Positions 1-64,000 of a stretch of DNA of 64,000 bases are shown here, one piece after another; the stretch's first letter is position 1; each line of letters starts with the position of its first letter. Below the pieces are notes generated by a model. It saw nothing but the letters and a program-made list of their open reading frames with translations. It made no database searches and was not told the DNA's origin. The stretch covers positions 195,918-259,917 of the forward strand of contig NZ_AYPQ01000007.1 in the NCBI RefSeq assembly GCF_000633635.1, given 5' to 3'. The stretch is from Enterococcus crotali (lineage in GTDB: Bacteria; Bacillota; Bacilli; Lactobacillales; Enterococcaceae). The position numbers and the translations under genes are program-made.

Positions 1-237
1 AATTGAAGCATAATATTGACAGATCATCACGCAGATTAGTCCAATGATTGACATCAACAGCATCCAACCGGCCATTTGAATTACATAGGATCGATCATTA
101 TTGCGAATACCTTGATCAACTAAACGAGCCATAAATAAGGGTAAAACTAATTCAAAACAAGCTTCTAAAAACTTGAAGAACGGACCAAGGATAATTTGCT
201 TGCGATATTTTCTTGTATATTTTAGTAAATCGATCAT
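1..237 (-). CDS. ABC exporter, N-terminal transmembrane part (partial)
   Basis: This is the 5' end of a gene running off the left edge. It starts at an ATG behind a perfect AGGAGG site. The visible 79 residues begin MIDLLKYTRKYRKQ and continue into hydrophobic helices with a LPLFMARLVDQGI segment. That layout is typical of the first transmembrane helices of fused ABC exporter half-transporters (MdlB/LmrA/CydC type). The ATPase domain would lie outside the window, so substrate and partner cannot be told. The family assignment rests on the N-terminal helix pattern only. Confidence 0.75.
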   Translation of the reverse strand, partial: MIDLLKYTRKYRKQIILGPFFKFLEACFELVLPLFMARLVDQGIRNNDRSYVIQMAGWMLLMSIIGLICVMICQYYASI

Positions 238-522
238 GGTTTCCTCCTAAAGTTAAAGGCTAAATAAGCTAATTGAAATTGATAAAATAAGAGTACAAGA
301 CTAGAGTGGATTTTGCCATATTTTATTTCAACGATCAACTCATTCAGCCAGATAGTATAGATGTAAAAAACTAAAATATTTTCGTGTTTTTCGTATGTGT
401 CAAAATAATATAAATAATCTCTTCTATTGTATAACAATCCTTCGTGAGAATAAAGTTGCTCGCATAAAACCATAGTTATTTGTTACAATAGTTAGTAAAT
501 GCTATTTTAAAGGAGAAAATAT

Positions 523-1368
523 ATGAATGAATTTATTAAAATCGTTTTATTATTTTTCATCTACTCATTTATTGGCTGGCTTTGGGAAACAGTTTACTGC
601 TCATTGAAGGCCGGAAAATTTGTGTATCGAGGATTTTTAGTTGGACCTTATTGTCCTATTTATGGTTTCGGTATTTTAGGTGTACTCTATTTTTTAGAGC
701 CGCTTAGACAAAACATCGTGGTTTTATATCTATTATCGACGATTTTGGTTACTATTTTAGAATATATCACGAGCTATGGTCTAGAAAAGCTGTTTCATGC
801 TTCATGGTGGGATTATAAGGATGTTCCTTTAAATATCAACGGCAGAGTCGCATTGCCTGTCTCACTTTTTTGGGGAATTGGTTGCGTCTTGATCGTTCGT
901 GTGATCCATCCTAAAGTAATGATGTTAGAGCACGTTCTATCTGAAAAATTTGGTCTGATTCTACCGATTGCGCTATTAGTGATCATAATCAGTGACTTGA
1001 TTTATACCTTAGTCAATATGCAGTCATTTAGAAAAGCTACAGCACAAATCAGTACGGCTGTTGAGGAACGTAAACAAGAACTGGCAGCTGCTTTAACTGA
1101 GAAACGTGACGAGTTATCCGCAAATTTTTCTGAGCTAAAAGAATCTGTATCAGAAGAAATCAATGAGCGAAAACAAACAAAAACAGCTGAACGAATTTCT
1201 TGGATAGAAGAGTTTAAAGAGACACCAGCTATCAAAAAAATAGTTGCTCATATGAACTTCAATCAAAACCGCTGGGTGCGAAATTATCCTAATTTGAAGC
1301 TCAAAAACCTAAAAAACTCTTCTGAAGTACAGCAAATCATCAAAAAAAATAAAAAAGATGTCAACTAA
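523..1368 (+). CDS. Putative ABC-transporter permease-like membrane protein (PF06541/CmpB family)
   Basis: This is a 281-residue membrane protein with an AAAGGAGAAAATAT ribosome binding site before the ATG. The first ~170 residues hold about five hydrophobic segments. They include the motifs SFIGWLWET and GFLVGPYCPIYGFG, which I associate with the PF06541 'putative ABC transporter type IV' family. The C-terminal ~110 residues are charged and probably cytoplasmic: a coiled coil rich in Glu/Lys, then a basic tail. It is transcribed divergently from the exporter at the left edge and no ATPase partner is adjacent. The molecular role of this family is not established, so transport is a family label and not something shown here. 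Confidence 0.7.
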   Translation: MNEFIKIVLLFFIYSFIGWLWETVYCSLKAGKFVYRGFLVGPYCPIYGFGILGVLYFLEPLRQNIVVLYLLSTILVTILEYITSYGLEKLFHASWWDYKDVPLNINGRVALPVSLFWGIGCVLIVRVIHPKVMMLEHVLSEKFGLILPIALLVIIISDLIYTLVNMQSFRKATAQISTAVEERKQELAAALTEKRDELSANFSELKESVSEEINERKQTKTAERISWIEEFKETPAIKKIVAHMNFNQNRWVRNYPNLKLKNLKNSSEVQQIIKKNKKDVN

Positions 1369-1605
1369 TTCTTATTAAGTATAACAGGATATTTTTGTGT
1401 TCTATATGATCGATAAAGGTTGATAGAACGGTCTTTTTATAGATGACATCCTAGTAAAATGAAGCAAATAGAACCATCTATTGTTACAGAAAAAGAGGTG
1501 TTTTCTCTGAAATGTAATAAATTGTAACGTTATTGAAATAAAATAAGCTCTATAGATTAGTATAATAGGTAGAGTTGGATTTAGTTAGGAAAGGTGTTGG
1601 ATTCA

Positions 1606-2778
1606 GTGAAAGTAAAAAAATTGATACCATTTTTAGCTGCTATCATGCTAGTAAATGCTGCTTTTCCAATCAGTGCCGCAGCAGAATCATTAGATGAGCT
1701 GAAGAACAAAGAAGCACAAGCCGCACAAACGGGAGAGTCACTTAGCGAAGATATCAATACAGCTTTGAATGATGTTAATGAAAAATATGCTGAAATTGAA
1801 AAACTCAAAGCAGATATTTTAAAAGCTGAAGAAACAATCAAAAGCTCTGAAGCTGAAATCACAGTAACAGAACAAAGTATTGCACGCCGCAAAGAAGTCG
1901 TTGGAGATCGTATGAAGGATATCCAATTGAGTGGGGAACAACGTACATGGCAAGTATTATTAGATGCTGAAAGTGTATCAGATTTCTTTAGTAAAGCGTA
2001 TGCGATGACAATCTTACAAAATGCAGAACAAGAAAAGATTGAAAGTCTATCTAAAGATAAAGAAAAATTATCCGATCTTCAAGAAACTGTAAAAAGCAAA
2101 CAAGAAGAATTGCAAACCAACGAAACAAAATTACAGGATGAAGCATCGGCTATGGATGAACAAGTTGTAACTTTAAAACAGCAATTATCTGATAATCAAG
2201 CAGCGCTGCAACAAATCGCTGGCCAAAAACAAACAGAAGAAAAACGAATTACAGATGAAAAGAAAGCAGCTGAAGCTCGTAAACAACAAGAGGTAGCAGC
2301 CGAAGCTCAAAGAAAAGCGAATGCTATTACTTCATCAAGCTCAAGCAGCAGTTCATCATCGTCTTCTTCAAGTAGTGATTCAAGTAGCAGCAGTTCAAGC
2401 TCAAGCAGTGAAGAGCAACCAGTTGTAACACCGCCAACTCAACCAGAAGAAACACCAAATACTGGTGGGGATACTGGTAATGGTGGAACAAACGGTCGAG
2501 TACTTTATATGCAATCAACTGCGTATTCTTGGAAAGAAGCCGGTTCAGGTTTTATCACAGCAACAGGGATCGATCTTCGCTCACAAAGCAGTGTGATCGC
2601 AGTTGATCCAAGCGTGATTCCTCTAGGATCATTTGTTGAAGTAGAGGGCTATGGTTTTGCTATTGCTGGAGATACAGGTGGCGCAATCAAGGGAAACATC
2701 ATAGATGTCCATTTTCCATCAGTTGAGCAATGCTTAACTTGGGGACGTAGAAACAATGTTAAAGTAACGATTCAATAA
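1606..2778 (+). CDS. Secreted coiled-coil protein with C-terminal 3D domain
   Basis: The protein has a signal peptide (VKVKKLIPFLAAIMLVNAAF, cleavage near AAA-ES), a ~200-residue Glu/Lys/Gln coiled coil resembling the N-terminal half of PcsB/SagA-type wall proteins, a Ser-only linker (residues ~245-270), and a C-terminal ~95-residue 3D domain. The 3D domain keeps the acidic positions in AVDPSVIPLG, GDTGGAIKG and IIDVHF; these form the double-psi-barrel active site known from lytic transglycosylase MltA and related 3D proteins. The inferred role is peptidoglycan remodelling at the cell surface. I chose GTG 1606 because AGGAAAGGTG at 1587-1596 is ideally spaced for it; GTG 1594 and TTG 1597 lie inside or too close to that site. 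A TATAAT at 1561-1566 is a plausible -10 element. The gene stands alone and ends in a terminator. Confidence 0.82.
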   Translation: MKVKKLIPFLAAIMLVNAAFPISAAAESLDELKNKEAQAAQTGESLSEDINTALNDVNEKYAEIEKLKADILKAEETIKSSEAEITVTEQSIARRKEVVGDRMKDIQLSGEQRTWQVLLDAESVSDFFSKAYAMTILQNAEQEKIESLSKDKEKLSDLQETVKSKQEELQTNETKLQDEASAMDEQVVTLKQQLSDNQAALQQIAGQKQTEEKRITDEKKAAEARKQQEVAAEAQRKANAITSSSSSSSSSSSSSSSDSSSSSSSSSSEEQPVVTPPTQPEETPNTGGDTGNGGTNGRVLYMQSTAYSWKEAGSGFITATGIDLRSQSSVIAVDPSVIPLGSFVEVEGYGFAIAGDTGGAIKGNIIDVHFPSVEQCLTWGRRNNVKVTIQ

Positions 2779-2783
2779 AAAAG

Positions 2784-2813
2784 TGAAGACACTCATCAGA
2801 GTGTCTTTTTTTT
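2784..2813 (+). terminator. Rho-independent terminator after the 3D-domain gene
   Basis: An 8-bp perfect stem (AGACACTC / GAGTGTCT, 2787-2794 and 2799-2806) with an ATCA loop is followed by a run of eight T. Confidence 0.9.
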
Positions 2814-3004
2814 GCTAATTTTTTCATAGAACGAGAATATAAGAATAAGCCTAAAATCAGTTGATATCTATTAAAATAAAGAATTGGCTATGATTTGCTG
2901 GGTTGCCTTGCTATGATTATTAAAACAAATTAAAATTAAAACTTATTGTAATGCATTACCAAAAGATAAATGGTACACTTCAATATAGAAAGTGAGGAAT
3001 AACA

Positions 3005-3574
3005 ATGATTCGTTTTGCAACAAAAGAAGACGGAGAGGCTATTGCTCCGTTAGTATTAGTTATTTTAAAAGATATGGAATTACCTTTATTAGAAATTATA
3101 CCTGAAGAAACAATTTTAGCTGTCTTAGCTGAAGCAGTTGCAGATCCAGTATATCGTTATGGTTATCAACGAGGACTGGTCTATGAACAAGACGGAGAGG
3201 TTGCTGGAATTGCTTTTGGCTACCCAAATGAAGATGAACCACTAATTGATGAGCCTTTGAAAAAAATACTACGTAAATACAATTTGGATGAAGAAATCAG
3301 GATATTTGTCGATCCTGAAACCTTACCAAATGAATGGTATTTGGATACGATTTCTGTTGATGAAAAGTATCGCGGATTAGGGATCGGGTCTAAGTTGTTG
3401 GATGCCCTACCGAAAATGGCCCAAAAAGATGGCAAACAGATTATTGGGTTAAGTGTGGATAAAGCCAACCCGAATGCAAAAAAATTGTATAGCCGTAAAG
3501 GATTTAAAGATGTAGCTGAGATGATGATCAGCGGACATTTATACGATCATATGCAAAAAAAAATCAGCGAATAG
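3005..3574 (+). CDS. GNAT-family N-acetyltransferase
   Basis: This 189-residue protein matches the GNAT fold. The acetyl-CoA-binding motif A is seen as DTISVDEKYRGLGIGSKLLD (Q/RxxGxG/A as RGLGIG, residues ~120-127), followed by a motif-B-like PNAKKLYSRKGF that packs against the cofactor. It begins ATG-ATT-CGT-TTT behind AGTGAGGAATAAC. The substrate cannot be inferred from the sequence. It is a single-gene unit: terminators lie on both sides and the next gene is convergent. Confidence 0.85.
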   Translation: MIRFATKEDGEAIAPLVLVILKDMELPLLEIIPEETILAVLAEAVADPVYRYGYQRGLVYEQDGEVAGIAFGYPNEDEPLIDEPLKKILRKYNLDEEIRIFVDPETLPNEWYLDTISVDEKYRGLGIGSKLLDALPKMAQKDGKQIIGLSVDKANPNAKKLYSRKGFKDVAEMMISGHLYDHMQKKISE

Positions 3575-3588
3575 CCGCTGATTTTTTT
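3554..3588. terminator. Bidirectional terminator between convergent genes
   Basis: The stem AAATCAGCG / CGCTGATTT (3561-3569 and 3576-3584) is flanked by A and T runs on both sides, so it can serve both the acetyltransferase gene (+) and the LURP-one gene (-). It overlaps the last codons of the former and the stop of the latter. Confidence 0.85.
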
Positions 3589-4102
3589 AACATGTTCCCC
3601 AACCGATGATCGGCTTATGATTTTGATTTTTCTTTTTATTGTACAGCCAGTAGTCCAACACAGCAGCAACGCAAATACATAGAGGCGCATCATCATCATT
3701 GGTCACATCCAAACTAAAATAGTTACCGGTAAAAAGTGTAGCCTTATTCATTACCATGATTTTTCGATTGACCTGATAAATAGAGTACTGGTGATTTTTA
3801 ATATCACCTAAAACCGTCCAATGCATATGCTGGATATAATAAAAATCTGCATTTAAATTTAAAATTTTTCGGAGCACACCGACTTTTTCAAATCCTTTAT
3901 ATAGATCAAAGCGTGAACCAAAAGCAAAAGATGTCTGCTTGATGCTAGCAACTAATTCGCCGCTCATCGTATAAAGAGAAAGGGCATCGCCGCGTGTGCC
4001 CCAGCGACCAACAAGTAAGAAAAGAGACTTGCCGTCTTCATCTTTAACGATCGTCCTAGTAACATTGCTTAGCTGTTGTTCTTGAATAAAAAACTCAGAC
4101 AC
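3587..4102 (-). CDS. LURP-one-related (LOR/YxjI-like) protein
   Basis: This is a 171-residue protein of beta-rich character with repeated strands such as LFLLVGRWGTRGDALSLYTMSG and YSIYQVNRKIMVMNKA. That pattern matches the LURP-one-related/Tubby-like beta-barrel family (PF04525), as in Bacillus YxjI. Its biochemical function is unknown. Translation starts at GTG 4102 with AGAGGTGA six bases upstream. The downstream end is strongly polar and contains a Lys-rich patch (NKKKNQNHK). It lies just downstream of the HAD phosphatase gene on the same strand with a 49-base gap, so the two may be co-transcribed. Confidence 0.7.
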   Translation of the reverse strand: MSEFFIQEQQLSNVTRTIVKDEDGKSLFLLVGRWGTRGDALSLYTMSGELVASIKQTSFAFGSRFDLYKGFEKVGVLRKILNLNADFYYIQHMHWTVLGDIKNHQYSIYQVNRKIMVMNKATLFTGNYFSLDVTNDDDAPLCICVAAVLDYWLYNKKKNQNHKPIIGWGTC

Positions 4103-4151
4103 AATATCTCACCTCTTTTCCTCGTTCGTTGGTAGCTAGAGTAGAGAATGG

Positions 4152-5021
4152 TTATAAATCTTCTCTAATAGCACGTGTTATCGCTTCGCCAACTCCATTT
4201 TCTAAGTTAGTGGAGGTGATGTATTTTGCATGGTCTTTAACTTCTAACTCAGCATTTCCCATCGCAAAACTAACATCAGCCCATTGCAGCATGCTAACAT
4301 CATTAAAATTATCTCCGATTGTCATGACTTCTTTTGCTGAAATTCCGCGATTCTGTGCCACATGAGCTACAGCGATTCCTTTTTGCGCATTTTTATGATT
4401 GACTTCAATATTATTTTGAGCAGATGATGTAACAACTAAATCATTTAAGCCTCTGATTTGAGTACTTGCGGGAGCTAGTACTTTTGGTCCTTCCATACTG
4501 AAACCAATAATTTTTAAGACTTCAATGTCATCTTGCATAATCAAAGTACGCATATCGTCAATATAGGTGATATCTAATAAAGATAGGTGGGCTGCAGCCA
4601 TCGCAATTGCTACTTTGTAGGTCAAATGGGGCATAGTAGTGGCGATGTGAGAAGCAAAGTTTTCAATCCTTTTTTCTTGTCGCTCAGAATAAATGCCTTT
4701 GTTCGTAGAGACTTCAAAGTAGATATCATGTGCATCTAAAATGTCTAAAATTTCTATAGTTGTTTTCTTTTCAATTCCGGCAGTAAAAAGTGAATTACCA
4801 GCTTTATCGAAAACTTTCGCACCATTCAGAGTAATCATCGCACATTCAATTCCAGCTTCATCCAAAGCAGGTTTCGCTTCGGTATATGCTCGTCCTGTAG
4901 CCACCATAAACTCAATTCCTAAACGCTCCGCTTCTCTAATAGCTGAGGCATTGTCTTTTGAGATCCCCATCTTCGAATCTAGTAATGTTCCGTCCATATC
5001 TGAAGCAATCAATTTAATCAT
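4152..5021 (-). CDS. HAD-superfamily Cof-type phosphatase
   Basis: This 289-residue protein is a class-IIB HAD hydrolase. Motif I is DMDGTLLD (nucleophile Asp8 and acid/base Asp10), motif II is the Thr in MVATGRAY, motif III is a Lys near the middle, and motif IV is GDNFNDVSMLQWA with the Mg-binding acids. The large C2 cap between motifs II and III is that of Cof/YidA-like sugar-phosphate phosphatases. The natural substrate is unknown. Start is the ATG with GAGGTG 11 bases upstream. Confidence 0.88.
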   Translation of the reverse strand: MIKLIASDMDGTLLDSKMGISKDNASAIREAERLGIEFMVATGRAYTEAKPALDEAGIECAMITLNGAKVFDKAGNSLFTAGIEKKTTIEILDILDAHDIYFEVSTNKGIYSERQEKRIENFASHIATTMPHLTYKVAIAMAAAHLSLLDITYIDDMRTLIMQDDIEVLKIIGFSMEGPKVLAPASTQIRGLNDLVVTSSAQNNIEVNHKNAQKGIAVAHVAQNRGISAKEVMTIGDNFNDVSMLQWADVSFAMGNAELEVKDHAKYITSTNLENGVGEAITRAIREDL

Positions 5022-5217
5022 AAAATTTTCTACACCTCGTTTATTTAACTTATCTATAGTTTACCATGTTTTTTCCATTTCGGTGCAGAAAAAATTCCTT
5101 GTCACTACTTAAAAAATCAGATATGCTTGATGTGTAAAAGAAAGCTGTCAGAATAGACGTTTTAATTAATCAACGTTAGAAAAAAAGTGTACGGATCAAA
5201 ATCAAGGAGGACAACGA

Positions 5218-5901
5218 ATGAAAGCAATTATTCATAATAGTTGGCAAAATGTTTTAGAAGAAGAATTTACAAAGGATTATTATTTAAACTTACGCGATTT
5301 TTTGAAACAGGAATACAGCCAACAAACGATTTACCCAGATATGTATCATATTTATTCCGCTTTAGAGCTAACACCTTATGAAGATGTAAAAGTAGTGATA
5401 TTAGGACAAGATCCTTATCATGGACCAAATCAGGCTCATGGATTGAGTTTTTCTGTACAACCTGGGGTCAAAACGCCCCCATCGTTAATGAACATTTATA
5501 AAGAGTTGCAAGCTGATTTAGGTTATCCTCCCGTTTCGCATGGCTTTTTAGAAAGCTGGGCAAAACAAGGCGTTCTTTTATTAAACACAGTCCTAACCGT
5601 TCGTAACGGTCAAGCGTATTCGCACCGTGGTCAAGGCTGGGAAAATTTGACTGATGCCATTATTAAAAAATTGAATGAACGAGATAAGCCGATCGTATTT
5701 ATTTTATGGGGCAAGCCTGCCCAAGAAAAAATCAAAATGATTGATACCAATAAACATATTATCATTAAATCACCACATCCAAGTCCCTTAGCAGCCCATC
5801 GTGGCTTCTTTGGCTCAAAACCATTCTCAAAAACAAATCAAGCTTTAGAGCAACTTGGAGAGACGCCAATCGATTGGCAGTTGCCTGATACAGTGTCTTA
5901 A
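5218..5901 (+). CDS. ung: Uracil-DNA glycosylase
   Basis: This 227-residue family-1 uracil-DNA glycosylase removes uracil from DNA to start base-excision repair. The water-activating loop GQDPYHG is at residues 63-69 with catalytic Asp65. The minor-groove Leu loop is seen as [11 protein letters not shown] with its catalytic His. The uracil-recognition strand ([10 protein letters not shown] with its Asn) is also present. Length is typical of the family. The ATG follows AAGGAGGACAACGA. The next gene, pta, is on the same strand after a 150-base gap, as in other enterococci and lactobacilli. Confidence 0.97.
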
Positions 5902-6054
5902 AACAGATGCTTCTGTTATAGTGCAGTAGAGCCTGTTTGTGAAAACAATATCAGAATCAGCATTTTTTCCACTAATACAGCTATAAATAACTGTTATTTT
6001 CTTGCAGAATGGTGTATGATAAGTTTGTATAAATAATCAGTTGGAGGGTATATC

Positions 6055-7035
6055 GTGGAATTATTCGATAGCTTAAAATTTAAAGTCATTCGCCGCAACA
6101 TCAAAATTGTTTTCCCAGAAGCAACAGATCCTCGTATTTTAGGGGCTGCCGCTCGTTTGAAAGCAGAAGAATTAATGGAACCGATCTTGATCGGTAAACA
6201 AGAAGCGATTGTGGAAGCAGCTCATGCTCGCGGAATCAAAGCATCTAACTTTACGATCATCGATCCAGATAATTATGATGGCTGGGAAGAAATGGTTGCA
6301 GCGTTTGTTGAACGCCGTAATGGAAAAGTCACAGATGAAGATGCACGTAAGATTTTAAAAGATGTGAACTATTTTGGTACAATGCTAACTTACATGGGAC
6401 TAGCTGATGGTATGGTCAGTGGAGCGATCCACTCAACTGGAGACACTGTTCGTCCAGCTCTACAAATCATCAAAACAAAACCAGGTGTTAGCCGTACAAG
6501 TGGTGCGATGATCATGGTTCGTGGCCGTGACCAAGAAAAATACATTTTTGCAGATTGTGCGATCAACGTAAATCCAACAGCTCAAGAATTAGCTGAGATT
6601 GCTGTTGATAGTGCAAAAACAGCTGAATTGTTCGATATCGAACCAAAAGTTGCAATGATGAGCTTTTCAACAAAAGGGTCTGCTAAAGCACCTGAAGTGG
6701 ATAAAGTCGTTGAAGCAACAAAAATTGCGAAAAGCTTAGCGCCGGAACTTGAAATCGATGGTGAATTACAATTTGATGCTTCATATGTTGCCTCAGTTGC
6801 ACAATTGAAAGCACCAAATTCATCAGTTGCTGGACAAGCGACAGTCTTTGTTTTCCCAGAATTACAATCAGGAAACATTGGCTACAAAATTGCACAACGT
6901 TTAGGTAACTTTGAAGCAATCGGCCCAATCTTACAAGGATTGAACAAACCGGTTTCTGACTTATCTCGTGGAGCGAACGAAGAAGATATCTACAAATTAT
7001 CGATCATCACTGCTGCACAAACATTAATGAGCTAA
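6055..7035 (+). CDS. pta: Phosphate acetyltransferase
   Basis: This 326-residue protein is the short, single-domain form of phosphotransacetylase, which interconverts acetyl-CoA and acetyl phosphate in overflow metabolism. It shows the PTA signature in FPEATDPRILGAA near the N-terminus. The conserved Ser-Arg region is GVSRTSGAMIM, and SGAIHSTGDTVRPALQ forms the active-site cleft. The C-terminal GPILQGLNKPVSDLSRG is the family's most conserved block. Start is GTG 6055 behind TTGGAGGG. It is followed by its own terminator. Confidence 0.96.
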   Translation: MELFDSLKFKVIRRNIKIVFPEATDPRILGAAARLKAEELMEPILIGKQEAIVEAAHARGIKASNFTIIDPDNYDGWEEMVAAFVERRNGKVTDEDARKILKDVNYFGTMLTYMGLADGMVSGAIHSTGDTVRPALQIIKTKPGVSRTSGAMIMVRGRDQEKYIFADCAINVNPTAQELAEIAVDSAKTAELFDIEPKVAMMSFSTKGSAKAPEVDKVVEATKIAKSLAPELEIDGELQFDASYVASVAQLKAPNSSVAGQATVFVFPELQSGNIGYKIAQRLGNFEAIGPILQGLNKPVSDLSRGANEEDIYKLSIITAAQTLMS

Positions 7036-7043
7036 TGAAAACT

Positions 7044-7098
7044 ACTAGAGAATTGGGATAAAGCATTCAATGTTTTGTCTTAGTTCTCTAGTTTTTTT
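7044..7098 (+). terminator. Terminator after pta
   Basis: A long hairpin closes with ACTAGAGAA / TTCTCTAGT (7044-7052 and 7084-7092), followed by seven T. Confidence 0.85.
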
Positions 7099-7160
7099 AC
7101 CATAATTCGGTATACTACACTACATAGAAACATGAATTGTATAAATAGGTAGGTGAAAAA

Positions 7161-7634
7161 ATGGATATACAAATCAATGATCCAAGAGAAACAGAAGCAT
7201 TAGCTAAAATTATCGGTTCTGTCGCAGCACCTGGTGACACGATTATTCTTTCAGGCGATTTAGGCGCAGGCAAAACCACAATGACTAAAGGAATTGCTTT
7301 AGGTTTAGACATCGAGAAAATGATCAAAAGCCCGACCTATACGATTATTAGAGAGTATCAAGAAGGACGTCTCCCCCTATATCATATGGATGTCTACCGT
7401 ATTGAAAACGGTGCGGATGACCTTGGACTAGATGAATATTTTGAAGGTGACGGCTTATCTGTGGTTGAATGGGGAAAATTATTAGGCGAATTTTTACCCG
7501 TAGACTATTTAGATATCACGATCACAAAGGATTCAGAAGATATGGAAAAAAGAAAAGTATCCATTCAAGCAATTGGAATACAGGCAGAAGGATTTTTAGA
7601 ACGTATTCAGAAAAAAATGGAGGAACGCGCATGA
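7161..7634 (+). CDS. tsaE: tRNA threonylcarbamoyladenosine biosynthesis ATPase TsaE
   Basis: This 157-residue P-loop ATPase has Walker A GDLGAGKTT (residues 32-40). It also has the TsaE-specific block SPTYTIIREYQ followed by LYHMDVYRI and the acidic VVEWGKLL near residue 100. With TsaB and TsaD it supports t6A37 modification of ANN-reading tRNAs. The ATG follows GGTAGGTGAAAAA. Its stop overlaps the start of the downstream acetyltransferase (ATGA), so the two are translationally coupled. TsaB/RimI-type genes are not in this window, so the neighbouring GNAT may or may not be functionally related. Confidence 0.95.
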   Translation: MDIQINDPRETEALAKIIGSVAAPGDTIILSGDLGAGKTTMTKGIALGLDIEKMIKSPTYTIIREYQEGRLPLYHMDVYRIENGADDLGLDEYFEGDGLSVVEWGKLLGEFLPVDYLDITITKDSEDMEKRKVSIQAIGIQAEGFLERIQKKMEERA

Positions 7635-8152
7635 CAGAGGTTGAGTTTACAATTCGGGAAGCCATTCCAGATGATGCAGCAGAGATTTTACATGCATTAA
7701 AAGTTATTGGCAGTGAGACACCTTATCTTGTAATGGATGAAAAAGGGATGGAAATGACACCAGAGGAGATGGGTGAGAATTTAGCCAATCTTTATGAATC
7801 GCCGAACAACGTATTGATGGTTGCTTTAGCAGACGGGAAGGTCATTGGTACGGCTTCTGTCAAGGCATCATCGAAGCAGCGTATGGAGCATATCGGTGAG
7901 ATCGGGATCAGTATCTTAAAAGAGTTTTGGGGCTTTGGCTTAGGAAGTTTGATGATGGAAGAGTTGATTTTATGGGCGAAAGAAAGTGAAGTGATTCGCC
8001 GATTAGAATTAACTGTGCAACATCGGAATCAACGTGCAGTCCATGTTTACGAAAAAATGGGCTTTAAAACAGAAGCAATCATGCCGCGCGGGGCGAAAAC
8101 CGATGAAGGTGAATTTTTAGATGTTCACTTGATGAGCATGATGATCGATTGA
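7631..8152 (+). CDS. GNAT-family N-acetyltransferase, coupled to tsaE
   Basis: This is a 173-residue acetyltransferase. Motif A appears as GEIGISILKEFWGFGLGS (residues ~95-112) and motif B as NQRAVHVYEKMGFK. I start it at ATG 7631, which overlaps the tsaE stop codon and has GGAGGAAC just upstream; the frame is open further 5' but lies over tsaE. The overlap gives one tsaE-GNAT transcript, closed by a terminator. RimI-type ribosomal-protein acetyltransferases often neighbour tsaE/tsaB, but this protein looks more like the general RimJ/YhhY type and its substrate is unassigned. Confidence 0.88.
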   Translation: MTEVEFTIREAIPDDAAEILHALKVIGSETPYLVMDEKGMEMTPEEMGENLANLYESPNNVLMVALADGKVIGTASVKASSKQRMEHIGEIGISILKEFWGFGLGSLMMEELILWAKESEVIRRLELTVQHRNQRAVHVYEKMGFKTEAIMPRGAKTDEGEFLDVHLMSMMID

Positions 8153-8160
8153 GAGAAATA

Positions 8161-8198
8161 AAAGTATTGAGCATGAAACGGTGTTCAATGCTTTTTTT
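8161..8198 (+). terminator. Terminator after tsaE-GNAT
   Basis: The hairpin GTATTGA / TCAATGC (8164-8170 and 8185-8191) is followed by seven T. Confidence 0.8.
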
Positions 8199-8251
8199 GT
8201 AACGTCTTGTTACTCAGATGTTACAAGTTACTTCTTCCTTTATTATGTAAC
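8199..8251. promoter_or_regulatory. Cluster of five GTWAC boxes upstream of the GH4 gene
   Basis: Five copies of GTAAC/GTTAC occur in 53 bases (8199, 8209, 8220, 8227, 8247). The first two form the palindrome GTAAC-N5-GTTAC. They lie upstream of a TATACT candidate -10 (8292-8297) of the 6-phospho-beta-glucosidase gene and could be an operator, for example for the RpiR regulator encoded just beyond. This is inference from repetition alone. Confidence 0.35.
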
Positions 8252-8331
8252 CACTTTCTTCTTTTCTATATATTCTCACTGAGCAAAAGGCTATACTGAT
8301 ATCAGATAAAACGCTTAAGGAGCTGAACGAG

Positions 8332-9660
8332 ATGTCAAAAGGAATTAAAATCGTTACGATCGGTGGAGGATCAAGTTATACACCAGAATTAGTTGAAGGA
8401 TTTATTAAACGTTATGATGAATTGCCTGTACGTGAGTTATGGCTGGTTGATATTGAAGCAGGAAAAGAAAAGCTGGAAATCGTTGGCGCGATGGCAAAAC
8501 GTATGGTTAAAGCAGCTGGCGTGGATTGCGAAGTTCATTTAACATTAGATCGCCGCGAAGCCTTAAAAGATGCAGATTTTGTGACAACACAATTACGTGT
8601 TGGACTTTTAGATGCTCGTATTCTAGACGAACGTATCCCATTAAGTCATGGGTTGATCGGACAAGAAACAAATGGGGCTGGCGGAATTTTCAAAGCGTTG
8701 AGAACTGTTCCTGTGATTTTAGATATCGTTGAAGACATGAAAGAACTATGTCCAAATGCTTGGTTGATCAACTTTACAAATCCTGCAGGTATGGTTACAG
8801 AAGCCGTTTTACGTTACGGAAATTGGGATAAAGTTGTCGGTTTATGTAATATTCCAGTTAATGCGGTGTTTGAAGAAGCTGAATTATTAGGTGAAAAAAA
8901 TAGTGACTTGTTCTTCCAGTTTGCTGGGATCAATCATTTACATTGGCATACGATCACAGATAAAAATGGGAATGATCGCACAGATGAGCTAATCAAAGTA
9001 ATGTACGGTCAAGATGATGCAAAATCAATCGTAGCGAATATCAAAGACAATAATTTGATTTGGGAGCAAGTAGAAAACTTACACATGGTTCCTTGTCCAT
9101 ACCACAATTATTATTACTATACAGATAAAATGTTAGCTGAAGAATTAGAAGACTTTAAAAACAATGGCACACGCGCTGAAAAAGTGAAAGAAATCGAGCA
9201 TGAATTGTTTGAACTATATAAAGATCCAAATCTAGACTACAAACCAAAACAATTAGCCGAACGTGGTGGTGCACGTTACAGTGATGCCGCATGCGAAATT
9301 ATCAACTCTATCCACAATGATAAACGCACAACAATGACAGTTAGCACTAGAAATAATGGCACGATCACAGACTTACCAGCTGAAAGTGCCGTAGAAGTAA
9401 CTTGTACGATTACTGGAAAAGGACCTGTTCCATACAATTTTGGTAGCTTTAAACCTCAAGAACGTGGGTTGCTGCAAGTAATGAAATCAATGGAAGAACT
9501 AACGATCGAAGCAGCTGTTACAGGTGATTATGGTACGTTGTTACAAGCATTTACAATGAATCCATTGATTACAAGTGGAAATGTTGCCAAAGAAGTAATG
9601 GATGAATTATTAGAAGCACATAAACAGTATTTACCTGCATTCTTTAAAGAAAGTAAATAA
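8332..9660 (+). CDS. 6-phospho-beta-glucosidase (glycoside hydrolase family 4)
   Basis: This 442-residue NAD- and Mn-dependent GH4 enzyme would hydrolyse phosphorylated beta-glucosides such as cellobiose-6-phosphate after PTS import. The N-terminal dinucleotide fold has GGGSSYTPEL (residues 11-20). The metal-binding CNIP motif is at 172-175 and the second ligand His is in GINHLHW (about 202). CNIP is the subgroup usually linked to 6-phospho-beta-glucosidases (CelF/LicH). No PTS permease is adjacent in the window, so the sugar must be imported by a system encoded elsewhere. The gene is convergent with an RpiR regulator, a common arrangement for a catabolic gene and its regulator. Confidence 0.92.
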   Translation: MSKGIKIVTIGGGSSYTPELVEGFIKRYDELPVRELWLVDIEAGKEKLEIVGAMAKRMVKAAGVDCEVHLTLDRREALKDADFVTTQLRVGLLDARILDERIPLSHGLIGQETNGAGGIFKALRTVPVILDIVEDMKELCPNAWLINFTNPAGMVTEAVLRYGNWDKVVGLCNIPVNAVFEEAELLGEKNSDLFFQFAGINHLHWHTITDKNGNDRTDELIKVMYGQDDAKSIVANIKDNNLIWEQVENLHMVPCPYHNYYYYTDKMLAEELEDFKNNGTRAEKVKEIEHELFELYKDPNLDYKPKQLAERGGARYSDAACEIINSIHNDKRTTMTVSTRNNGTITDLPAESAVEVTCTITGKGPVPYNFGSFKPQERGLLQVMKSMEELTIEAAVTGDYGTLLQAFTMNPLITSGNVAKEVMDELLEAHKQYLPAFFKESK

Positions 9661-9663
9661 ACT

Positions 9664-9706
9664 AAAAAAGCAAGACGGCTCAATTTTATGAGTGGTCTTG
9701 CTTTTG
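9664..9706. terminator. Bidirectional terminator between GH4 gene and rpiR-type regulator
   Basis: The stem AAAGCAAGAC / GTCTTGCTTT has A-rich and T-rich flanks on both sides. It overlaps the last codons of the convergent regulator gene. Confidence 0.8.
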
Positions 9707-10447
9707 TTTTTGTACTTCTTTTGCTAAATACTCGACGGTATAAAGCGCTGGAACTTGGGAGGTAATATCACTATCACCAATTCTTTCCGTTGAAATATAA
9801 TAGGGAATGTTTACATCAGAAAGGGCTGCAATCGGTGATTTTTCACTATTCGTGATCGAAATAATGGAGCTATCATTGGTAATAAAATGATTTAGATAAT
9901 TGATGATCGCTTCATTTTCACCACTGACCGAAAGAGCAATTACACAAACATTTTTCGCCATGCTTTTATTGAAGAAGTTCACAGGATGATTGATCGGATC
10001 TTCAATATGGAAAGCCATGCTAAAAATAGATGAAAAGTACAATGCGCCATATTCAGCAATAATATTGGATGAGCCTGTTCCAATAAATAGAACAAGATCT
10101 TTTTCAGATAACAATTTTGCCGCTGCTTGAATTCGTTCTTGATAAAAAGCTTCGGTCGACCGTTGGATAAAATTAGTAAAAGATGTTTCATCTACGGCAT
10201 GAGTGGTAACGGGTTCAGCCAATGATTTTCGATATAAATTCAATTTGATTTTAAATTCAGAAAATCCTTCACAACCAAACTTTCGACAAAAACGCAAAAT
10301 ACTAGCTGTACTGCTATGCGTTTCTTTCGCTAACTCACGAATTCTCATATACACGACTTCATCTATGTGAGACGCAACATATTTATAAATTTCTAAATCG
10401 ATGGGACTAAGGTCAGGACTATGATCTAAAAATAACAAGTAATTCAC
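9686..10447 (-). CDS. RpiR/MurR-family transcriptional regulator
   Basis: This 253-residue protein has an N-terminal HTH_6 domain (residues ~1-75; recognition helix in ELAKETHSSTASILRFCRKFG). A C-terminal SIS sugar-phosphate-binding domain follows (LVLFIGTGSSNIIAEYGA, later ALSVSGENEAIINYL). Regulators of this kind sense phosphosugars and control their catabolic genes. The convergent 6-phospho-beta-glucosidase is the obvious candidate target. Start is GTG 10447, with only a weak AAGAAAG ribosome binding site. Confidence 0.88.
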   Translation of the reverse strand: MNYLLFLDHSPDLSPIDLEIYKYVASHIDEVVYMRIRELAKETHSSTASILRFCRKFGCEGFSEFKIKLNLYRKSLAEPVTTHAVDETSFTNFIQRSTEAFYQERIQAAAKLLSEKDLVLFIGTGSSNIIAEYGALYFSSIFSMAFHIEDPINHPVNFFNKSMAKNVCVIALSVSGENEAIINYLNHFITNDSSIISITNSEKSPIAALSDVNIPYYISTERIGDSDITSQVPALYTVEYLAKEVQKQKQDHS

Positions 10448-10476
10448 TACTTTCTTGGTTCATAATTAGTATTTAT

Positions 10477-11271
10477 TTAGCTTAGAAAAAAAGAAACGAT
10501 CAGTTGTTCAACTAATTTTGGCGCTTCTAAATTGGCTAAATGTGCCGCTTCGGGAATCGCTACTTTTTTGGCATGAGTAATTTTTTGATGTAAAAAAGCA
10601 GCTATATTTTTGAAATCATCTACATCACGCTCGCCAATGATGATCAAAACTGGAAGCGTGAGTTGATCAAGCGTTTCGGACAAGGGCTGAGCTGTTGGAA
10701 GCTCTTCGATTGGTAAAGGCGGCTCTGGTTGCGTAAAAGCCACCATCTGCATATCAATTACAAGCTCTCTAATAGAAGAATCAAGTGTCTCTGGACTACG
10801 GCCTCTGAGAATCCACGTTTGATAATTTAACTCAGCTGCCTGTTCAAAGTGCTTCAAGGTCAATAATTGTTCTTCTTTTTCATCATATCGTTGCAATTCT
10901 TCTGAAAAATCCCATTCATCAATAGCTGAAGATTCTAAAGCTAATTGTAAACAGCGTTTAGGATTTGCAGTGACAAAGTCTAACGCTATTTTTCCTCCGA
11001 AAGAAGCCGCAAAGATATATGTTTGTTTGATAGCTAAATGATCTAAAAGCTTGTTTATGATGCTTGCATAAGAAAAAGCACCTCCCGTAAATGAACTTTG
11101 ACCAAAACCAGGAAGGTCAAATCTTGTCACTTGAAACTGCTGAGCTAATGAGTGGAATTCATAGTCCCACATCCGTGAATCTGCGATACCTGCATGGATC
11201 AATAAAAGATGAGGGCCGCTTCCTTTAGATTCAAAATAAATAGTAGCACCAGAAACGTTTAAAATAGGCAT
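10477..11271 (-). CDS. Alpha/beta-fold hydrolase
   Basis: This 264-residue alpha/beta hydrolase has an oxyanion region (LLLIHAGIADSRMWD), the nucleophile elbow ASFGG with its Ser near residue 91, an acid in IIGERDVDDF, and the catalytic His in IPEAAHLANLEAP. A lid of about 70 residues sits between strand 6 and the acid. This layout is that of small-molecule esterases and lactonases (MhpC-like). The substrate is not inferable. Its ATG follows TTGGAGGAATCAA. It lies 29 bases upstream of the RpiR regulator on the same strand and may share its transcript. Confidence 0.85.
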   Translation of the reverse strand: MPILNVSGATIYFESKGSGPHLLLIHAGIADSRMWDYEFHSLAQQFQVTRFDLPGFGQSSFTGGAFSYASIINKLLDHLAIKQTYIFAASFGGKIALDFVTANPKRCLQLALESSAIDEWDFSEELQRYDEKEEQLLTLKHFEQAAELNYQTWILRGRSPETLDSSIRELVIDMQMVAFTQPEPPLPIEELPTAQPLSETLDQLTLPVLIIIGERDVDDFKNIAAFLHQKITHAKKVAIPEAAHLANLEAPKLVEQLIVSFFLS

Positions 11272-11289
11272 TTGATTCCTCCAATATCG

Positions 11290-11810
11290 TTAATTTAAAT
11301 CAATACTATAAACAAAATGGCGAACGGGCTGTCCAGAATAATTCTTATCAAATTGTTTGACGATCGTCATCTCATTTTTTTCAGCAATTTTTCGAGAAGA
11401 GAGATTTGTATCTCGAATGATCGAACAAATCTTCTCTGCGTTTAATATATTTTTTGCATAAGTAATACATAATTGACTAGCAGAAGTTGCATAGCCATGA
11501 TTCCAATAGCGTTTGTTAACCAGGTAGCCGATTTCTAATAATGATTCATCTTCAACATCAGAATAAACAATACCGCATTGACCGATAAAGTCTTTACTTT
11601 TTGATCAATGATCGCCCATAGACCAAAGCCATTTTCTTGATAACTTTTTAAATTCCAGTTCAACCAATCTCTTACTTTTTCTTCTGTGAAAGCTGATTCA
11701 TAGGCATACATCGTTTCCTCATCCTGCAAAATCAAACATAAATCCCTAAAATCATCGGATGTGAATTCTCTTAAATAGAGCTGTTCATTTTCGATTATTT
11801 TTTTATACAT
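11290..11810 (-). CDS. GNAT-family acetyltransferase (RimJ/RimL-like), frameshifted
   Basis: The frame starting at 11810 (MYKKIIENEQLYLREFTSDD) reads through GFGLWAIIDQK and then loses homology. One base forward in the same strand the protein continues SKDFIGQCGIVYS, then EIGYLVNKRYWNHGYATSA with a GNAT motif A, down to a TAA at 11290-11292. Restoring one A in the A5 run (plus-strand T5 near 11598-11602) gives a 173-residue intact RimJ/RimL-type acetyltransferase that would modify an N-terminal residue or small amine. The missing base is probably a sequence error, because the same kind of lesion recurs in essential genes here. Confidence 0.75.
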
Positions 11811-12180
11811 TGTTAGCCTCCTTTAATTAAATGTAAATTCATAATAGACAAAGGGCCAGATTCCCCTTTGATCATTCTTTCTAATCGTTAGAACTCATCT
11901 TTTTGTATCTTTGATCAATAGAAAAGCTTCTAAGTAAAGGTGCTTTATATAAAGTAATTTCTTTCTTTTCACCTAAAATAGTAAAAATTCATTAATAGTC
12001 CATCATTGATCCTTAGTATCGGATGGATGAAAGGATTGTCTATCGTTTTTTTAAATAGGCTTAACACGTCCGTCCATAATCTTCCCACAATAAAATAGGA
12101 AGAACTTCTATTTATTTTACCACAGTAACGGATTGAAACAGAAAAAAATAGGATGTAACGTCCAAATAGAGAAAGAAAAA

Positions 12181-12246
12181 TAACAGAAACTTGGGATAAT
12201 TGTAACAGAAATCTGGGAGTTTGGAATCGATATTTCTATGTATACT
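12181..12246 (+). promoter_or_regulatory. Direct-repeat element and promoter upstream of the tail locus
   Basis: A 16-base word, TAACAGAAACTTGGGA, at 12181-12196 recurs at 12203-12218 with two differences, exactly 22 bases apart, so both face the same side of the helix. It abuts a weak -35-like TTTGGA and a TATACT -10 at 12241-12246, the only good -10 upstream of the first tail gene. This looks like an activator-dependent promoter with paired binding sites. The rest of the spacer (11811-12305) shows nothing else that I recognise. Confidence 0.45.
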
Positions 12247-12323
12247 AGGTTCATCAAGCAATACCTGCTGTAAACATTCGTTAAAAGAGTCGCCCGTGAC
12301 GTTAAATGAGAGGAGATGTCAAA

Positions 12324-12491
12324 GTGGATTTGAATGATGCTTTTGAGCAGCAAGATAAGGCAATCAAAAAACAATTAAAAGTTATCGAAAAGCTGCAAAA
12401 AAGAGTAAAAGCAGAACAAAGACAAAAAAATCTGCTTGCATCTCAATTAAAGCGATCGCTTCAACAATTAGAAGAGTTAAAACAGCAGTAG
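12324..12491 (+). CDS. Small coiled-coil protein heading the tail locus
   Basis: This 55-residue protein is almost entirely one charged helix with heptad-like spacing (KAIKKQLKVIEKLQKRVK, then QLKRSLQQLEELKQQ), so it probably forms a coiled coil. I start at GTG 12324, which has AGGAGATG at 12311-12318; an in-frame ATG at 12306 lacks a site. It is first in the apparent tail operon, 24 bases before the tail-tube gene. I do not recognise the family. It could be a tail-assembly or regulatory accessory. Confidence 0.55.
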   Translation: MDLNDAFEQQDKAIKKQLKVIEKLQKRVKAEQRQKNLLASQLKRSLQQLEELKQQ

Positions 12492-12515
12492 AAGACCAGA
12501 GGAGGAAATAAACAT

Positions 12516-13025
12516 ATGACAGCATTAAGCGGAGTAGATGTAGTTTGGCGTTTTCGTTTAGCCGAAGACGAAGGAAATGAACGTGCGTGGGGATTAGCCT
12601 ACAGTACAGAAAATGGTTATTCAAAATCGAAAGAAAGTGAATCGACCGTAACGAAAGATGGTAGTGTTGTAACACCAGGAGCAACTGAAACCACAGTAAC
12701 TGCTACAACGTTATACAAAATCGGTTCAACTCAAATCGATAAATTAGAAACAGCGATGGATGAAAATAAACGTGTTCAAATTTGGCGTATTAATACCAAA
12801 GAAATTGGCACGGGTAATGATGAAGGAAAATTCAAAGCTAAATATTTTGAAGGTTATTTTACTTCCTTTGAAGAAACGGATTCAGCTGAAAATAAAGTGG
12901 AATATTCTTTAGAGTGGGCAATCGAAGGCGCTGGTAAGAACGGCTTTGCGGCATTAGAGCTAGATACGTCTGAAGGCGGCGATTATGAATTTAAAGACAC
13001 TGTAAAAGTAGAAAAAACGCCCTAA
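12516..13025 (+). CDS. Phage major tail (tube) protein
   Basis: This 169-residue protein resembles the TP901-1/phi13-type major tail proteins. It has an N-terminal GVDVVWRFRLAED, a hydrophilic beta-rich centre, and IWRINTKEIG with a following YFEGYFTSFEETDSAEN segment typical of tube subunits; the C-terminus is acidic. Such proteins polymerise to form the tube of non-contractile siphophage tails. It has a GAGGAGGAAATAAAC site and is immediately followed by the tail-assembly chaperones and tape measure, the canonical order of a siphophage tail module. Confidence 0.85.
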   Translation: MTALSGVDVVWRFRLAEDEGNERAWGLAYSTENGYSKSKESESTVTKDGSVVTPGATETTVTATTLYKIGSTQIDKLETAMDENKRVQIWRINTKEIGTGNDEGKFKAKYFEGYFTSFEETDSAENKVEYSLEWAIEGAGKNGFAALELDTSEGGDYEFKDTVKVEKTP

Positions 13026-13096
13026 TATTTCAAACACAAGCATATAAATGAAGAGGTTGGTCTAACTAACCTCTTTCAAAATCAGGAGGAATAAAG

Positions 13097-13438
13097 ATGG
13101 AACTAACAATGGATGAAAAAATATTTAGCTGCAAATTTGGCTACGGCTTTTTAAAAGAAATCAACAAACGTTATTCAGTAGAACGTAGTGGAATGCAGTT
13201 GAAGATAGGTGTTGGCGCAATTGTTTCAAATCTTCTTTTATCGGATGTCGACACGCTTTTCGAAGTTCTGTTGATTGCCAATATGACAGAAAAGCCTAGA
13301 ATGACCGTTAAATTTTTAGAAGATTATGTTGAACAAAATGGAACAAAAAATCTGTTTGAAGAAGTGATCGATGAGTTAAAAAAGTCGGAATATACCGGGA
13401 TGATGACCAGCAAGATGTTGGAAGAAGCACAAGTGTAA
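13097..13438 (+). CDS. Tail assembly chaperone (gpG-like)
   Basis: This 113-residue protein has the helical make-up of gpG-type tail chaperones and sits between tail tube and tape measure. An AGGAGGAATAAAG site precedes the ATG. Near its end lies the heptamer A-AAA-AAG (13378-13384) in the zero frame, the classic -1 slippery sequence. The -1 frame stays open from there into the next reading frame. Known siphophages make a gpG and a longer gpGT fusion from such a pair, and both coat the tape measure during tail assembly. Confidence 0.8.
   Translation: MELTMDEKIFSCKFGYGFLKEINKRYSVERSGMQLKIGVGAIVSNLLLSDVDTLFEVLLIANMTEKPRMTVKFLEDYVEQNGTKNLFEEVIDELKKSEYTGMMTSKMLEEAQV
13378..13384 (+). other. Candidate -1 programmed ribosomal frameshift site
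   Basis: The heptamer is phased as X-XXY-YYZ over codons TTA-AAA-AAG of the chaperone gene. A slip here joins residue 96 of the first frame to an open -1 frame that runs to 13779, giving a ~227-residue fusion. The downstream frame has no convincing ribosome binding site of its own. The alternative is a missing base in the A6 run, as elsewhere in the window. Confidence 0.7.
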
Positions 13439-13779
13439 AGAGCATAGATTTTGATGAAGTGTATGAGCAGGTTCGTTTAAACTGTCTACGTTTTTTGAAG
13501 ATCGAAACATTTAATGAAATAGATCGGTTGACGATTCCAGAGTACGAACTTCGAATGAAAGCCTATCAGTTAAAACAATTGGATCGTCAATACGAAATTC
13601 ATATGCAAGCTTGGGCCACTGTTATGGCGGGGCAAACACGAAAAGGGAAACCAATTTTTAGGACCTTTGATAAATTCTTCGATTATCGCAAAGCAGAAGA
13701 GAAACTATTAGGCCGACAAAAAAGCACTTCTCCTGATAAAGAAAAACTTCGAAATTGGATTGCCAATTTCAATTCATAG
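13384..13779 (+). CDS. Tail chaperone T-domain, expressed as gpGT by frameshifting
   Basis: This -1 frame adds ~131 residues to the chaperone (VGIYRDDDQQD, then SIDFDEVYEQVRLNCLRFL and a basic helical part ending WIANFNS). Only a GTG at 13459 could start it independently, and no Shine-Dalgarno precedes that codon. Position and length match the T extension of siphophage gpGT proteins, which recruits tail-tube subunits to the tape-measure-bound chaperone. It ends 15 bases before the tape measure gene. Confidence 0.7.
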   Translation, partial: VGIYRDDDQQDVGRSTSVKSIDFDEVYEQVRLNCLRFLKIETFNEIDRLTIPEYELRMKAYQLKQLDRQYEIHMQAWATVMAGQTRKGKPIFRTFDKFFDYRKAEEKLLGRQKSTSPDKEKLRNWIANFNS

Positions 13780-13794
13780 GAAAGGAGGGAGAAA

Positions 13795-16095
13795 ATGGAA
13801 AATAAAAATAATCTGACGACGGTTTTATCTATTATGGAGAATAATTTTTTCAAAACATTGACTAGTGCTGATGCTGCACTAAATAGCACGAAAGGTACAT
13901 CAGATCGTTTAGCTGAATCTTTTGCAAAATTATCATCCTATACTGTTGCACCACAGAGTTTCGATGTGTTCAAACACAGTGCTAAAGAGGCTTCAAGCAT
14001 GGTGGATATTCTTGGGGAAAAATTAAAACAAAGATTTACTCCAGTTGTTGAAAATCCAAGTTTTACTGGAATGATAGGTGCTGTCGATAAAGCAATCGTT
14101 GATATCAATGATAAGTTAAAACAATTTCATATGCCTAGCTTGGGGAAAATGATGATAGGGGATGAATCGATCTTCGGGAATATCAACGGTAACATAGATA
14201 AAGTAACACAGTCTTTTGGCGGAATGGCTCAAAGTTTTGGGAATAAACAGAAACAAATGATTTCAGGCATATCAAATTGGAAACAAAATCTTATTGGATT
14301 TACAGAAAATACTAAATATCAAATGAAGCTCTTTACTATGGCAATGAGGACAGAAGGCTCTCCAATTGATAAACTTGGGACAGCATTTGATACGGTTTCT
14401 ACAAAAGTCTCTTCAGGTTTTTCAAAAATGTATCAAAGCTCTGGGATGATGGGGTCAGCATTTCGCCAAGTCGGTGAAGGATTCAACGGGGTAAAAACCT
14501 ATATGACTGGTTTACCTGAAAGTGCAAGATATCAAATGAAGCTTTTAGGAATGCATATAAGAAGTGAACATCCGGCTTTGGCTGAATTAGGAACAAAGTT
14601 TTCTGACATGTCTTCCCAAGTAGGTGGAACTATTTCTACAGTTGCTACTAAATTTGGCGCTTTAGGAAGTAAATTTACTGATACGATTACAAATTCAAAG
14701 CTGTTAAAAGCGACTTTCAGTGGGATAGGAACAACCTTACAAGGATCAGCTAATATCGGGACAACGGCTATGACCTCAATGGTTCAAGGATTGTCCTCTG
14801 TTTTTGGATTTGCCTTAAAAGCTTTGGGGCCAGCAGCTATTTTAGGGATTGCATTAGCTGGTTTTGGTTTATTAGATAGTCAGTTCGATGGACAAATCGG
14901 TAAGATGATAGAAACGGCAACCACAAAAGGACCAGCTATTATTGCTGGATTTGTTCAAGGTATCATAGAGAAGCTTCCTGCATTGATGGAAACGGGAACG
15001 CAATTAATTGCAGGATTAGCAGAAGCAATTTCCGTAAATCTACCTGTAATCATGCAAAGTGCGGTTGATCTGATCGGAGCTTTAGTTAATGGGGTAATTG
15101 AAAGTTTACCAACATTGATACCAGCGGCTTTAATGTTGATTGAATCCTTAGCCACAAGCTTATTAGCTGCAGCACCCCAGTTGTTATTAACGGGATTAGA
15201 TTTATTAATTGCTTTAGTTGACGGAATTTTAGCTAATAAGGATCAAATTATTACTACTGTAACAAATATTATTGAAGCGTTCACTACCAATATTACGAAT
15301 AAATTGCCTGAAATTATTAAAAAAGGTGTTGAAGTGTTAACGAAACTTGCAGAAGGTATCGCTTCTGTATTGCCTAAGTTAATTCCAGTAGCTATAGAAG
15401 CAATTGCAACTTTAGTTGGAACACTATTAGAACAGTTACCTACTTTAATTGACGCAGCAATTAAAATTGTCGCGACTTTGTGTAAAGGATTATGGGATAG
15501 TTTACCAGATATTCTATTAGCTGCAGGTAAGTTATTAGCGACATTTGTTGAAGGGATAATTGGGCTTTTACCAGATATTGCTAGTGCAGGATTGAGAATG
15601 GGGAACGAAATAATCAAAGAACTTACAGGAGTAGATTTATTTGAAATTGGTGGGAATATAATACGAGGCTTGGTAGATGGTATCAAAGGCATGGCAAAAT
15701 CTGCATTAGATGCAGTAATGAACATTGGTAAAAGTATTGGAGATGCATTTAAAGGTCTTTTCAAAATCCATTCACCATCTCGCTGGATGCGAGATGAAAT
15801 CGGAGCAATGCTGCCAGCAGGTTTAGCAATCGGTATCGAAAGAAATGCCCATGTCATCGATCAACCAATGGATAAACTAGCTTCTCAAATTATGCTACCG
15901 AGCTTAGACAGCTTAGATCAACATTTAGAAACGGTCAAAGACGTATCAGTTCAATCAAGTAGTAAACAAATGATGATCCAAACCAAACAACCAGCAACCT
16001 TCAACATCAAACTCGGCAATCAACAATTCAAAGCTTTTGTTTCAGATATTTCAGAAGCAATGGGACAAGATTCAGCTATCAATTTAGCCTTTTAG
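13795..16095 (+). CDS. Tail tape measure protein
   Basis: This 766-residue protein follows AGGAAAGGAGGGAGAAA. The N-terminal ~300 residues are helical and polar, with repeats of FTENTKYQMKLFTMAMR / LPESARYQMKLLGMHIR. Residues ~310-370 are a hydrophobic Gly/Ala stretch. About residues 370-640 are a tandem series of ~20-residue hydrophobic helices built on LPxLIxxAxxLI. The C-terminal block has FKIHSPSRWMRDEIGAMLPAGLAIGIE, the conserved HSPS-R end of many Gram-positive tape measures. The protein sets tail length; 766 residues would suggest a tail somewhat over 100 nm by the usual ~0.15 nm-per-residue rule. Confidence 0.88.
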   Translation: MENKNNLTTVLSIMENNFFKTLTSADAALNSTKGTSDRLAESFAKLSSYTVAPQSFDVFKHSAKEASSMVDILGEKLKQRFTPVVENPSFTGMIGAVDKAIVDINDKLKQFHMPSLGKMMIGDESIFGNINGNIDKVTQSFGGMAQSFGNKQKQMISGISNWKQNLIGFTENTKYQMKLFTMAMRTEGSPIDKLGTAFDTVSTKVSSGFSKMYQSSGMMGSAFRQVGEGFNGVKTYMTGLPESARYQMKLLGMHIRSEHPALAELGTKFSDMSSQVGGTISTVATKFGALGSKFTDTITNSKLLKATFSGIGTTLQGSANIGTTAMTSMVQGLSSVFGFALKALGPAAILGIALAGFGLLDSQFDGQIGKMIETATTKGPAIIAGFVQGIIEKLPALMETGTQLIAGLAEAISVNLPVIMQSAVDLIGALVNGVIESLPTLIPAALMLIESLATSLLAAAPQLLLTGLDLLIALVDGILANKDQIITTVTNIIEAFTTNITNKLPEIIKKGVEVLTKLAEGIASVLPKLIPVAIEAIATLVGTLLEQLPTLIDAAIKIVATLCKGLWDSLPDILLAAGKLLATFVEGIIGLLPDIASAGLRMGNEIIKELTGVDLFEIGGNIIRGLVDGIKGMAKSALDAVMNIGKSIGDAFKGLFKIHSPSRWMRDEIGAMLPAGLAIGIERNAHVIDQPMDKLASQIMLPSLDSLDQHLETVKDVSVQSSSKQMMIQTKQPATFNIKLGNQQFKAFVSDISEAMGQDSAINLAF

Positions 16096-16108
16096 AAGGA
16101 GGGAAAAA

Positions 16109-16876
16109 ATGTATTATTTTGAAGATACAACCAAAAAAGTCCACAAAGATGATTTGATCCTTCCTTCGTCAGCTATGATGTATGACGGCCTTTATCTTGA
16201 AAAAATGATCTCAGGCTACCGCACACTAGCTGTAACTGGTAGGGAAATGTTATCTCTCAATATAGAAACGCAAGAAACACAAGTCGGCAGTATCAAACTA
16301 AATCAAAAGCTACCTGCTCGAACGATCAAGGTGAGTTATCAACTAATTGGAAAAGATGCAAAAGATGTGCAAAAAAAATACCATCAGTTGATGGGTTTGC
16401 TTTATAAAGAATCTGATGTTGAAATTCGATTCAAAGACGAACTTGATTATCATTATTATGGGCAGTATGTGGCAACAGATGAGGTGCGTGGGGATACCAA
16501 CAGCATTATTGCAAGTTTTGAAATTCTTTGTGCGGACCCCAAAAAATATTCTGTATTATTAAAAACAGATGGCGCAATTACTACCTATTTGCCATATCCA
16601 ACGACTCCTGAAAAGATTGAAGTCAATATTGCAAAATTTGGCTCATTAATGATTTCAAATGGTGATAAAACGATTAGAATCACCAGCTACAATTTAAGTG
16701 CAGGTGATCAAGTCGCTTTTGATTTCTTAAAAGGAAAAGTTTTTGTAAATAAGTTGGATCAAACGTTTCTACTTGATTTAGAAAGTGATTTTGAAAATTT
16801 TACGATTCAAGAAGGTCAAACTATTGGTTGTAGCAATGGACAAATGATCATTTCATATCGGGAGGTACAGCTATGA
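16109..16876 (+). CDS. Distal tail protein (Dit)
   Basis: This 255-residue protein has the Dit/Sipho_tail signature. The N-terminal belt domain contains LYLEKMISGYRTLAVTGREMLS, followed by the YYGQYVATDEVRGDTNSIIASFEILCADP strand block, and a C-terminal galectin-like beta domain. Dit forms the hexameric ring that joins tail tube to the Tal spike and the baseplate. The ATG follows AGGAGGGAAAAA. Its stop overlaps the start of the Tal gene by four bases (ATGA). Confidence 0.87.
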   Translation: MYYFEDTTKKVHKDDLILPSSAMMYDGLYLEKMISGYRTLAVTGREMLSLNIETQETQVGSIKLNQKLPARTIKVSYQLIGKDAKDVQKKYHQLMGLLYKESDVEIRFKDELDYHYYGQYVATDEVRGDTNSIIASFEILCADPKKYSVLLKTDGAITTYLPYPTTPEKIEVNIAKFGSLMISNGDKTIRITSYNLSAGDQVAFDFLKGKVFVNKLDQTFLLDLESDFENFTIQEGQTIGCSNGQMIISYREVQL

Positions 16877-19644
16877 GCAAAAGTGTTTATTTCTTTGATG
16901 AGCGTCAGCACTTACTTCGGATCGTGAAAGAAAACGAGCTGATAGAAGTTATTCAGGAAAAAGAAATTACTTCAAATAAAGAAGAATTGATGAATGATAC
17001 ACTAAATGTCTCCACTGTTTACGATGAAGAATTAAAACAAGCGGCATACATGGCTGTAAAAGAAGAAGCTTCTTATTATAGCTTATACAGAATTATTTTA
17101 GACACTGAATCTGAGAATATTTTATCGTTTGTAGGAATCAGCTTCGCACCGGATGAACTTGATTCTTATGTAGTAAAAAATGTTGAAGTTAAAAACGATT
17201 CGATCAAAAATACAATACAAAAATTGTTAACAGAAACAGAGTGGCGTCTAGGAGAAATCGATACAAACTTACCAGTCATCACAGAAGATTTTAGTTTTTT
17301 CTCTGTGCGTGATGCACTAAAAAATATTCAAACAAAAGGCTGTGAGATTTTATTTAAATATAAAATAGATGGTATCGGTATCACAGATAAATGGCTAGAA
17401 GTCTATCGTGAAATTGGCGAGCAAAGCAACCAACGTTTTACGTATGGTGATAAAGCATTAAGCATCATAAAAGAGCAAGATCGCAATCAAGTGTATACAA
17501 GTCTGATCGGACGCGGACGTGGTGAAGATGTCGGTGACGGAAAAGGCAAACGTATCGAGTTCACAAATATAGAGTGGAAAAAAGCAAACGGTAAACCTTT
17601 AAATAAACCAAAGGGACAAAATTGGCTAGAATTTCCTGAAATGACAACACAATACGGTATTCCACTTAAAAATGGCGGCATGAGAAGACGAGAAAAAGTC
17701 ATTACGTTTGATGAAGAAGAAAGTCCAGAAAAATTACTACAAAAAACATACGATTCACTCATCGAATATTCTCGACCACTTGTTCAATTTAAAACAGAAA
17801 TCTTAGGTGGAGATGCAATTGGTAATACCGTGACGATCCATCGTCATGACCGAAACTATCACTATCAAACACGAATTTTTAAAGTGAAAATCGATCGTTT
17901 GACAGGAAAAGTCGAAGCTGGTTTAGGAGATAATATTTCAAAAAGCATCTCAAAAGCTACTTCGGAGTTAAAAGGCAATGTCGATACCTTAGAAGAGAAA
18001 AAGATGACGTTTTATGATTCTGAAGAAATTTCAAAGTGGCAAGATGACATTATACGTGGAGCAAAAGGCGGCTCGATAAAACTGATGAATGGAATCGAAA
18101 CGGGAAAATCAAATAGTCGTGAGCCGTATCAACAAGTTTTTATGGATGGAAATTCGCTAGAAAATAGTAAACGTTTTTTAGTAATGAACTCTGATGGAAT
18201 TGGTTTTATCAAAGATAATTTTGCAAACAAGCCTAAAACAGCTTGGACGATTGATGGTCAGTTTAATGCCGATTACATCAATACAGGTACATTAAGAGCA
18301 ATTGATATAAAAGGGGTCAATATCTATGGTTCTAAATTTGAATCAGATAGTGGCGGATTTAAAGTTCATATTATTGATGGCAAAATTCGGTTTCTCAATT
18401 CAGACACTGGAAAAGAAATCGGGGCTATTGCTCCAGCATTTGTAGACGGAGCATTAAAAGGATATACAATTATTCAAAAATCAGGTTATTCAATCAATAT
18501 AGCGACTCAATCAACAGATGCAAAAGTTCATGCGAATGTTATCAGTATTCCACCTGACAGCACAGCAGACAATCCCAAATTAGAGATTCATGGAAAAGTT
18601 GCTTTAAAGGGTGAGTTAAATATAAATGGCAAGCTATTTCTTAATGGCAAAGAAATAACCGGTAACGGCAGTGGAGGATCTGGTGGCATCGGTGGAGGAA
18701 TACCACCAGAGTTGACAACCGATCAAGAAAAAAACGCTTGGGGTATCTGGCAATTCTTTAAAAATAAAGGGTGGACTGAACAATCGATCGCTGGAATGTT
18801 GGGGAATATCCAATCAGAATCGGGGATCATGCCTGATATCGACGAACTAAGTGGAGGCGGTGGTTATGGACTAACTCAATGGACACCTAAATCCAAGCTA
18901 GTTAATTGGTGTAATGAAAATGGTTTGGATCATCGAACGCTGGATTCCCAATGCCAACGAATACAATGGGAAATGGAAAATAATCAGCAATGGTTTCCAA
19001 ACTATGAAAGACCAGATTTATCAAACATCTCTTTTAGAGATTTCACTAAGCTTTCGGATGTCAAATTGTCAGCAGAATATTTTATTGCATTTTATGAGCA
19101 TCCTAAATATCCTAATCAACCAATAAGAGCACAACAAGCTCAATATTGGTATGACAAGTTAAGAAATTTGAAACCAGGAGCTTCAACTGGAGCTGCAGGG
19201 CTAGCTCATTTAGACACCTTATATAAACAGCCTTTAGGCAATGGACAATGTTATGCCGTGCCAGCAGAGTATTCTGGATTTTTAGGTGGTTGCGGTTTAG
19301 GCGCAAGTACTGGCTATCCGTTAAGCCATAACATAGGAGACACTGAGGCTGCGGCAGAAATCGGTAGCGCTTATGATTGGGCAGCTGTTGGATGGAAAGT
19401 AATATATAATCCGTCATACGAACAATTAGTACCGGGTGCAATCATCAACTGGAAACGCGGTGGAAATATCGGTGGTTTTAACGTTGACTATACCTATGGT
19501 CATACAGGCGTTATTCGAGGATTAACCCATGGTGGTTTCCAAACCTATGAACAAAATATCGGATTAGGGCAAGTTGTCGGTAAATATGAACGTCAATGGA
19601 TTGGATCAAGCGAAATCAGCTCAATCGTGATTCCACCCAAATAA
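16873..19644 (+). CDS. Tail-associated lysin (Tal) with lysozyme-like and CHAP domains
   Basis: This 923-residue tail-tip protein has three parts. Residues ~1-380 are the Tal/gp27-like hub (endopeptidase tail family), with a conserved RVTG-like junction (LIGRGRGEDVGDGKG). Residues ~380-600 are a beta-rich shaft ending in a Gly-rich hinge. The C-terminus carries two peptidoglycan hydrolases: a phage tail lysozyme domain (~610-760; EKNAWGIWQFFKNKGWTEQ, GNIQSESG with the catalytic Glu, YGLTQWTP) and a CHAP amidase/endopeptidase (~775-923; NGQCYAVPAEY with the Cys and YGHTGVIRG with the His). They would open the wall for the tail tube. ATGA overlap with Dit shows coupling. Confidence 0.88.
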   Translation: MSKSVYFFDERQHLLRIVKENELIEVIQEKEITSNKEELMNDTLNVSTVYDEELKQAAYMAVKEEASYYSLYRIILDTESENILSFVGISFAPDELDSYVVKNVEVKNDSIKNTIQKLLTETEWRLGEIDTNLPVITEDFSFFSVRDALKNIQTKGCEILFKYKIDGIGITDKWLEVYREIGEQSNQRFTYGDKALSIIKEQDRNQVYTSLIGRGRGEDVGDGKGKRIEFTNIEWKKANGKPLNKPKGQNWLEFPEMTTQYGIPLKNGGMRRREKVITFDEEESPEKLLQKTYDSLIEYSRPLVQFKTEILGGDAIGNTVTIHRHDRNYHYQTRIFKVKIDRLTGKVEAGLGDNISKSISKATSELKGNVDTLEEKKMTFYDSEEISKWQDDIIRGAKGGSIKLMNGIETGKSNSREPYQQVFMDGNSLENSKRFLVMNSDGIGFIKDNFANKPKTAWTIDGQFNADYINTGTLRAIDIKGVNIYGSKFESDSGGFKVHIIDGKIRFLNSDTGKEIGAIAPAFVDGALKGYTIIQKSGYSINIATQSTDAKVHANVISIPPDSTADNPKLEIHGKVALKGELNINGKLFLNGKEITGNGSGGSGGIGGGIPPELTTDQEKNAWGIWQFFKNKGWTEQSIAGMLGNIQSESGIMPDIDELSGGGGYGLTQWTPKSKLVNWCNENGLDHRTLDSQCQRIQWEMENNQQWFPNYERPDLSNISFRDFTKLSDVKLSAEYFIAFYEHPKYPNQPIRAQQAQYWYDKLRNLKPGASTGAAGLAHLDTLYKQPLGNGQCYAVPAEYSGFLGGCGLGASTGYPLSHNIGDTEAAAEIGSAYDWAAVGWKVIYNPSYEQLVPGAIINWKRGGNIGGFNVDYTYGHTGVIRGLTHGGFQTYEQNIGLGQVVGKYERQWIGSSEISSIVIPPK

Positions 19645-19669
19645 TCAATTTTTAGAAAGGAGTGAGTAA

Positions 19670-20544
19670 ATGTCAATCGTATATCCAATTTTCTTATCAA
19701 TCACACAACCAAACGATAATATTCCAACAATCATGATTCGTCAATTTGACGAAGGAACACAAGTACTGGATGTGACCGTAACAGAACATGGAAAACCAAA
19801 AGACATTTCAAATTTAACCCCTTTTTCTGCGTCAAACAAGGACATCATGCTGGACTCGGTTTATCTGAGCAAAAAGTCGTTAAAATCATCGACGCAAAAA
19901 AAGGAAAGTTACAATATACATTAACCAATTATGATATGCAAAATATCGGAGAAAATACAGCGTACTTCAGCTTTAAAGAACTTCAAAAAGATTTAAGTTG
20001 GCGACAACAATTTTCGACGAGAGATTTTGTTTATCAAGTCAAAGAAAGTATTTACGACGAGGGAATCAGAGACCGTAACTATATTTGGACATTTGAAGAA
20101 ATCTTGCGCTATTTCACTGAATGGGTGAAAACCTGCCAGGAGATTTATGATGACTGGTATTTAGTAGCACAAGAAGAGTTACAGCGGATTATTGTTGAAT
20201 TCAAAGGCTGGATTACAACAAGTCAGCAACGTTATGACAAATGGACAGAAGTTCAAAGAGCAGAATTTGATAAATGGTTTACTACAATTAAAGGGATTTT
20301 AGATGAAAATGTTGCTGGTAATCTTCTGAACGTAATCGAAGAATTAAAATTAGCACATTTCACCTTGAAAAGTGGTGAAACTGGCATCCTTAGAACCATT
20401 CGAGATGATAAATTCAGTTTGAATCATAAGGTAACTAAAGTAGGAACAGTCTTGCATAAAAAAGAAGCTTCCGCTCTAGTTGTAGCAGAAATTGACAGTG
20501 AAATGCAAAATACCTTCTTTATAAGAAAGGTGAGATCAGTATAA
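19670..20544 (+). CDS. BppU-like baseplate upper protein, frameshifted
   Basis: The frame starting at 19670 gives MSIVYPIFLSITQPNDNIP and a BppU N-terminal beta domain that binds Dit, but goes out of frame after DISNLTP. The -1 frame continues FFCVKQGHHAGLGLSEQKV, KGKLQYTLTNYDMQN and GENTAYFSFKEL, then a long helical linker (WVKTCQEIYDDWYLVAQEEL) to 20544. Adding one T to the T5 run near 19822-19826 restores a 291-residue BppU. I regard it as one gene, probably broken by a sequence error. It would connect the baseplate core to the receptor-binding proteins downstream. Confidence 0.78.
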
Positions 20545-20774
20545 TGGCGCATGAAGTAGACATCAAAAAAGTTATGGAAACAGACAAAGCCGGCGTACAA
20601 CGCCAAGTCTTTCCAGAAACACATGTCAGTGCAATCCTTGGTTTAGAGAATATCGCAGCAGCAGGCACTGGCGTGAGATCAATCAATGGAAAAACCGGAG
20701 ATATCACATTAACAGCCAAAGATTTAGGTATCCAAGGAACAAATATAACAATAGATAAGGTGGGAACAGTATGA
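20544..20774 (+). CDS. Short tail-fibre/receptor-binding-like protein 1
   Basis: This 76-residue protein starts inside the end of the BppU frame with AAAGGTGAG upstream. Its N-terminal part (RQVFPETHVSAILGL) matches the YPKTHxxAxxxL motif of the next two proteins. The rest contains NGKTGDITLTAKDLGI, a short repeat common in phage tail fibres and stem structures. It ends in IDKVGTV, and the bases coding for that end also form the next gene's ribosome binding site. Function is inferred from position; it may be an adaptor for fibre trimers. Confidence 0.55.
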   Translation: MAHEVDIKKVMETDKAGVQRQVFPETHVSAILGLENIAAAGTGVRSINGKTGDITLTAKDLGIQGTNITIDKVGTV

Positions 20775-21100
20775 CAGATATCGTTGAATTAAAAAGTGAT
20801 GGAGCTGTTGTTTATCCTAAAACACATGTAAATGCTGTAGAAGGATTAACAACAATCAAAGGTGAAAAAGGAGAAACAGGACCAGCAGGACCACAAGGTG
20901 CAACGGGAGCTGCAGGTGCGGTTGGTCCACAAGGTTTAAAAGGGGCAACTGGGGCTACAGGACCACAGGGACCAGCCGGAACAAATGCTACAACGACAGC
21001 TGTAGCAACACAAACTGTCAATGGATTGATGAGTGCCGTTGATAAGAAAAAATTAGATACATTACCAACAATAACTTTTAGTAAGGTGGGAGCAGTATAA
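20771..21100 (+). CDS. Collagen-like short tail-fibre protein 2
   Basis: This 109-residue protein has the shared N-terminal module (MTDIVELKSDGAVVYPKTHVNAVEGL). A collagen-like run of about 13 Gly-X-Y triplets follows (KGEKGETGPAGPQGATGAAG and on). The C-terminal segment (TQTVNGLMSAVDKKKLDTLP) is frequent in phage fibres. Gly-X-Y stretches form trimeric stalks in phage and surface proteins. It overlaps the preceding gene by four bases (ATGA) and ends SKVGAV, whose coding bases again carry the downstream ribosome binding site. Confidence 0.65.
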   Translation: MTDIVELKSDGAVVYPKTHVNAVEGLTTIKGEKGETGPAGPQGATGAAGAVGPQGLKGATGATGPQGPAGTNATTTAVATQTVNGLMSAVDKKKLDTLPTITFSKVGAV

Positions 21101-21618
21101 TGGCAGATATCGTACAATTAGAAGAAAAAGGGAACTTGCTTTATCCGAAGACACATACAAGCGCTATTGATAATTTTGATGAGACAGTTGTGAAGAAAAC
21201 TGGTAATGAAGAAATTGCCGGGGTCAAGAATTTTAAAGGTGATTTGCAATTAAATGGGAAATCAGTTGAAACTAAACTGGACTCAGGAATTTTGTGGACT
21301 GGTACTTGGATTTTAAATGAACTTCAAACAATAACACCTAAAAAGAAATTATCTGATTGTAAGACAGGCTGGATATTGGTTTTTCAAGAATATGATAAAG
21401 GAGCAACGAATAGTTCTGCCTTTCACTATTTTCATGTTCCAAAATGTCATGTGATTAAACATAACAATAGAGGGTTAGTTTTTCAGATATCTAATTATAA
21501 TGGAGCTACCATGGGTGTGAAGTATCTTTATATTAGTGATACTCAAATTAAAGGACATTCTTTGAATGGACAGGCACCTAATAATATTCAAGCTATAACA
21601 GAGATTTATGAATATTAG
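21100..21618 (+). CDS. Putative receptor-binding tip protein 3
   Basis: This 172-residue protein has the same N-terminal module (MADIVQLEEKGNLLYPKTHT) and a short GNEEIAGVKNFKGDLQLNGK segment typical of tail fibre shafts. Its ~110-residue C-terminal domain (ILWTGTWILNELQTITPKKKL, then FHYFHVPKCHVIKHNNRG) is beta-rich and the most distinctive part, so it is the likely host-recognition tip. Phage receptor-binding tips of this size are typical, but the exact family is not recognised. It is the last gene of the locus and is followed by a terminator. Confidence 0.6.
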   Translation: MADIVQLEEKGNLLYPKTHTSAIDNFDETVVKKTGNEEIAGVKNFKGDLQLNGKSVETKLDSGILWTGTWILNELQTITPKKKLSDCKTGWILVFQEYDKGATNSSAFHYFHVPKCHVIKHNNRGLVFQISNYNGATMGVKYLYISDTQIKGHSLNGQAPNNIQAITEIYEY

Positions 21619-21696
21619 AAAAAATGATATAAAACTATAAGTAGCTAATTTAATATCTTTAATGATTGATAAGTTAAACAAACCTATAAATGAAGT

Positions 21697-21727
21697 GAGA
21701 GGTGCTCTATTTGGAGTGCCTCTTTTT
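21697..21727 (+). terminator. Terminator closing the tail locus
   Basis: The 9-bp stem GAGGTGCTC / GAGTGCCTC (21699-21707 and 21714-21722) has two G-U pairs and is followed by five T. Confidence 0.85.
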
Positions 21728-21782
21728 ATAAATTAACGCCAGAAAAATATGTTTGATAGGACTTTATCCGAGAAATTCTTAC

Positions 21783-21829
21783 TTGACTGCTACTAACACT
21801 TATCGTAATATAGTTAGGAACCGAACTAT
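21783..21829 (+). promoter_or_regulatory. Sigma-A promoter with overlapping palindromic operator (marR-type)
   Basis: TTGACT (21783-21788), a 17-base spacer and TAATAT (21806-21811) form a strong promoter. The inverted repeat ATAGTT-N8-AACTAT (21810-21829) overlaps the -10 and the start site. It immediately precedes a MarR-family gene, so it is most likely that regulator's own operator. Confidence 0.75.
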
Positions 21830-21847
21830 CCAGCAAGGAGGTAAATC

Positions 21848-22312
21848 ATGGACAGAAAAATCGGTCTAAAAATCAGAATTTTAGCCAATGAACTAAATCG
21901 AAAAGCGGCAGAAATTTTAAAAGAAGATGATGGTGAAGCTTCTTCGAGCATCCAAATGCGTATTCTAAATTTTATTCATCGCCGCAATAGCCAACAGGTA
22001 CCCGTTTATCAAAAAGACATCGAGCAAGAATTTGATATTCGTCGATCTACTGCGACAGGGGTTCTGCAAACGATGGAGAAACGCTTATTTATCGAAAGAA
22101 AATGTTGCGAAAAAGACAATCGTTACAAAACGATTATTTTAACTGAACTAGGACAACAGAAAGTTAAAGAAAATATTGTGAAGCTACATAAATTCGATGA
22201 ATTATTAGTTCAAGGAATTTCAGAAAATGATCTAACGATTTTCTTTAAGTTAATGGAAAAACTATCAGAAAACAGCAAAAAAATAAATAAGGAAGGTGAA
22301 CGGATTACATGA
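21848..22312 (+). CDS. MarR-family transcriptional regulator
   Basis: This 154-residue winged-helix protein has a recognition region in YQKDIEQEFDIRRSTATGVLQ and a wing near KDNRYKTIILTELG, flanked by the dimerisation helices typical of MarR. AGCAAGGAGGTAAATC precedes the ATG. Its stop overlaps the start of the ABC exporter gene (ATGATA region), so regulator and exporter form one operon. The palindrome at its promoter suggests autorepression. The inducer is probably a compound exported by the transporter, but the sequence does not say which one. Confidence 0.9.
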   Translation: MDRKIGLKIRILANELNRKAAEILKEDDGEASSSIQMRILNFIHRRNSQQVPVYQKDIEQEFDIRRSTATGVLQTMEKRLFIERKCCEKDNRYKTIILTELGQQKVKENIVKLHKFDELLVQGISENDLTIFFKLMEKLSENSKKINKEGERIT

Positions 22313-24044
22313 TAAAAAAACTGATTGCCAATATAGGCGTCTATAAAAAAGAAAGTATCATTGCACCGATTTACGTAACAGGCGAAGTGATTTTAGATAT
22401 CATTATTCCACTAGTCATGGCGATGATGATCGATAATGGGATCGAAAAAGGAAATACCAAAGCGATTTTAATGTATGGCGCGATTTTATTTGTTTGTGCA
22501 ATTATTGCGTTATTTTTTGGTGCGATGTCAGGTCGCTATGCGGCAGTTGCTTCAGCTGGCTTTGCAAAAAATTTACGAGATCAATTATTTGTTCGAATCC
22601 AAGGATTTTCATTCTCAAATATCGATCGTTTTTCTACCTCAAGCTTGATTACACGAATGACAACGGATGTGACCAATGTTCAAAATGCGTACCAAATGAT
22701 TATTCGATTGTTAGTTCGTAGTCCCTTGATCATGATTTTTTCATTAGCGATGGCTTATAGTATCAACAAGGACCTATCATTGATTTATTTAGGTGTTGTA
22801 CCATTTTTAATGATCGGTTTAGCGCTAGTTATTTATTTTGCTCATCCTAATTTCAATAAAGTTTTCCGTATTTATGATAAATTAAATAACGTTGTTCAAG
22901 AAAACTTGCAGGGGATTCGAGTCGTGAAATCTTATGTAAGAGAAAAACATGAAGATGAGAAATTCAAAACCGTTTCTAAAGATATTTACAAAACATTCTC
23001 AAAAGCTCAAAGTATTGTTGCTTTTAATAATCCTATTTTACAGTTTGCAGTCTATACCTGTATGTTATTGATTTCTTGGTTAGGAGCAAATTTGTAGTAG
23101 GGAGCACCTTAACTACTGGAGAATTAGTCAGCATGTTTACGTATACAATGCAGATTTTAATGAGCTTAAATATGTTATCTATGGTTTTTGTTATTGTATT
23201 GATTGCACGGACTTCAGCCGAGCGGATCACAGAAGTATTAGCTGAGGAAAGTGATTTGAAAAATAACGCTAATCCTATTTATGAAGTGGCAGATGGATCT
23301 GTTCGTTTTAATGACGTGAGTTTCAGTTATGCTAATGATCTCGAAAAATTAGCATTGATGCATGCAAATCTTGAAATCAAATCAGGTGAAGTGATTGGGA
23401 TCGTGGGTGGAACAGGTAGTTCTAAATCAACCTTAGTACAGTTGATTCCAAGGTTATACGATGTGACACAAGGATCAGTAGAAGTTGGTGGACGTGACGT
23501 GCGGGAGTACGATTTAAAATCATTGCGTGATCAAGTCAGTATGGTTTTACAAAATAATGTCCTATTTACAGGAACGATCAAAGAAAATCTGCGCTGGGGT
23601 AATGAACATGCCACTGATGAGGACTTGATCAGAGTTTGTAAAATCGCACAGGCTGATAGTTTTATCCAAGAGTTTCCTGATAAGTATGACACTGTTATTT
23701 CTCAGGGGGGAAATAATGTTTCTGGTGGTCAAAAACAACGTTTGTGTATTGCACGAGCGCTGCTGAAAAAACCGAAGATTCTTATTTTAGATGACTCAAC
23801 GAGTGCGGTGGACACGAAAACGGATCGTCTGATCAGAGAAGGAATGAGACAAGAAATTCCTGGAACAACGACGTTTATCATTGGACAGCGTGTGTCTTCT
23901 ATTGAAGATTCTGATCGTATTATTGTTATGGATAAGGGTTTGATCAATGCGATTGGCACTCATGATGAACTATTAGCTAGTAATCAGATTTATCAAGAAG
24001 TTTATGAGTCTCAAAAGAAAGGATTTGGTGAAGAGGATGCGTGA
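22309..24044 (+). CDS. Heterodimeric ABC exporter, subunit 1 (frameshifted)
   Basis: This is a fused ABC exporter half (about 578 residues). Six transmembrane helices are in the first ~300 residues; the nucleotide-binding domain has Walker A GGTGSSKST, signature VSGGQKQR and Walker B LILDDSTSAVD. The Asp after Walker B replaces the catalytic Glu, so this half supplies the degenerate ATP site. The frame breaks after ISWLGA near 23085 and resumes as KFVVGSTLTTGEL one frame back. One A restored in GCAAATTT repairs it. This is probably a sequence error. It is homologous to enterococcal MarR-linked multidrug exporters such as EfrEF, but identity to that system is unproved. Confidence 0.85.
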
Positions 24045-25924
24045 TGAACAAACAAAAGGGATTCGCAAAAGTCAAGATCCTTTGAAAACATTGAAGCGAC
24101 TGTTTTCATATATGTTTAAAAAATACAAATTTCTACTTGTACTAGTAATGATCCTCATTTTATTAAGTACCTTTGCCAATGTTCGGGGCTCTTTATTTCT
24201 GCAAGTGGTGATCGATGATTATATCACGCCATTACTGGGACAAAGTAATCCTAACTTTTCGGGATTATTAAAAGCAATCACAACGATGGCGTTGATTTAT
24301 GGTGTCGGGATCATTTCGAATTTAGGATTTAACCTAATCATGGTGCGAATCAGTGAAGGAACACAGAAAACAATTCGGGATGAAATGTTTACTCATCTTG
24401 AAACGTTGCCGATTCGTTATTTTGATTCCAATTCAGATGGAGATATCATGAGTCATTTTACGAACGATACAGATACCTTGCGTCAGATGATTTCTCAAAG
24501 TATTCCTAATCTGGTGGCGGCTGTGGTCAGCTTTGTGAGTGTGTTTATTGCAATGTTTACCATAAGTGTACCACTGACATTGGTCGTAATCGTTTCTGTT
24601 TCAATAATGATCGTTACGATTCGAATGATCGCAGGACGCAGTAGTCGTTATTTTGGTAAGCAGCAACGAGATTTAGGGAGAGTCAATGGTTTTATTGAAG
24701 AGATGATGCATGGGCAAAAAGTGGTGAAAATTTTTAATCATGAGCCGCAAACAATCGAAGAATTCACGACAATCAATGAAGAGCTACGTCAAAGTGCTAC
24801 TCAAGCCAATAAATATGCCAATAGCTTGATGCCGATCATGATGAATTTGTTAAACATCCAATATGTGCTTTTAGCCGTAGTTGGCGGAATCTTTTCAGTG
24901 TATGGTGTTTCTGGTTTAACGATCGGGATGATTGCTTCCTTTCTACAGCTAAGTCGCTCGCTGAACATGCCGATCAGTCAAGTTTCTCAACAAATCAATT
25001 TCGTGATCATGGCTTTAGCTGGAGCGGATCGGATTTTTACGTTGATCGATGAAAAGTCTGAAGTCGATGATGGCTATGTAACCCTAGTTAATGTAAATCG
25101 AGAAGCAAATGGACTTGTTGAAAGTGAAGCAAGAACAGGACTTTGGGCCTGGAAGCACCCTCACAATGACGGAACTGTTACGTATACAGAATTGACTGGA
25201 GATGTGCGTTTTGAAGATGTGTCTTTTGGCTATACAGATAACAATCGGGTGTTAAAAGATATTAATTTATATGCTGAACCAGGTCAAAAGGTTGCCTTTG
25301 TTGGCGCGACTGGAGCAGGAAAAACAACAATTACTAACTTGATCAATCGTTTCTATGATATTCAAGAAGGAAAAATCCGTTATGATGGAATTAATGTGAA
25401 GAAAATCAAGAAAAGTTCCTTGAGAAGATCATTAGGGATCGTGCTGCAGGATACCCATTTATTTACAGGAACGATCCGTGAAAATATTCGTTATGGAAAA
25501 TTGGATGCATCAGATGACGATGTCATCAAGCAGCTCAATTAGCCAATGCAGAAGACTTTATCAAAAACTTACCAGAAAAATATGATACTGTCATCACAGG
25601 TGACGGTGAAGGCTTATCACAAGGTCAACGTCAATTGTTGTCGATCGCTCGGGCGGCTATCGCTGATCCACCTGTAATGATTTTGGATGAAGCGACCTCT
25701 AGTATAGATACGAGAACAGAAAAACATGTGCAAGCAGGAATGGATCGTTTGATGAAAGGTAGAACGGTATTTGTTATCGCTCATCGATTGTCGACAATTC
25801 AAAACTCAGATGCGATTATGGTTATGGATCATGGGCGTATTATTGAACGAGGCAGCATGAAGATTTACTTGAAGAAAAGGGAATCTATCATCAGTTGTAT
25901 ACAGGGAAAGTAGAACTTTCGTAG
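24037..25924 (+). CDS. Heterodimeric ABC exporter, subunit 2 (two frameshifts)
   Basis: This partner half-transporter (~629 residues when repaired) has six transmembrane helices. Its ATPase domain has Walker A GATGAGKTT, an altered signature LSQGQRQ and canonical Walker B MILDEATSSID with the catalytic Glu. With subunit 1 it gives one active and one degenerate ATP site. A ~45-residue insertion (VNREANGLVESEARTGLWAW) precedes the ATPase domain. The frame is broken at ~25530 (ATCAAGCAG lacks one A; repaired product reads IKAAQLANAEDF) and at ~25857 (GGCAGCATG lacks one C; repaired reads RGSHEDLLEEKG), ending at 25924. I start at ATG 24037, overlapping subunit 1 by eight bases. Confidence 0.83.
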
Positions 25925-26065
25925 TGTCAAAAAATGGTAAAGTAAAATTATCGAAAACGAAAAAAGTGTTCAAATCCGAGAACTTGATAGATATTGTGTA
26001 ACATCAACACATACTTTATTGCTGAAGAATCTATTTTTTCTGATCGTATACTCAGTTAAAGAATG

Positions 26066-26512
26066 AGTTTGGGAAGTAAGTCCTAAGAAATATAAAATAG
26101 AAGACCGAAAATCATAAAAATGATTTTTCGATCTTCTATTTTTAGATTAAGGAGGGAATCAATTTGGGTTATCCGCTTATTTAGCCAATATTGCCTTAAA
26201 TTTACTGCGATTAGAGCGAACACAATTTCATTGTGTACTTGTTGTTTCCCACGAACAGAAAACCGAGCGAAGCTTAAGCAAGCCTTCAAAGAGCCGAAAG
26301 CAAGTTCGATGTCAATTTTTTGTTGATGATAAATTTTACCTTTTTCATCTCCTCCGTAGTTGATGTCGGCAACAGTATAGTTTGATACGTCAGAGAAACA
26401 TTCTTTTAAATTATTTAAAAGGGGGCGTCTTGTTTTGTACAAAAAGTGGTTCAAGTGCCAATCAATTCGACTGATATTTGGATTTTTCATTGGGGACTTA
26501 CTCCCTAATCTT
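26066..26512 (-). mobile_element. Internally deleted IS1182-like element
   Basis: About 450 bases remain. The left end has GGGAAGTAAGTCC and the right end, read on the other strand, has GGGAGTAAGTCC, so a terminal inverted repeat is still recognisable. Between them lies only the C-terminal part of a transposase on the minus strand and a hairpin (26094-26143, ATAGAAGACCGAAAA / TTTTTCGATCTTCTAT). The remnant is not autonomous. The following ~500 bases (26513-27018) are very AT-rich with no gene I can support. Confidence 0.6.
26083..26490 (-). pseudogene. IS1182-family transposase, C-terminal remnant
   Basis: The reading frame ends with the conserved DDE-transposase C-terminus of IS1182-type elements: IYHQQKIDIELAFGSLKACL with the catalytic Glu, then FARFSVRGKQQVHNEIVFAL and NLRQYW. 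The expected ~400 N-terminal residues, including both catalytic Asp residues, are missing. The first ~50 residues do not look like transposase. It is not functional. It lies just downstream of the ABC exporter genes. Confidence 0.7.
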
Positions 26513-27018
26513 TTTTTTATGCAATTAAGCAGGTTGTTATGTAGTCCTTTGAGTAGTCTTTTTTTATGATAAAACTTATTTTATGTAAAAAATAAATTAA
26601 TTCCTATTTTTAATAAAAAAATAGGAAAAGTTGAAATTGTAATATATTTTCAAATTGAAAATAAGATTTTTCATATTGACAGTTTTTTTATCTATGATAG
26701 GCAAGGATTCCTGGCGTTTTCAGATTAAATAGAAACAGCACTTCCAAAGTTTAGAGTAGCTCTTTTACCTGATATAATTGAAAAAGGAAGTAGAGATCTG
26801 CCTTTACAATTATTATTTTCATGTTATATTTATGTAAATTATATCTATAATATGTTTAAAGATAAGTAATGAGATCATTTTATATTTTAATGTATGGTAT
26901 TCGCTTTCATATCAAAATAGTGAATTTGATCTTTCATTTTTTTAACATATAAATTAGAGAATTTAGTGAAAGTAAGGATAGAAGAAACAATGTTATTTGT
27001 TGGAGGAGGAGTACTTAA

Positions 27019-29763
27019 ATGAAAAAAACAAAGTTTATATTAATTAGTTTATTTTTATTGTGTGGTATAGGTATGTTATTTAGTTCTAAAAGTAAAATAA
27101 ATGCTGCGCCAAAGGCAGAAATAAAAGAAGAAAATTCTAAAGAAACTATAGCACCAAAAAGCAGTGAGAACAAAGAGACGATAATTGGACCTTTACAACC
27201 AGAAAATAAAGCTGTTGCTCAAAACTTAAGTATTACAACTACAGCAGTTATTAGTTCATTAGCAGAGGCGTTGATCAATCCAGAATTTATTGATTATTCC
27301 AATGTGAAAATGAATACTAGACCTCAGAAAACTCAGCAAGGAACATTTACTGGTGGAGGGCTATTTGGTTTTACAAATGAAAAAGGTGGAATTATTTTAT
27401 CAACGGGAAATTTAACTGAATTAACCAATAATGGAGCTGAAGCAGACAGGGTTCAAAGTAACTGGCTGGAAGGTCCTGGAGATGCAGATCTATTAAAACT
27501 ATTAGGAGCTGGTACTGAAATTCAAGATGCTAACTTTATCGAGTTTGATTTCATTCCTAAAAAAGATATTTTAATATTCGACTATGTATTTGGCTCAGAA
27601 GAGTATTATAGCTATGTGGGTAGTGAATTTAATGATGTATTTGGTTTATTTATAAACGAAAAAGGAAAAGAAGCACAAAAAGAAAATATCGCCTTGATTC
27701 CAGGGACGACAAACCAGCACGTTTCTATTAATAATGTAAATAATGGAAATCCACAGACTGGTGCAAAAGCTAAAAATCCTCAATATTTTGTGCCCAACTA
27801 TACATTACACAACCCTACTTCAATTAATGGTTATACTACAAAATTAACTGCCAAAAAAGCTGTAGAAGTAGGAAAGCAGTATCACTTAAAATTAGCAATT
27901 GGCGATGCTGAGGACGGATTTTTTGATAGCTATTTAATGATGTCCAATTTGCAAGCTGTTTCATATGGCAGCATTAATGTTCATTATATAGATAAGAAAA
28001 CACAAGCGGAATTGATTCCACCTATTATTTTTAGTGGGATAGAAGGAGACATTTTTACACCAAAGTCTGAAATAATTAATGGCTATAATTTAGCTGAGGG
28101 TCCTGTGGATGAAGCTGGAAATGTGCTTACTCCAAACATTGAGATAATCGAAGGAGAGCGGCATGTCTACTACAAATACTCTAAAATTGTAACGGATGGT
28201 ACGGTATCAGCTATACACAAGGATTTAGAAGGCAATATTTTAGATACTGTAAATCAGACTGGAGAAATTAATACAGATTTTACTGTTTCTTCCAAAAATG
28301 ATTTATATGGCTATAAACTGGTAAAATCACCTGACGTTGAATCAGGAAAGTATACAGAGGACCCACAAGAATTTGTTTATATTTATGAAAAAATCAAACC
28401 TGTGACAGACCTGTCCTTTACTGTTGATGATGTAGTCTCAAATGAAGCAGGACGCAACGAAATATTACACTATAAGAATAAGTTTAGTACAACATTAACT
28501 TTACCTTCTGAAACACCTGCTTCGTATAAGCCGATTAAGTATAAAACATTGAAGCTTTCTGTTAACCAACTACATGATAGCTTAACGGACTTTAAACATT
28601 TCCAGGTGACAAATGATCAAGGTGTAAAATTGCCTGTTCCAGACAAAGCCTTTGATTATAATGAAACAGCTAAAACAATAGCAGTGACTATCCCAGAAGC
28701 TTTAATTGAAACAAGTGGAGTTCTTAATTTAGAGTATGATGCAACGATTAAAGACTCAGCATTAGTAGGTGAAAAAATTGTTCAAACAGCTTCTGCTGTT
28801 GGAGAATTTGAAGATGGGGTGAGTCTGTCAGTGACTCCGCTTCAGTCAAATGAGGTTACGACCACAATCATTTCACGGGAATCGAAGGTAGTCGTTGAGT
28901 ATTTGGAAGAAGAGACCAATAAGGTTTTAAAAGAAGCAAAAACAATTCCAGGTATTGTTGGAGAAGGCTATGAAGTAAATACAGAGACTGAGACAGTAAA
29001 AAATTATACTTTTGTACGTGCTCAAGGTGCAGCTTTACAAGGAAAATTTATAAAAGAAGCTCAGACTATCCAATTATTTTATAAAAGAGCAACAACAACA
29101 TTAACAATAGAATTTGTCGATTTAGCAGGTAAGGAATTATTTCCTTCAATCGTGCAGACAAAGAATATTGGAGAATTTATCAACTTGAAAAACGATTCAG
29201 AGATAGTTGCTGCTATTGCAACTGTTGAAGAGAAACCGTATAAATTATTGACAGAGCCGGATAATGTCACGAACTTTGAAATCGTTGAAGGTGAAAATAA
29301 AGCGAAATATGTTTTTGAAGGAAGGCTTACATTATTTTCAGCACCAGAAAATATTAATTTTGATGTTTATAAATATAATGGCTCTGTTACCCGCGTAGAT
29401 CAGCCACTTTACGATAAAGATTTGGTTGTACAAGATGGGCGTTTAATAAAAGACCGTTGGACTTTAAGAGCAAAACTAACTAAAGAAATGCAAAGTACAG
29501 AGCTGGATTCTTCCAATGTTGTATTGAGAAATGCTATTCGTTATGTATATAATGGCAAAGAAATTATCTTGAATACTGTTGAAGCATTACCTATTATGGT
29601 CCACACTAATAATAGTGATCAAGAGCTATACAATATTAGTAGCACATGGTCAGGAACGAAAACGGGTGATGGACTTAAACTAGAAGTTGACCCAGGGGAC
29701 GTTAAAAAAGTAGGTACCTACCAAGGTGAGATACTTTGGGAGCTTGCGGCTACGCCTCTTTAA
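27019..29763 (+). CDS. Large surface protein with choice-of-anchor L and MucBP-like domains
   Basis: This 914-residue secreted protein has a signal peptide (MKKTKFILISLFLLCGIGML, cleavage near INA-AP). A choice-of-anchor L domain covers ~70-310 (TGGGLFGFTNEKGGIILSTG, FIEFDFIPKKDILIFDYVFG, SEEYYSYVGSEFNDVFG). Two to three MucBP-like modules follow at ~315-460 (INVHYIDKKTQAELIPPI; HVYYKYSK), then a cadherin/isopeptide-like beta domain, more MucBP repeats (~625-780), and a C-terminal ~120-residue domain ending GEILWELAATPL. It has no LPXTG; the final W-x-L resembles a WxL-type wall-binding end. An adhesin or mucin-binding role is inferred. GGAGGAGGAG precedes the ATG. It stands alone next to an IS remnant. 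Confidence 0.8.
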   Translation: MKKTKFILISLFLLCGIGMLFSSKSKINAAPKAEIKEENSKETIAPKSSENKETIIGPLQPENKAVAQNLSITTTAVISSLAEALINPEFIDYSNVKMNTRPQKTQQGTFTGGGLFGFTNEKGGIILSTGNLTELTNNGAEADRVQSNWLEGPGDADLLKLLGAGTEIQDANFIEFDFIPKKDILIFDYVFGSEEYYSYVGSEFNDVFGLFINEKGKEAQKENIALIPGTTNQHVSINNVNNGNPQTGAKAKNPQYFVPNYTLHNPTSINGYTTKLTAKKAVEVGKQYHLKLAIGDAEDGFFDSYLMMSNLQAVSYGSINVHYIDKKTQAELIPPIIFSGIEGDIFTPKSEIINGYNLAEGPVDEAGNVLTPNIEIIEGERHVYYKYSKIVTDGTVSAIHKDLEGNILDTVNQTGEINTDFTVSSKNDLYGYKLVKSPDVESGKYTEDPQEFVYIYEKIKPVTDLSFTVDDVVSNEAGRNEILHYKNKFSTTLTLPSETPASYKPIKYKTLKLSVNQLHDSLTDFKHFQVTNDQGVKLPVPDKAFDYNETAKTIAVTIPEALIETSGVLNLEYDATIKDSALVGEKIVQTASAVGEFEDGVSLSVTPLQSNEVTTTIISRESKVVVEYLEEETNKVLKEAKTIPGIVGEGYEVNTETETVKNYTFVRAQGAALQGKFIKEAQTIQLFYKRATTTLTIEFVDLAGKELFPSIVQTKNIGEFINLKNDSEIVAAIATVEEKPYKLLTEPDNVTNFEIVEGENKAKYVFEGRLTLFSAPENINFDVYKYNGSVTRVDQPLYDKDLVVQDGRLIKDRWTLRAKLTKEMQSTELDSSNVVLRNAIRYVYNGKEIILNTVEALPIMVHTNNSDQELYNISSTWSGTKTGDGLKLEVDPGDVKKVGTYQGEILWELAATPL

Positions 29764-29870
29764 TAATAAATAATAATATTATGACGAGATGAGAGAAAAG
29801 TATGATCCCTTAGATGTCAGCATTACAAGGAAACAGAGGATAATCATAAAGTAATATTTAATTCATGTTA

Positions 29871-29907
29871 AAGTCTATAAGGAATTCATTTCCTATAGGC
29901 TTTTTTA
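29871..29907 (+). terminator. Terminator after the surface-protein gene
   Basis: The hairpin GTCTATAAGGAA / TTCCTATAGGC is followed by six T. The region from here to 30190 contains no gene I can support. Confidence 0.7.
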
Positions 29908-30191
29908 TTTGTTGAAAAAATAACGAAATAATAGGTAGAAGATTAGCGAAATAACAAAACGGATTTAGGTCTTTTTTGATAGGATTTCAGTGTATGGACT
30001 TGGATTTAATAAGAATAGTGTCAAATTAAAGGGGGAAAGCAAATACTAAATAGCTTTTAAGCTGAGGATGTTTCTTTAAGCTACATAACATAGGGCTAAA
30101 GGCGTCTTTCGGCTATTGATAAACGATTTACTGGTTTCTTTTTAAGAAGCTTAGAAAGCCGTTTAAAGAGGTTTTTGATAGGTGGGGGAAC

Positions 30192-30233
30192 AAAAAACTA
30201 TTAGCAAGAATTAAATCTTGTTAATAGTTTTTA
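30192..30233 (-). terminator. Terminator downstream of tRNA-Arg
   Basis: The near-perfect stem ACTATTAGCAAG / CTTGTTAATAGT has T runs on both strands. Read on the minus strand it directly follows the tRNA gene. Confidence 0.75.
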
Positions 30234-30240
30234 ATAGGAA

Positions 30241-30314
30241 TACGCCAAGAGAGATTCGAACTCCCGACCGCTCGCTTAGAAGGCGAGTGCTCTATCCAGC
30301 TGAGCTATTGGCGC
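30241..30314 (-). tRNA. tRNA-Arg (anticodon TCT)
   Basis: A complete 74-base cloverleaf can be folded. The acceptor stem is GCGCCAA with TTGGCGT, the D arm contains AGCTCAGCTGGATAGAGC, the anticodon stem-loop is CTCGC-CTTCTAA-GCGAG with anticodon TCT (reads AGA), and the T arm is GTCGGGAGTTCGAATCTCTC. CCA is not encoded. Transcription is opposite to the neighbouring rplU operon. Confidence 0.97.
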
Positions 30315-30435
30315 AAAACGTTAACGCAACAGAATTTATTATAATGAACATCTAAAACAAAGTCAATCATAAATTAGAAATAACAACAAAGTTTTTTTGA
30401 AAAGTAGTTTATATCGCTAAATCACTAAGTTTTTA

Positions 30436-30464
30436 TTGACTCGGGCTTCTTATTTTGATATGAT
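30436..30464 (+). promoter_or_regulatory. Sigma-A promoter of rplU-prp-rpmA
   Basis: TTGACT (30436-30441), a 17-base spacer and TATGAT (30459-30464) lie just upstream of the L21 leader. Confidence 0.85.
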
Positions 30465-30474
30465 ACTAATGTTG

Positions 30475-30575
30475 TAATTGTGGACTCCACAGCTACAACC
30501 GCACAGAACAAGTTTTTGTAAGCACAACAATCGTTGTCACTTGGGATGGCGAGTCTAAGTCTAGAAGAAGGAGGT
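30475..30575 (+). ncRNA. Ribosomal protein L21 leader
   Basis: The ~100-base untranslated leader between promoter and rplU contains GTGGACTCCACAG and GTCACTTGGGATGGCGAGTC. That composition and position match the Firmicutes L21 leader (Rfam L21_leader), thought to allow feedback by L21. No covariance check was possible. Confidence 0.7.
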
Positions 30576-30585
30576 GCTGTATAGC

Positions 30586-30894
30586 ATGTACGCAATTATC
30601 AAAACTGGTGGTAAACAAGTAAAAGTTGAGGTAGGTCAATCAATTTACGTTGAAAAATTAGACGTAGAAGCTGGCGAAAAAGTTGTTTTTGACGAAGTTA
30701 TCTTAGTGGGTGGCGAATCTACGAAAGTAGGAGCTCCAACTGTTGCAGGTGCAACTGTCGAAGGAACTGTAGAAAAACACGGCAAACAAAAGAAAGTCGT
30801 GACTTTCAAATACAAACCTAAAAAACACACTCACCGCAAACAAGGTCACCGTCAACCATATACAAAAGTTGTAATCAACGCAATCAACGCATAA
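30586..30894 (+). CDS. rplU: 50S ribosomal protein L21
   Basis: This 102-residue L21 starts [18 protein letters not shown] and ends with the conserved rRNA-binding [19 protein letters not shown] chose ATG 30586 because AAGGAGGTG lies 10 bases upstream; an upstream in-frame GTG at 30574 is inside that site. It is the first gene of the rplU-prp-rpmA operon and encodes a large-subunit protein that binds 23S rRNA. Confidence 0.98.
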
Positions 30895-30928
30895 TTCTTT
30901 TAAGTTGCATAGGAAAGAAGGCCTATCA

Positions 30929-31273
30929 ATGATTAAAAGTTCCTTTAAACGTAATGGCGCAGGCCAAATCGTTTCTTTTGAAGTCTCGGGGCATGCTGAA
31001 TCAGGTCCATATGGCAGTGACATCGTTTGTGCAGCTGTGTCTGCGTTAACGATTAGTACAGTCAATGGTATTGATGCATTAGCTGGCTTTGAACCGATTG
31101 TTGAAACCAACGAAGATGAAGGTGGTTACCTTTATGTTGAGATGATTTCTAATGCTAATCAGGAACAAACCAATATTGCCCAAATTCTCTTGGAAAATCT
31201 TTTATTAGGTCTACAAGCGATCGAGCAAGAAAGTCTTGAATTTATTCAAGTCAAAACCATAAATGAAAAATAG
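30929..31273 (+). CDS. prp: Ribosomal-processing cysteine protease Prp
   Basis: This 114-residue member of the YsxB/Prp family has the catalytic His in FEVSGHAESGPYG and the catalytic Cys in DIVCAAVSAL. Prp removes the N-terminal extension of L27 in Firmicutes. The next gene encodes an L27 with exactly such an extension (MNLQLF before AHKKGG), which supports the assignment. Start is ATG 30929; AGGAAAGAAGG precedes it. Confidence 0.95.
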   Translation: MIKSSFKRNGAGQIVSFEVSGHAESGPYGSDIVCAAVSALTISTVNGIDALAGFEPIVETNEDEGGYLYVEMISNANQEQTNIAQILLENLLLGLQAIEQESLEFIQVKTINEK

Positions 31274-31285
31274 GAGGTGCAGACT

Positions 31286-31573
31286 ATGTTATTAAATATG
31301 AATTTACAATTATTCGCCCACAAAAAAGGTGGAGGTTCTACTTCCAATGGACGTGATTCAGAATCTAAACGCCTAGGCGCTAAAAGTGCTGATGGACAGA
31401 CTGTTACTGGTGGATCAATTTTATACCGTCAACGCGGAACTAAAATTTACCCAGGAGCAAACGTAGGTATCGGCGGAGACGACACTTTATTTGCTAAAGT
31501 TGACGGTGTAGTACGTTTCGAACGTAAAGGCCGCGACAAAAAACAAGTGTCTGTTTACCCAGTAGCTCAATAA
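31286..31573 (+). CDS. rpmA: 50S ribosomal protein L27
   Basis: This 95-residue L27 carries the Firmicutes N-terminal extension [10 protein letters not shown], followed by [21 protein letters not shown]. Cleavage after Phe by Prp exposes the N-terminus that reaches the peptidyl-transferase centre. ATG 31286 follows AGGAGGTGCAGACT. Its last codons (VAQ-stop) and terminator are duplicated 2.3 kb downstream and, diverged, 6.9 kb downstream, marking it as an integration target. Confidence 0.98.
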
Positions 31574-31625
31574 TTTTTGAACTGATCGGCTCTATCCCTT
31601 GTGTAGTAAGGGATAGAGCTTTTTT
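31556..31625 (+). repeat. rpmA attachment-site repeat, copy 1 (att-like), includes rpmA terminator
   Basis: This 70-base sequence runs from the rpmA 3' end (TACCCAGTAGCTCAATAA) through the operon terminator (stem GCTCTATCCCTT / AAGGGATAGAGC, 31589-31619, then T6). It recurs at 33888-33957 with only two C/T differences. The pairing of each copy with an adjacent integrase remnant marks them as attachment sites. Confidence 0.85.
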
Positions 31626-31669
31626 ATTTTTTTCAATTTTCGACTGACCTTGAGATTGACCTTGAACAG

Positions 31670-31795
31670 CTAAAAGCTTGCAAACTTCGCTAGTTGTTTA
31701 ACGATTTTTTCTTTAGACTTCTTGGTAACGTGGGTATATATATCCATAGTCATTTCGATTGAACTATGTCCAAGTCTTTCCTGAGGATTTAACCT
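31670..31795 (-). pseudogene. Tyrosine integrase, C-terminal fragment (element 1)
   Basis: The minus strand encodes NPQERLGHSSIEMTMDIYTH followed by VTKKSKEKIVKQLAKFASF and a stop. This carries the conserved LGHSS (catalytic His) and the IYTH catalytic Tyr of Tn916/Lambda-type integrases. Nothing upstream of residue ~-42 from the end remains, so it is inactive. It lies 45 bases inside the first rpmA repeat, the normal place for an integrase next to its own att site. Confidence 0.8.
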
Positions 31796-31841
31796 GACAA
31801 AATATAATTAAAAACTATTCAATTAATACAGGAGGTCGACG

Positions 31842-32009
31842 ATGAAAACATATAAACTAATATGTCAATCACATAAGGGGGAGTTTGGCAAACTGATGCT
31901 TGAGCAGCCATCTAGAAAAGCGGCTATCAAGTGGGCTATGGAATGCAAAGCGGTTAAGAAGGTTGTTAAGGTACAGGAGGGGGAACGGATTGAGAACATC
32001 AATATTTAA
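31842..32009 (+). CDS. Small phage/ICE-type hypothetical protein
   Basis: This 55-residue basic protein (MKTYKLICQSHKGEFGKL, ending GERIENINI) follows ACAGGAGGTCGACG. It overlaps the next gene by 20 bases in another frame, an arrangement frequent in phage regulatory modules. I do not recognise the family. Such short genes commonly precede the late-gene regulator in enterococcal prophages. Confidence 0.6.
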   Translation: MKTYKLICQSHKGEFGKLMLEQPSRKAAIKWAMECKAVKKVVKVQEGERIENINI

Positions 32010-32408
32010 CTATATCAAAGATATCTTAGCGGATTACTACAAAACAGGTGAGTATATCAAGCAGCGTGAGGACGAGCTGCGTTATCCGCACCGTGAGTCT
32101 GATCCCAATGGAGATATCAAAGGGAGCAAGGCGAGTTATGACAATCAGGTTAACTTGACGATTACGATCGAGCAAGACAAGAGGTTGACTAACTTAGGGC
32201 GCAATAAGTGTGTTATTTCAAAATTACTGAGCGAGACAGGCGAAGAGACGGCAACGATTATCGAAGAATTTTATTTAAAGAAGCGTCCACAATTTACATT
32301 ACGAGGTTGATTGAAAATGAGTTGATTTTCTGTAGTAGACGGACGGCAAGTAATTTACGTACTAAGTTTTTTGAGGAAATGGCAAGGGAGCTAAATTTAG
32401 AAATCTGA
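31990..32408 (+). CDS. Phage late transcriptional regulator (ArpU/RinA-like), frameshifted
   Basis: The frame from TTG 31990 (AGGAGGGG at 31976-31983) gives MRTSIFNYIKDILADYYKTG and EYIKQREDELRYPHRES, then the helix-turn-helix-like ISKLLSETGEETATIIEEFY, with the composition of ArpU/RinA-type phage regulators. It stops after PQFTLRG. The -1 frame continues TRLIENELIFCSRRTASNLR and ends ELNLEI at 32408. Adding one A in ACATTACG (near 32301) yields a ~139-residue protein ending in a full helical C-terminal half. It may once have activated late phage genes, which are no longer present. Confidence 0.6.
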
Positions 32409-32472
32409 TTTGCCCAAAAATTGCCTCCCGACTGTATGTGATGATGATATATTGATATTATGAAATACTAAG

Positions 32473-32546
32473 ATAAACCATCCAAAGCAAACAATTACAC
32501 AATCATTCCCAAATTTAAAATATGATCATTGTTGCGGATGGTTTAT
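32473..32546. repeat. Perfect 11-bp inverted repeat
   Basis: ATAAACCATCC (32473-32483) and GGATGGTTTAT (32536-32546) can pair around a 52-base AT-rich loop, just downstream of the regulator. It could be a remnant element end or a cis-acting structure. No function is assigned. Confidence 0.5.
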
Positions 32547-32548
32547 GG

Positions 32549-32590
32549 CACTCACAGGTAAATACCTAGTTTACAGCCTGTGGGTGTTTT
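32549..32590 (+). terminator. Terminator in element 1
   Basis: The stem CACTCACAGG / CCTGTGGGTG (32549-32558 and 32577-32586) is followed by T4. Confidence 0.65.
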
Positions 32591-32700
32591 ATTGAGATAA
32601 AGCTCAATGAGGATCAGATTTATTTTTAATGTAGTGAGATATAGGCAGATTAAAGACACCTCATCAATAAACAAATAAGGTGTCTAATTAAGAAATAATA

Positions 32701-33573
32701 TTAAAAATGTTTCTTTCTATTTCTTATAAAGACGGTAGCTATTAAAAGAATGATTATAGAAACACCCAAAATAACTAATGCTTTATTTCTTTTTTCTCCG
32801 GTGTTTGGGAAGCTTTCTTTTTTGGAGGTATTTTTTTTGGACTCAGTAGTTTTCGTTGTATCAGTAGAGGATGTACCGCTTGTACTGTCCGTGTCTGCTG
32901 AAGAGTTCGAACTACCACTGATGTAGTTACCAGATTCTATTTGGTCTGCCATTGCAGCTAAAGCATATTCTCCGTGAGCATTCAGTGTGGGGTCATCACT
33001 ATTGTCATAAGAGAGTTTTATGTTATCGATTATATCTATAAGTTCTTGATTACTTAAGCTATTTATAAGATTTTTATCCAAATCGTAAACGTATATTAAT
33101 GAGAGTCTGATTTGAGGCAAGAAATTTTTCAATTCATCTGTGGACAATGTAGTATAGTTTATTGAATATGACTCTTTCGGAATAGGATTATCTCCATAAA
33201 TTTTAACTACCATTTTTGCTGATCCGCTAATATCTTGGTTTATGAAGTGAAATGCCATATTTTTTGCATTCCCTAATTGTTCATCAGACAATCGGTTTAT
33301 CAGTTCCTCAGTCAAACCATAGTATGGAACTGTCAATAATAAGTTTTGCCTAAGAGTTAATTCAATATCATCTGAAGTTGTTTCAGTAGAATTAATAGAT
33401 GATACGCCTAAATCAGAACTGGTCATTTCTGCTACGGAAGAATCTGTTGTTGAAGAATCATTTACCAAACTTGTAGAAGTACTCTCTGGAACAGGTTCTT
33501 CTGCCGAAACGTAAGGCATGTTTAATAAAACGATACAACCAAAGCAACTAATTATAAGAGCTAATTTTTTCAT
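32701..33573 (-). CDS. LPXTG-anchored (FPNTG) surface protein, unknown function
   Basis: This 290-residue protein begins with a signal peptide (MKKLALIISCFGCIVLLNMP, cleavage near VSA-EE) and ends with the sortase signal FPNTG, a hydrophobic helix (LVILGVSIIILLIATVFI) and the basic tail RNRKKHF. A Ser/Thr-rich low-complexity stem follows the signal peptide, and another precedes the anchor. Between them, residues ~75-215 form a helical domain with internal similarity (LTEELINRLSDEQLGNAKN against LDKNLINSLSNQELIDIID). I do not recognise that domain. ATG 33573 has AAAGGAATGATTTAT upstream. It is cargo of the first rpmA-integrated element. Confidence 0.75.
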   Translation of the reverse strand: MKKLALIISCFGCIVLLNMPYVSAEEPVPESTSTSLVNDSSTTDSSVAEMTSSDLGVSSINSTETTSDDIELTLRQNLLLTVPYYGLTEELINRLSDEQLGNAKNMAFHFINQDISGSAKMVVKIYGDNPIPKESYSINYTTLSTDELKNFLPQIRLSLIYVYDLDKNLINSLSNQELIDIIDNIKLSYDNSDDPTLNAHGEYALAAMADQIESGNYISGSSNSSADTDSTSGTSSTDTTKTTESKKNTSKKESFPNTGEKRNKALVILGVSIIILLIATVFIRNRKKHF

Positions 33574-33754
33574 ATAAATCATTCCTTTCTGAATCGATTG
33601 TAACATAAATGAAATATATTTGTAATATGAAAGTCTTAAGATTACCTTAAGAATCGATAATATCCTGTAGTCATCGCTTATGCGGTGGCTTTTTATGGCT
33701 CTTTGTCAACTAATGTTGGTGAAGAAAATCCAAAGAATTAAATCATTTAGTATG

Positions 33755-33787
33755 AGTCTTAGAGGTCTTTTCCTCTAGGACTTTTTA
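33755..33787 (+). terminator. Hairpin terminator upstream of att copy 2
   Basis: The 11-bp stem AGTCTTAGAGG / CCTCTAGGACT (33755-33765 and 33772-33782) is followed by T5. No plus-strand gene directly precedes it, so it may be left over from a lost gene. Confidence 0.65.
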
Positions 33788-33887
33788 TTTGGTTGAAAAA
33801 GAACAGCGCCAAAGTATAAAGTAATTCTCAATTTAAAATTTTAGAAGAAACACGTTTATTCTTATAGAACTGATAGCTTAGGGGCTA

Positions 33888-33957
33888 TACCCAGTAGCTC
33901 AATAATTTTTGAACTGATTGGCTCTATTCCTTGTGTAGTAAGGGATAGAGCTTTTTT
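33888..33957 (+). repeat. rpmA attachment-site repeat, copy 2
   Basis: This 70-base copy of the rpmA end plus terminator differs from copy 1 at two C/T positions. The rpmA coding part is reduced to the last codons, so it is an integration scar and not a gene. It separates two remnant elements. Confidence 0.85.
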
Positions 33958-33990
33958 GTTTGGGGTAAACATACACTTGAATACGGTTTG

Positions 33991-34188
33991 TTAAAAGTCG
34001 GCGTATTTGGCTAGTTTGTCGGCTGTTTTTCCTTTAGTTTTCTGTGTTAAGTGAGTATAAACGTTCATTGTCATTTTGATGGAACTATGACCAAGACAAT
34101 CTTGTGTCTCTTTCATTGTTGTGCCACTCACAAAGAGCATTGAAGCTTGTGTATATCGATAACCAAGAGAACCTATGTTGTGTTGCAC
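33991..34188 (-). pseudogene. Tyrosine integrase, C-terminal fragment (element 2)
   Basis: The minus strand encodes GYRYTQASMLFVSGTTMKE, then QDCLGHSSIKMTMNVYTHLT and a basic tail ending LAKYADF, stop at 33991. The box II motif normally reads HxxR-H-T-H; here the Arg is kept, the following His became Tyr/Gln (RYTQ), and the N-terminal ~300 residues are missing. The fragment sits 33 bases from att copy 2, in the same relation as the first integrase fragment to copy 1. Confidence 0.8.
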
Positions 34189-34284
34189 GCCTTAGAAAAC
34201 CTTGTAGCTCGTTGATATACGTCTTGACGGTTCATGTATTGACCGTTAGAGTTACAAAATATTATATTATTTTTTTTACTTTGG

Positions 34285-34852
34285 TTGAAATCAGTATTTG
34301 CGTTTGAAAATTATTTAAAGTCTACCGGTGTCGAAACAGATATAAGAAAAGCTGTATTTGCCTATAATCATGCCGATTGGTATGTAGATAAAGTTTTAAA
34401 TATTGCGGAGAGTTATGTTAATGCGGGTTCAAATGGTGATGGCAAAGGTGATGGAACTTGGAAAAATCCAGTAAGAACACCTTATCAAGTATCGCAAGAA
34501 TGGGATGTTATTGGGGATCAAACGGATGTGATTCATGGCGGTACTGATTACGTCTGCGGGTAGTAAACCGTCTATGTATTGTGTTAAGGCTGGCAAAGTA
34601 TTAGTTGTTGGCTCAAATCTTGGTTATGAGGGAAATTATGTCATTGTAGAATATGTGGGGGGATTTGTAACCTACTATGGGCATTTTGATTCTGTCAATG
34701 TTACATATGGGCAACAAGTGACTAATGAAACAGTATTAGGAATTACGGGACAGACGGGACTTGCAACTGGTATCCATTTACATTTTGAAGTAAGGCAAGG
34801 TGGATCAAGTGCAAATAGTCGTATCAATCCTAGAGACGTAATAAATGTTTGA
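34285..34852 (+). pseudogene. Lytic transglycosylase/M23 peptidase remnant (5'-truncated, frameshifted)
   Basis: The first part (FENYLKSTGVETDIRKAVFA, YNHADWYVDKVLNIAESYV) is the end of an SLT-type lysozyme domain. The second part (from SAGSKPSMYCVKAGK through YYGHFDSVNVTYGQ to GIHLHFEVRQGG) is an M23 metallopeptidase with the HLHFE motif and the HGGTDY metal site. The parts are in different frames; the break is at ~34548-34560 and needs two bases added or one removed, unlike the one-base losses elsewhere. The N-terminus is gone. Its two-domain make-up matches VirB1-like wall hydrolases of conjugative elements or phage tail lysins. Confidence 0.65.
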
Positions 34853-34867
34853 AATAAGGAGAATGTA

Positions 34868-35050
34868 ATGAAACTAGAACAATTAAGAAATTTGTTATCA
34901 TCGTTAGATGATGATATTGAGGTTCGTGTATCGTTTCAGGAATACAAAGAAGATGCAATGAAAGATTTCGGATATGAAGATGGATATTTTCAAAGTTTAG
35001 AGGGTATGAGTATAAATGGTGATACATTAGTTTTGAAAGGTACTAACTAA
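34868..35050 (+). CDS. Small acidic hypothetical protein
   Basis: This 60-residue protein starts MKLEQLRNLLSSLDDDIEVR with ATAAGGAGAATGTA upstream. It has a predicted alpha-beta-beta composition and ends MSINGDTLVLKGTN. The LLSxLDDDxEV pattern is common in small proteins of conjugative elements and phages, but I cannot assign a function. It lies just 3' of the SLT/M23 remnant on the second element. Confidence 0.55.
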   Translation: MKLEQLRNLLSSLDDDIEVRVSFQEYKEDAMKDFGYEDGYFQSLEGMSINGDTLVLKGTN

Positions 35051-35054
35051 AAAA

Positions 35055-35071
35055 ACTTGCCCGTGGTAATT
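35055..35071 (+). repeat. 17-bp direct repeat, left copy
   Basis: ACTTGCCCGTGGTAATT recurs exactly at 37788-37804, with partial similarity continuing on the right (AAGGTTTTTGTTGA here, GAGATTTTTAGTGA there). The two copies bracket the secreted protein, the ECF sigma and the anti-sigma genes. Confidence 0.8.
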
Positions 35072-35204
35072 AAGGTTTTTGTTGACTAAGATTTTGACTA
35101 AGAAAAAATTGTTTATAGTGGTGTTTAGTAACATGTTATTAGTGATTTTGGTTGTGTAAATGGCTATACAAGGCGTAACGGTTCATAATGGTGTCTGAAC
35201 TATC

Positions 35205-35230
35205 GAACATATAGATCGATAAAACGTGTC
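35205..35230 (+). promoter_or_regulatory. Candidate ECF-type promoter for the secreted-protein gene
   Basis: GAAC, a 16-base spacer and CGTGTC are laid out like ECF sigma promoters (AAC -35, CGT -10). An AAAC-N16-CAGTC arrangement with the same spacing occurs before the sigma-factor gene (36115-36139). Assignment is by pattern only. Confidence 0.35.
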
Positions 35231-35329
35231 TTTGTGTTCTAAATATAATGTTATATAATGTTTATTGCAGGCATTAAGATAAAAATAATTATCAAATGTT
35301 TGTGAAAAAATAATAAAGGAGATTATATA

Positions 35330-35977
35330 ATGAAAAAAATGTTAGAAAAAGCACTTTTATTTGGTGCTGCTGGGTGTATGGGATTAGTTTTGAGCGTACA
35401 AACATCTGAAGCGGCTTCATATGAAAGTATGAAAAAGAATGTTGAAGAGGGAACTGGTTTAATTTATAATCCAGAGATAGATGGAATAATGACTCAAGAA
35501 GGTTCCCTTGAAGTAATTGAGGCTATTGAAGAGGAAATACGAGATTTAAATATTGAAGAACCTACGCAGGAGATTTATGATGAAGTCTTTAGCTCAATAA
35601 AAAATGTAGAAGTAATAGAGACTGCTGAAAAAAGCTTACCTCCATTCATGACATTTGCTGCTGGGGCACCTAGGGATAATCAAACTGCGTGGATTCCATA
35701 TAATTCACAAGAATTTTCTGGATCGGGTTGGAGATACAGCGGATATCAATTTAAATTTAAGGACTACAATGCAAACCCTAAATTTGGTGTAAGAGCTACA
35801 AAAGATTCTTTCTATTTTTATACTGTGATTCCAGGAAATAATAGTTTCTTACGTCGGCATACGGTTAACGCAAATATGGACTGGGTATATTTTCCTTCAA
35901 AAAGTGGATCAGCAAAATTACAAGGATATTTTGCGACATACAATCCTGTCAAAGGAAGCCGATACTATATATACTAA
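35330..35977 (+). CDS. Secreted protein of unknown function
   Basis: This 215-residue protein has a signal peptide (MKKMLEKALLFGAAGCMGLV, cleavage near SEA-AS), an acidic helical pro-region-like segment (residues ~30-105, rich in Glu) and a C-terminal ~105-residue aromatic, basic domain (SGWRYSGYQFKFKDYNANP and DWVYFPSKSGSAKLQGYF). There are few or no Cys in the mature part. The acidic/basic split resembles a propeptide plus mature domain, but no cleavage motif or family is recognised. ATAAAGGAGATTATATA precedes the ATG. It sits next to an ECF sigma/anti-sigma pair and may belong to its regulon. Confidence 0.65.
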   Translation: MKKMLEKALLFGAAGCMGLVLSVQTSEAASYESMKKNVEEGTGLIYNPEIDGIMTQEGSLEVIEAIEEEIRDLNIEEPTQEIYDEVFSSIKNVEVIETAEKSLPPFMTFAAGAPRDNQTAWIPYNSQEFSGSGWRYSGYQFKFKDYNANPKFGVRATKDSFYFYTVIPGNNSFLRRHTVNANMDWVYFPSKSGSAKLQGYFATYNPVKGSRYYIY

Positions 35978-36025
35978 TCATGTTCATTTCTATTACATGA
36001 GAAGTAATCTAAATTATTAATATAG

Positions 36026-36066
36026 AGGACCAGAATATTTCATACTGTATATTCTGGTCTTTTTTC
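36026..36066 (+). terminator. Terminator after the secreted-protein gene
   Basis: The perfect 11-bp stem GACCAGAATAT / ATATTCTGGTC (36028-36038 and 36049-36059) is followed by T6. Confidence 0.9.
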
Positions 36067-36163
36067 TGATAATCAAAGTACATATAGAAGAAAAATATTT
36101 CCTATTTCCAATGAAACTTTTAGGGAAGATTTACAGTCTTATATTATGAAGGGAGGATTAAAA

Positions 36164-36682
36164 GTGCAAAAAAATGTAGATATATACTTAGTTAGAAAAG
36201 CTAAAAAAGGGAATGCTCAAGCTTTTATTGAGCTATGTACAGCTTATCAGGACATTTTATATAATTCAGCTTATAAGATGCTTTTGAATGATGAAGATGT
36301 AGCTGATTGTATGCAAGAAACAGAGATACGTGCATGGACGAAAATAACTAAATTAAAAAGTGAAGAAGCGTTTAATTCTTGGATTTTTAAAATAATGACT
36401 AATATTGCAAAAGATATCTTGAAGAGAAAAACAGCAAATGCAGAATCTGAAGAAAGGTATATGTCTGATAAAGTAGAGAGGCACAACACCTTTGATGTAG
36501 AGCAAGAATTGAATGGATTGGAAGAAATCTACAGAATCCCGCTTATACTATATTATTATGCAGGATTTAGTATCAAAGAAATATCTGAACAATTGAAAAT
36601 ATCTGTAAATACTGTAAAGACAAGATTAGCCAGAGGAAAAATGAAATTGAAAATTTTATTGGAGGAATCAAATGATGGATAA
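36164..36682 (+). CDS. ECF-type RNA polymerase sigma factor
   Basis: This 172-residue sigma-70 family protein has region 2 (AFIELCTAYQDILYNSAYKM, DVADCMQETEIRAW) and region 4 (YRIPLILYYYAGFSIKEISE, then the helix-turn-helix SVNTVKTRLARGKMKLK) and no region 1 or 3, which defines an ECF factor. I start at GTG 36164, six bases after AAGGGAGGA; ATG 36146 lies 5' of that site. Its 3' end overlaps the downstream anti-sigma gene by 11 bases, the usual coupling. A terminator separates it from the secreted protein, so it has its own promoter. Confidence 0.9.
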   Translation: MQKNVDIYLVRKAKKGNAQAFIELCTAYQDILYNSAYKMLLNDEDVADCMQETEIRAWTKITKLKSEEAFNSWIFKIMTNIAKDILKRKTANAESEERYMSDKVERHNTFDVEQELNGLEEIYRIPLILYYYAGFSIKEISEQLKISVNTVKTRLARGKMKLKILLEESNDG

Positions 36683-37748
36683 AAAAATAATCGATAAAAT
36701 TAAGAATGAAAGAAAAATCCCAGATGAAGTATTAACTAAACTAGAATCTAACAGAGAAAACATCCTAAATAAAAAAATCAAACAAGAGAAAAATTTTGGA
36801 GTTTTTTCTAGAAATAATATCATTGCAGTGTTAGTTGCTGCTATAGCACTTTTACTAATAGTAACCAAAACACCAGTAGGGGTAGCAATAGAGAATGTGT
36901 TGGGGATTGGGAGAGATTCTGGAGTGGAGACAGTAGAGAAAAATGCTATACCTACTGAACTCAATTTAACAAGTATTCAAAATAATCGAGAAATAAAGTT
37001 GACTAAATTTGTTTCCACAAGGAAAAAATTTGCTTTTGACTATCAGTTTAAGGTAGACGATGAAAAATTGAAAACATTACTAGGAAAGGATATGGTAGCT
37101 AAATCAGATCATCAAGATATTCAAATGGGTCTCTTTGTCAAAGGAGATACTAAAGATTTATTTCAAGGTGTACATTCCTATTCAACATTTAGATTAGATG
37201 GAGATGTTTTTTATGGATCAGTGATATCGACTTTCGATACAGAAAGTATTCCTGAAAATGCAGAACTGAATCTTCATATTTATAGATTAGCTTGGATGGA
37301 TCGTGACGAGTATGAAGTAGCAGAATCTAAGGCATTTGCTGATCCCGATAATCCTCAACCATTTAGTGTTCCTACATCTTTAGAATATACGGGAGATTGG
37401 AGCTTTGATATTGCTTATCGACCACTCAATCAAACAGCTGTTACAAAGGTTCTTGATTCAAATAATGTTACAAATATTGTATCTAAAAGCGATGCACTAC
37501 AGACAACAATAACATTTAATGCTCCAATAGAGTATCCGAATTCTCCCGAGATTACAGTATATAAGAATGATATAGAGATTTCTAATTCAAATATTAATTT
37601 TAAGCAATTAGATCAGGAAGAGTTAGAAATCGAACTGGATTTAAGTGCTTTAGATAAAATATCAACTTATAAAGTTAAAATTGAAGAGTCAGATATATAT
37701 GGCACGATTGTCAAAGAAGTCGGCTTTTTTGAGGTTCAAAATAAATAA
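36672..37748 (+). CDS. Membrane anti-sigma factor (DUF4179-like)
   Basis: This 358-residue protein has an N-terminal cytoplasmic part (~50 residues), one transmembrane helix (IIAVLVAAIALLLIVTKTPV) and a large extracytoplasmic region starting GVAIENVLGIGRDSGVETV. That pattern is the DUF4179 family found next to ECF sigma factors. The outside region (two beta domains, ~95-240 and ~240-355) would sense an envelope signal and release the sigma factor. ATG 36672 (or 36675) follows GGAGGA inside the sigma gene. It lacks the DUF3298 lysozyme-sensing domain of RsiV. Confidence 0.82.
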   Translation: MMDKKIIDKIKNERKIPDEVLTKLESNRENILNKKIKQEKNFGVFSRNNIIAVLVAAIALLLIVTKTPVGVAIENVLGIGRDSGVETVEKNAIPTELNLTSIQNNREIKLTKFVSTRKKFAFDYQFKVDDEKLKTLLGKDMVAKSDHQDIQMGLFVKGDTKDLFQGVHSYSTFRLDGDVFYGSVISTFDTESIPENAELNLHIYRLAWMDRDEYEVAESKAFADPDNPQPFSVPTSLEYTGDWSFDIAYRPLNQTAVTKVLDSNNVTNIVSKSDALQTTITFNAPIEYPNSPEITVYKNDIEISNSNINFKQLDQEELEIELDLSALDKISTYKVKIEESDIYGTIVKEVGFFEVQNK

Positions 37749-37787
37749 ATATGTAGGTGTATTAGGAGATAGATAACGAAAAAATTG

Positions 37788-37804
37788 ACTTGCCCGTGGT
37801 AATT
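37788..37804 (+). repeat. 17-bp direct repeat, right copy
   Basis: This is an exact copy of the repeat at 35055-35071, 40 bases after the anti-sigma gene. The spacer from here to 38087 contains a weak hairpin (AGCTGTCTC / GAGATGGCT near 37927-37949) and no further gene. Confidence 0.8.
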
Positions 37805-38087
37805 GAGATTTTTAGTGAATCCGTTTTTGAATACGGAAATATGTTTCGTAGTGGTTCACAGTAGGAGCGTTCGAATGTGGAAATGTTAGAAAAAGTAGCT
37901 AGTACCTGACTATACTGTTATTAAGAAGCTGTCTCGTTTGAGATGGCTATTCTTTATAAGAAAATTTTAGATCATTACAGGTCATTTATTGCTGTTTTTG
38001 TATTTATATTGGTATAATTAAATAAAAAACGTAGTGGGATTTTTCAAACAAGGAAATTTATATTATGATGAAGGGAAGTTGATAAAA

Positions 38088-38312
38088 ATGGAAGAAACAG
38101 TATTCTTTAATCTAGGCAATGCTTTATCATCAAAACGTGATCCTAAAGAATTAATCAAAGAAGCACAGATTTTGCAAGACAATCGTAAGTTACCTGGTAA
38201 GCTAATTATTGTGGAGGATGTAGATGGGGAGCATATTTTATTTGATTTATCCGATCAAGAAACGCAATCAGAATTTTCAAGAGAGTTTAAAGTTAAACGA
38301 ATTATTGAGTAA
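38088..38312 (+). CDS. Small hypothetical protein
   Basis: This 74-residue protein starts MEETVFFNLGNALSSKRDPK at ATG 38088 with AAGGGAAG eight bases upstream. The frame is open up to 38034 but has no ribosome binding site there. It is acidic and contains LIIVEDVDGEHILFDLSDQ. I do not recognise a family. It is the last gene of the second element before the third rpmA-like scar. Confidence 0.5.
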   Translation: MEETVFFNLGNALSSKRDPKELIKEAQILQDNRKLPGKLIIVEDVDGEHILFDLSDQETQSEFSREFKVKRIIE

Positions 38313-38452
38313 TTTTATGTATAGCACGCCACGTTAATAGGAATTTAAGCGAATGCCATTAGCAAAATAGTGAATGGTATTCAGTGATAGAATTAAGTGG
38401 ATATTTGATTCATTATCAATATAATCACGCTATTCATGTTATTGTGACACTC

Positions 38453-38513
38453 TATACTTAGCAGCTCAATGAATGGCTCCATCCTTCGTTTAATGAGGGA
38501 TCGGGCTTTTTTT
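38453..38513 (+). repeat. Diverged third rpmA-end repeat (ancestral att scar?)
   Basis: TATACTTAGCAGCTCAATGA resembles the rpmA end in copy 2 (it could encode YLAAQ-stop). The following 38 bases match the terminator of copies 1 and 2 at 29 of 38 positions, ending in T7. About 13 bases between the two parts are missing. It would be the original chromosomal 3' end of rpmA displaced by the insertions. Confidence 0.5.
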
Positions 38514-38624
38514 GTAACCTTTAGGGAGTGACTCATAATGAAGGATGCCACTTTCTTCATTTATATCAAATGAAACAAATTTTCAATTAAACACAAAAAA
38601 AACTTACACGAAATTTTTTTTATG

Positions 38625-38643
38625 GTAGCATAAACTCTGCTAC
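38625..38643. promoter_or_regulatory. Palindrome upstream of the DUF2798 gene
   Basis: The inverted repeat GTAGCA-N7-TGCTAC lies 23 bases before the start codon region and could be an operator. No adjacent regulator gene is present. Confidence 0.35.
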
Positions 38644-38665
38644 AAAAATTAAAGGAGAGTATTTT

Positions 38666-39133
38666 ATGCCGCAAAACAAAAAAGAAGGAATATTTTTCAC
38701 AACAATCGTCTGTTTTTCCATGGTGATTTCAATGAGTGCCTATAACCTTTTATTACACGGACAATTTTCATTAGGTAATTTATTTGGAGGCTTAATACCA
38801 GGATTTATCGTGGCATTTTTATTTGATGTCATAGTAGTTTCATCACCAGCCAAGAAAATTGCTTTTGCTTTACCTGTAAATAAAGAGAAAAAAATTCAGA
38901 TGATCATTGCGGTTTCTAGCTGTATGGTTTTAGGAATGGTCTTCTTTATGTCGATGTATGGGGTTATTATGCAATTTGGGTTCACAGAAAATTTTTTGAG
39001 CTACTACCTCGGGGCATTTACGAAAAACCTAATTATGGCATTGCCATTGCAATTATTGATTGTAGGTCCAGTCTGTCGAATGATTTTAAGGATGAGCCGA
39101 CAAACTAGTTGGTTAAAAGAAACAAACAATTAA
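38666..39133 (+). CDS. DUF2798-family membrane protein
   Basis: This 155-residue protein has four transmembrane helices forming two similar halves (FFTTIVCFSMVISMSAYNLL and IIAVSSCMVLGMVFFMSMYG, each followed by a second helix). That tandem layout is the DUF2798 family. AAAGGAGAGTATTTT precedes the ATG. Its function is unknown. It is a single-gene unit with its own terminator and the first clearly chromosomal gene after the integrated elements. Confidence 0.75.
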   Translation: MPQNKKEGIFFTTIVCFSMVISMSAYNLLLHGQFSLGNLFGGLIPGFIVAFLFDVIVVSSPAKKIAFALPVNKEKKIQMIIAVSSCMVLGMVFFMSMYGVIMQFGFTENFLSYYLGAFTKNLIMALPLQLLIVGPVCRMILRMSRQTSWLKETNN

Positions 39134-39135
39134 CT

Positions 39136-39194
39136 AAATCAAAACGAGTGCAGGAACCAATGAACTGGGGATTCTGTACTCGTTTTGATTTATT
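39136..39194 (+). terminator. Terminator after the DUF2798 gene
   Basis: The 14-bp perfect stem AAATCAAAACGAGT / ACTCGTTTTGATTT (39136-39149 and 39178-39191) encloses a 28-base loop and ends in a T/A-rich tract. Confidence 0.75.
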
Positions 39195-39293
39195 CTTTAA
39201 AAGAAAATCGAATCAAAAAAGGATCTAGCTTTTCAAATGCAGTATAAAATTGTTATAATTAGTAGAATTTTGATTAACAGGAGGCCTTCAAAG

Positions 39294-39698
39294 ATGGAAA
39301 TACATGAGCGAATTGTCAGGTTATTAAATTCTAGTACAGTATTTTTGATTTCAACAATTGATAAACGTGATTTCCCAACGGTTATTACTGTTTCTGAACC
39401 GCTATGGAGAGAGGGGTTATTGAAGTTACAGTTTTATCTAGATGGCAATGGTGAAACTGTTAAAAATATTCAATGTAACCCGAATGGATCTGTTTGTTGC
39501 TATGAGGAAATTGAACATGAAAGTCTACTTTTAAAAGGAAAATTTACAATTGAACAAATTGAGTCGCGCGAAGCACTCAAACCAAAGTTATCCTCTTATC
39601 AAAAAGAGTTAAATCACCCGGAGCCCGTTTTAGTTAATTTTGAAACGTGGACCGCTAGGATACATATGGACAAAAAAACCAAAGATATTATCGTGTAG
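39294..39698 (+). CDS. Pyridoxamine 5'-phosphate oxidase-like flavin-binding protein
   Basis: This 134-residue protein has the split beta-barrel pattern of the PNPOx-like family. The N-terminal block is STVFLISTIDKRDFPTVITV; LKLQFYLDGNGETVKNIQCN then lines the FMN site, and the C-terminal strand ends in TWTARIHM. ATG 39294 follows AACAGGAGGCC. The frame is open further 5' but without a site. Members bind FMN or F420 and often act as general stress or reductase proteins; the substrate is unknown. Confidence 0.75.
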   Translation: MEIHERIVRLLNSSTVFLISTIDKRDFPTVITVSEPLWREGLLKLQFYLDGNGETVKNIQCNPNGSVCCYEEIEHESLLLKGKFTIEQIESREALKPKLSSYQKELNHPEPVLVNFETWTARIHMDKKTKDIIV

Positions 39699-39832
39699 GG
39701 GAAAAGAAAGGCTCTATCAATTATTCGAATATTTTTATGTTTGAATTAAGTTCTGATAGGTATAGTTAGTTATGGGCAAATGGTAGAGCTAAAATGAATA
39801 ACTAGAATATAATGAAGAAAGGGGGAATGATG

Positions 39833-39979
39833 ATGTACGCTGTAAAAGTATTACATGGGTATATTGGTAAAGACGGACAACGTACAAGAGATAAAAATCG
39901 TGTTCGGCTCTTTCCAAATAAAAATTATGCAGAAAAATTCGCTGATAAAATCGGCGGTCGAGTTAAAGTAATTGGATAA
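39833..39979 (+). CDS. Small basic conserved-type protein
   Basis: This is a 48-residue basic protein (MYAVKVLHGYIGKDGQRTRD, ending GGRVKVIG). AAAGGGGG (39818-39825) is seven bases before the third of three consecutive in-frame ATGs; I start there. It is a small beta-rich protein with no assigned family, framed by a strong terminator downstream. It may be too short for automatic callers, but the codons look coding. Confidence 0.6.
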   Translation: MYAVKVLHGYIGKDGQRTRDKNRVRLFPNKNYAEKFADKIGGRVKVIG

Positions 39980-40039
39980 ATAGATAACTGACAGGAAACG
40001 AGTAGAGGTTGCTTCTGCTACCACCGTTTATTCAGATTC

Positions 40040-40083
40040 AGAGCCCGAAACAAAACTGATTTTTTAGTTTTGTCCAGGGCTCT
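40040..40083. terminator. Bidirectional terminator
   Basis: The nested perfect stems AGAGCCC / GGGCTCT and ACAAAACT / AGTTTTGT lie between the small plus-strand gene and the convergent metallophosphoesterase. Confidence 0.85.
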
Positions 40084-40101
40084 ACTTGTTTGTAGTACAA
40101 G

Positions 40102-40911
40102 TTAAATGTAAAGATCAAAAACAGCGATTTCTGGAGGAACCATAAAACGTACTGGGATTTTTGTGGTACCTAAACCTGTATTGACATATAAAGTTGTATC
40201 GTTTGCTAAATCGTAAAATCCGTCAAAATATTTTTCGGCCATGACATTTTTAATCACAGTAAAAGGGAGACGGACCTGGCCACCATGGCTGTGACCAGAC
40301 AAAATCAGTTGAATATTGTGATCAAGTACTTCATCGGCTTTATCCGGTTCGTGACTCATTAAAATAGTATAGTCGCTTTGACGATTTGCCAATGCATCAT
40401 CAATAGATGGATTTCCAAGCATAGAATCATCTAAACCGCTGATATAGATTGATTTTTCATTAGAAATTGGAAGATTGACACCAGAATTTTCTAGTAATTG
40501 AAAGTCTGCTGCTGCCAAAATTTCTGGATAAACACGAGCAGCTCCGCCACCATAATCATGGTTGCCCCAAACAGCGTATTTTCCTAAAGACGCCGTTAGT
40601 CGACCTAAGGCGGCTATGACTTCTTCCGTTGGTCCGTATTTAGCATAGTTATCAAATAAATCACCAGTAAACAAAATAATATCTGGTTTTTCATTATTGA
40701 CTTTGGTCACAATTTTTTCTAACTGTGAAGCTGGATACTTCTCTTGGATATGAATGTCTGAAAGGTGAACGACTTTGATTGTTTTTTGCCCTTCATTGCT
40801 TCCAACTGTGTAGTGATGCGTAACAATTCTTTTTGGTTCTATAAAAAAGGCATAAACAACCATGCCGATAATGGCTAGTAACAATAAATAAAAGAAGTAT
40901 CTTTTTTTCAT
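40102..40911 (-). CDS. Membrane-anchored metallophosphoesterase (YkuE/YaeI-like)
   Basis: This 269-residue protein has an N-terminal membrane anchor (FFYLLLLAIIGMVVYAFF) and an extracytoplasmic calcineurin-like phosphoesterase domain. The metal-binding motifs are VVHLSDIHI, FTGDLFDNY, WGNHDYGG, MSHEPD and LSGHSHGGQ. Relatives of this YkuE/YaeI group remove head groups from lipids. I start at ATG 40911 after GTGAGG; an in-frame ATG 21 bases upstream has no site. Confidence 0.9.
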   Translation of the reverse strand: MKKRYFFYLLLLAIIGMVVYAFFIEPKRIVTHHYTVGSNEGQKTIKVVHLSDIHIQEKYPASQLEKIVTKVNNEKPDIILFTGDLFDNYAKYGPTEEVIAALGRLTASLGKYAVWGNHDYGGGAARVYPEILAAADFQLLENSGVNLPISNEKSIYISGLDDSMLGNPSIDDALANRQSDYTILMSHEPDKADEVLDHNIQLILSGHSHGGQVRLPFTVIKNVMAEKYFDGFYDLANDTTLYVNTGLGTTKIPVRFMVPPEIAVFDLYI

Positions 40912-41085
40912 TTTGAACCTCACTTTCACCATGTATTATAACGAAAAGAAGTTAAAAAAAGATAAAACGATGATTATTATGTCGAAACTTTAGAATAATT
41001 TAGAGGTTGTGTGTCTTCGGTGTTTTTCAAAATCATTATTTGCTATAATAGAGAGGAACTTATTTTGGAAAGAAGGATGAAAAAA

Positions 41086-42150
41086 ATGATGGTAAGAGTA
41101 AATAAATTAAGAGAGTTAATGAAAAAAAATGATCTTTCAGGCTTTCTAATTACAAGTCCGTACAATTTACGCTACTTAACAAATTTTACCGGAACAACTG
41201 GGTTAGCCGTGATCACATTAGATAAAGCTTTTTTTGTAACTGATTTTCGTTATACAGAGCAAGCAGCGGCTCAAGCACAAGGTTTTGAGATCATTCAAAA
41301 TGCTGGACCAATTTATGATGAGGTTGTCTCAATTGCCGAAAAGGAACAATTAGCTAATTTAGCATTTGAAGAGACATTTGTCAGCTTTGCGGAATATAGT
41401 TTACTAGAAGAAATCACGCCATGTGATCTTATTCCAGTAGCAGGTCTAATTGAAGAGTTGCGTGAAGTTAAAGATGAAGAAGAAATTGCGATCATTGAAA
41501 AAGCTTGTAGCATTGCTGATCTAGGGTTTAAGCATATTTTAACTGTGATTAAACCAGGTATGACAGAAATTGAAATCGCCAATCAATTAGACTTTTATAT
41601 GCGCTCTTTAGGAGCTTCAGGGGTTTCTTTTGAAACGATCGTTGCAAGTGGTGTTCGTTCAGCGATGCCTCATGGGGTTGCGAGTCAAAAGGTTATTGAA
41701 AAAGGGGATTTGATTACACTAGATTTTGGTTGCTATTACGAAGGCTATGTTTCAGATATGACCAGAACGTTCTCAATTGGCGAACCAAATAGTAAATTGA
41801 AAGACATCTACCAAATCGTTTTAGAGGCGCAATTAAAAGTGTTGGATGAAGCAAAACCGGGATTAACAGGTATTCAGTTGGATGCGATTGCTCGTGATCA
41901 TATTGCTTCTTATGGATATGGTGAGGCATTTGGTCATAGTACGGGTCACGGAATCGGGTTGGAAATCCATGAAGGACCGAATGTTTCCTTTAGAGCGGAC
42001 CAACAATTTGTCCCTGGGAATGTGATTACGGATGAACCTGGAATTTACCTACCTGGTTTGGGTGGTGTCAGAATCGAGGATGATTTATTAATTACTGAGG
42101 ATGGCAATCGAGTGTTGACCCATTCGCCTAAAGAATTGATCATCTTATAA
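41086..42150 (+). CDS. M24-family Xaa-Pro aminopeptidase/dipeptidase
   Basis: This ~354-residue peptidase of the pita-bread fold has the N-terminal creatinase-like domain (FLITSPYNLRYLTNFTGTTG). The dinuclear metal ligands are in the catalytic domain: Asp in TLDFGCYYEGYVSDMTRTF, His in FGHSTGHGIGLEIHEGP, Glu in ITDEPGIYLPG and Glu in VRIEDD. It cleaves peptides at the Xaa-Pro bond. I start at ATG 41086 (AAAGAAGGA upstream), with 41089 as an alternative. In related bacteria it is followed by efp; here a 400-base repeat-rich spacer separates it from asp23. Confidence 0.92.
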   Translation: MMVRVNKLRELMKKNDLSGFLITSPYNLRYLTNFTGTTGLAVITLDKAFFVTDFRYTEQAAAQAQGFEIIQNAGPIYDEVVSIAEKEQLANLAFEETFVSFAEYSLLEEITPCDLIPVAGLIEELREVKDEEEIAIIEKACSIADLGFKHILTVIKPGMTEIEIANQLDFYMRSLGASGVSFETIVASGVRSAMPHGVASQKVIEKGDLITLDFGCYYEGYVSDMTRTFSIGEPNSKLKDIYQIVLEAQLKVLDEAKPGLTGIQLDAIARDHIASYGYGEAFGHSTGHGIGLEIHEGPNVSFRADQQFVPGNVITDEPGIYLPGLGGVRIEDDLLITEDGNRVLTHSPKELIIL

Positions 42151-42311
42151 AAAATAGTGGTTCGGTTAGAGCAGACAATTATTTATATATAAATTGTTTT
42201 CGACTTAATTTCTCATAGTTTTTTTGGTAGCGAAACACGCTGATTAATGATAAACTAAGTGTGAATGTAAACATATAGGTAAATGAACAGAAGTTTTGAT
42301 GAACACTCGTT

Positions 42312-42556
42312 TGTGTTAACTAGCTTCGTGAGCTGGTTCTTCGGAAAAAAAGATAAACTATAGTAAGAGGGAAAAAGTATCTCGATCATAGTTGCCTAGG
42401 TTTCAAACAGAGCGAAGCAGAACGTTGTTACCGTGTGTTATCTAGCTTCGCGGACTAGCTCAAAGATAAAATATGAATGAGGTAAAAAACACTTCACTCC
42501 TATTTTCCTGTCAGAGCTAAACGAGTTCGCTACGCTTTTATTATAAGGAGGATTAA
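42312..42556. repeat. Diverged ~122-bp tandem repeat in the M24 peptidase-asp23 spacer
   Basis: Two units begin TGTGTTAACTAGCTTCG (42312) and TGTGTTATCTAGCTTCG (42434), each leading into a short palindrome (AACTAGCT / AGCTGGTT in the first) and AAAGATAAA. Similarity continues, weaker, through the unit. The spacer 42151-42557 has no ORF I can support and no efp. Confidence 0.65.
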
Positions 42557-42557
42557 A

Positions 42558-42983
42558 ATGACTGACGAAAAAAATCTAGTGATCAATACAAAAGATTCTT
42601 TAGGTGAGATCGTTATCGCACCAGAAGTAATTGAAGTCATTATCGGTATTGCAGCATCTAAAGTAGATGGCGTATATGGTATGCGTGGAACATTTGCTAA
42701 TAATGTAACAGAATTTCTTGGCCGTGCTGCTCACGGTAAAGGGGTTTATTTAAGAGCCGAAGAAGAAGGTTTGAAGGTCGATATCTATTGCTACTTAAAT
42801 TATGGTATTTCAGTACCTAAAGTAGCATTAGAAATGCAAGATCGTGTGAAACAGCAAGTCTTGTTCATGACAGACATTGATTTAGTGGAAGTCAATATTC
42901 ACGTAGTAGCAGTAGTTCCTGAAAAACTACCTGAACCAGATTTCGATGAATTATTCCCGGAAGATGAGGGAGAAAATGAGTAA
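42558..42983 (+). CDS. Asp23/Gls24-family envelope stress protein (YqhY-like)
   Basis: This 141-residue protein has the Asp23 domain (GEIVIAPEVIEVIIGIAASK, GVYGMRG, KVDIYCYLNYGISVPKVAL and VEVNIHVVAVVPE) and an acidic tail. In Firmicutes the protein encoded just before nusB is YqhY, linked to fatty acid synthesis control. ATAAGGAGGATTAAA precedes the ATG. It overlaps nusB by eight bases, showing operon structure. Confidence 0.93.
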   Translation: MTDEKNLVINTKDSLGEIVIAPEVIEVIIGIAASKVDGVYGMRGTFANNVTEFLGRAAHGKGVYLRAEEEGLKVDIYCYLNYGISVPKVALEMQDRVKQQVLFMTDIDLVEVNIHVVAVVPEKLPEPDFDELFPEDEGENE

Positions 42984-43425
42984 GCCAAGTTTCACTCGTC
43001 ATGAGATTCGTGAAAAGGCGCTTCAAGCGTTATTTCCTTTAGATTTTAATGTTGACTTAACAAAACAAGATGCAATTTCCTATGCATTGGAGTTAGATAA
43101 TCAAGAAATCATCAGTGAAGATGGGGAAGAATTTGTCCCAACTTATTTGGATTTATTGGTAGGCGGCGTTTGTGATCGAAAAGTAGAGCTAGACGAGATT
43201 ATCAAAAAACATTTAGGAAATAACTGGTCGATTACGCGTATCGCTAAGATGGATTTGATCATTTTGCGAATGGCTATTTTTGAAATGCTTTATGTTGGCG
43301 ATGTGCCTAATACAGTTGCATTAGATGAAGCAATCGAATTAGCTAAAAAATACAGTGATGACCGTTCAAGAAAATTTGTTAATGGTGTGTTAGCCAATGT
43401 AATGAAAGATATTGATTCAAAGTAG
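42976..43425 (+). CDS. nusB: Transcription antitermination protein NusB
   Basis: This 149-residue all-helical protein shows the NusB family blocks (HEIREKALQALFPLD near the N-terminus; MDLIILRMAIFEML and AIELAKKYSDDRSRKFVNGVL at the C-terminus). NusB binds boxA RNA with S10 to support rRNA antitermination. I start at ATG 42976, overlapping the asp23 stop; the frame is open upstream but lies over asp23. A terminator begins within its last codons. Confidence 0.97.
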   Translation: MSKPSFTRHEIREKALQALFPLDFNVDLTKQDAISYALELDNQEIISEDGEEFVPTYLDLLVGGVCDRKVELDEIIKKHLGNNWSITRIAKMDLIILRMAIFEMLYVGDVPNTVALDEAIELAKKYSDDRSRKFVNGVLANVMKDIDSK

Positions 43426-43445
43426 AAATACTTTGAATCTTTTTT
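43414..43445 (+). terminator. Terminator at the nusB stop codon
   Basis: The stem GATTCAAAGTA / TACTTTGAATC encloses GAAA and is followed by T6. It overlaps the nusB stop. Confidence 0.9.
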
Positions 43446-43455
43446 GTTGTGAATC

Positions 43456-43760
43456 ACTACGACTGGCTCAGCCAGAGTAGATGATGAACAATACTTGGCG
43501 AGCGAAGGGAGAGAAGTAACCTTACTAGTGAATCACTACGCTGCGCTTCGATCACATCAATTTCTAAGAGCTAAAGCACTAAGAATTGAAGGACTACGAC
43601 TGGCTCAGCCAGAGTAGATGATGAACAATACTTGGCGAGCGAAGGGAGAGAAGTAACCTTACTAGTGAATCATTACGCTGCACTTCGATCTCGTCAATTT
43701 CTAAGAGCTAAAGCACTAAGAATTGAAGAACTGGGATAGGCTCAGCCAGAGTAGATGATG
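43456..43760 (+). repeat. 137-bp tandem repeat (two full copies and part of a third)
   Basis: Units start with ACTACGACTGGCTCAGCCAG at 43456 and 43593. A third, partial copy (GGCTCAGCCAGAGTAGATGATG) lies at 43739-43760, giving an exact 137-base period. The two full copies differ at only a few positions. Each contains the palindrome CTGGCTCAGCCAG and an imperfect CAATTTCTAAG / CTAAGAATTG hairpin. The spacer between nusB and folD holds no ORF I can support. Confidence 0.9.
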
Positions 43761-43881
43761 TGTTCAAACGGAGAGAAGTTTCATCGATATACAATTCAAG
43801 GAGATAGGGATTATAGAGTGTTAAGACCAGCTAAATTATGCTAAAATAAAAGAATACAAACAAAAATAAGGAGTGATCTTA

Positions 43882-44727
43882 ATGGGAGAGTTAATCAACG
43901 GCCGCGAACTAGCAGATAAAATGCAGGCGCAAATCAAAGAAGAAGTGCAACAACTTGAAAAAAAAGGCATTCGTCCAGGATTAGTTGTTTTATTAGTTGG
44001 TGAAAATCAAGCAAGTCAAACCTATGTAAAGAACAAAGATTTAGCTGCAGCTAAAATCGGTATTCGCTCGAAAATCGAGCGCCTGCCTGAAACGATTTCA
44101 GAAGCAGATCTTTTAGCCGTGATTGAACAATACAATCAAGATCCGGATTATCATGGAATTTTAGTTCAATTACCATTGCCAAAACACATTGATGAAGAAA
44201 AGGTATTATTAGCTGTCGATCCTAAAAAAGATGTCGATGGTTTTCATCCGATGAATATGGGGCAATTATTTATTGGTGAGTCGACGATGATCCCTTGTAC
44301 TCCTTATGGTATTATGAAAATGTTTGAAGCTTATGATATCGATTTGGAAGGTAAACGGGCAGTTGTGATCGGACGAAGTAACATTGTTGGTAAACCAATG
44401 GCTCAACTGATGATGATGAAAAATGCGACGGTTACGATTGCGCATTCAAGAACAGTCGATTTACCAGCGGTTGCTAGAGAAGCAGATATTTTAGTGGTTG
44501 CGATCGGTCGAGGTCATTTTGTGACAAAAGACTTTGTCAAACCAGGTGCTGTTGTGATCGATGTCGGAATGAATCGCGATGAAAATGGCAAGTTGATCGG
44601 TGATGTAAAATTTGATGAAGTGTCACCTATTGCGAGCTTCATCACGCCAGTACCAAAAGGTGTTGGCCCGATGACAATCACGATGTTGATGTACCAAACA
44701 GTTGAGGCCGCTAAAAAACAAAAGTAA
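43882..44727 (+). CDS. folD: Methylenetetrahydrofolate dehydrogenase/cyclohydrolase FolD
   Basis: This 281-residue bifunctional enzyme makes 10-formyl-THF from 5,10-methylene-THF. The substrate motif is [19 protein letters not shown] with the catalytic Lys. The signature [17 protein letters not shown] and [12 protein letters not shown] are seen, and the Rossmann [14 protein letters not shown] binds [18 protein letters not shown] closes the protein. I chose ATG 43882, eight bases after AAGGAGTG; an in-frame GTG at 43873 lies in the site. A 9-base gap links it to xseA. Confidence 0.97.
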
Positions 44728-44736
44728 GGTGAGAAG

Positions 44737-46080
44737 ATGGAGCAGCAATATTTAACAGTTACTGCCTTAACCAAATATTTAAAACGTAAATTTGATGCTG
44801 ATCCATACTTGGAGCGGGTTTATTTGACAGGAGAAATTTCTAACTTTCGTCTGCGTCCAAACGCCCATCAGTATTTTAGTTTAAAAGATGACGGGGCGAA
44901 GATTTCAGCAATCATGTTTAAATCAGCTTTCCAAAAGTTGAAATTTCAACCGAAAGAAGGGATGAAGGTCCTTCTTGTCGGTCGTATTTCATTATATGAA
45001 AGCGGAGGCTCATATCAAATTTATGTGGAGCATATGGAGCCGGACGGTGTGGGTGCGTTATATCAAGCATTAGCTGAATTACGTGAAAAATTAGGCAAAG
45101 AAGGATTATTTGAAGGACCTAAAAAAATACTACCAAGATACCCCAAACGAATCGCTGTAGTTACAAGTCCAAGTGGAGCTGTTATCCGAGATATTATTAC
45201 GACAGTAAAACGAAGATATCCAATTGCTCAGCTTGTGTTGTTTCCTACATTAGTCCAAGGAGATCAGGCAGCGGATGATATTGTTCGTAACATTCAGCAC
45301 ATCGAAGCATTAGGTTCTTTTGATACGATGATCATTGGTCGTGGCGGAGGTTCGATAGAGGATTTATGGCCTTTTAATGAAGAAAAAGTGGCTCGAGCCA
45401 TTTATCAGGCACAAACACCAGTGATTTCTTCAGTGGGGCATGAAACAGATGTGACGATTGCCGATATGGTAGCTGATGTCAGAGCAGCCACACCAACTGC
45501 AGCTGCTGAATTAGCAGTTCCTGTACTGAATGAAGAGCTATTAAAAATCAAAGAACGGCAAACTCGTTTAGAACAAAGCTTTCTTTATCAATTACAACAG
45601 AAGAATGATCGCTATCAGCGTTTAAAAAATTCTTATGTATTCAAACAACCAGATCGTTTATATGAAGGACAAACGATCAAATTAGATCGAATCAACCAAC
45701 GCTTGATTCAATCAATGGAAACGGTCTATCATCAAAAACAACGAACAGCCCAAGAAATTATCGCCAAATTTAGGCAGCAAACGCCGCTTGGACAAATCAG
45801 AGAAGGGCAACAGCAACTAAAATTTTTGGACCAATCGCTTCATGATCGGATGGAACGATATATGAAAGATAAAGAAAAACAATTTACTTCTGCTGTCCAA
45901 CAACTAGATTTGTTAAGCCCGTTAAAAATCATGGGTCGAGGATATAGCTACACGACCAAAGAACAACAAGTAATCAAGTCAGTCAATGAACTGCAAGTAA
46001 AAGAAAAAATTCAAATCCATTATGTAGATGGTGTGGTAGATACGGTGATCGAAAAAGTATCACCTGCTGAAGAGGAGTAA
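44737..46080 (+). CDS. xseA: Exodeoxyribonuclease VII large subunit
   Basis: This 447-residue protein has an N-terminal OB fold ([22 protein letters not shown]-type start) and the catalytic core with [39 protein letters not shown] and [21 protein letters not shown] coiled coil follows near [13 protein letters not shown]. With XseB it degrades single-stranded DNA. AAGGTGAGAAG precedes the ATG. The next gene is xseB, four bases later. Confidence 0.96.
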
Positions 46081-46084
46081 TAAG

Positions 46085-46324
46085 ATGGCCAAAGAAAAAG
46101 CAGTCGAAAAAACATTCGAAGAATCATTAACTGAATTAGAAGCAATCGTTCAACGCTTAGAGCGTGGGGATGTGCCTTTAGAAGAAGCGTTAGCCGCTTT
46201 TCAAGAAGGGATGGTTTTGAGTAAACAGTGTCAAGATACATTAGAAAAAGCTGAAAAAACATTAACAAAAGTAATGACCGAAAACAATGAAGAAGTTTTG
46301 TTTGAAGAAAGTGAGGAAAATTGA
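46085..46324 (+). CDS. xseB: Exodeoxyribonuclease VII small subunit
   Basis: This 79-residue helical protein has the XseB signature [20 protein letters not shown], then [13 protein letters not shown]. It binds XseA as multiple copies along the coiled coil. It starts five bases after the xseA stop, and its own stop overlaps the ispA start (TGATG), so the genes are translationally coupled. Confidence 0.96.
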
Positions 46325-47210
46325 TGGGAAATTTCGCTGATTTTCGTGAGCAAAGTTTACCGCTCATTGAAAAAGAAATGGAAACTTTCATCAACGATCA
46401 CACGGCAAATGACCAACTAAAAGAGGCAATGCTATATTCGATTCATGCTGGTGGTAAAAGATTTCGGCCGTTGTTAGTTTTGGCGACTATTCGTTCATTT
46501 AATAAAGAACCCCAGACGTGGGATCATCAAGTTGCGGCAGCGTTAGAAATGATTCATACCTATTCATTGATTCACGATGATCTACCAGCGATGGATGATG
46601 ATGATTTGCGCCGTGGTAAACCGACCAACACAAAGTATTTGGGGAAGCACAGGCGATATTGGCTGGAGATGGGCTATTGACTGCCGCTTTTCAATTAATA
46701 GCGATCAGTCAAACCGAGGTGCATCAAAAAGTCTTGCTGATCCAACTATTGAGTAAAGCCTCTGGCATACAAGGAATGGTTGCTGGACAAGCGGGAGATC
46801 TACAAGGAGAAGCACGCGAGTTATCATTGACTGAACTAGCAGATGTTCATGAAAAGAAAACAGGTGCTTTGATCGAATTTGCTCTTTTGGCTGGCGGTAT
46901 TTTAGCGGAACAGCCGGCAGAAATCGTAGACTTGTTAGGGACGTTTGCCCAACATTTGGGTTTGGCTTTTCAAATTAAGGATGATTTACTGGATGCCACT
47001 AGTTCAGAAGCAGAACTGGGAAAAAAAGTTGGCCGAGACGAAGCGTTGAATAAAAGTACCTATCCAGGTTTACTTGGTTTAAAAGGAGCGAAAGACGCAC
47101 TGAATGAGCAGTTGTCTTTAGGGCTTCAGACATTAGAGACTTTGAGACAAACAAGCAGTGAATTCCATGTAGAACTGCTACAAGATTTTTTAAAACAATT
47201 GCAGTTATGA
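46324..47210 (+). CDS. ispA: Farnesyl/geranyl diphosphate synthase IspA, frameshifted
   Basis: This polyprenyl synthase makes farnesyl diphosphate for undecaprenyl phosphate. The first aspartate-rich motif is DDLPAMDDDDLRRGKPT and the second is FQIKDDLLDATS. The frame breaks after KPTN near 46633. The -1 frame carries on as HKVFGEAQAILAGDGLLTAA to 47210. Replacing one missing C in ACCAACAC (ACCAACCAC) gives a normal 296-residue protein. Because the pathway is essential, the break is most likely a sequence error. Start ATG 46324 overlaps the xseB stop by one base. Confidence 0.92.
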
Positions 47211-47226
47211 TAGAAAGAAGGCACTT

Positions 47227-48042
47227 ATGAAAAAAGAGCGCGTAGATATTTTAGCGTTTACTCAAGGATTATTTGAAACAAGAGAAAAAGCCAAACGCGC
47301 AGTGATGGCTGGTCTGGTTTATAATGATAAGAATGAACGGTTAGATAAGCCTGGGGAGAAAATTTTGATTGAGACACCCCTTCAAGTGAAAGGTCAAACC
47401 TTGCAGTATGTTTCGCGTGGTGGACTGAAGCTGGAAAAAGCACTAGCTGTATTTAAACTAGACGTGACAGGGAAAACGATGTTGGATATTGGTTCTTCAA
47501 CTGGCGGCTTTACAGATGTGGCTTTACAAAATGGTGCGCGATTAAGTTATGCGCTGGATGTTGGCTATAATCAGTTGGCATGGAAAATCCGCCAAGATGA
47601 ACGAGTTGTTGTGATGGAACGGACCAATTTTCGTTACAGTACACCGGAAGATTTCCAGGAAGGGGTACCAGACATCGCAACGATCGATGTATCCTTTATT
47701 TCGCTTAAATTGATCTTGCCACCACTGCACAAAATTTTAAAACCTGGTGGAAAAGTGGTTGCGTTGATTAAACCACAATTTGAAGCAGGCAAAGAACTGG
47801 TTGGTAAAAAGGGAATCGTTCGTGAACCGGAAACTCATGTGTTTGTACTAAATGAGATTCTTTCATTTGCGCAAGAGCACGGATATTCTGTCAGTGGGTT
47901 GGATTATTCACCGATTACTGGTGGAGAAGGAAATATTGAATTTCTAGCTTACTTAACCTCCACAGAAGGTGAAGGGACCATTGAAGACACAGTAAATATA
48001 GATGAGACTGTAGCGACAGCACATCAGCAATTAAAAAAATAA
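47227..48042 (+). CDS. TlyA-family rRNA 2'-O-methyltransferase (YqxC-like)
   Basis: This 271-residue protein has an S4 RNA-binding domain (VDILAFTQGLFETREKAKRA, SRGGLKLEKAL) and an FtsJ/RrmJ-type methyltransferase domain with the SAM site MLDIGSSTGGFTDVALQNGA. The catalytic Lys/Asp motifs are ATIDVSFISLK and VALIKPQFEAG. TlyA methylates ribosomal RNA and was historically called hemolysin. It sits between ispA and argR in Firmicutes; here a minus-strand gene separates it from argR. Confidence 0.92.
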   Translation: MKKERVDILAFTQGLFETREKAKRAVMAGLVYNDKNERLDKPGEKILIETPLQVKGQTLQYVSRGGLKLEKALAVFKLDVTGKTMLDIGSSTGGFTDVALQNGARLSYALDVGYNQLAWKIRQDERVVVMERTNFRYSTPEDFQEGVPDIATIDVSFISLKLILPPLHKILKPGGKVVALIKPQFEAGKELVGKKGIVREPETHVFVLNEILSFAQEHGYSVSGLDYSPITGGEGNIEFLAYLTSTEGEGTIEDTVNIDETVATAHQQLKK

Positions 48043-48049
48043 ATAATGA

Positions 48050-48096
48050 AAAACGCTCTGGCTGTGAATCTAATCAATAGCCAAGGCGTTTTTTTG
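48050..48096. terminator. Bidirectional terminator after tlyA
   Basis: The stem AACGCTCTGGCT / AGCCAAGGCGTT has a 15-base loop and T7. It also lies at the 3' end of the convergent epimerase gene. Confidence 0.8.
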
Positions 48097-48100
48097 ATAC

Positions 48101-49621
48101 TTATGATGGAGTTACTACGTCAGTATCCTTTACATGTTTTTTGTATTCATGAACGTGTTCGTCTTTTTCATGAAGAGGATACCAGACTTGAGCGAAAAAT
48201 GGACTATATTTTGCTAGCTCATGATAGTTCCAGCTGGTTCTTTCACATTCATCACACCAGTGACCAGCTTCTAAAATCAAGCGAGGACTAGCTAAAAAGT
48301 GATGTCCACAGTGACAGGTGAATGACAATTTTGTTGTCCAATCACCCGTTTCCATTGTCTCTGAAAGACAAGTGCCTCCTCTGAATTGTGCTGCTTGCTG
48401 CATATCGCTTATTGCTAGTTCTGTTTCAGCCTTCGATTCGTCATAGCCGTGATCAAGTAGGATAGGATCTCCTTCTGGACGATAAAGAATGAAACGGTCC
48501 CAACCAGGAATCTTAGCCCAGTGCTCTTTTGAGATAAAGAATGGGTTCAATTGTTCATCTTGATTATGAACAAGCCAGTGCAAGGTTCCTGTATCTGTCA
48601 GTGCAACCTGTTCGTTGCTTTGTTTGATCATTGCCGCAATTTGTTGACTAGTCATAATAGGCGCATCAACAGGTGTTTGTTGGGCAGTTTGTTCACGCAT
48701 TACTTTACCATAATAACGAACAAAGTCTTTAGTTGTTTGAGAACGGAAATGAAGAAAGTCGTTTAATTTATCAGAGTCCAAATACCATTGGCCGTGGAAG
48801 TTGTGTGTAGCATACCAATTTGGCTCACAGACATCTTTGAATTGTTCAACACCGATTTCTTTCATCATCGCTGACATCAGTTCATAGTTTGTATTTCGGC
48901 ATTCTTCACCACCGCCGATATTATAAACATGCCCCCAAAAATCAGCATCGACCCACTCCTCACAAGCGTTGGCACAAAGGACACCAGAATCATGATCTGT
49001 GACCCATTCAAGGACGTTATTTAGTGGCTGATGGAAAGCGATCCCTTCATTTAAACTGAATTCTTTGATCGACATGATTCCTGTTTGACGTAAAGATACC
49101 CAATGCTTGATCCCAGATTCGATAACTGCCCGTTCAGCTGCAATTTTTGAAACGGCGTAATAATCATGAACACTGGGCTTTAAAGGGTCACCGATACGTC
49201 CCCAATGAATAGGTGCAGTTCGATCTCCAGTTTCTGCTACAGTACCAATATTGATTAATTTGATTTCGTCTTTATTTGGTTGAGCTAAAATCGCTTGAAT
49301 CAGATTTAAAGTCCCGCCATAATTGATTTTCATGGCTTCAGCAGGATAACGATCAGCAGATGGTGAGACAAAGGCTGCACAATGAACGACATAATCACAG
49401 TTGGTTACACAGTTTAAGACATCATCGTAATTCACCAAATCGCCCCAGTGGACTTCTAAGTTTGGTTCATTTTCAAATTGCTGCATAAAGAGGCGATTTT
49501 TCTCTGAATCTCTTGCAAGGGTGACGACTTGAAAGCGCTCAGATCGATGTAAAAGTTGCTTCATTGCCTCGCCGCCCATTGTGCCAGTGGTTCCTGTAAC
49601 AAACACTCTTTTTTTCTTCAT
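48101..49621 (-). CDS. NAD-dependent epimerase/dehydratase fused to a C-terminal zinc-ribbon domain
   Basis: This 506-residue protein starts with an extended SDR domain (FVTGTTGTMGGEAMKQLL as the NAD site, YYAVSKIAAER with the catalytic Tyr and Lys, YNIGGGEECRNTNYELM) up to ~residue 330. After a linker there is a ~150-residue C-terminal domain with CHCGHHFLASPRLILEAGHW and CDECERTSWNY, i.e. a CxC/CxxC zinc-binding pattern. Start is ATG 49621 with AAAGGAAG nine bases upstream. Substrate and role of the tail are unknown. It interrupts the usual tlyA-argR contact. Confidence 0.8.
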   Translation of the reverse strand: MKKKRVFVTGTTGTMGGEAMKQLLHRSERFQVVTLARDSEKNRLFMQQFENEPNLEVHWGDLVNYDDVLNCVTNCDYVVHCAAFVSPSADRYPAEAMKINYGGTLNLIQAILAQPNKDEIKLINIGTVAETGDRTAPIHWGRIGDPLKPSVHDYYAVSKIAAERAVIESGIKHWVSLRQTGIMSIKEFSLNEGIAFHQPLNNVLEWVTDHDSGVLCANACEEWVDADFWGHVYNIGGGEECRNTNYELMSAMMKEIGVEQFKDVCEPNWYATHNFHGQWYLDSDKLNDFLHFRSQTTKDFVRYYGKVMREQTAQQTPVDAPIMTSQQIAAMIKQSNEQVALTDTGTLHWLVHNQDEQLNPFFISKEHWAKIPGWDRFILYRPEGDPILLDHGYDESKAETELAISDMQQAAQFRGGTCLSETMETGDWTTKLSFTCHCGHHFLASPRLILEAGHWCDECERTSWNYHELAKYSPFFAQVWYPLHEKDEHVHEYKKHVKDTDVVTPS

Positions 49622-49934
49622 AATACTCTCTTCCTTTCTTTGGTTAATTTTAATGTTAGCGCTTTTTTGATGTATTATCAATAGAATAGTGAATTTAATT
49701 CACTAAATAATGAAGTGGAGGTCTCAGTCATTGCTCTATCACTTGTTCGGATTTATGATCGATTATGTAAAGAATTGCTTATCTAGAGGGTTTATTAGCT
49801 TTTACGCTTTTAAAATGAATAAAAATACGCTATGATAAAATGGAAATGAATCAAAAAGGAGTACCTTTATTCTAAGAAGCACAGTCAAACCGAGCGAACG
49901 GATAATGGACCATTAGGAAAAGGAGTAAAATATT

Positions 49935-50384
49935 ATGAGAAAAAAAGATCGGCATCGTCTGATTACTCGTTTATTAGCTGATAAAAATATTCAAAAACAA
50001 GAAGATTTTGTCGCCTACTTACAAGAAAGAGGGATAGAAGTCACTCAAGCAACGATTTCTCGTGATATTAAAGAAATGAAACTGATCAAGGTTCCTTCTA
50101 TAGATGGCGGCTACCGCTATAGCGTACCTGCTGAAACCAAAGAAGATACCTCGCTAAAATTAGAAAAATTGCTGAGAGATGCTTTTGTTTCGGTCGATCA
50201 AATGGAAAAACAAGTGATCTTGCATACTATACCAGGTAATGCTGCAGCTGCAGCTAATCTTATAGAGAAACAGTACAAGAACATTGTTTTTGCAGCAATC
50301 AACGATGATGATAGTGTTCTGATCATTGCAAGAACTGAAAAAGATGCTGAATATTTAAAAAATGAATTTTTCCGATATTTATAA
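49935..50384 (+). CDS. argR: Arginine repressor family regulator ArgR
   Basis: This 149-residue protein has the N-terminal winged helix (RHRLITRLLADKNIQKQEDF, then VTQATISRDIKEMKLIKV) and the C-terminal hexamerisation/arginine-binding domain (HTIPGNAAAAANLIEKQ, FAAINDDDSVLIIAR). In the family, arginine-bound hexamers repress biosynthetic genes and activate catabolic ones. GGAAAAGGAGTAAAATATT precedes the ATG. Its position next to recN is conserved in lactic acid bacteria. Confidence 0.95.
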   Translation: MRKKDRHRLITRLLADKNIQKQEDFVAYLQERGIEVTQATISRDIKEMKLIKVPSIDGGYRYSVPAETKEDTSLKLEKLLRDAFVSVDQMEKQVILHTIPGNAAAAANLIEKQYKNIVFAAINDDDSVLIIARTEKDAEYLKNEFFRYL

Positions 50385-50401
50385 AATCGAGGTGAATAGA
50401 A

Positions 50402-52101
50402 ATGCTACAGGAACTTCTGTAAAGAATTTTGCGATTATTTCCTCTTTACAATTAGAATTTCAAATGGGAATGACCGTTTTAACAGGAGAAACTGGTGCGG
50501 GTAAATCAATTATTATCGACGCAATGGGCTTGTTGACGGGTGGTCGAGGATCAAGTGATTATATTCGTCAAGGAGCTTCTAAGTGTACCTTAGAAGGACT
50601 GTTTACAATGCCTAAAAGCCAAGAGTTGATTAATCTTTTGGAGGAATTGGGAATTGAGACAGACGACGAGTCAATTGTGATCCAGCGAGATATTTCGACA
50701 TCTGGTAAGAATGTTTGTCGAGTGAATGGCAGAATCATCAATATTGCTAATTTACGAAAAGTCGGTGAATTTTTAGTTGATATCCATGGCCAAAATGAAC
50801 ACCAAGAATTGATGCAAAGTGAAAAACATTTAGGGATGCTTGATGACTTTGGCGGTAAAGAGCTGTTTAAGATAAAAGAGCAATATGAAGGCATTTACTC
50901 AGAATATCGCATGATCGAAGGTAAGGTTAGAAACAGACAAAAAAACGAAAAAGAATTTGCGCAACGCATGGATATGTTGCAGTTTCAAAGTGATGAAATT
51001 GCAGCGGCTGAACTGGTTTTAGGTGAAGAGGAGCAATTGATCGAAGAGCGAAATAAGTTAGGTAATTTTCAAAAAATTGCTGATGCTTTGGCAACGAGCT
51101 ATGAAGCAATCAATGGTGATGGCGATAGCAGCTTAGATAAAATTGGTTATGCGATGAATGAGCTATTGTCGATCGAAATGCTTGATCCAGAGTACAAAGC
51201 GATATCTGAAGCAGTCCAAAATAGTTATTATCTTTTACAAGAAGCAAGTGGGGATCTATCTCGACATATTGATAGCTTGGAGTTAGATGAAAATCGATTG
51301 AATGAAGTAGAGAATAGACTTGAACTGATCCGACAAATGAGAAGAAAGTATGGGGATTCAATCGAATCCATTCTTGCTTATTATCAGGAAATCACACAAG
51401 AGTTGGCTGATGCCGATTTTCTAGAAGGACGAACGGGCGAACTGGAAACATTATTGGTGGAAAAGAAAAACCAAGTGATTGAAGAAGGGGAGAAACTACG
51501 GGACATTCGAAAAAAAGTTGCGAAAAAACTAGAAAAAAATATTTTAAAAGAATTAAAAGAGTTATATATGGAAAGAACGGTATTCGATATTCGTTTTACT
51601 GAATTAGCGGATGGCCAGTTTATGGAAGATGGTTTGGATCAAGTTGAGTTTTATATTACAACAAATCCAGGAGAACCACTGAAGCCATTAGTAAGAGTCG
51701 CTTCAGGTGGAGAATTATCTCGTGTGATGTTGGCGTTGAAAACAATTTTTTCTAAATCACAAGGGATTACCAGTATTGTTTTTGATGAAGTAGATACAGG
51801 TGTCAGTGGACGAGTTGCTCAAGCAATCGCCGATAAAATTTATCAAATTTCTGAAAATTCACAGGTACTATGTATTACTCACCTTCCTCAAGTAGCAGCT
51901 GTCGCCGATTATCAATACTTCATTGAAAAAGAGATCATTGGTGAACGGACAGAGACCAAAGTTAGAAAATTGAACCAAGAGGAACGAGTGGCGGAAATCG
52001 CTAGAATGCTTTCAGGTAGTGAAATCACTAAGCTGACGATTGAACATGCAAAAGAGCTGTTGAATATGGCAGGAAATGAGCGAAATGGCCATTTAAGTTA
52101 A
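50402..52101 (+). CDS. recN: DNA repair protein RecN, frameshift near the start
   Basis: This SMC-like ATPase of double-strand-break repair has Walker A GETGAGKS (~29-36), a central coiled coil, and the C-terminal RVASGGELSRVMLAL signature with VFDEVDTGVSGRVAQA as Walker B/D loop. The natural start is ATG 50402 behind GAGGTGAATAG, giving MLQEL, but the frame then stops. Adding one T in GAACTTCTG (~50416) joins it to SVKNFAIISSLQLEFQ. The frame open from 50362 covers the end of argR and is not a real start. I consider this a one-base sequence error. Confidence 0.93.
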
Positions 52102-52123
52102 ATCATGAGTATTAAAGATTTAT

Positions 52124-52168
52124 AAAGCGTGAACAAAACTATTTTTTCGTTTTGTTCACGCTCTTTTT
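52124..52168. terminator. Bidirectional terminator after recN
   Basis: The perfect 14-bp stem AGCGTGAACAAAAC / GTTTTGTTCACGCT (52126-52139 and 52149-52162) is followed by a T tract. It lies between recN and the convergent MFS gene. Confidence 0.9.
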
Positions 52169-52183
52169 GTTTCCTACCGTTAG

Positions 52184-53440
52184 CTAGTCATCGAATAGTA
52201 CTTGGCTTTTTTTTATTGGACTGATTGCTAGAGCTCTTTTGGTTAGAATGATAGCAAGTAAACCAAATAAAAGTAATAAAGCCGCCATACCATATTTACC
52301 CATAGTGGGAGAAAACATTAGTGAAACCGAAGCGATGATTTTACCGACTTGATAAATAATTCCGTTAAAGGCAACATAAGAGCCACGATGGCTTTCATCA
52401 ACAAGATCTGCCAGAATCGTTTGGCGGGTTGGTACATAGAGAAGTTCGCCGACAGAGTAAATAATGGTAGCTATAAAGAGTACTAAAAGCTGATTTGAAA
52501 AGGCAGTTATCGCAAAACCTAAACTAAACAGGAAAAAACCAACATACATGATCTTTTTTTGCGATCGATTACTGGCCCAACTCGCAATAGGAGCAGTAAA
52601 TAAGACGATCATGATTGTATTTACCGCAGTGAGTATGCTTAGTATTTTTACCCCATCGAGCGCTATATTTCCGATAATACCCAAGTTTAAGGTTACGTTT
52701 TTTAAGTCTTCTGCCAATCGTACTGAAATAAAATTATTTCTTTGAAATTCAATCGACATCAGAGCGATTCCTCCTAAAGTGAACAATAGAAAACGATGAT
52801 CGATCATAACCCTTCGATAGCTTTGGAAAACGGCGGCTACTCCTATTTTTTGTTCCTGTTTTGAAGAAGCGCTTTTGGTTTCAGTCAGTAACTTTATTGT
52901 TAGAGCGGTTGTTAATAGTGACAATAGAAATAAGGCGATGAGTAGAAAGAAAAAATGAGATTGAAAAAACCAGCCGCCTACCATGACTCCGATTAAAATA
53001 GATAAATTATTGGCCCAATAGCTGATTGAGTACATAAACGTCCTATTTTCAGCAGTACTGACATCGATCAACATAGCATCAGCGGCCGGATTGATGATCC
53101 CTTGAGAAATACTGACAACAAGAATCATAAAAAATGTCAACCAAACGGAATTAAAAACAGGTGAATTTACCAGAAACATTCCTAAATAGGCAGCAGATTT
53201 TAGCCATTCCCCAACAATCATCAGTTGTCGTCTGCCAAAAATATCTGTTAGATGACCACCGTAGATTCCGGCGAGAAATTGTACAATGACGTTTATTGTA
53301 ACCAACACTCCAGCAATTCCGCTACTTAGTGTGTTTGTAAAATAAATCGCCATAAATGGAAAAATCATAGAACCAACAACCTTACTTAAAAATTGAATAA
53401 ATATCCGAGCTCGAATATTAGGGTGCAAAGATTTAAACAT
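52184..53440 (-). CDS. Major facilitator superfamily transporter
   Basis: This 418-residue protein has 12 predicted transmembrane helices and the MFS loop 2-3 motif GGHLTDIFGRRQLMIVGE. The central loop (ETKSASSKQEQKIG) is charged. Start is ATG 53440 after AAAGGAGTGAAAATT. It is divergent from a SgrR-like regulator, and in enteric bacteria SgrR controls the sugar-efflux MFS protein SetA, so an efflux role under that regulator is a reasonable guess. The substrate is not determined by sequence. Confidence 0.87.
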   Translation of the reverse strand: MFKSLHPNIRARIFIQFLSKVVGSMIFPFMAIYFTNTLSSGIAGVLVTINVIVQFLAGIYGGHLTDIFGRRQLMIVGEWLKSAAYLGMFLVNSPVFNSVWLTFFMILVVSISQGIINPAADAMLIDVSTAENRTFMYSISYWANNLSILIGVMVGGWFFQSHFFFLLIALFLLSLLTTALTIKLLTETKSASSKQEQKIGVAAVFQSYRRVMIDHRFLLFTLGGIALMSIEFQRNNFISVRLAEDLKNVTLNLGIIGNIALDGVKILSILTAVNTIMIVLFTAPIASWASNRSQKKIMYVGFFLFSLGFAITAFSNQLLVLFIATIIYSVGELLYVPTRQTILADLVDESHRGSYVAFNGIIYQVGKIIASVSLMFSPTMGKYGMAALLLLFGLLAIILTKRALAISPIKKSQVLFDD

Positions 53441-53602
53441 AATTTTCACTCCTTTAAAATTTTTGTGTGAGAACGTCCCACAAAGAATCACTCTTTTTTT
53501 ATTGAAATAACTAGATGATTTGATATGATTATAAAAGAGTAAGATAAGATTAAAAAGAGATTAAATCAAGAAAAGATGTCCCCTTTTAAAGGAGGGATCA
53601 GG

Positions 53603-55342
53603 TTGGACATTCATTATTGTCAGTTACGTTCTTATTTATTTAAACGTGAAGAAAAAAATCGGGTCAAATTTAAACTCTCAGAGCTATCAGAGCTCTGGCA
53701 GTGTACATCGAAACAAAGTAAGCGAAGGTTGCAAAAATATCAATCAGAAGACAAATGTATCTACACACCTGGAAAAGGTCGAGGAAATTACTCTGAACTA
53801 TTGTTTAGTGAAAATTTTCAAGTCGAAATCCAAAAAATTAGTGAAAGAGCAATCCAGACAAATTCAATCGACGAAGTGATTGAATTATTACAGCTAGATA
53901 TTCCGAAAGAGTGGTTTGGTCAAGTATTCAAAGAAATTCAAGGAATGTTTGGGATTCAGCAGACTATTGAAAATCAAGATACGATTCGTTATATACTTCG
54001 TCGTTCCATTACTTCTCTTGATCCGCTTAAAACGGCTGTCTCAAGAGAGGCATTCATGATCCGTCAATTAGGAGATACGCTTGTAACCAGTGATGGAAAA
54101 AGAAACCAACTAAACGCAGGATTAGCTCACCATTGGCAAGTATCTGCTGACTATAGTTGTTGGACATTCTTTTTACGGAAAGGAGTTCGATTCCATCATG
54201 GGAGAACTTTAACAAGTGAAGATGTTAAATTCACCTTGCTAAGAGCAAAAGAACAATCTTCTGTTGTTGCTTGGCAGCTAGAAAATATTGAGGAAATAGC
54301 TTGTATCAATGACTTCATGGTCACCGTGAAATTGAAAATTGGGGAGCCGCTTTTTGGTAAATATATGTCAACAGGAAATCTTACAATTTTACCTTATGAT
54401 GTTCCTTTTGATGAGCATATTTGGGTTTCAACAGGGCCTTTTAAAATTAAAAGTTATTCGGAGCAGTGTCTTGTGTTAGAAGCCTTTGAAGAATATTATG
54501 GGGAGCGTCCACTCATGGATCGTGTAGAGTTTTGGGTGCTTGAAAATCAAAAGCTGCCAGCAACCACAGTGACTACCCATTCGGAATATCGTGAAGAAGA
54601 TGATTACATCAAGCAGCCGATAAAAAATGTTGGAGTTGAATTTTTGATATTCAACTTTAATCGGCATAGGTGTATAAAGCAAGCTCAATTCCGTGAAGCG
54701 ATTTATCATCTCTTGGATTCAGCTGAAATGCAGAAAACGTTGGAGATTGGAGAAACAGCATCAAGCTACTATGTTGAAAAGTCGCGATATGAGAAAAAAG
54801 ACAGTGAAAAAATAGAGTCTTTGCTAAGAGCCGCAAACTATCAAGGGGAAACGATTGTTCTAGGGACTTTTACTTATTCTGCGGCTAAGAAGAAAGCCTA
54901 TTGGCTCCAACAGCGAGCGGCGAAATTTGGTATTTCTGTAAAAATAAGAGAAATGCCGATTGATACCGCCTTTTATACGAAAGAATTTGAAGAACAGACA
55001 GATATGTTGATTTTAAGAGATATTCCTGTAGGGGATAAAGAGTTGGCTTTTCTGGATTTTTGTAGTAATCCTAATCTTTTGTGTCAACGCTTTTTCTCCA
55101 AAAGGATACGTTCAAGTTTAAACAAGAAAATTGAAAAGATGAAGCTTGAAGAAAGTTATGAGCAACGTTCTTTAGTGTATGAGCAAATTAATCAATGGCT
55201 AAGTTCAAATCATTATTTGATTTACATCTCTCATCCTATGCAAATGGAACTATTACATTCCGCAATTCAAAATCAAGAAAAAGATTTATTTATTGATTTG
55301 AATTTGAGAACTGCCTGGGCACATGGAAATTACGGGGGATAA
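53603..55342 (+). CDS. SgrR-like transcriptional regulator with solute-binding domain
   Basis: This 579-residue protein has an N-terminal winged-helix DNA-binding domain (~1-110: KFKLSELSELWQCTSKQSKR). Then comes a family-5 solute-binding-like domain (~140-570: RYILRRSITSLDPLKTAVSR, HHWQVSADYSCWTFFLRKGV, YEQINQWLSSNHYLIYISH). This is the SgrR architecture. It has no signal peptide, so it acts in the cytoplasm as a ligand-sensing regulator. I start at TTG 53603 because AAAGGAGG lies seven bases before it; the in-frame ATG 53576 is upstream of that site. It is divergent from the MFS gene, its likely target. Confidence 0.85.
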   Translation: MDIHYCQLRSYLFKREEKNRVKFKLSELSELWQCTSKQSKRRLQKYQSEDKCIYTPGKGRGNYSELLFSENFQVEIQKISERAIQTNSIDEVIELLQLDIPKEWFGQVFKEIQGMFGIQQTIENQDTIRYILRRSITSLDPLKTAVSREAFMIRQLGDTLVTSDGKRNQLNAGLAHHWQVSADYSCWTFFLRKGVRFHHGRTLTSEDVKFTLLRAKEQSSVVAWQLENIEEIACINDFMVTVKLKIGEPLFGKYMSTGNLTILPYDVPFDEHIWVSTGPFKIKSYSEQCLVLEAFEEYYGERPLMDRVEFWVLENQKLPATTVTTHSEYREEDDYIKQPIKNVGVEFLIFNFNRHRCIKQAQFREAIYHLLDSAEMQKTLEIGETASSYYVEKSRYEKKDSEKIESLLRAANYQGETIVLGTFTYSAAKKKAYWLQQRAAKFGISVKIREMPIDTAFYTKEFEEQTDMLILRDIPVGDKELAFLDFCSNPNLLCQRFFSKRIRSSLNKKIEKMKLEESYEQRSLVYEQINQWLSSNHYLIYISHPMQMELLHSAIQNQEKDLFIDLNLRTAWAHGNYGG

Positions 55343-55367
55343 CGCATCATTTTTTGGAGCATAAAAA

Positions 55368-55433
55368 AACAACAGAACTTAGATAATAACTCAGTGAAAT
55401 TTCTCTGAATCAGTATCTAGATTCTGTTGTTCA
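55368..55433. terminator. Long hairpin, bidirectional terminator
   Basis: AACAACAGAA and TTCTGTTGTT close a long, internally interrupted stem between the SgrR-like gene and the convergent small gene. Confidence 0.75.
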
Positions 55434-55449
55434 ACTTGTAAACTATTGA

Positions 55450-55563
55450 CTATCTTAAACTCATTATAGCTGTCAATATTGTTGAGCCAGCAATGGCAAT
55501 TAACATCAACCAAACAACGACTTTAGTGACTTTTGAAAAAGTGCTTGTCTTTTTATTGTTCAT
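55450..55563 (-). CDS. DUF4044-type small membrane protein
   Basis: This 37-residue protein (MNNKKTSTFSKVTKVVVWLM, ending GSTILTAIMSLR) has a basic N-terminus and one transmembrane helix. The TFxKxTxxxVWLMLI pattern is that of DUF4044 microproteins, found near mraZ in lactic acid bacteria. It is not translated from the same frame as neighbours. An AAGGATG site lies 12 bases upstream of the ATG. Its function is unknown. Confidence 0.65.
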   Translation of the reverse strand: MNNKKTSTFSKVTKVVVWLMLIAIAGSTILTAIMSLR

Positions 55564-55635
55564 TGATCAGTACACATCCTTATTCTTTACTTTCTCTAGT
55601 TTACATCGTTTTGCTAGAATCAGCAACTAGAAATT

Positions 55636-56592
55636 TTACAAAAGGTTTCGTTTTTTTAGCCGGCGAATCACAAGAATACATGTTGCAGTTGTCACAACAA
55701 AGATCCAAAAAAAGGCATCTTCCCGATTAGCAAAGGGTAATTTTACATTCATACCGAAGATTCCACCGATGATCGTTGGGATGGTCAACACGATCGTTAA
55801 AGAAGTTAAAATCTTCATTACGTTATTCAGATTATTCGAAACAATTGCTGAAAAGGTATCGCTGACTTTATCTACAAGTTTTAGCTGAATCGAGGTCGTG
55901 GTTGCCGCTTGTTTTGTTTCGACCAGAATGTCATGAAGCCTTGGCAAATGAGCTCTAGGGTCTGTGAATATTCTAGCATTGTAGAGCATATTTAAAACAG
56001 CTAAATTAGAATTTATGGCAGACTCAAAATAGACTAAACTTTTTTGAATGTCCATCATTTGATAAAGTTGACTATTTTCAGTTGACACTTTTAATTCACC
56101 TTCTAGTTTATTCGTCTGTTTGATCAACTCTTTTAAAAAGCGATTATAACAAGTCGATATTTGCCAGGATAAGTATAAAATCAGCATTTCTTGAATCGGC
56201 AATTCACTATCAGGGATCGGGGTGGTAAATGTTTGTTTTAAAAAATCTGCTGAATTATTGATCACAGTAATCACCTTGCCATCTGTTGTTAAAATAATGG
56301 CGAAAGGAAAGGTATCCAGTTGGGTATATCCGCTAGGGCTGATCGTTGCATGTGGATACTGAAGTAACATCAGTGCAGGTTCTTCTAACGTATTTTGGTG
56401 GAGTCCTTCAAAACGAGAATTTTCGTTATCATCTAGTACACCTGTGATATAATCTTTAGGAAGTTTATAAGTCGTGACTAACTGGTCGATCTCTTCTTCA
56501 GTCGGTTTCTCAACAGCGAGCCAGACGGTTTCATCTGTATCTATTTGGGAAGTAACGAGCTGACTATTTTCTATTTTTAAATAATTGATCAA
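55636..56592 (-). CDS. CorA-family magnesium transporter
   Basis: This 318-residue protein has the long helical cytoplasmic domain of CorA. Two C-terminal transmembrane helices follow, with the selectivity motif GMN in IIGGIFGMNVKLPF after the first helix. It ends in a basic tail (RRLKKRNLL). It would form a pentameric Mg2+ channel. Start is TTG 56592 with AGAGGTGG five bases before it. Confidence 0.93.
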   Translation of the reverse strand: MINYLKIENSQLVTSQIDTDETVWLAVEKPTEEEIDQLVTTYKLPKDYITGVLDDNENSRFEGLHQNTLEEPALMLLQYPHATISPSGYTQLDTFPFAIILTTDGKVITVINNSADFLKQTFTTPIPDSELPIQEMLILYLSWQISTCYNRFLKELIKQTNKLEGELKVSTENSQLYQMMDIQKSLVYFESAINSNLAVLNMLYNARIFTDPRAHLPRLHDILVETKQAATTTSIQLKLVDKVSDTFSAIVSNNLNNVMKILTSLTIVLTIPTIIGGIFGMNVKLPFANREDAFFWIFVVTTATCILVIRRLKKRNLL

Positions 56593-56773
56593 AATACCAC
56601 CTCTTTTTATAAAATGACTTAACTTTATTATAATAGAGTTGAAGAATTTTTGGGAAAGAAAGCTCTTTTGCTTTAGTATTATTTAGGCATGAACATTTAA
56701 ACGAAATGAAACATCAATGTAAAGAAAATAAAGTATAGTTAACACAGTGTGTTACGAAAGGAATTGTTAGTAA

Positions 56774-57145
56774 ATGGTGTCGTTTTCAGTCATTATGCTT
56801 TTTTGGTATGTTTTTCCTGTTATCGTCTTATTTGCGTGTAATTTTATTATTTCAACGTTCTCTTTGACAGAGCGTTTTAAAGTGAAAGCACCAGATATCT
56901 CGATCCCATTTTTATTTATAGGATTAAATGAATTGTCAAAAGATAGTTATGGACAATCGATTGTTCCTTATATGGTCATCTCAGTCTTATTATTGGGAAT
57001 CTGTGTAGCGGTTTTTCAAGCGTATTATTACGGTGAGATTCTGTATGGCAGATATTTCAAAATGTTTTGGCGTTTGGTCTTTCTTTTCAGTCTAGTTTTA
57101 TATGGCGTACTTATTTTGTTGAATATCATTCATTATTTTTCATAG
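56774..57145 (+). CDS. DUF3397-family membrane protein
   Basis: This 123-residue protein has four hydrophobic helices (MLFWYVFPVIVLFACNFIIS at the start) and the inner block IPFLFIGLNELSKDSYGQSI that marks DUF3397. The family lies upstream of mraZ in many Bacilli, which fits. AAAGGAATTGTTAGTAA precedes the ATG. Its function is unknown. Confidence 0.8.
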   Translation: MVSFSVIMLFWYVFPVIVLFACNFIISTFSLTERFKVKAPDISIPFLFIGLNELSKDSYGQSIVPYMVISVLLLGICVAVFQAYYYGEILYGRYFKMFWRLVFLFSLVLYGVLILLNIIHYFS

Positions 57146-57169
57146 AGTTGAAATGGTTGCGGTAGAAAT

Positions 57170-57189
57170 CTCCCCACTTCTCCCCACCA
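57170..57189 (-). promoter_or_regulatory. Inverted MraZ-box-like repeats
   Basis: On the minus strand GTGGGGAGAA is followed directly by GTGGGGAGAT, a 10-base direct repeat of the GTGGG type that MraZ is known to bind. It lies just after the DUF3397 stop, ~240 bases before mraZ and in the opposite orientation to the boxes next to mraZ. Confidence 0.5.
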
Positions 57190-57361
57190 TTTTTATTTGT
57201 AATATTTTTATGAGAAATATAGGATGGAAATTCGTCGAAAGATTCATTACAAAATCCTTTATATAGCTATTGATACCGCTTTTTTTTGAAATTGGTCTAC
57301 ACGTTGAAATATTACAAACTTTTTAAATAACCATTAAAAGAAAGAAGTTTCACTGTTTTTG

Positions 57362-57406
57362 GTGGTAGAAAGTGGCGGGATGTGGTAGACTGTTTTTATC
57401 AAGTGG
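57362..57406 (+). promoter_or_regulatory. MraZ-binding repeats upstream of mraZ
   Basis: GTGG occurs at 57362, 57372 and 57382, exactly 10 bases apart (GTGGTAGAAA, GTGGCGGGAT, GTGGTAGACT), with another at 57403. MraZ binds such 10-base-spaced repeats before its own gene and represses the dcw cluster, so autoregulation is likely. Confidence 0.7.
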
Positions 57407-57426
57407 AAAAGTAGGGGGAATTGGCG

Positions 57427-57858
57427 ATGTTTATGGGTGAATTTCAACATAATATTGATGCCAAAGGCCGACTTATCGTACCCGCCAAATTTCGTGACCA
57501 ATTAGGTGAGAAATTTGTGGTGACTAGGGGAATGGATGGTTGTTTATTTGGCTATCCAATGTCCGAATGGGAACAGCTAGAAGAAAAGCTGAAAGAAATG
57601 CCCTTAGCTAAGAAGGATGCCCGTACATTTGTCCGCTTTTTTTATTCGGCCGCTACAGAATGTGAAATCGATAAACAAGGTAGGATCAATATTCCTGCTG
57701 CTTTAAGAACACATGGTAGTTTGGAGAAGGCTTGTGTGATCATCGGTGTTTCAAATCGAATCGAGATTTGGGATGAAGCCCGTTGGCAAGAATTTTCTAC
57801 AGAAGCTGAAGAGAATTTTGATGAAATTGCAGAAACAATGATTGATTTTGGTTTTTAG
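57427..57858 (+). CDS. mraZ: Transcriptional regulator MraZ
   Basis: This 143-residue protein has two SpoVT/AbrB-like half-domains, each with the DxKGR loop seen in [15 protein letters not shown] and [16 protein letters not shown]. It forms a ring and controls the dcw cluster. I start at ATG 57427, seven bases after GGGGGA; the in-frame TTG 57421 is part of the spacer. GTGG repeats lie upstream, and rsmH follows 13 bases after the stop. Confidence 0.96.
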
Positions 57859-57871
57859 AAAGAGGAGCATT

Positions 57872-58831
57872 ATGACAGAGGAGTTTCAGCATTATACTGT
57901 TTTACTGAAAGAGACAGTTGACGGCTTACATGTGAAAGAAGATGGCATCTATGTCGATTGCACATTGGGCGGCGCAGGTCATAGTGAGTACCTACTCTCA
58001 CAATTGAGTGAGCAAGGGCACTTATACGCGTTCGATCAAGACCAAAAAGCATTGGATTTTGCAGCGCAACGATTAAAAAAATATGTTGATCAAGGCATGG
58101 TGACCTTTATCAAGTCGAATTTTCGACATTTAAAAGAAGAATTAGCAAATCACGAGATTCATCATGTCGATGGTATTTTATATGACTTAGGTGTTTCTTC
58201 GCCTCAGTTGGATGAAGCTGAGCGCGGATTTAGTTATCACCAAGATGCACCGCTTGATATGCGGATGGATCAAGATGCAGAGTTATCTGCTTACCAAGTC
58301 GTTAACGACTATAGCTATCATGAATTAGTGAAGATTTTCTTTCGTTACGGTGAGGAAAAATTCTCTAAACAAGTTGCTAGGGAAATCGAACGGGTACGTG
58401 CGAAAGCGCCGATTGAAACAACTGGTGAATTAGTAGAAATTATAAAATCAGCAATTCCAGCGCCTGCTAGACGCAAAGGCGGACATCCAGCAAAACGAAT
58501 TTTTCAAGCCATTCGAATTGCAGTGAATGATGAACTGCGAGTTGTAGAAGAATCTTTAGAACAAGCCATTGCTTTATTAAACAAAAACGGTCGAATCAGT
58601 GTGATCACTTTTCATTCATTAGAAGACCGAATCGTGAAAAGCATGTTTAAAGAATATAGCAGTATCCAGGATTTGCCTCCAGGATTGCCAGTAGTACCAG
58701 AAGAATTCCAACCAGAATTAAAAGTAATTACTAGAAAGCCAATTTTACCAGGTGAGACTGAGTTGGCTGAGAATAATCGCTCACGAAGTGCTAAATTAAG
58801 AATTGCCGAAAAAGTCAAATTAAACTTATAA
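57872..58831 (+). CDS. rsmH: 16S rRNA (cytosine1402-N4)-methyltransferase
   Basis: This 319-residue SAM enzyme (MraW) shows [16 protein letters not shown] at the SAM site, [20 protein letters not shown] with the LGVSSPQ motif, and [17 protein letters not shown]. It methylates N4 of C1402 in 16S rRNA. Start ATG 57872 has AGAGGAGCATT upstream; the frame is open into mraZ, but that part is not used. It is the second gene of the dcw cluster. Confidence 0.97.
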
Positions 58832-58847
58832 AGAAAGGGGTAACGAC

Positions 58848-59249
58848 ATGGCTGAGTTAAAAAAAGTCGAAGATTTTCAATACGATATTCCAGTGATGGA
58901 TGAACCAGTCATTGACCATGAAAATGAACCTAAAGTTCAAAAAAATAGTAACTTACCCCAATCTCCAAAAAGGAAGTTGAGAAATATCTCACTTTTAGAA
59001 AAGACGATCGGCTTTTTATTGTTAGTGGCGATTATTGGAATAGCTGTTCTCACCATTCAAGTCCGCACTTCTATTACACAAATGACAAATGAAATTACTG
59101 AAACGCAAGCGACGATTCAAGAGAAAGAAGAATCTGCATTGAAATTGGAACAACAAAAAAATGAATTATCAAAAGCAGACCGGATCAAAGATGTTGCGAA
59201 AAGTAAAGGTCTATCTGATAACATTGAAAATATAAAGAGAGTGAAATAG
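58848..59249 (+). CDS. ftsL: Cell division protein FtsL
   Basis: This 133-residue bitopic protein has a polar cytoplasmic N-terminus of ~60 residues, one transmembrane helix (IGFLLLVAIIGIAVLTIQV) and an extracellular leucine-zipper-like coiled coil (ITETQATIQEKEESALKLEQ). It is part of the FtsL-DivIC-FtsQ complex of the divisome. AGAAAGGGGTAACGAC precedes the ATG. The pbp2X start follows the stop directly. Confidence 0.92.
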   Translation: MAELKKVEDFQYDIPVMDEPVIDHENEPKVQKNSNLPQSPKRKLRNISLLEKTIGFLLLVAIIGIAVLTIQVRTSITQMTNEITETQATIQEKEESALKLEQQKNELSKADRIKDVAKSKGLSDNIENIKRVK

Positions 59250-61129
59250 ATGAGCATAAAAAATAAAATAAAGAATTTTGTCAAAAAGAAGAACTTAAAT
59301 CCAATGAACAATCGTAAAAAAGTAGGCATTATTTTATTTGCTACGAGTATTGGATTGTTCTTTTTATTTGCTTTTAGATTAACGTACATAGTGGCTGTAG
59401 GAAAAGTCGCAGGTGTCTCTTTACCAGAAAAGACAGCTGCTCTTTATCAAGGGAGCAGTGTGGTCAAGGCAAAAAGAGGAGCTATTTTAGACCGCAATGG
59501 CGTAGTGATTGCAGAAGATGCTACATCTTATTCTGTGTATGCCATTTTGTCTGAGACCTATTTAGGTGAAGAAAATAAAAAGCTTTATGCACAGAAAAAA
59601 GATTTTCAAACATTAGCAGAAATATTAGATAGAAATACAGAGCTTACTAAAAATGAAGCGTTAAGTTTTCTGAATAATGGTGTCAATGAAGACGGCACTG
59701 TAAAATTTCAAGTTGAGTTTGGTTCTAAAGGAAAAAATATTACTCTGGAAACAAAACAAAAAATCGAAGACGAGCTAAAGAAAAACAAAGTTTCAGGACT
59801 CTATTTCGAAGGTCATCCAGCAAGAATTTATCCAAATGGTGTTTTTGCTTCTCATTTCATCGGCTATACAGATTCTGCTGATGCAGAGGATGATTCAAAA
59901 GGTTTAGTAGGAAAAATGGGGATAGAAAAATCTTATAATGATATTTTAAAAGGTCAAGACGGCAAGATTGATTATGAAAAAGACGTGTACGGAAATCCAT
60001 TACCAGGGACAGTTGCAAATGAAAAGCAAGCTGTTGACGGTAAAGATATCTATACAACAATAGATAGTCGCATACAAAGTCAGCTGGAAACATTATTAGA
60101 TCCCGTTGTTGAAGAATACAAGCCAGAAGACATGACGGCGATGCTGATGAAAGCGAAGACGGGTGAAATCCTTGCTATGTCTCAACGCCCATCCTTTAAT
60201 CCAGAAACAAAAGAAGGTCTAGGAAAAGATACAGTCTGGCGTAATATACTAGTAGAAGATAATTTTGAGCCAGGTTCCACTATGAAACTCTTTACTGCTG
60301 CGGCGGCAATGCAAGAAGGCAAATTCAGCCCCAACACAACCTTTAATTACCCAGCTGGTGGCTATAAGCTTGACGACCGTACGGTAAATGATCATGATTA
60401 CGGTGCAGTTGGACCATTGACATTCCGTCAAGCAATTTCTTGGTCTAGTAATGTCGGAATGCTTACGTTAGAGCAAGCTATGGACAAACTGGTCAAGTTT
60501 GGAAAAGTTATTTAGAAAAATTTGGTTTTGGAAAATCGACAGATTCAGGTTTGGCAGGAGAATCTGCTGGTGAGCTACCAGTAGATAACTGGGTCGATTT
60601 GGCAATGTCATCATTTGGACAAGCTATTTCAGTAACGAACTTTCAAATGATGCAGGCTTACACAGCGATCGCTAATGACGGATCGATGCTGAAACCACAA
60701 TATATCAGCAAAATCGTTGATAAAAATACTGGTGAAGAAAAAGTAACCCAACCAGAAAAAGTAGGACAACCAATCATAACTCCACAAGCGGCCAGTGATA
60801 TTCGCACATATATGGTCGACACTGTAGAAGATCCAAATTATGGGATTGCTTATGACGTATATAAAGTGCCGGGTTATCATATAGCAGCTAAAACTGGTAC
60901 AGCTCAAATCACTGGGGAAAACGGATATATGGCAGGTCTTACTGATTATACCTATTCTGTTGTGGAGATGATGCCAGCAGATAATCCAGAATACATTTTG
61001 TATCTTACAATGAAGAAACCTCAGACATATACAAGAGAGGCACTTGCTAAAATTGCCAATCCATTGATGCAATTGGTGATGGATTCAATCGATAGTGAGT
61101 CTGATCCAACAGTAGAACCTGCTAAATAA
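59250..61129 (+). CDS. Penicillin-binding protein 2X-like transpeptidase, frameshifted
   Basis: This division class-B PBP has a membrane anchor (VGIILFATSIGLFFLFAFRL), a pedestal (~60-300) and a transpeptidase domain with SxxK in EPGSTMKLF, SxN in SWSSNVGML and KTG in AAKTGTAQ. The frame breaks after TLEQAM near 60480. The -1 frame continues GQTGQVWKSYLEKFGFGKST to 61129. Adding one G in GCTATGGACA repairs a 626-residue protein. The gene is essential in the family, so I treat the break as sequence error. No PASTA domain follows the transpeptidase domain. Confidence 0.92.
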
Positions 61130-61174
61130 ATGGAAAAGTAAATCAATACGAGTTAAACAATTAGGAGAGATATC

Positions 61175-62140
61175 ATGGAGTGGACACAAATTTTTATTCC
61201 CATAGTATGTAGTTTTGCTATAACAGTGGCAGTGATGCCGATGTTTATCGGTTATTTTCAAATGAAGAAACAAGGACAAACAACGCGCGAAGATGGTCCG
61301 ACTTGGCATAATGTAAAAACAGGTACGCCAACGATGGGTGGTTTAGTATTTTTAGTTGCAAGTTTTATCACGTCATTATTAGTAGGGTTATGGAAACAAG
61401 AGCTCACTCCTTCTTTACTGATTATTTTGTTCATTTTAGTTCTTTATGGGTTGTTAGGCTTTTTAGATGACTTTATCAAAGTGTTTAAAAAGCGAAATAT
61501 GGGACTGAATTCCCGTCAAAAATTGATTGGTCAAATCATTGGCGGCTTAGTATTTTATTTTGTTTATCGTTCTGAAGGCTTGCCTGATACGCTTGATTTG
61601 TTTGGTGTTGTGACAATACCATTAGGCATTTTTTATGGTGTATTTGTCATTTTTTGGTTAGTTGGTTTTTCAAATGCAGTGAATTTGACGGATGGAATCG
61701 ATGGATTAGTAGCAGGATTAGGCACGATTTCCTTTGGTACCTATGCAATCATCGCCTGGAAACAACAGCAATTTGATGTAGTGATCATTTGTTTAAGTGT
61801 GATTGGTGGTTTATTAGGATTCTTTCCTTATAATAAGAAACCAGCGAAAATTTTCATGGGAGATGTTGGTTCACTGGCATTAGGCGGTTTGTTGGCCGCT
61901 ATTTCGATCATTTTGCGTCAGGAATGGACGTTATTGTTGATTGGACTTGTTTATGTATGTGAAACAGCAAGTGTTATTTTGCAAGTTACTTCATTTAAAT
62001 TGTTTGGTAAACGAATTTTTAAAATGTCGCCGATCCATCATCATTTTGAGATGTGTGGCTGGTCGGAATGGAAGATCGATATTGTCTTTTGGCTGACAGG
62101 TGCTATTTGTTCGGCTATTACATTATGGATCGTACTTTAA
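61175..62140 (+). CDS. mraY: Phospho-N-acetylmuramoyl-pentapeptide transferase
   Basis: This 321-residue integral membrane enzyme makes lipid I on undecaprenyl phosphate. About ten hydrophobic segments are seen, with the catalytic motifs [26 protein letters not shown] and the HHH loop in [24 protein letters not shown] precedes the ATG. It is followed by a 158-base gap with a hairpin before murD. Confidence 0.97.
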
Positions 62141-62205
62141 AAAGAGTAGAGATTTAACTAAGCCCTAGCCTTCGGAAGTATTTTTTTTAGAAAATGAATA
62201 ATCTG

Positions 62206-62232
62206 AAACTGGAACGAATAGTGTTCCAGTTT
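62206..62232 (+). terminator. Hairpin between mraY and murD
   Basis: The perfect stem AAACTGGAAC / GTTCCAGTTT (62206-62215 and 62223-62232) has a 7-base loop and is followed by only one further T. It is placed inside the dcw operon, so it would be a partial terminator or a processing site. Confidence 0.6.
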
Positions 62233-62298
62233 TAGAGACCTAATTTTCTGCAAGGTTAATCGCTTCTTTCAGCTTTTCTAAGATAAGGGGAAATGATA

Positions 62299-63669
62299 AT
62301 GAAAAAAATTACAGATTATGAAAATAAAAAAGTCCTTGTTCTTGGACTTGCTAAAAGCGGTGTTAGTGCTGCAAAGTTGCTGCATGAGTTAGGCGCATTA
62401 GTGACAGTTAATGACTTTAAACAATTTGATCAGAACCCGGAAGCCCAAGATTTATTAACCTTGGGTATTCGTGTTGTTACAGGTGGACACCCGATTGAAC
62501 TACTAGATGAAGACTTTTCTCTGATCGTAAAAAATCCAGGAATTCCTTATACAAATCCACTAGTAGAAAAAGCATTGAGCATGAAATTTCCTGTCTTGAC
62601 AGAAGTTGAATTGGCTTATCAAATTGCTGAATGTCCTATTATTGGAATTACTGGAACTAACGGTAAAACGACGACAACAACGATGATCGGGTTGCTGCTA
62701 AATGCTGATCGTAAAACTGGAACGGCTCGTTTAGCTGGAAATATTGGTTACCCTGCTAGTGAAGTCGCTGAAAAAGCAGCTGCTGAGGATGATATAGTCA
62801 TGGAGTTGTCCAGTTTCCAATTGATGGGAATTAAAACGTTTCACCCTCAAATCGCTGTTATCACGAATATTTATGAAGCACATTTAGATTATCATGGTTC
62901 AAGAGAAGAATATGTAAAAGCAAAGTGGTCAGTTCAAGAAAACATGGAGCGAAGTGACTTTCTTGTGTTGAACTGGAACCAACAAGAACTACAAGAATTA
63001 AGCAAAACAACGAAAGCCACAATTATTCCTTTTTCAACAAAAGAAGAAGTTGCTGGCGCCTATCTCTCAGAAGGAAAATTATACTACAAAAATGAGTACA
63101 TTATGTTAGCAGTAGAACTAGGAGTGCCCGGCAGTCATAATATTGAGAATGCTTTAGCAGCAATTGCTGTGGCTAAATTAAAAGGTGTCTCAACTGAGTC
63201 GATCAGAAAGTCATTGATGATCTTCACTGGAGTGCCACATCGTACACAATATGTGGGGGAAGTTGCTGGACGCAAATTTTATAACGATTCCAAAGCAACC
63301 AATATATTGGCCACTGAGATGGCTTTAAGTGGTTTTGATCATTCTTCGCTTATCTTGTTAGCTGGTGGTTTAGACCGAGGAAACAGCTTTGATGAGTTAA
63401 TCCCTTCACTAAGAGGGGTCAAAGCAATTATTCTTTTTGGAGAGACCAAAGATAAGTTACACAAAGCGGCAATCGAAGCTGGTATCAAGAACATACAATT
63501 GACAGAAAATGTCCAGACTGCCGTAAGGGATGCCTATGATTTTTCTGAAAAAAATGATACTATTCTATTATCGCCTGCGTGTGCTAGTTGGGACCAATAT
63601 CCTAATTTTGAACTGCGCGGAGATGCTTTTATACAAGCGATGCACCAGCTAAAAGACATAGAAAAGTGA
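62299..63669 (+). CDS. murD: UDP-N-acetylmuramoylalanine--D-glutamate ligase
   Basis: This 456-residue Mur ligase adds D-Glu to UDP-MurNAc-Ala. The N-terminal UDP fold is [20 protein letters not shown]. The ATP loop is [16 protein letters not shown], the central motif [20 protein letters not shown], and the C-terminal domain contains FYNDSKATN and [12 protein letters not shown] start at ATG 62299, eight bases after AAGGGG; ATG 62293 is too close. The gene is followed by murG seven bases later. Confidence 0.97.
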
Positions 63670-63676
63670 GAGAATT

Positions 63677-64000
63677 ATGAAAATATTAATAACCGGCGGC
63701 GGAACAGGTGGACACATTTATCCAGCTTTGGCCTTTGTTAACTATGTAAAACAAATAGAGCCCGATACTGAATTTATGTATGTGGGAACCAAAATAGGTC
63801 TGGAAAGTAAAATTGTTCCAAAATATAAAATTCCGTTTAAGACAATCAAAATCCAAGGCTTTAAACGGTCGCTTAGTCCTCAAAATATCAAAACCGTGTA
63901 TCTTTTCCTAAATAGTATTGGAAAAGCCAAAAAAATTATTAAGGAATTTCAACCAGATGTTGTGATCGGGACAGGTGGCTATGTATCAGGGTCAGTTGTT
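63677..64000 (+). CDS. murG: UDP-GlcNAc--lipid I N-acetylglucosaminyltransferase (partial)
   Basis: The first 108 residues of MurG are present, and the gene runs off the right edge. The first G loop is [19 protein letters not shown] and the second is [14 protein letters not shown]. The basic membrane-docking patch lies in [15 protein letters not shown]. It makes lipid II from lipid I. The ribosome binding site is weak (AGTGAGAG), suggesting coupling to murD, seven bases away. Confidence 0.96.

Follow-up and report, generated by a model that had tools for sequence, protein, structure and literature searches.

Background

The F-type tailocins described so far are few, the F-pyocin, the monocin and rhizoviticin being those named in PMC10811719. 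In Listeria the monocin (ftb) takes the form of a headless siphophage-type tail, which every genome examined contained as a single region (PMC7076858); it is described as one cluster of 18 genes in which structural and lysis genes lie together, with release by a holin and a lysin (PMC7076858, PMC6872733), and its metalloprotease is reported to act on the repressors of two elements (PMC6872733). Rhizoviticin of Allorhizobium, as presented in PMC10811719, is an F-type tailocin whose locus also contains its regulators and lysis genes. In Enterococcus faecalis V583, the 14.6-kb core-genome element pp2 (EF1276–EF1293) is credited with repressor, tail and lysis functions; in the same account it lacks integrase, excisionase, portal, head and packaging genes, and no excision was seen (PMC3675006). 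For late regulators, four direct repeats before the late promoters are described in PMC13123087, the part of that paper which deals with them making no mention of ArpU. No enterococcal tailocin was present among the literature matches listed.

The locus described here lies in the window, a 64,000-nucleotide stretch of the Enterococcus crotali genome. It probably specifies a headless F-type tail that serves as a weapon against related bacteria, and this tail would form a split system together with an unlinked locus of repressor, ImmA-like, ArpU and holin genes. Compared by description, it shares with the monocin a headless siphophage-type tail in Bacillota and the pairing of a CI-like repressor with a metalloprotease, whereas the monocin has the protease in the bacteriocin locus and its lysis genes clustered, and here the tail stands alone with the switch genes and holin unlinked. 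It was filed as F-type tailocin-like rather than as a monocin because no lysis gene was recognised in the tail locus. With the F-pyocin, known here by name only, it shares the F-type class; rhizoviticin differs in its Gram-negative host and in the regulators and lysis genes of its tail locus. The element pp2, likened by description only, differs in that its functions are linked; it is also marked with a replication function and has been described as a remnant. The activators of TP901-1-type phages and phi13 (Alt, Ltr) are likewise small late activators, but they adjoin the late operon that they control, whereas the activator proposed here would act on a second target at a distance.

The tail operon

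Profile HMM scans covered ten ORFs of the operon, leaving out the N-terminal piece of the BppU gene (19670–19924) and a 76 amino acid ORF (20544–20774), and defined a headless siphophage-type tail operon at nucleotides 12165–21727 of the window, with all of its features on the forward strand. The set for a non-contractile tail is present (tube, chaperones, tape measure, Dit, Tal and receptor proteins) and a sheath is absent; none of the genes of the locus was recognised as one for head, portal, packaging, terminase, integrase, holin or lysin.

The first ORF (12306–12491; 61 residues as listed, start uncertain) specifies a small protein which, by eye, we take to be a coiled coil. Its weak match (E 4e-4) is to phrog_2932, a family labelled head scaffolding, which its counterpart g3 matches at E 2.5e-9; the gene is present in 16/16 relatives, with only 38 residues in L025. 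In three of seven annotated phage or plasmid records its position is taken by a tail terminator or U-like protein, and in the other four by capsid/scaffold, capsid, gp10 and hypothetical proteins. It is followed by the major tail (tube) protein (12516–13025; TIGR02126, 65 bits; PF06199, Phage_tail_2; phrog_238), tail assembly chaperone 1 (13097–13438; PF12363, TAC_12) and chaperone 2 (13459–13779; phrog_441), the latter being shorter from the start codon in L024. The 766 amino acid tape measure protein (13795–16095; phrog_1204, phrog_5493), a type of protein whose length is the ruler of tail length, falls into five length classes over 17 species, with all frames open. Next are the distal tail protein Dit (16109–16876; PF05709, PF22768, TIGR01633) and the tail-tip protein Tal (16873–19644; TIGR01665; PF06605, Prophage_tail), which possesses tail lysozyme (PF18013, Phage_lysozyme2) and CHAP (PF05257; 27.5 bits against a cut-off of 26) domains. 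The operon ends with a frame-broken BppU-like baseplate protein (19670–20544; PF10651, BppU_N, from the C-terminal piece), a small accessory protein (20544–20774) that is 76 residues long in 17/17 species, an accessory protein with a collagen-like repeat (20771–21100; PF01391, phrog_6907), and a BppL-like receptor-binding protein with a conserved N-terminal anchor and a swapped C-terminal module (21100–21618; PF18338, BppL_N; phrog_7389).

BLAST comparison of the ORFs placed the tail locus in 17 of 22 genomes of the genus, which we take to be GTDB Enterococcus in the strict sense, with one genome per species and the same site and gene order throughout; for L029–L030 it covered the tail genes, and the flanking regulator was checked separately. 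Among the ORFs listed for the relatives no additional gene was conspicuous and the order was compact. The window's flanking host genes are, by eye, presumably RpiR, GNAT, MarR and ABC genes; the other names of host neighbours, GH4 and citrate-cycle genes, are likewise presumptive. In G008 the site is empty, with 143 bases between the neighbour genes.

Promoter, leader and hairpins

The presumed activator-binding region (12165–12222) consists of repeats phased at 11 bp (AGAAA..., ...TTGGGA, ...AACAGAAATCTGGG, AGTTT), which align in one register in 17/17 species with AGTTT invariant. The 17-species alignment was anchored on TATACT, the −10 element, at 12241–12246, 18 nt after AGTTT. The promoter has no consensus −35 and is absent from the 33 sigma-70-like sites of a consensus scan. 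The repeats show 22-bp spacing, and control by a LytTR regulator was therefore considered; it was rejected, the genome having five LytTR matches, one of them a short fragment, and the layout of a late activator fitting better.

A conserved 5′ leader (AGTCGCCCGNGAC..AAATGAGAGGAG; 12288–12315) was searched for as a 26-base pattern with at most two mismatches. Among 105 genomes of the family it occurs once in each of the 17 that carry the tail and in no other, and a control pattern gave no match. Its assignment to a known RNA was rejected, there being no Rfam match and no stable fold. Two hairpins each fold better than all shuffles. That after the tube gene (13051–13076; −14.6 kcal/mol for 13045–13085, z −5.1) is matched in most of the 17 species by a comparable inverted repeat, recognised by eye, and may act as a partial terminator or stabilise the mRNA and so favour tube protein over the other products. 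The other is the closing intrinsic terminator (21698–21727; −17.9 kcal/mol for 21690–21735, z −6.2), which was not listed by the consensus scan.

The gene content agrees with the first-pass annotation, which had described a capsid-less siphophage tail operon with tube, chaperones, tape measure, Dit, Tal and BppU, and with no portal, capsid, terminase, integrase, holin or lysin in the locus. Of the three receptor-binding-like proteins which it had listed one is BppL-like and two are small companions, and of its promoter and terminator the latter stood; the repeats before the promoter begin about 16 bases upstream of its 12181.

A second locus with putative regulatory and lysis genes

The regulatory and lysis genes missing from the tail locus appear to exist at an unlinked locus with a similar promoter. 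In the window genome (G000:C3, L109) this second locus contains an HTH CI-like repressor, an ImmA-like M78 protease, an ArpU-family activator (TIGR01637; 103.2 bits against a curated cut-off of 43.1) and a holin (89 bits). This locus had been overlooked in the first-pass annotation. It occupies one site in 17 genomes, namely 16 of the 17 tail carriers and one of the five non-carriers (Fisher p 0.003, phylogeny ignored), although the co-occurrence is weak once phylogeny is considered, as the four species with neither locus may belong to one lineage. G013 has an intact tail with neither an ArpU hit nor the second locus, and G008 has the second locus and no tail. The window genome has only one ArpU-family match.

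An Amidase_5 endolysin lies directly after the holin in G007 and G012 and about 2.7 kb downstream of it in G017; in the other 14 genomes no member of this family, the only one searched for, was next to the holin. Amidase_5 is present in 22/22 genomes of the genus. In the window genome it lies within another phage-like locus and was rejected as the endolysin of this species, no link having emerged.

Two observations concern the RinA family. A related RinA-family fragment is present inside the window itself, and in G033 and G028, too, a repressor gene occurs with ImmA, RinA-like and holin genes, no tail being present.

Repeats phased at 11 bp are common to the holin and tail promoters, and their register is the same in both. 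All 17 tail promoters match the core AGTTT-N18-TAWACT exactly, against only 8/17 holin promoters, which have AGTTT in 11/17, TAAACT in 12/17 and both in 8/17; the window genome's own holin promoter is without the exact core (CAATCT; rank 20 of 39,898). A PWM of the holin promoters (−46..+6), anchored at a fixed 49-base distance, put the tail promoter in the top 3 of 35,898–127,898 positions in 16/17 loci and first in nine; the window tail site was first of 127,898, and second of 127,944 without the −10. With a narrower PWM (−40..+6), in which three holin promoters were misanchored, the window tail promoter fell outside the top 3. The tail PWM ranked the holin promoter first in 3/17 and in the top 10 in 11/17, at worst 102nd; this is the comparison for which there was a reversed-PWM control. 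Leaving out the −10 gave ranks of 1–24 and 1–180 in the two comparisons. Over shifts of −15..+15 the mean scores of both PWMs were positive at shift 0 alone, −11 being a side peak, and the best match per locus to a tail repeat PWM (−76..−18) was in register in 10/17, 11 bases out in 5/17 and elsewhere in 2/17.

Further members of the regulon were sought in the window genome with AGTTT-N18-TAWACT, which gave nine sites against 30 (12 forward, 18 reverse) for the reversed control, the tail promoter alone being convincing by eye. The full tail-repeat search with at most three mismatches found only the tail promoter, so that the genome's own holin promoter was not recovered either.

We judge the chances somewhat better than even that one ArpU-type activator, acting in trans on duplicated operators, coordinates fixed and separate loci for the tail and for switch and lysis. 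Alternatively, the F-type tailocin could be driven by another regulator, the ArpU-holin locus being an independent phage-derived lysis unit and the promoters being alike because both descend from the same type of phage late promoter. The occurrence of the tail without the ArpU locus in G013 and the reverse in G008, the exact core in only 8/17 holin promoters, and the tail-less gene sets of G033 and G028 all agree with this, as does the lack of significant covariation between tail operator and ArpU beyond phylogeny (partial 0.23; 91 of 1000 permutations as high). It is nonetheless unlikely, given that repeats and register agree between the promoters, that both promoters are maintained in many species, and that the window genome has a single ArpU-family match, even if a RinA-family fragment exists.

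Relatives of the tube protein

No phage tube protein more than 48% identical to that of the window was found among deposited phages, prophages of the genus and the IMG/VR matches listed; the closest deposited phage protein is 46% identical and, among the matches listed, the closest prophage proteins of the genus 48%. Of 131 IMG/VR matches the best 80 were kept, seven contigs being read and three more entering the tree. Nine of the 80 were at least 68% identical, on contigs of 8.8–13.4 kb, and the five of these that were read are all tail-only, one with switch genes; the next matches of the 80 were at 48%, on a partial match, and 44%. Two contigs read at 43% and 33% identity carry a capsid. In the tube tree a 100/100 branch separates the proteins of the genus (7 of the 17 used) and those of two genomes from a second genus of the family (G027/G035) from 13 other rows.

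In G027/G035 repressor, ImmA and RinA-like genes, tail and holin occupy one locus (L138/L140), in which no capsid gene was recognised by HMM, mainly on G027. The tube is 67–69% identical, the coiled-coil gene is in the same place and the order is equal up to Dit; unlike in Enterococcus, the switch genes and holin are linked to the tail, and Tal and the receptor protein are different. The split form is possibly derived from a linked form of this kind. The window genome has one tape-measure match; in some members of the genus there are other phage loci whose tails are related (L039, L040).

The last gene of the operon stands apart from the rest. Its median dN/dS is 0.84, its pairwise identities do not track those of the flanking host gene (Spearman 0.26 over 16 genomes), and the median pairwise identity of the BppL-like protein is 0.60 in the N-terminal and 0.13 in the C-terminal half, from which the latter half is judged to be swapped between species. 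Such diversification of the receptor tip is what antagonism would be expected to produce. It tells against a tail which joins the capsids of other prophages, or which has a non-killing role such as attachment or the release of cell contents. The tape measure, Dit and Tal look like those of ordinary siphophages and related tails do occur in L039 and L040, as such a donor or helper would have it, yet no capsid-linked member of this tube clade was found among deposited phages, the best IMG/VR matches and the tree, and the coiled-coil gene takes the position that 3/7 annotated records assign to a tail terminator or U-like protein; we regard this role as decidedly improbable. The headless tail is very probably a bacterium-killing particle.

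Conservation and selection

In 10 of the 11 genes median dN/dS is 0.03–0.34, the tube protein standing at 0.032. Over 16 genomes the pairwise identities of tube, Dit and BppU track those of the flanking host gene (Spearman 0.76–0.78), those of chaperone 1, the 76 amino acid protein and Tal doing so at 0.64, 0.60 and 0.58. The BppU frame break (19670–19924/19936–20544), which had been flagged as one likely sequence error, was confirmed and is unbroken in 16/16 relatives. Three neighbour genes in the window that are not of phage origin contain at least four more frame breaks between them, and assembly indels may be the cause. IMG/VR contig L153, near-identical to the window, has the identical BppU break and is probably the same assembly.

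The tail locus is not a relic, because it lies at the same site in 17 of 22 genomes and is under purifying selection except in its last gene. That a decaying prophage was kept by chance, as the unrecognised integrase, lysis and head genes, the broken BppU frame and the shortened genes of L025 and L024 might suggest, is very hard to reconcile with 17 carrier species, low dN/dS, a conserved promoter, five tape-measure length classes that are all open and a BppU intact in every relative. The first-pass annotation had raised such a remnant and had pointed to a same-site search across Enterococcus and to dN/dS as ways to judge it; both now favour its F-type tailocin candidate, which is supported as the best reading of the tail locus. 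Pseudogenised copies in most strains, which it had named as contrary evidence, were not found, the genes being open and selected in 17 species, represented by one genome each. Its other contrary case, capsid and terminase genes elsewhere, was approached indirectly, with one tape-measure match in the window genome and, among the matches listed, no phage tube protein above 48% identity.

Proposed mechanism and significance

The gene content, conservation, selection, shared promoter design and conserved second locus read from the DNA lead us to infer a course of events comprising protease action on the repressor, ArpU binding, assembly, lysis and killing. A stress signal would cause the ImmA-like protease to inactivate the CI-like repressor, whereupon ArpU would be made and would bind the 11-bp-phased repeats at two like promoters, that of the holin and, far away, that of the tail operon. 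The tape measure would fix the length of the tails during assembly, and the cell would be opened by the holin together with the endolysin where present, or else with another hydrolase. The released tail would bind its target through the exchangeable BppL-like tip, the wall hydrolases of Tal helping to make the hole. On the reading of coordination in trans, which we narrowly favour, the split system would be a phage late regulon that has turned into a dispersed bacterial regulon across the genus.

If this is true, the tailocin found in most species of the genus would give the enterococci a narrow-range antibacterial of a new kind, and E. faecalis pp2, which we take to be the same element as 'phage02', would merit a new look, since it is a core-genome element that has been classed as a remnant. 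A lack of nearby lysis genes is by itself not evidence of decay, and the split layout would illustrate a way for a phage module to turn into dispersed host regulation.

Tail operon of the window

The compact tail operon lies at window 12165–21727 (the window being G000:C7:195918–259917 in a genome of 3.90 Mb and 20 contigs). A small predicted coiled-coil gene (12306–12491), related to phrog_2932 (labelled head scaffolding), is followed by genes for the tube protein, two chaperones, a 766 amino acid tape measure, Dit, Tal (923 amino acids, carrying a tail-lysozyme and a CHAP domain) and BppU, whose reading frame is broken in the window. A pair of small accessory genes and one for a protein resembling BppL complete the operon. 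Strong hairpins occur 3' of the tube gene and at the operon end. No head, packaging, integrase or lysis genes were recognised in this operon. The position of the coiled-coil gene (window 12306–12491; L138:10461–10847 in a related locus) is annotated as that of the tail terminator in some phage records, and its product could cap headless tubes.

At least four frame breaks were seen in a GNAT-like gene (11293–11810) and two ABC transporter genes (22309–24044, 24004–25913), names assigned by eye. Among the loci listed, every relative with the ABC genes has them in open frame, and most have an open GNAT gene (it is also split in L026), which suggests indel errors in the window assembly. A prophage remnant at 31900–35050, directly downstream of rpmA (by eye), contains a RinA-family fragment (79 bits to TIGR01636), an integrase-like C-terminal fragment (33991–34188, by eye) and a Peptidase_M23 fragment (34535–34852).

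Distribution and inheritance

The tape measure had matches at E ≤1e-3 in 20 of the 22 genus genomes, its own included; those in G002, G008 and G016 were weaker and of prophage type. The operon proper is present in 17 of the 22, among them E. caccae, E. quebecensis, E. ureilyticus, E. ureasiticus, E. termitis, E. plantarum, E. rivorum and the strains DIV0212c and 5H (nine of the 17 carriers), and occupies a single chromosomal site, the same RpiR-like regulator lying within ~6 kb in all 17 and a MarR gene nearby in 11 of 16 compared loci. The same site is empty in G008, with the neighbours 143 bases apart. The search of 105 family genomes gave six matches outside the genus at E ≤1e-60, four much longer and prophage-like by length and two short (654 amino acids; G027 and G035).

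Median pairwise dN/dS (pairs with dS 0.05–1.5) was 0.032 for the tube, 0.067 and 0.060 for the chaperones, 0.091 for Dit, 0.141 for Tal, 0.067 for BppU, 0.098 and 0.116 for the accessory genes, 0.343 for the coiled coil, 0.837 for the receptor gene and 0.288 for the tape measure, some long examples of which were entered from a later start codon (tape-measure lengths come from a separate open-frame search). The flanking RpiR and MarR genes gave 0.028 and 0.055. Median pairwise identity of the receptor protein was 0.60 over its first 59 residues versus 0.13 over the remainder, and C-terminal modules are common to different species: the modules of the window and G004 are 92% identical, their Dit proteins 86%. 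Across 16 genomes, pairwise identity tracked the flanking regulator for the tube, Dit and BppU genes (Spearman 0.76–0.78), more weakly for TAC1 (0.64), the 76 amino acid gene (0.60) and Tal (0.58), and hardly for the receptor gene (0.26). The simplest reading of these comparisons is that the operon has been inherited vertically while its specificity module was exchanged, with some exchange in Tal.

A 100/100 branch of the tube tree separates the tubes of the Enterococcus genus (seven of the 17), two of the second genus and that of one viral contig from 13 rows of phages, prophages, plasmids or viral contigs. The nearest deposited phage tube is 46% identical, and the prophage tubes of G008 and G014 48%. 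Among the best 80 of 131 IMG/VR matches, nine contigs of 8.8–13.4 kb carry a tube of at least 68% identity; below them, one reaches 48% over half of the protein and others 44%. Five of the nine were examined (L153, L154, L156, L158, L161): all have tail genes only, apart from L161, which has the switch and holin with them, and L154 shows host flanks.

An unlinked switch and holin locus

The single ArpU-family activator match of the window genome is at G000:C3:224214–224609, on a different contig from the tail (C7). A divergent HTH repressor and an ImmA-like M78 protease accompany it, and a holin follows ArpU (HMM scans covered the window genome and, additionally, the holins of G012 and G017). 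Second locus and tail share a contig in G006, G007, G009 and G014, hundreds of kilobases apart. ArpU matches exceed the curated cut-off in 21 of the 22 genus genomes, at one common chromosomal site in 17. With ImmA at 80% identity or more as the criterion, the second locus is present in 16 of the 17 tail carriers and in G008. It is missing from G013, together with the adjacent baeRF gene, and from G002, G005, G015 and G016; the above-cut-off ArpU matches of these last four do not belong to this locus according to the ImmA search (surroundings were read in G005). The tail/second-locus pairing is broken in G013 and G008. An Amidase_5 endolysin gene lies directly 3' of the holin in G007 and G012 and ~2.7 kb downstream in G017; none adjoins the holin in 14 of the 17 second loci. 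Median dN/dS was 0.034 for the holin, 0.050 for ImmA, 0.075 for the repressor and 0.097 for ArpU.

Promoters

All 17 species share one layout at the head of the tail operon: 11-bp-phased repeats, then an invariant AGTTT, separated by 18 nt from TATACT, which served as the alignment anchor. The promoter was not among the sites of a sigma-70 scan of the window. The leader AGTCGCCCGNGAC..AAATGAGAGG occurs once per genome, at up to two mismatches, in exactly the 17 tail carriers of the 105 family genomes. At window 12288–12315 the leader AGTCGCCCGNGAC..AAATGAGAGGAG is nearly invariant across the 17 species.

A box lies 49 bases downstream of the ArpU stop codon (the anchor) in all 17 second loci, as TAAACT in 12 and TAGACT or TAAAAT in five; AGTTT stands 18 nt upstream in 11, and both elements are exact in eight. 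A holin-promoter PWM (-46 to +6) ranked the tail promoter first in 9/17 tail loci, among them the window (first of 127,898), and in the top three in 16/17; the exception is L033, at rank 18. The tail PWM performed more weakly on second loci (first in 3/17, top ten in 11/17), and its reversed control placed none in the top ten. Without the -10, ranks were 1–24 for the holin PWM on tail loci and 1–180 in the reverse search, with mean scores at shift 0 of +8.4 and +2.8; all other shifts from -15 to +15 were negative, with side peaks at -11 in both directions and +11 in one. The best match of the tail repeat PWM alone was in register in ten of 17 loci, 11 bases out in five and elsewhere in two. 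The holin promoter of the window genome itself fits the design weakly, ranking 20th of 39,898. Because the loci on each side are homologous, the 17 comparisons per side are not 17 independent events. An operator–activator covariation test was not significant.

Related loci

In G027 and G035, of the second genus, the repressor and ImmA (BLAST identity 40% and 47%) lie on one strand, divergent from a RinA-family gene above cut-off (69 and 57 bits), after which come a second phrog_36 match, the coiled-coil gene and the genes for tube, chaperones, tape measure, Dit and Tal, then those for a receptor-type protein and a holin and, as the third of its kind, another match to phrog_36. The tube is 67–69% identical to that of the Enterococcus operon, and no capsid, portal or terminase genes were recognised, most scans being of G027 only. 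In G033 and G028 (L142, L143), of a second genus, the tail is absent while the switch is kept along with RinA-like and holin-type genes (the holin by eye in G028), as in G008 in Enterococcus; G033 additionally has an Amidase_5 lysin.

Elsewhere in the window genome, another conserved locus resembling a phage tail was noted at G000:C2 ~597900–619600 (L271:7921–19614, L272:474–9646). It encodes an ImmA homolog (split in the window genome), an Amidase_5+SH3 lysin, a phrog_263 holin, an 859 amino acid hub with Amidase_5 and tail lysozyme, a 1470 amino acid tape-measure-like protein and a 440 amino acid structural protein (phrog_14985); no sheath was identified in it. Related loci occur in G007, G008 and G015, and hub frames of the same type (857–871 amino acids), found also in genomes without the F-type tail, in G001, G002, G003, G005 and G016. 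It may be another tailocin or an injection system.

Proposed mechanism

Under stress, the ImmA-like protease would act against the repressor, a step taken from the monocin, the Listeria F-type tailocin (PMC6872733). Relief of the repressor would let ArpU activate the tail and holin promoters, and the tails and holin so made would lead to release and receptor-dependent killing. This chain is likely; the sequences show its parts and the shared promoter design, while all the biochemical steps are inferred. Among the best matches in the open-licence literature, neither a split tailocin layout nor an enterococcal tailocin was found. The E. faecalis V583 prophage element pp2 (PMC3675006) may be a linked counterpart. 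The tail locus of the window is best read as an F-type tailocin of a new lineage with a split layout.
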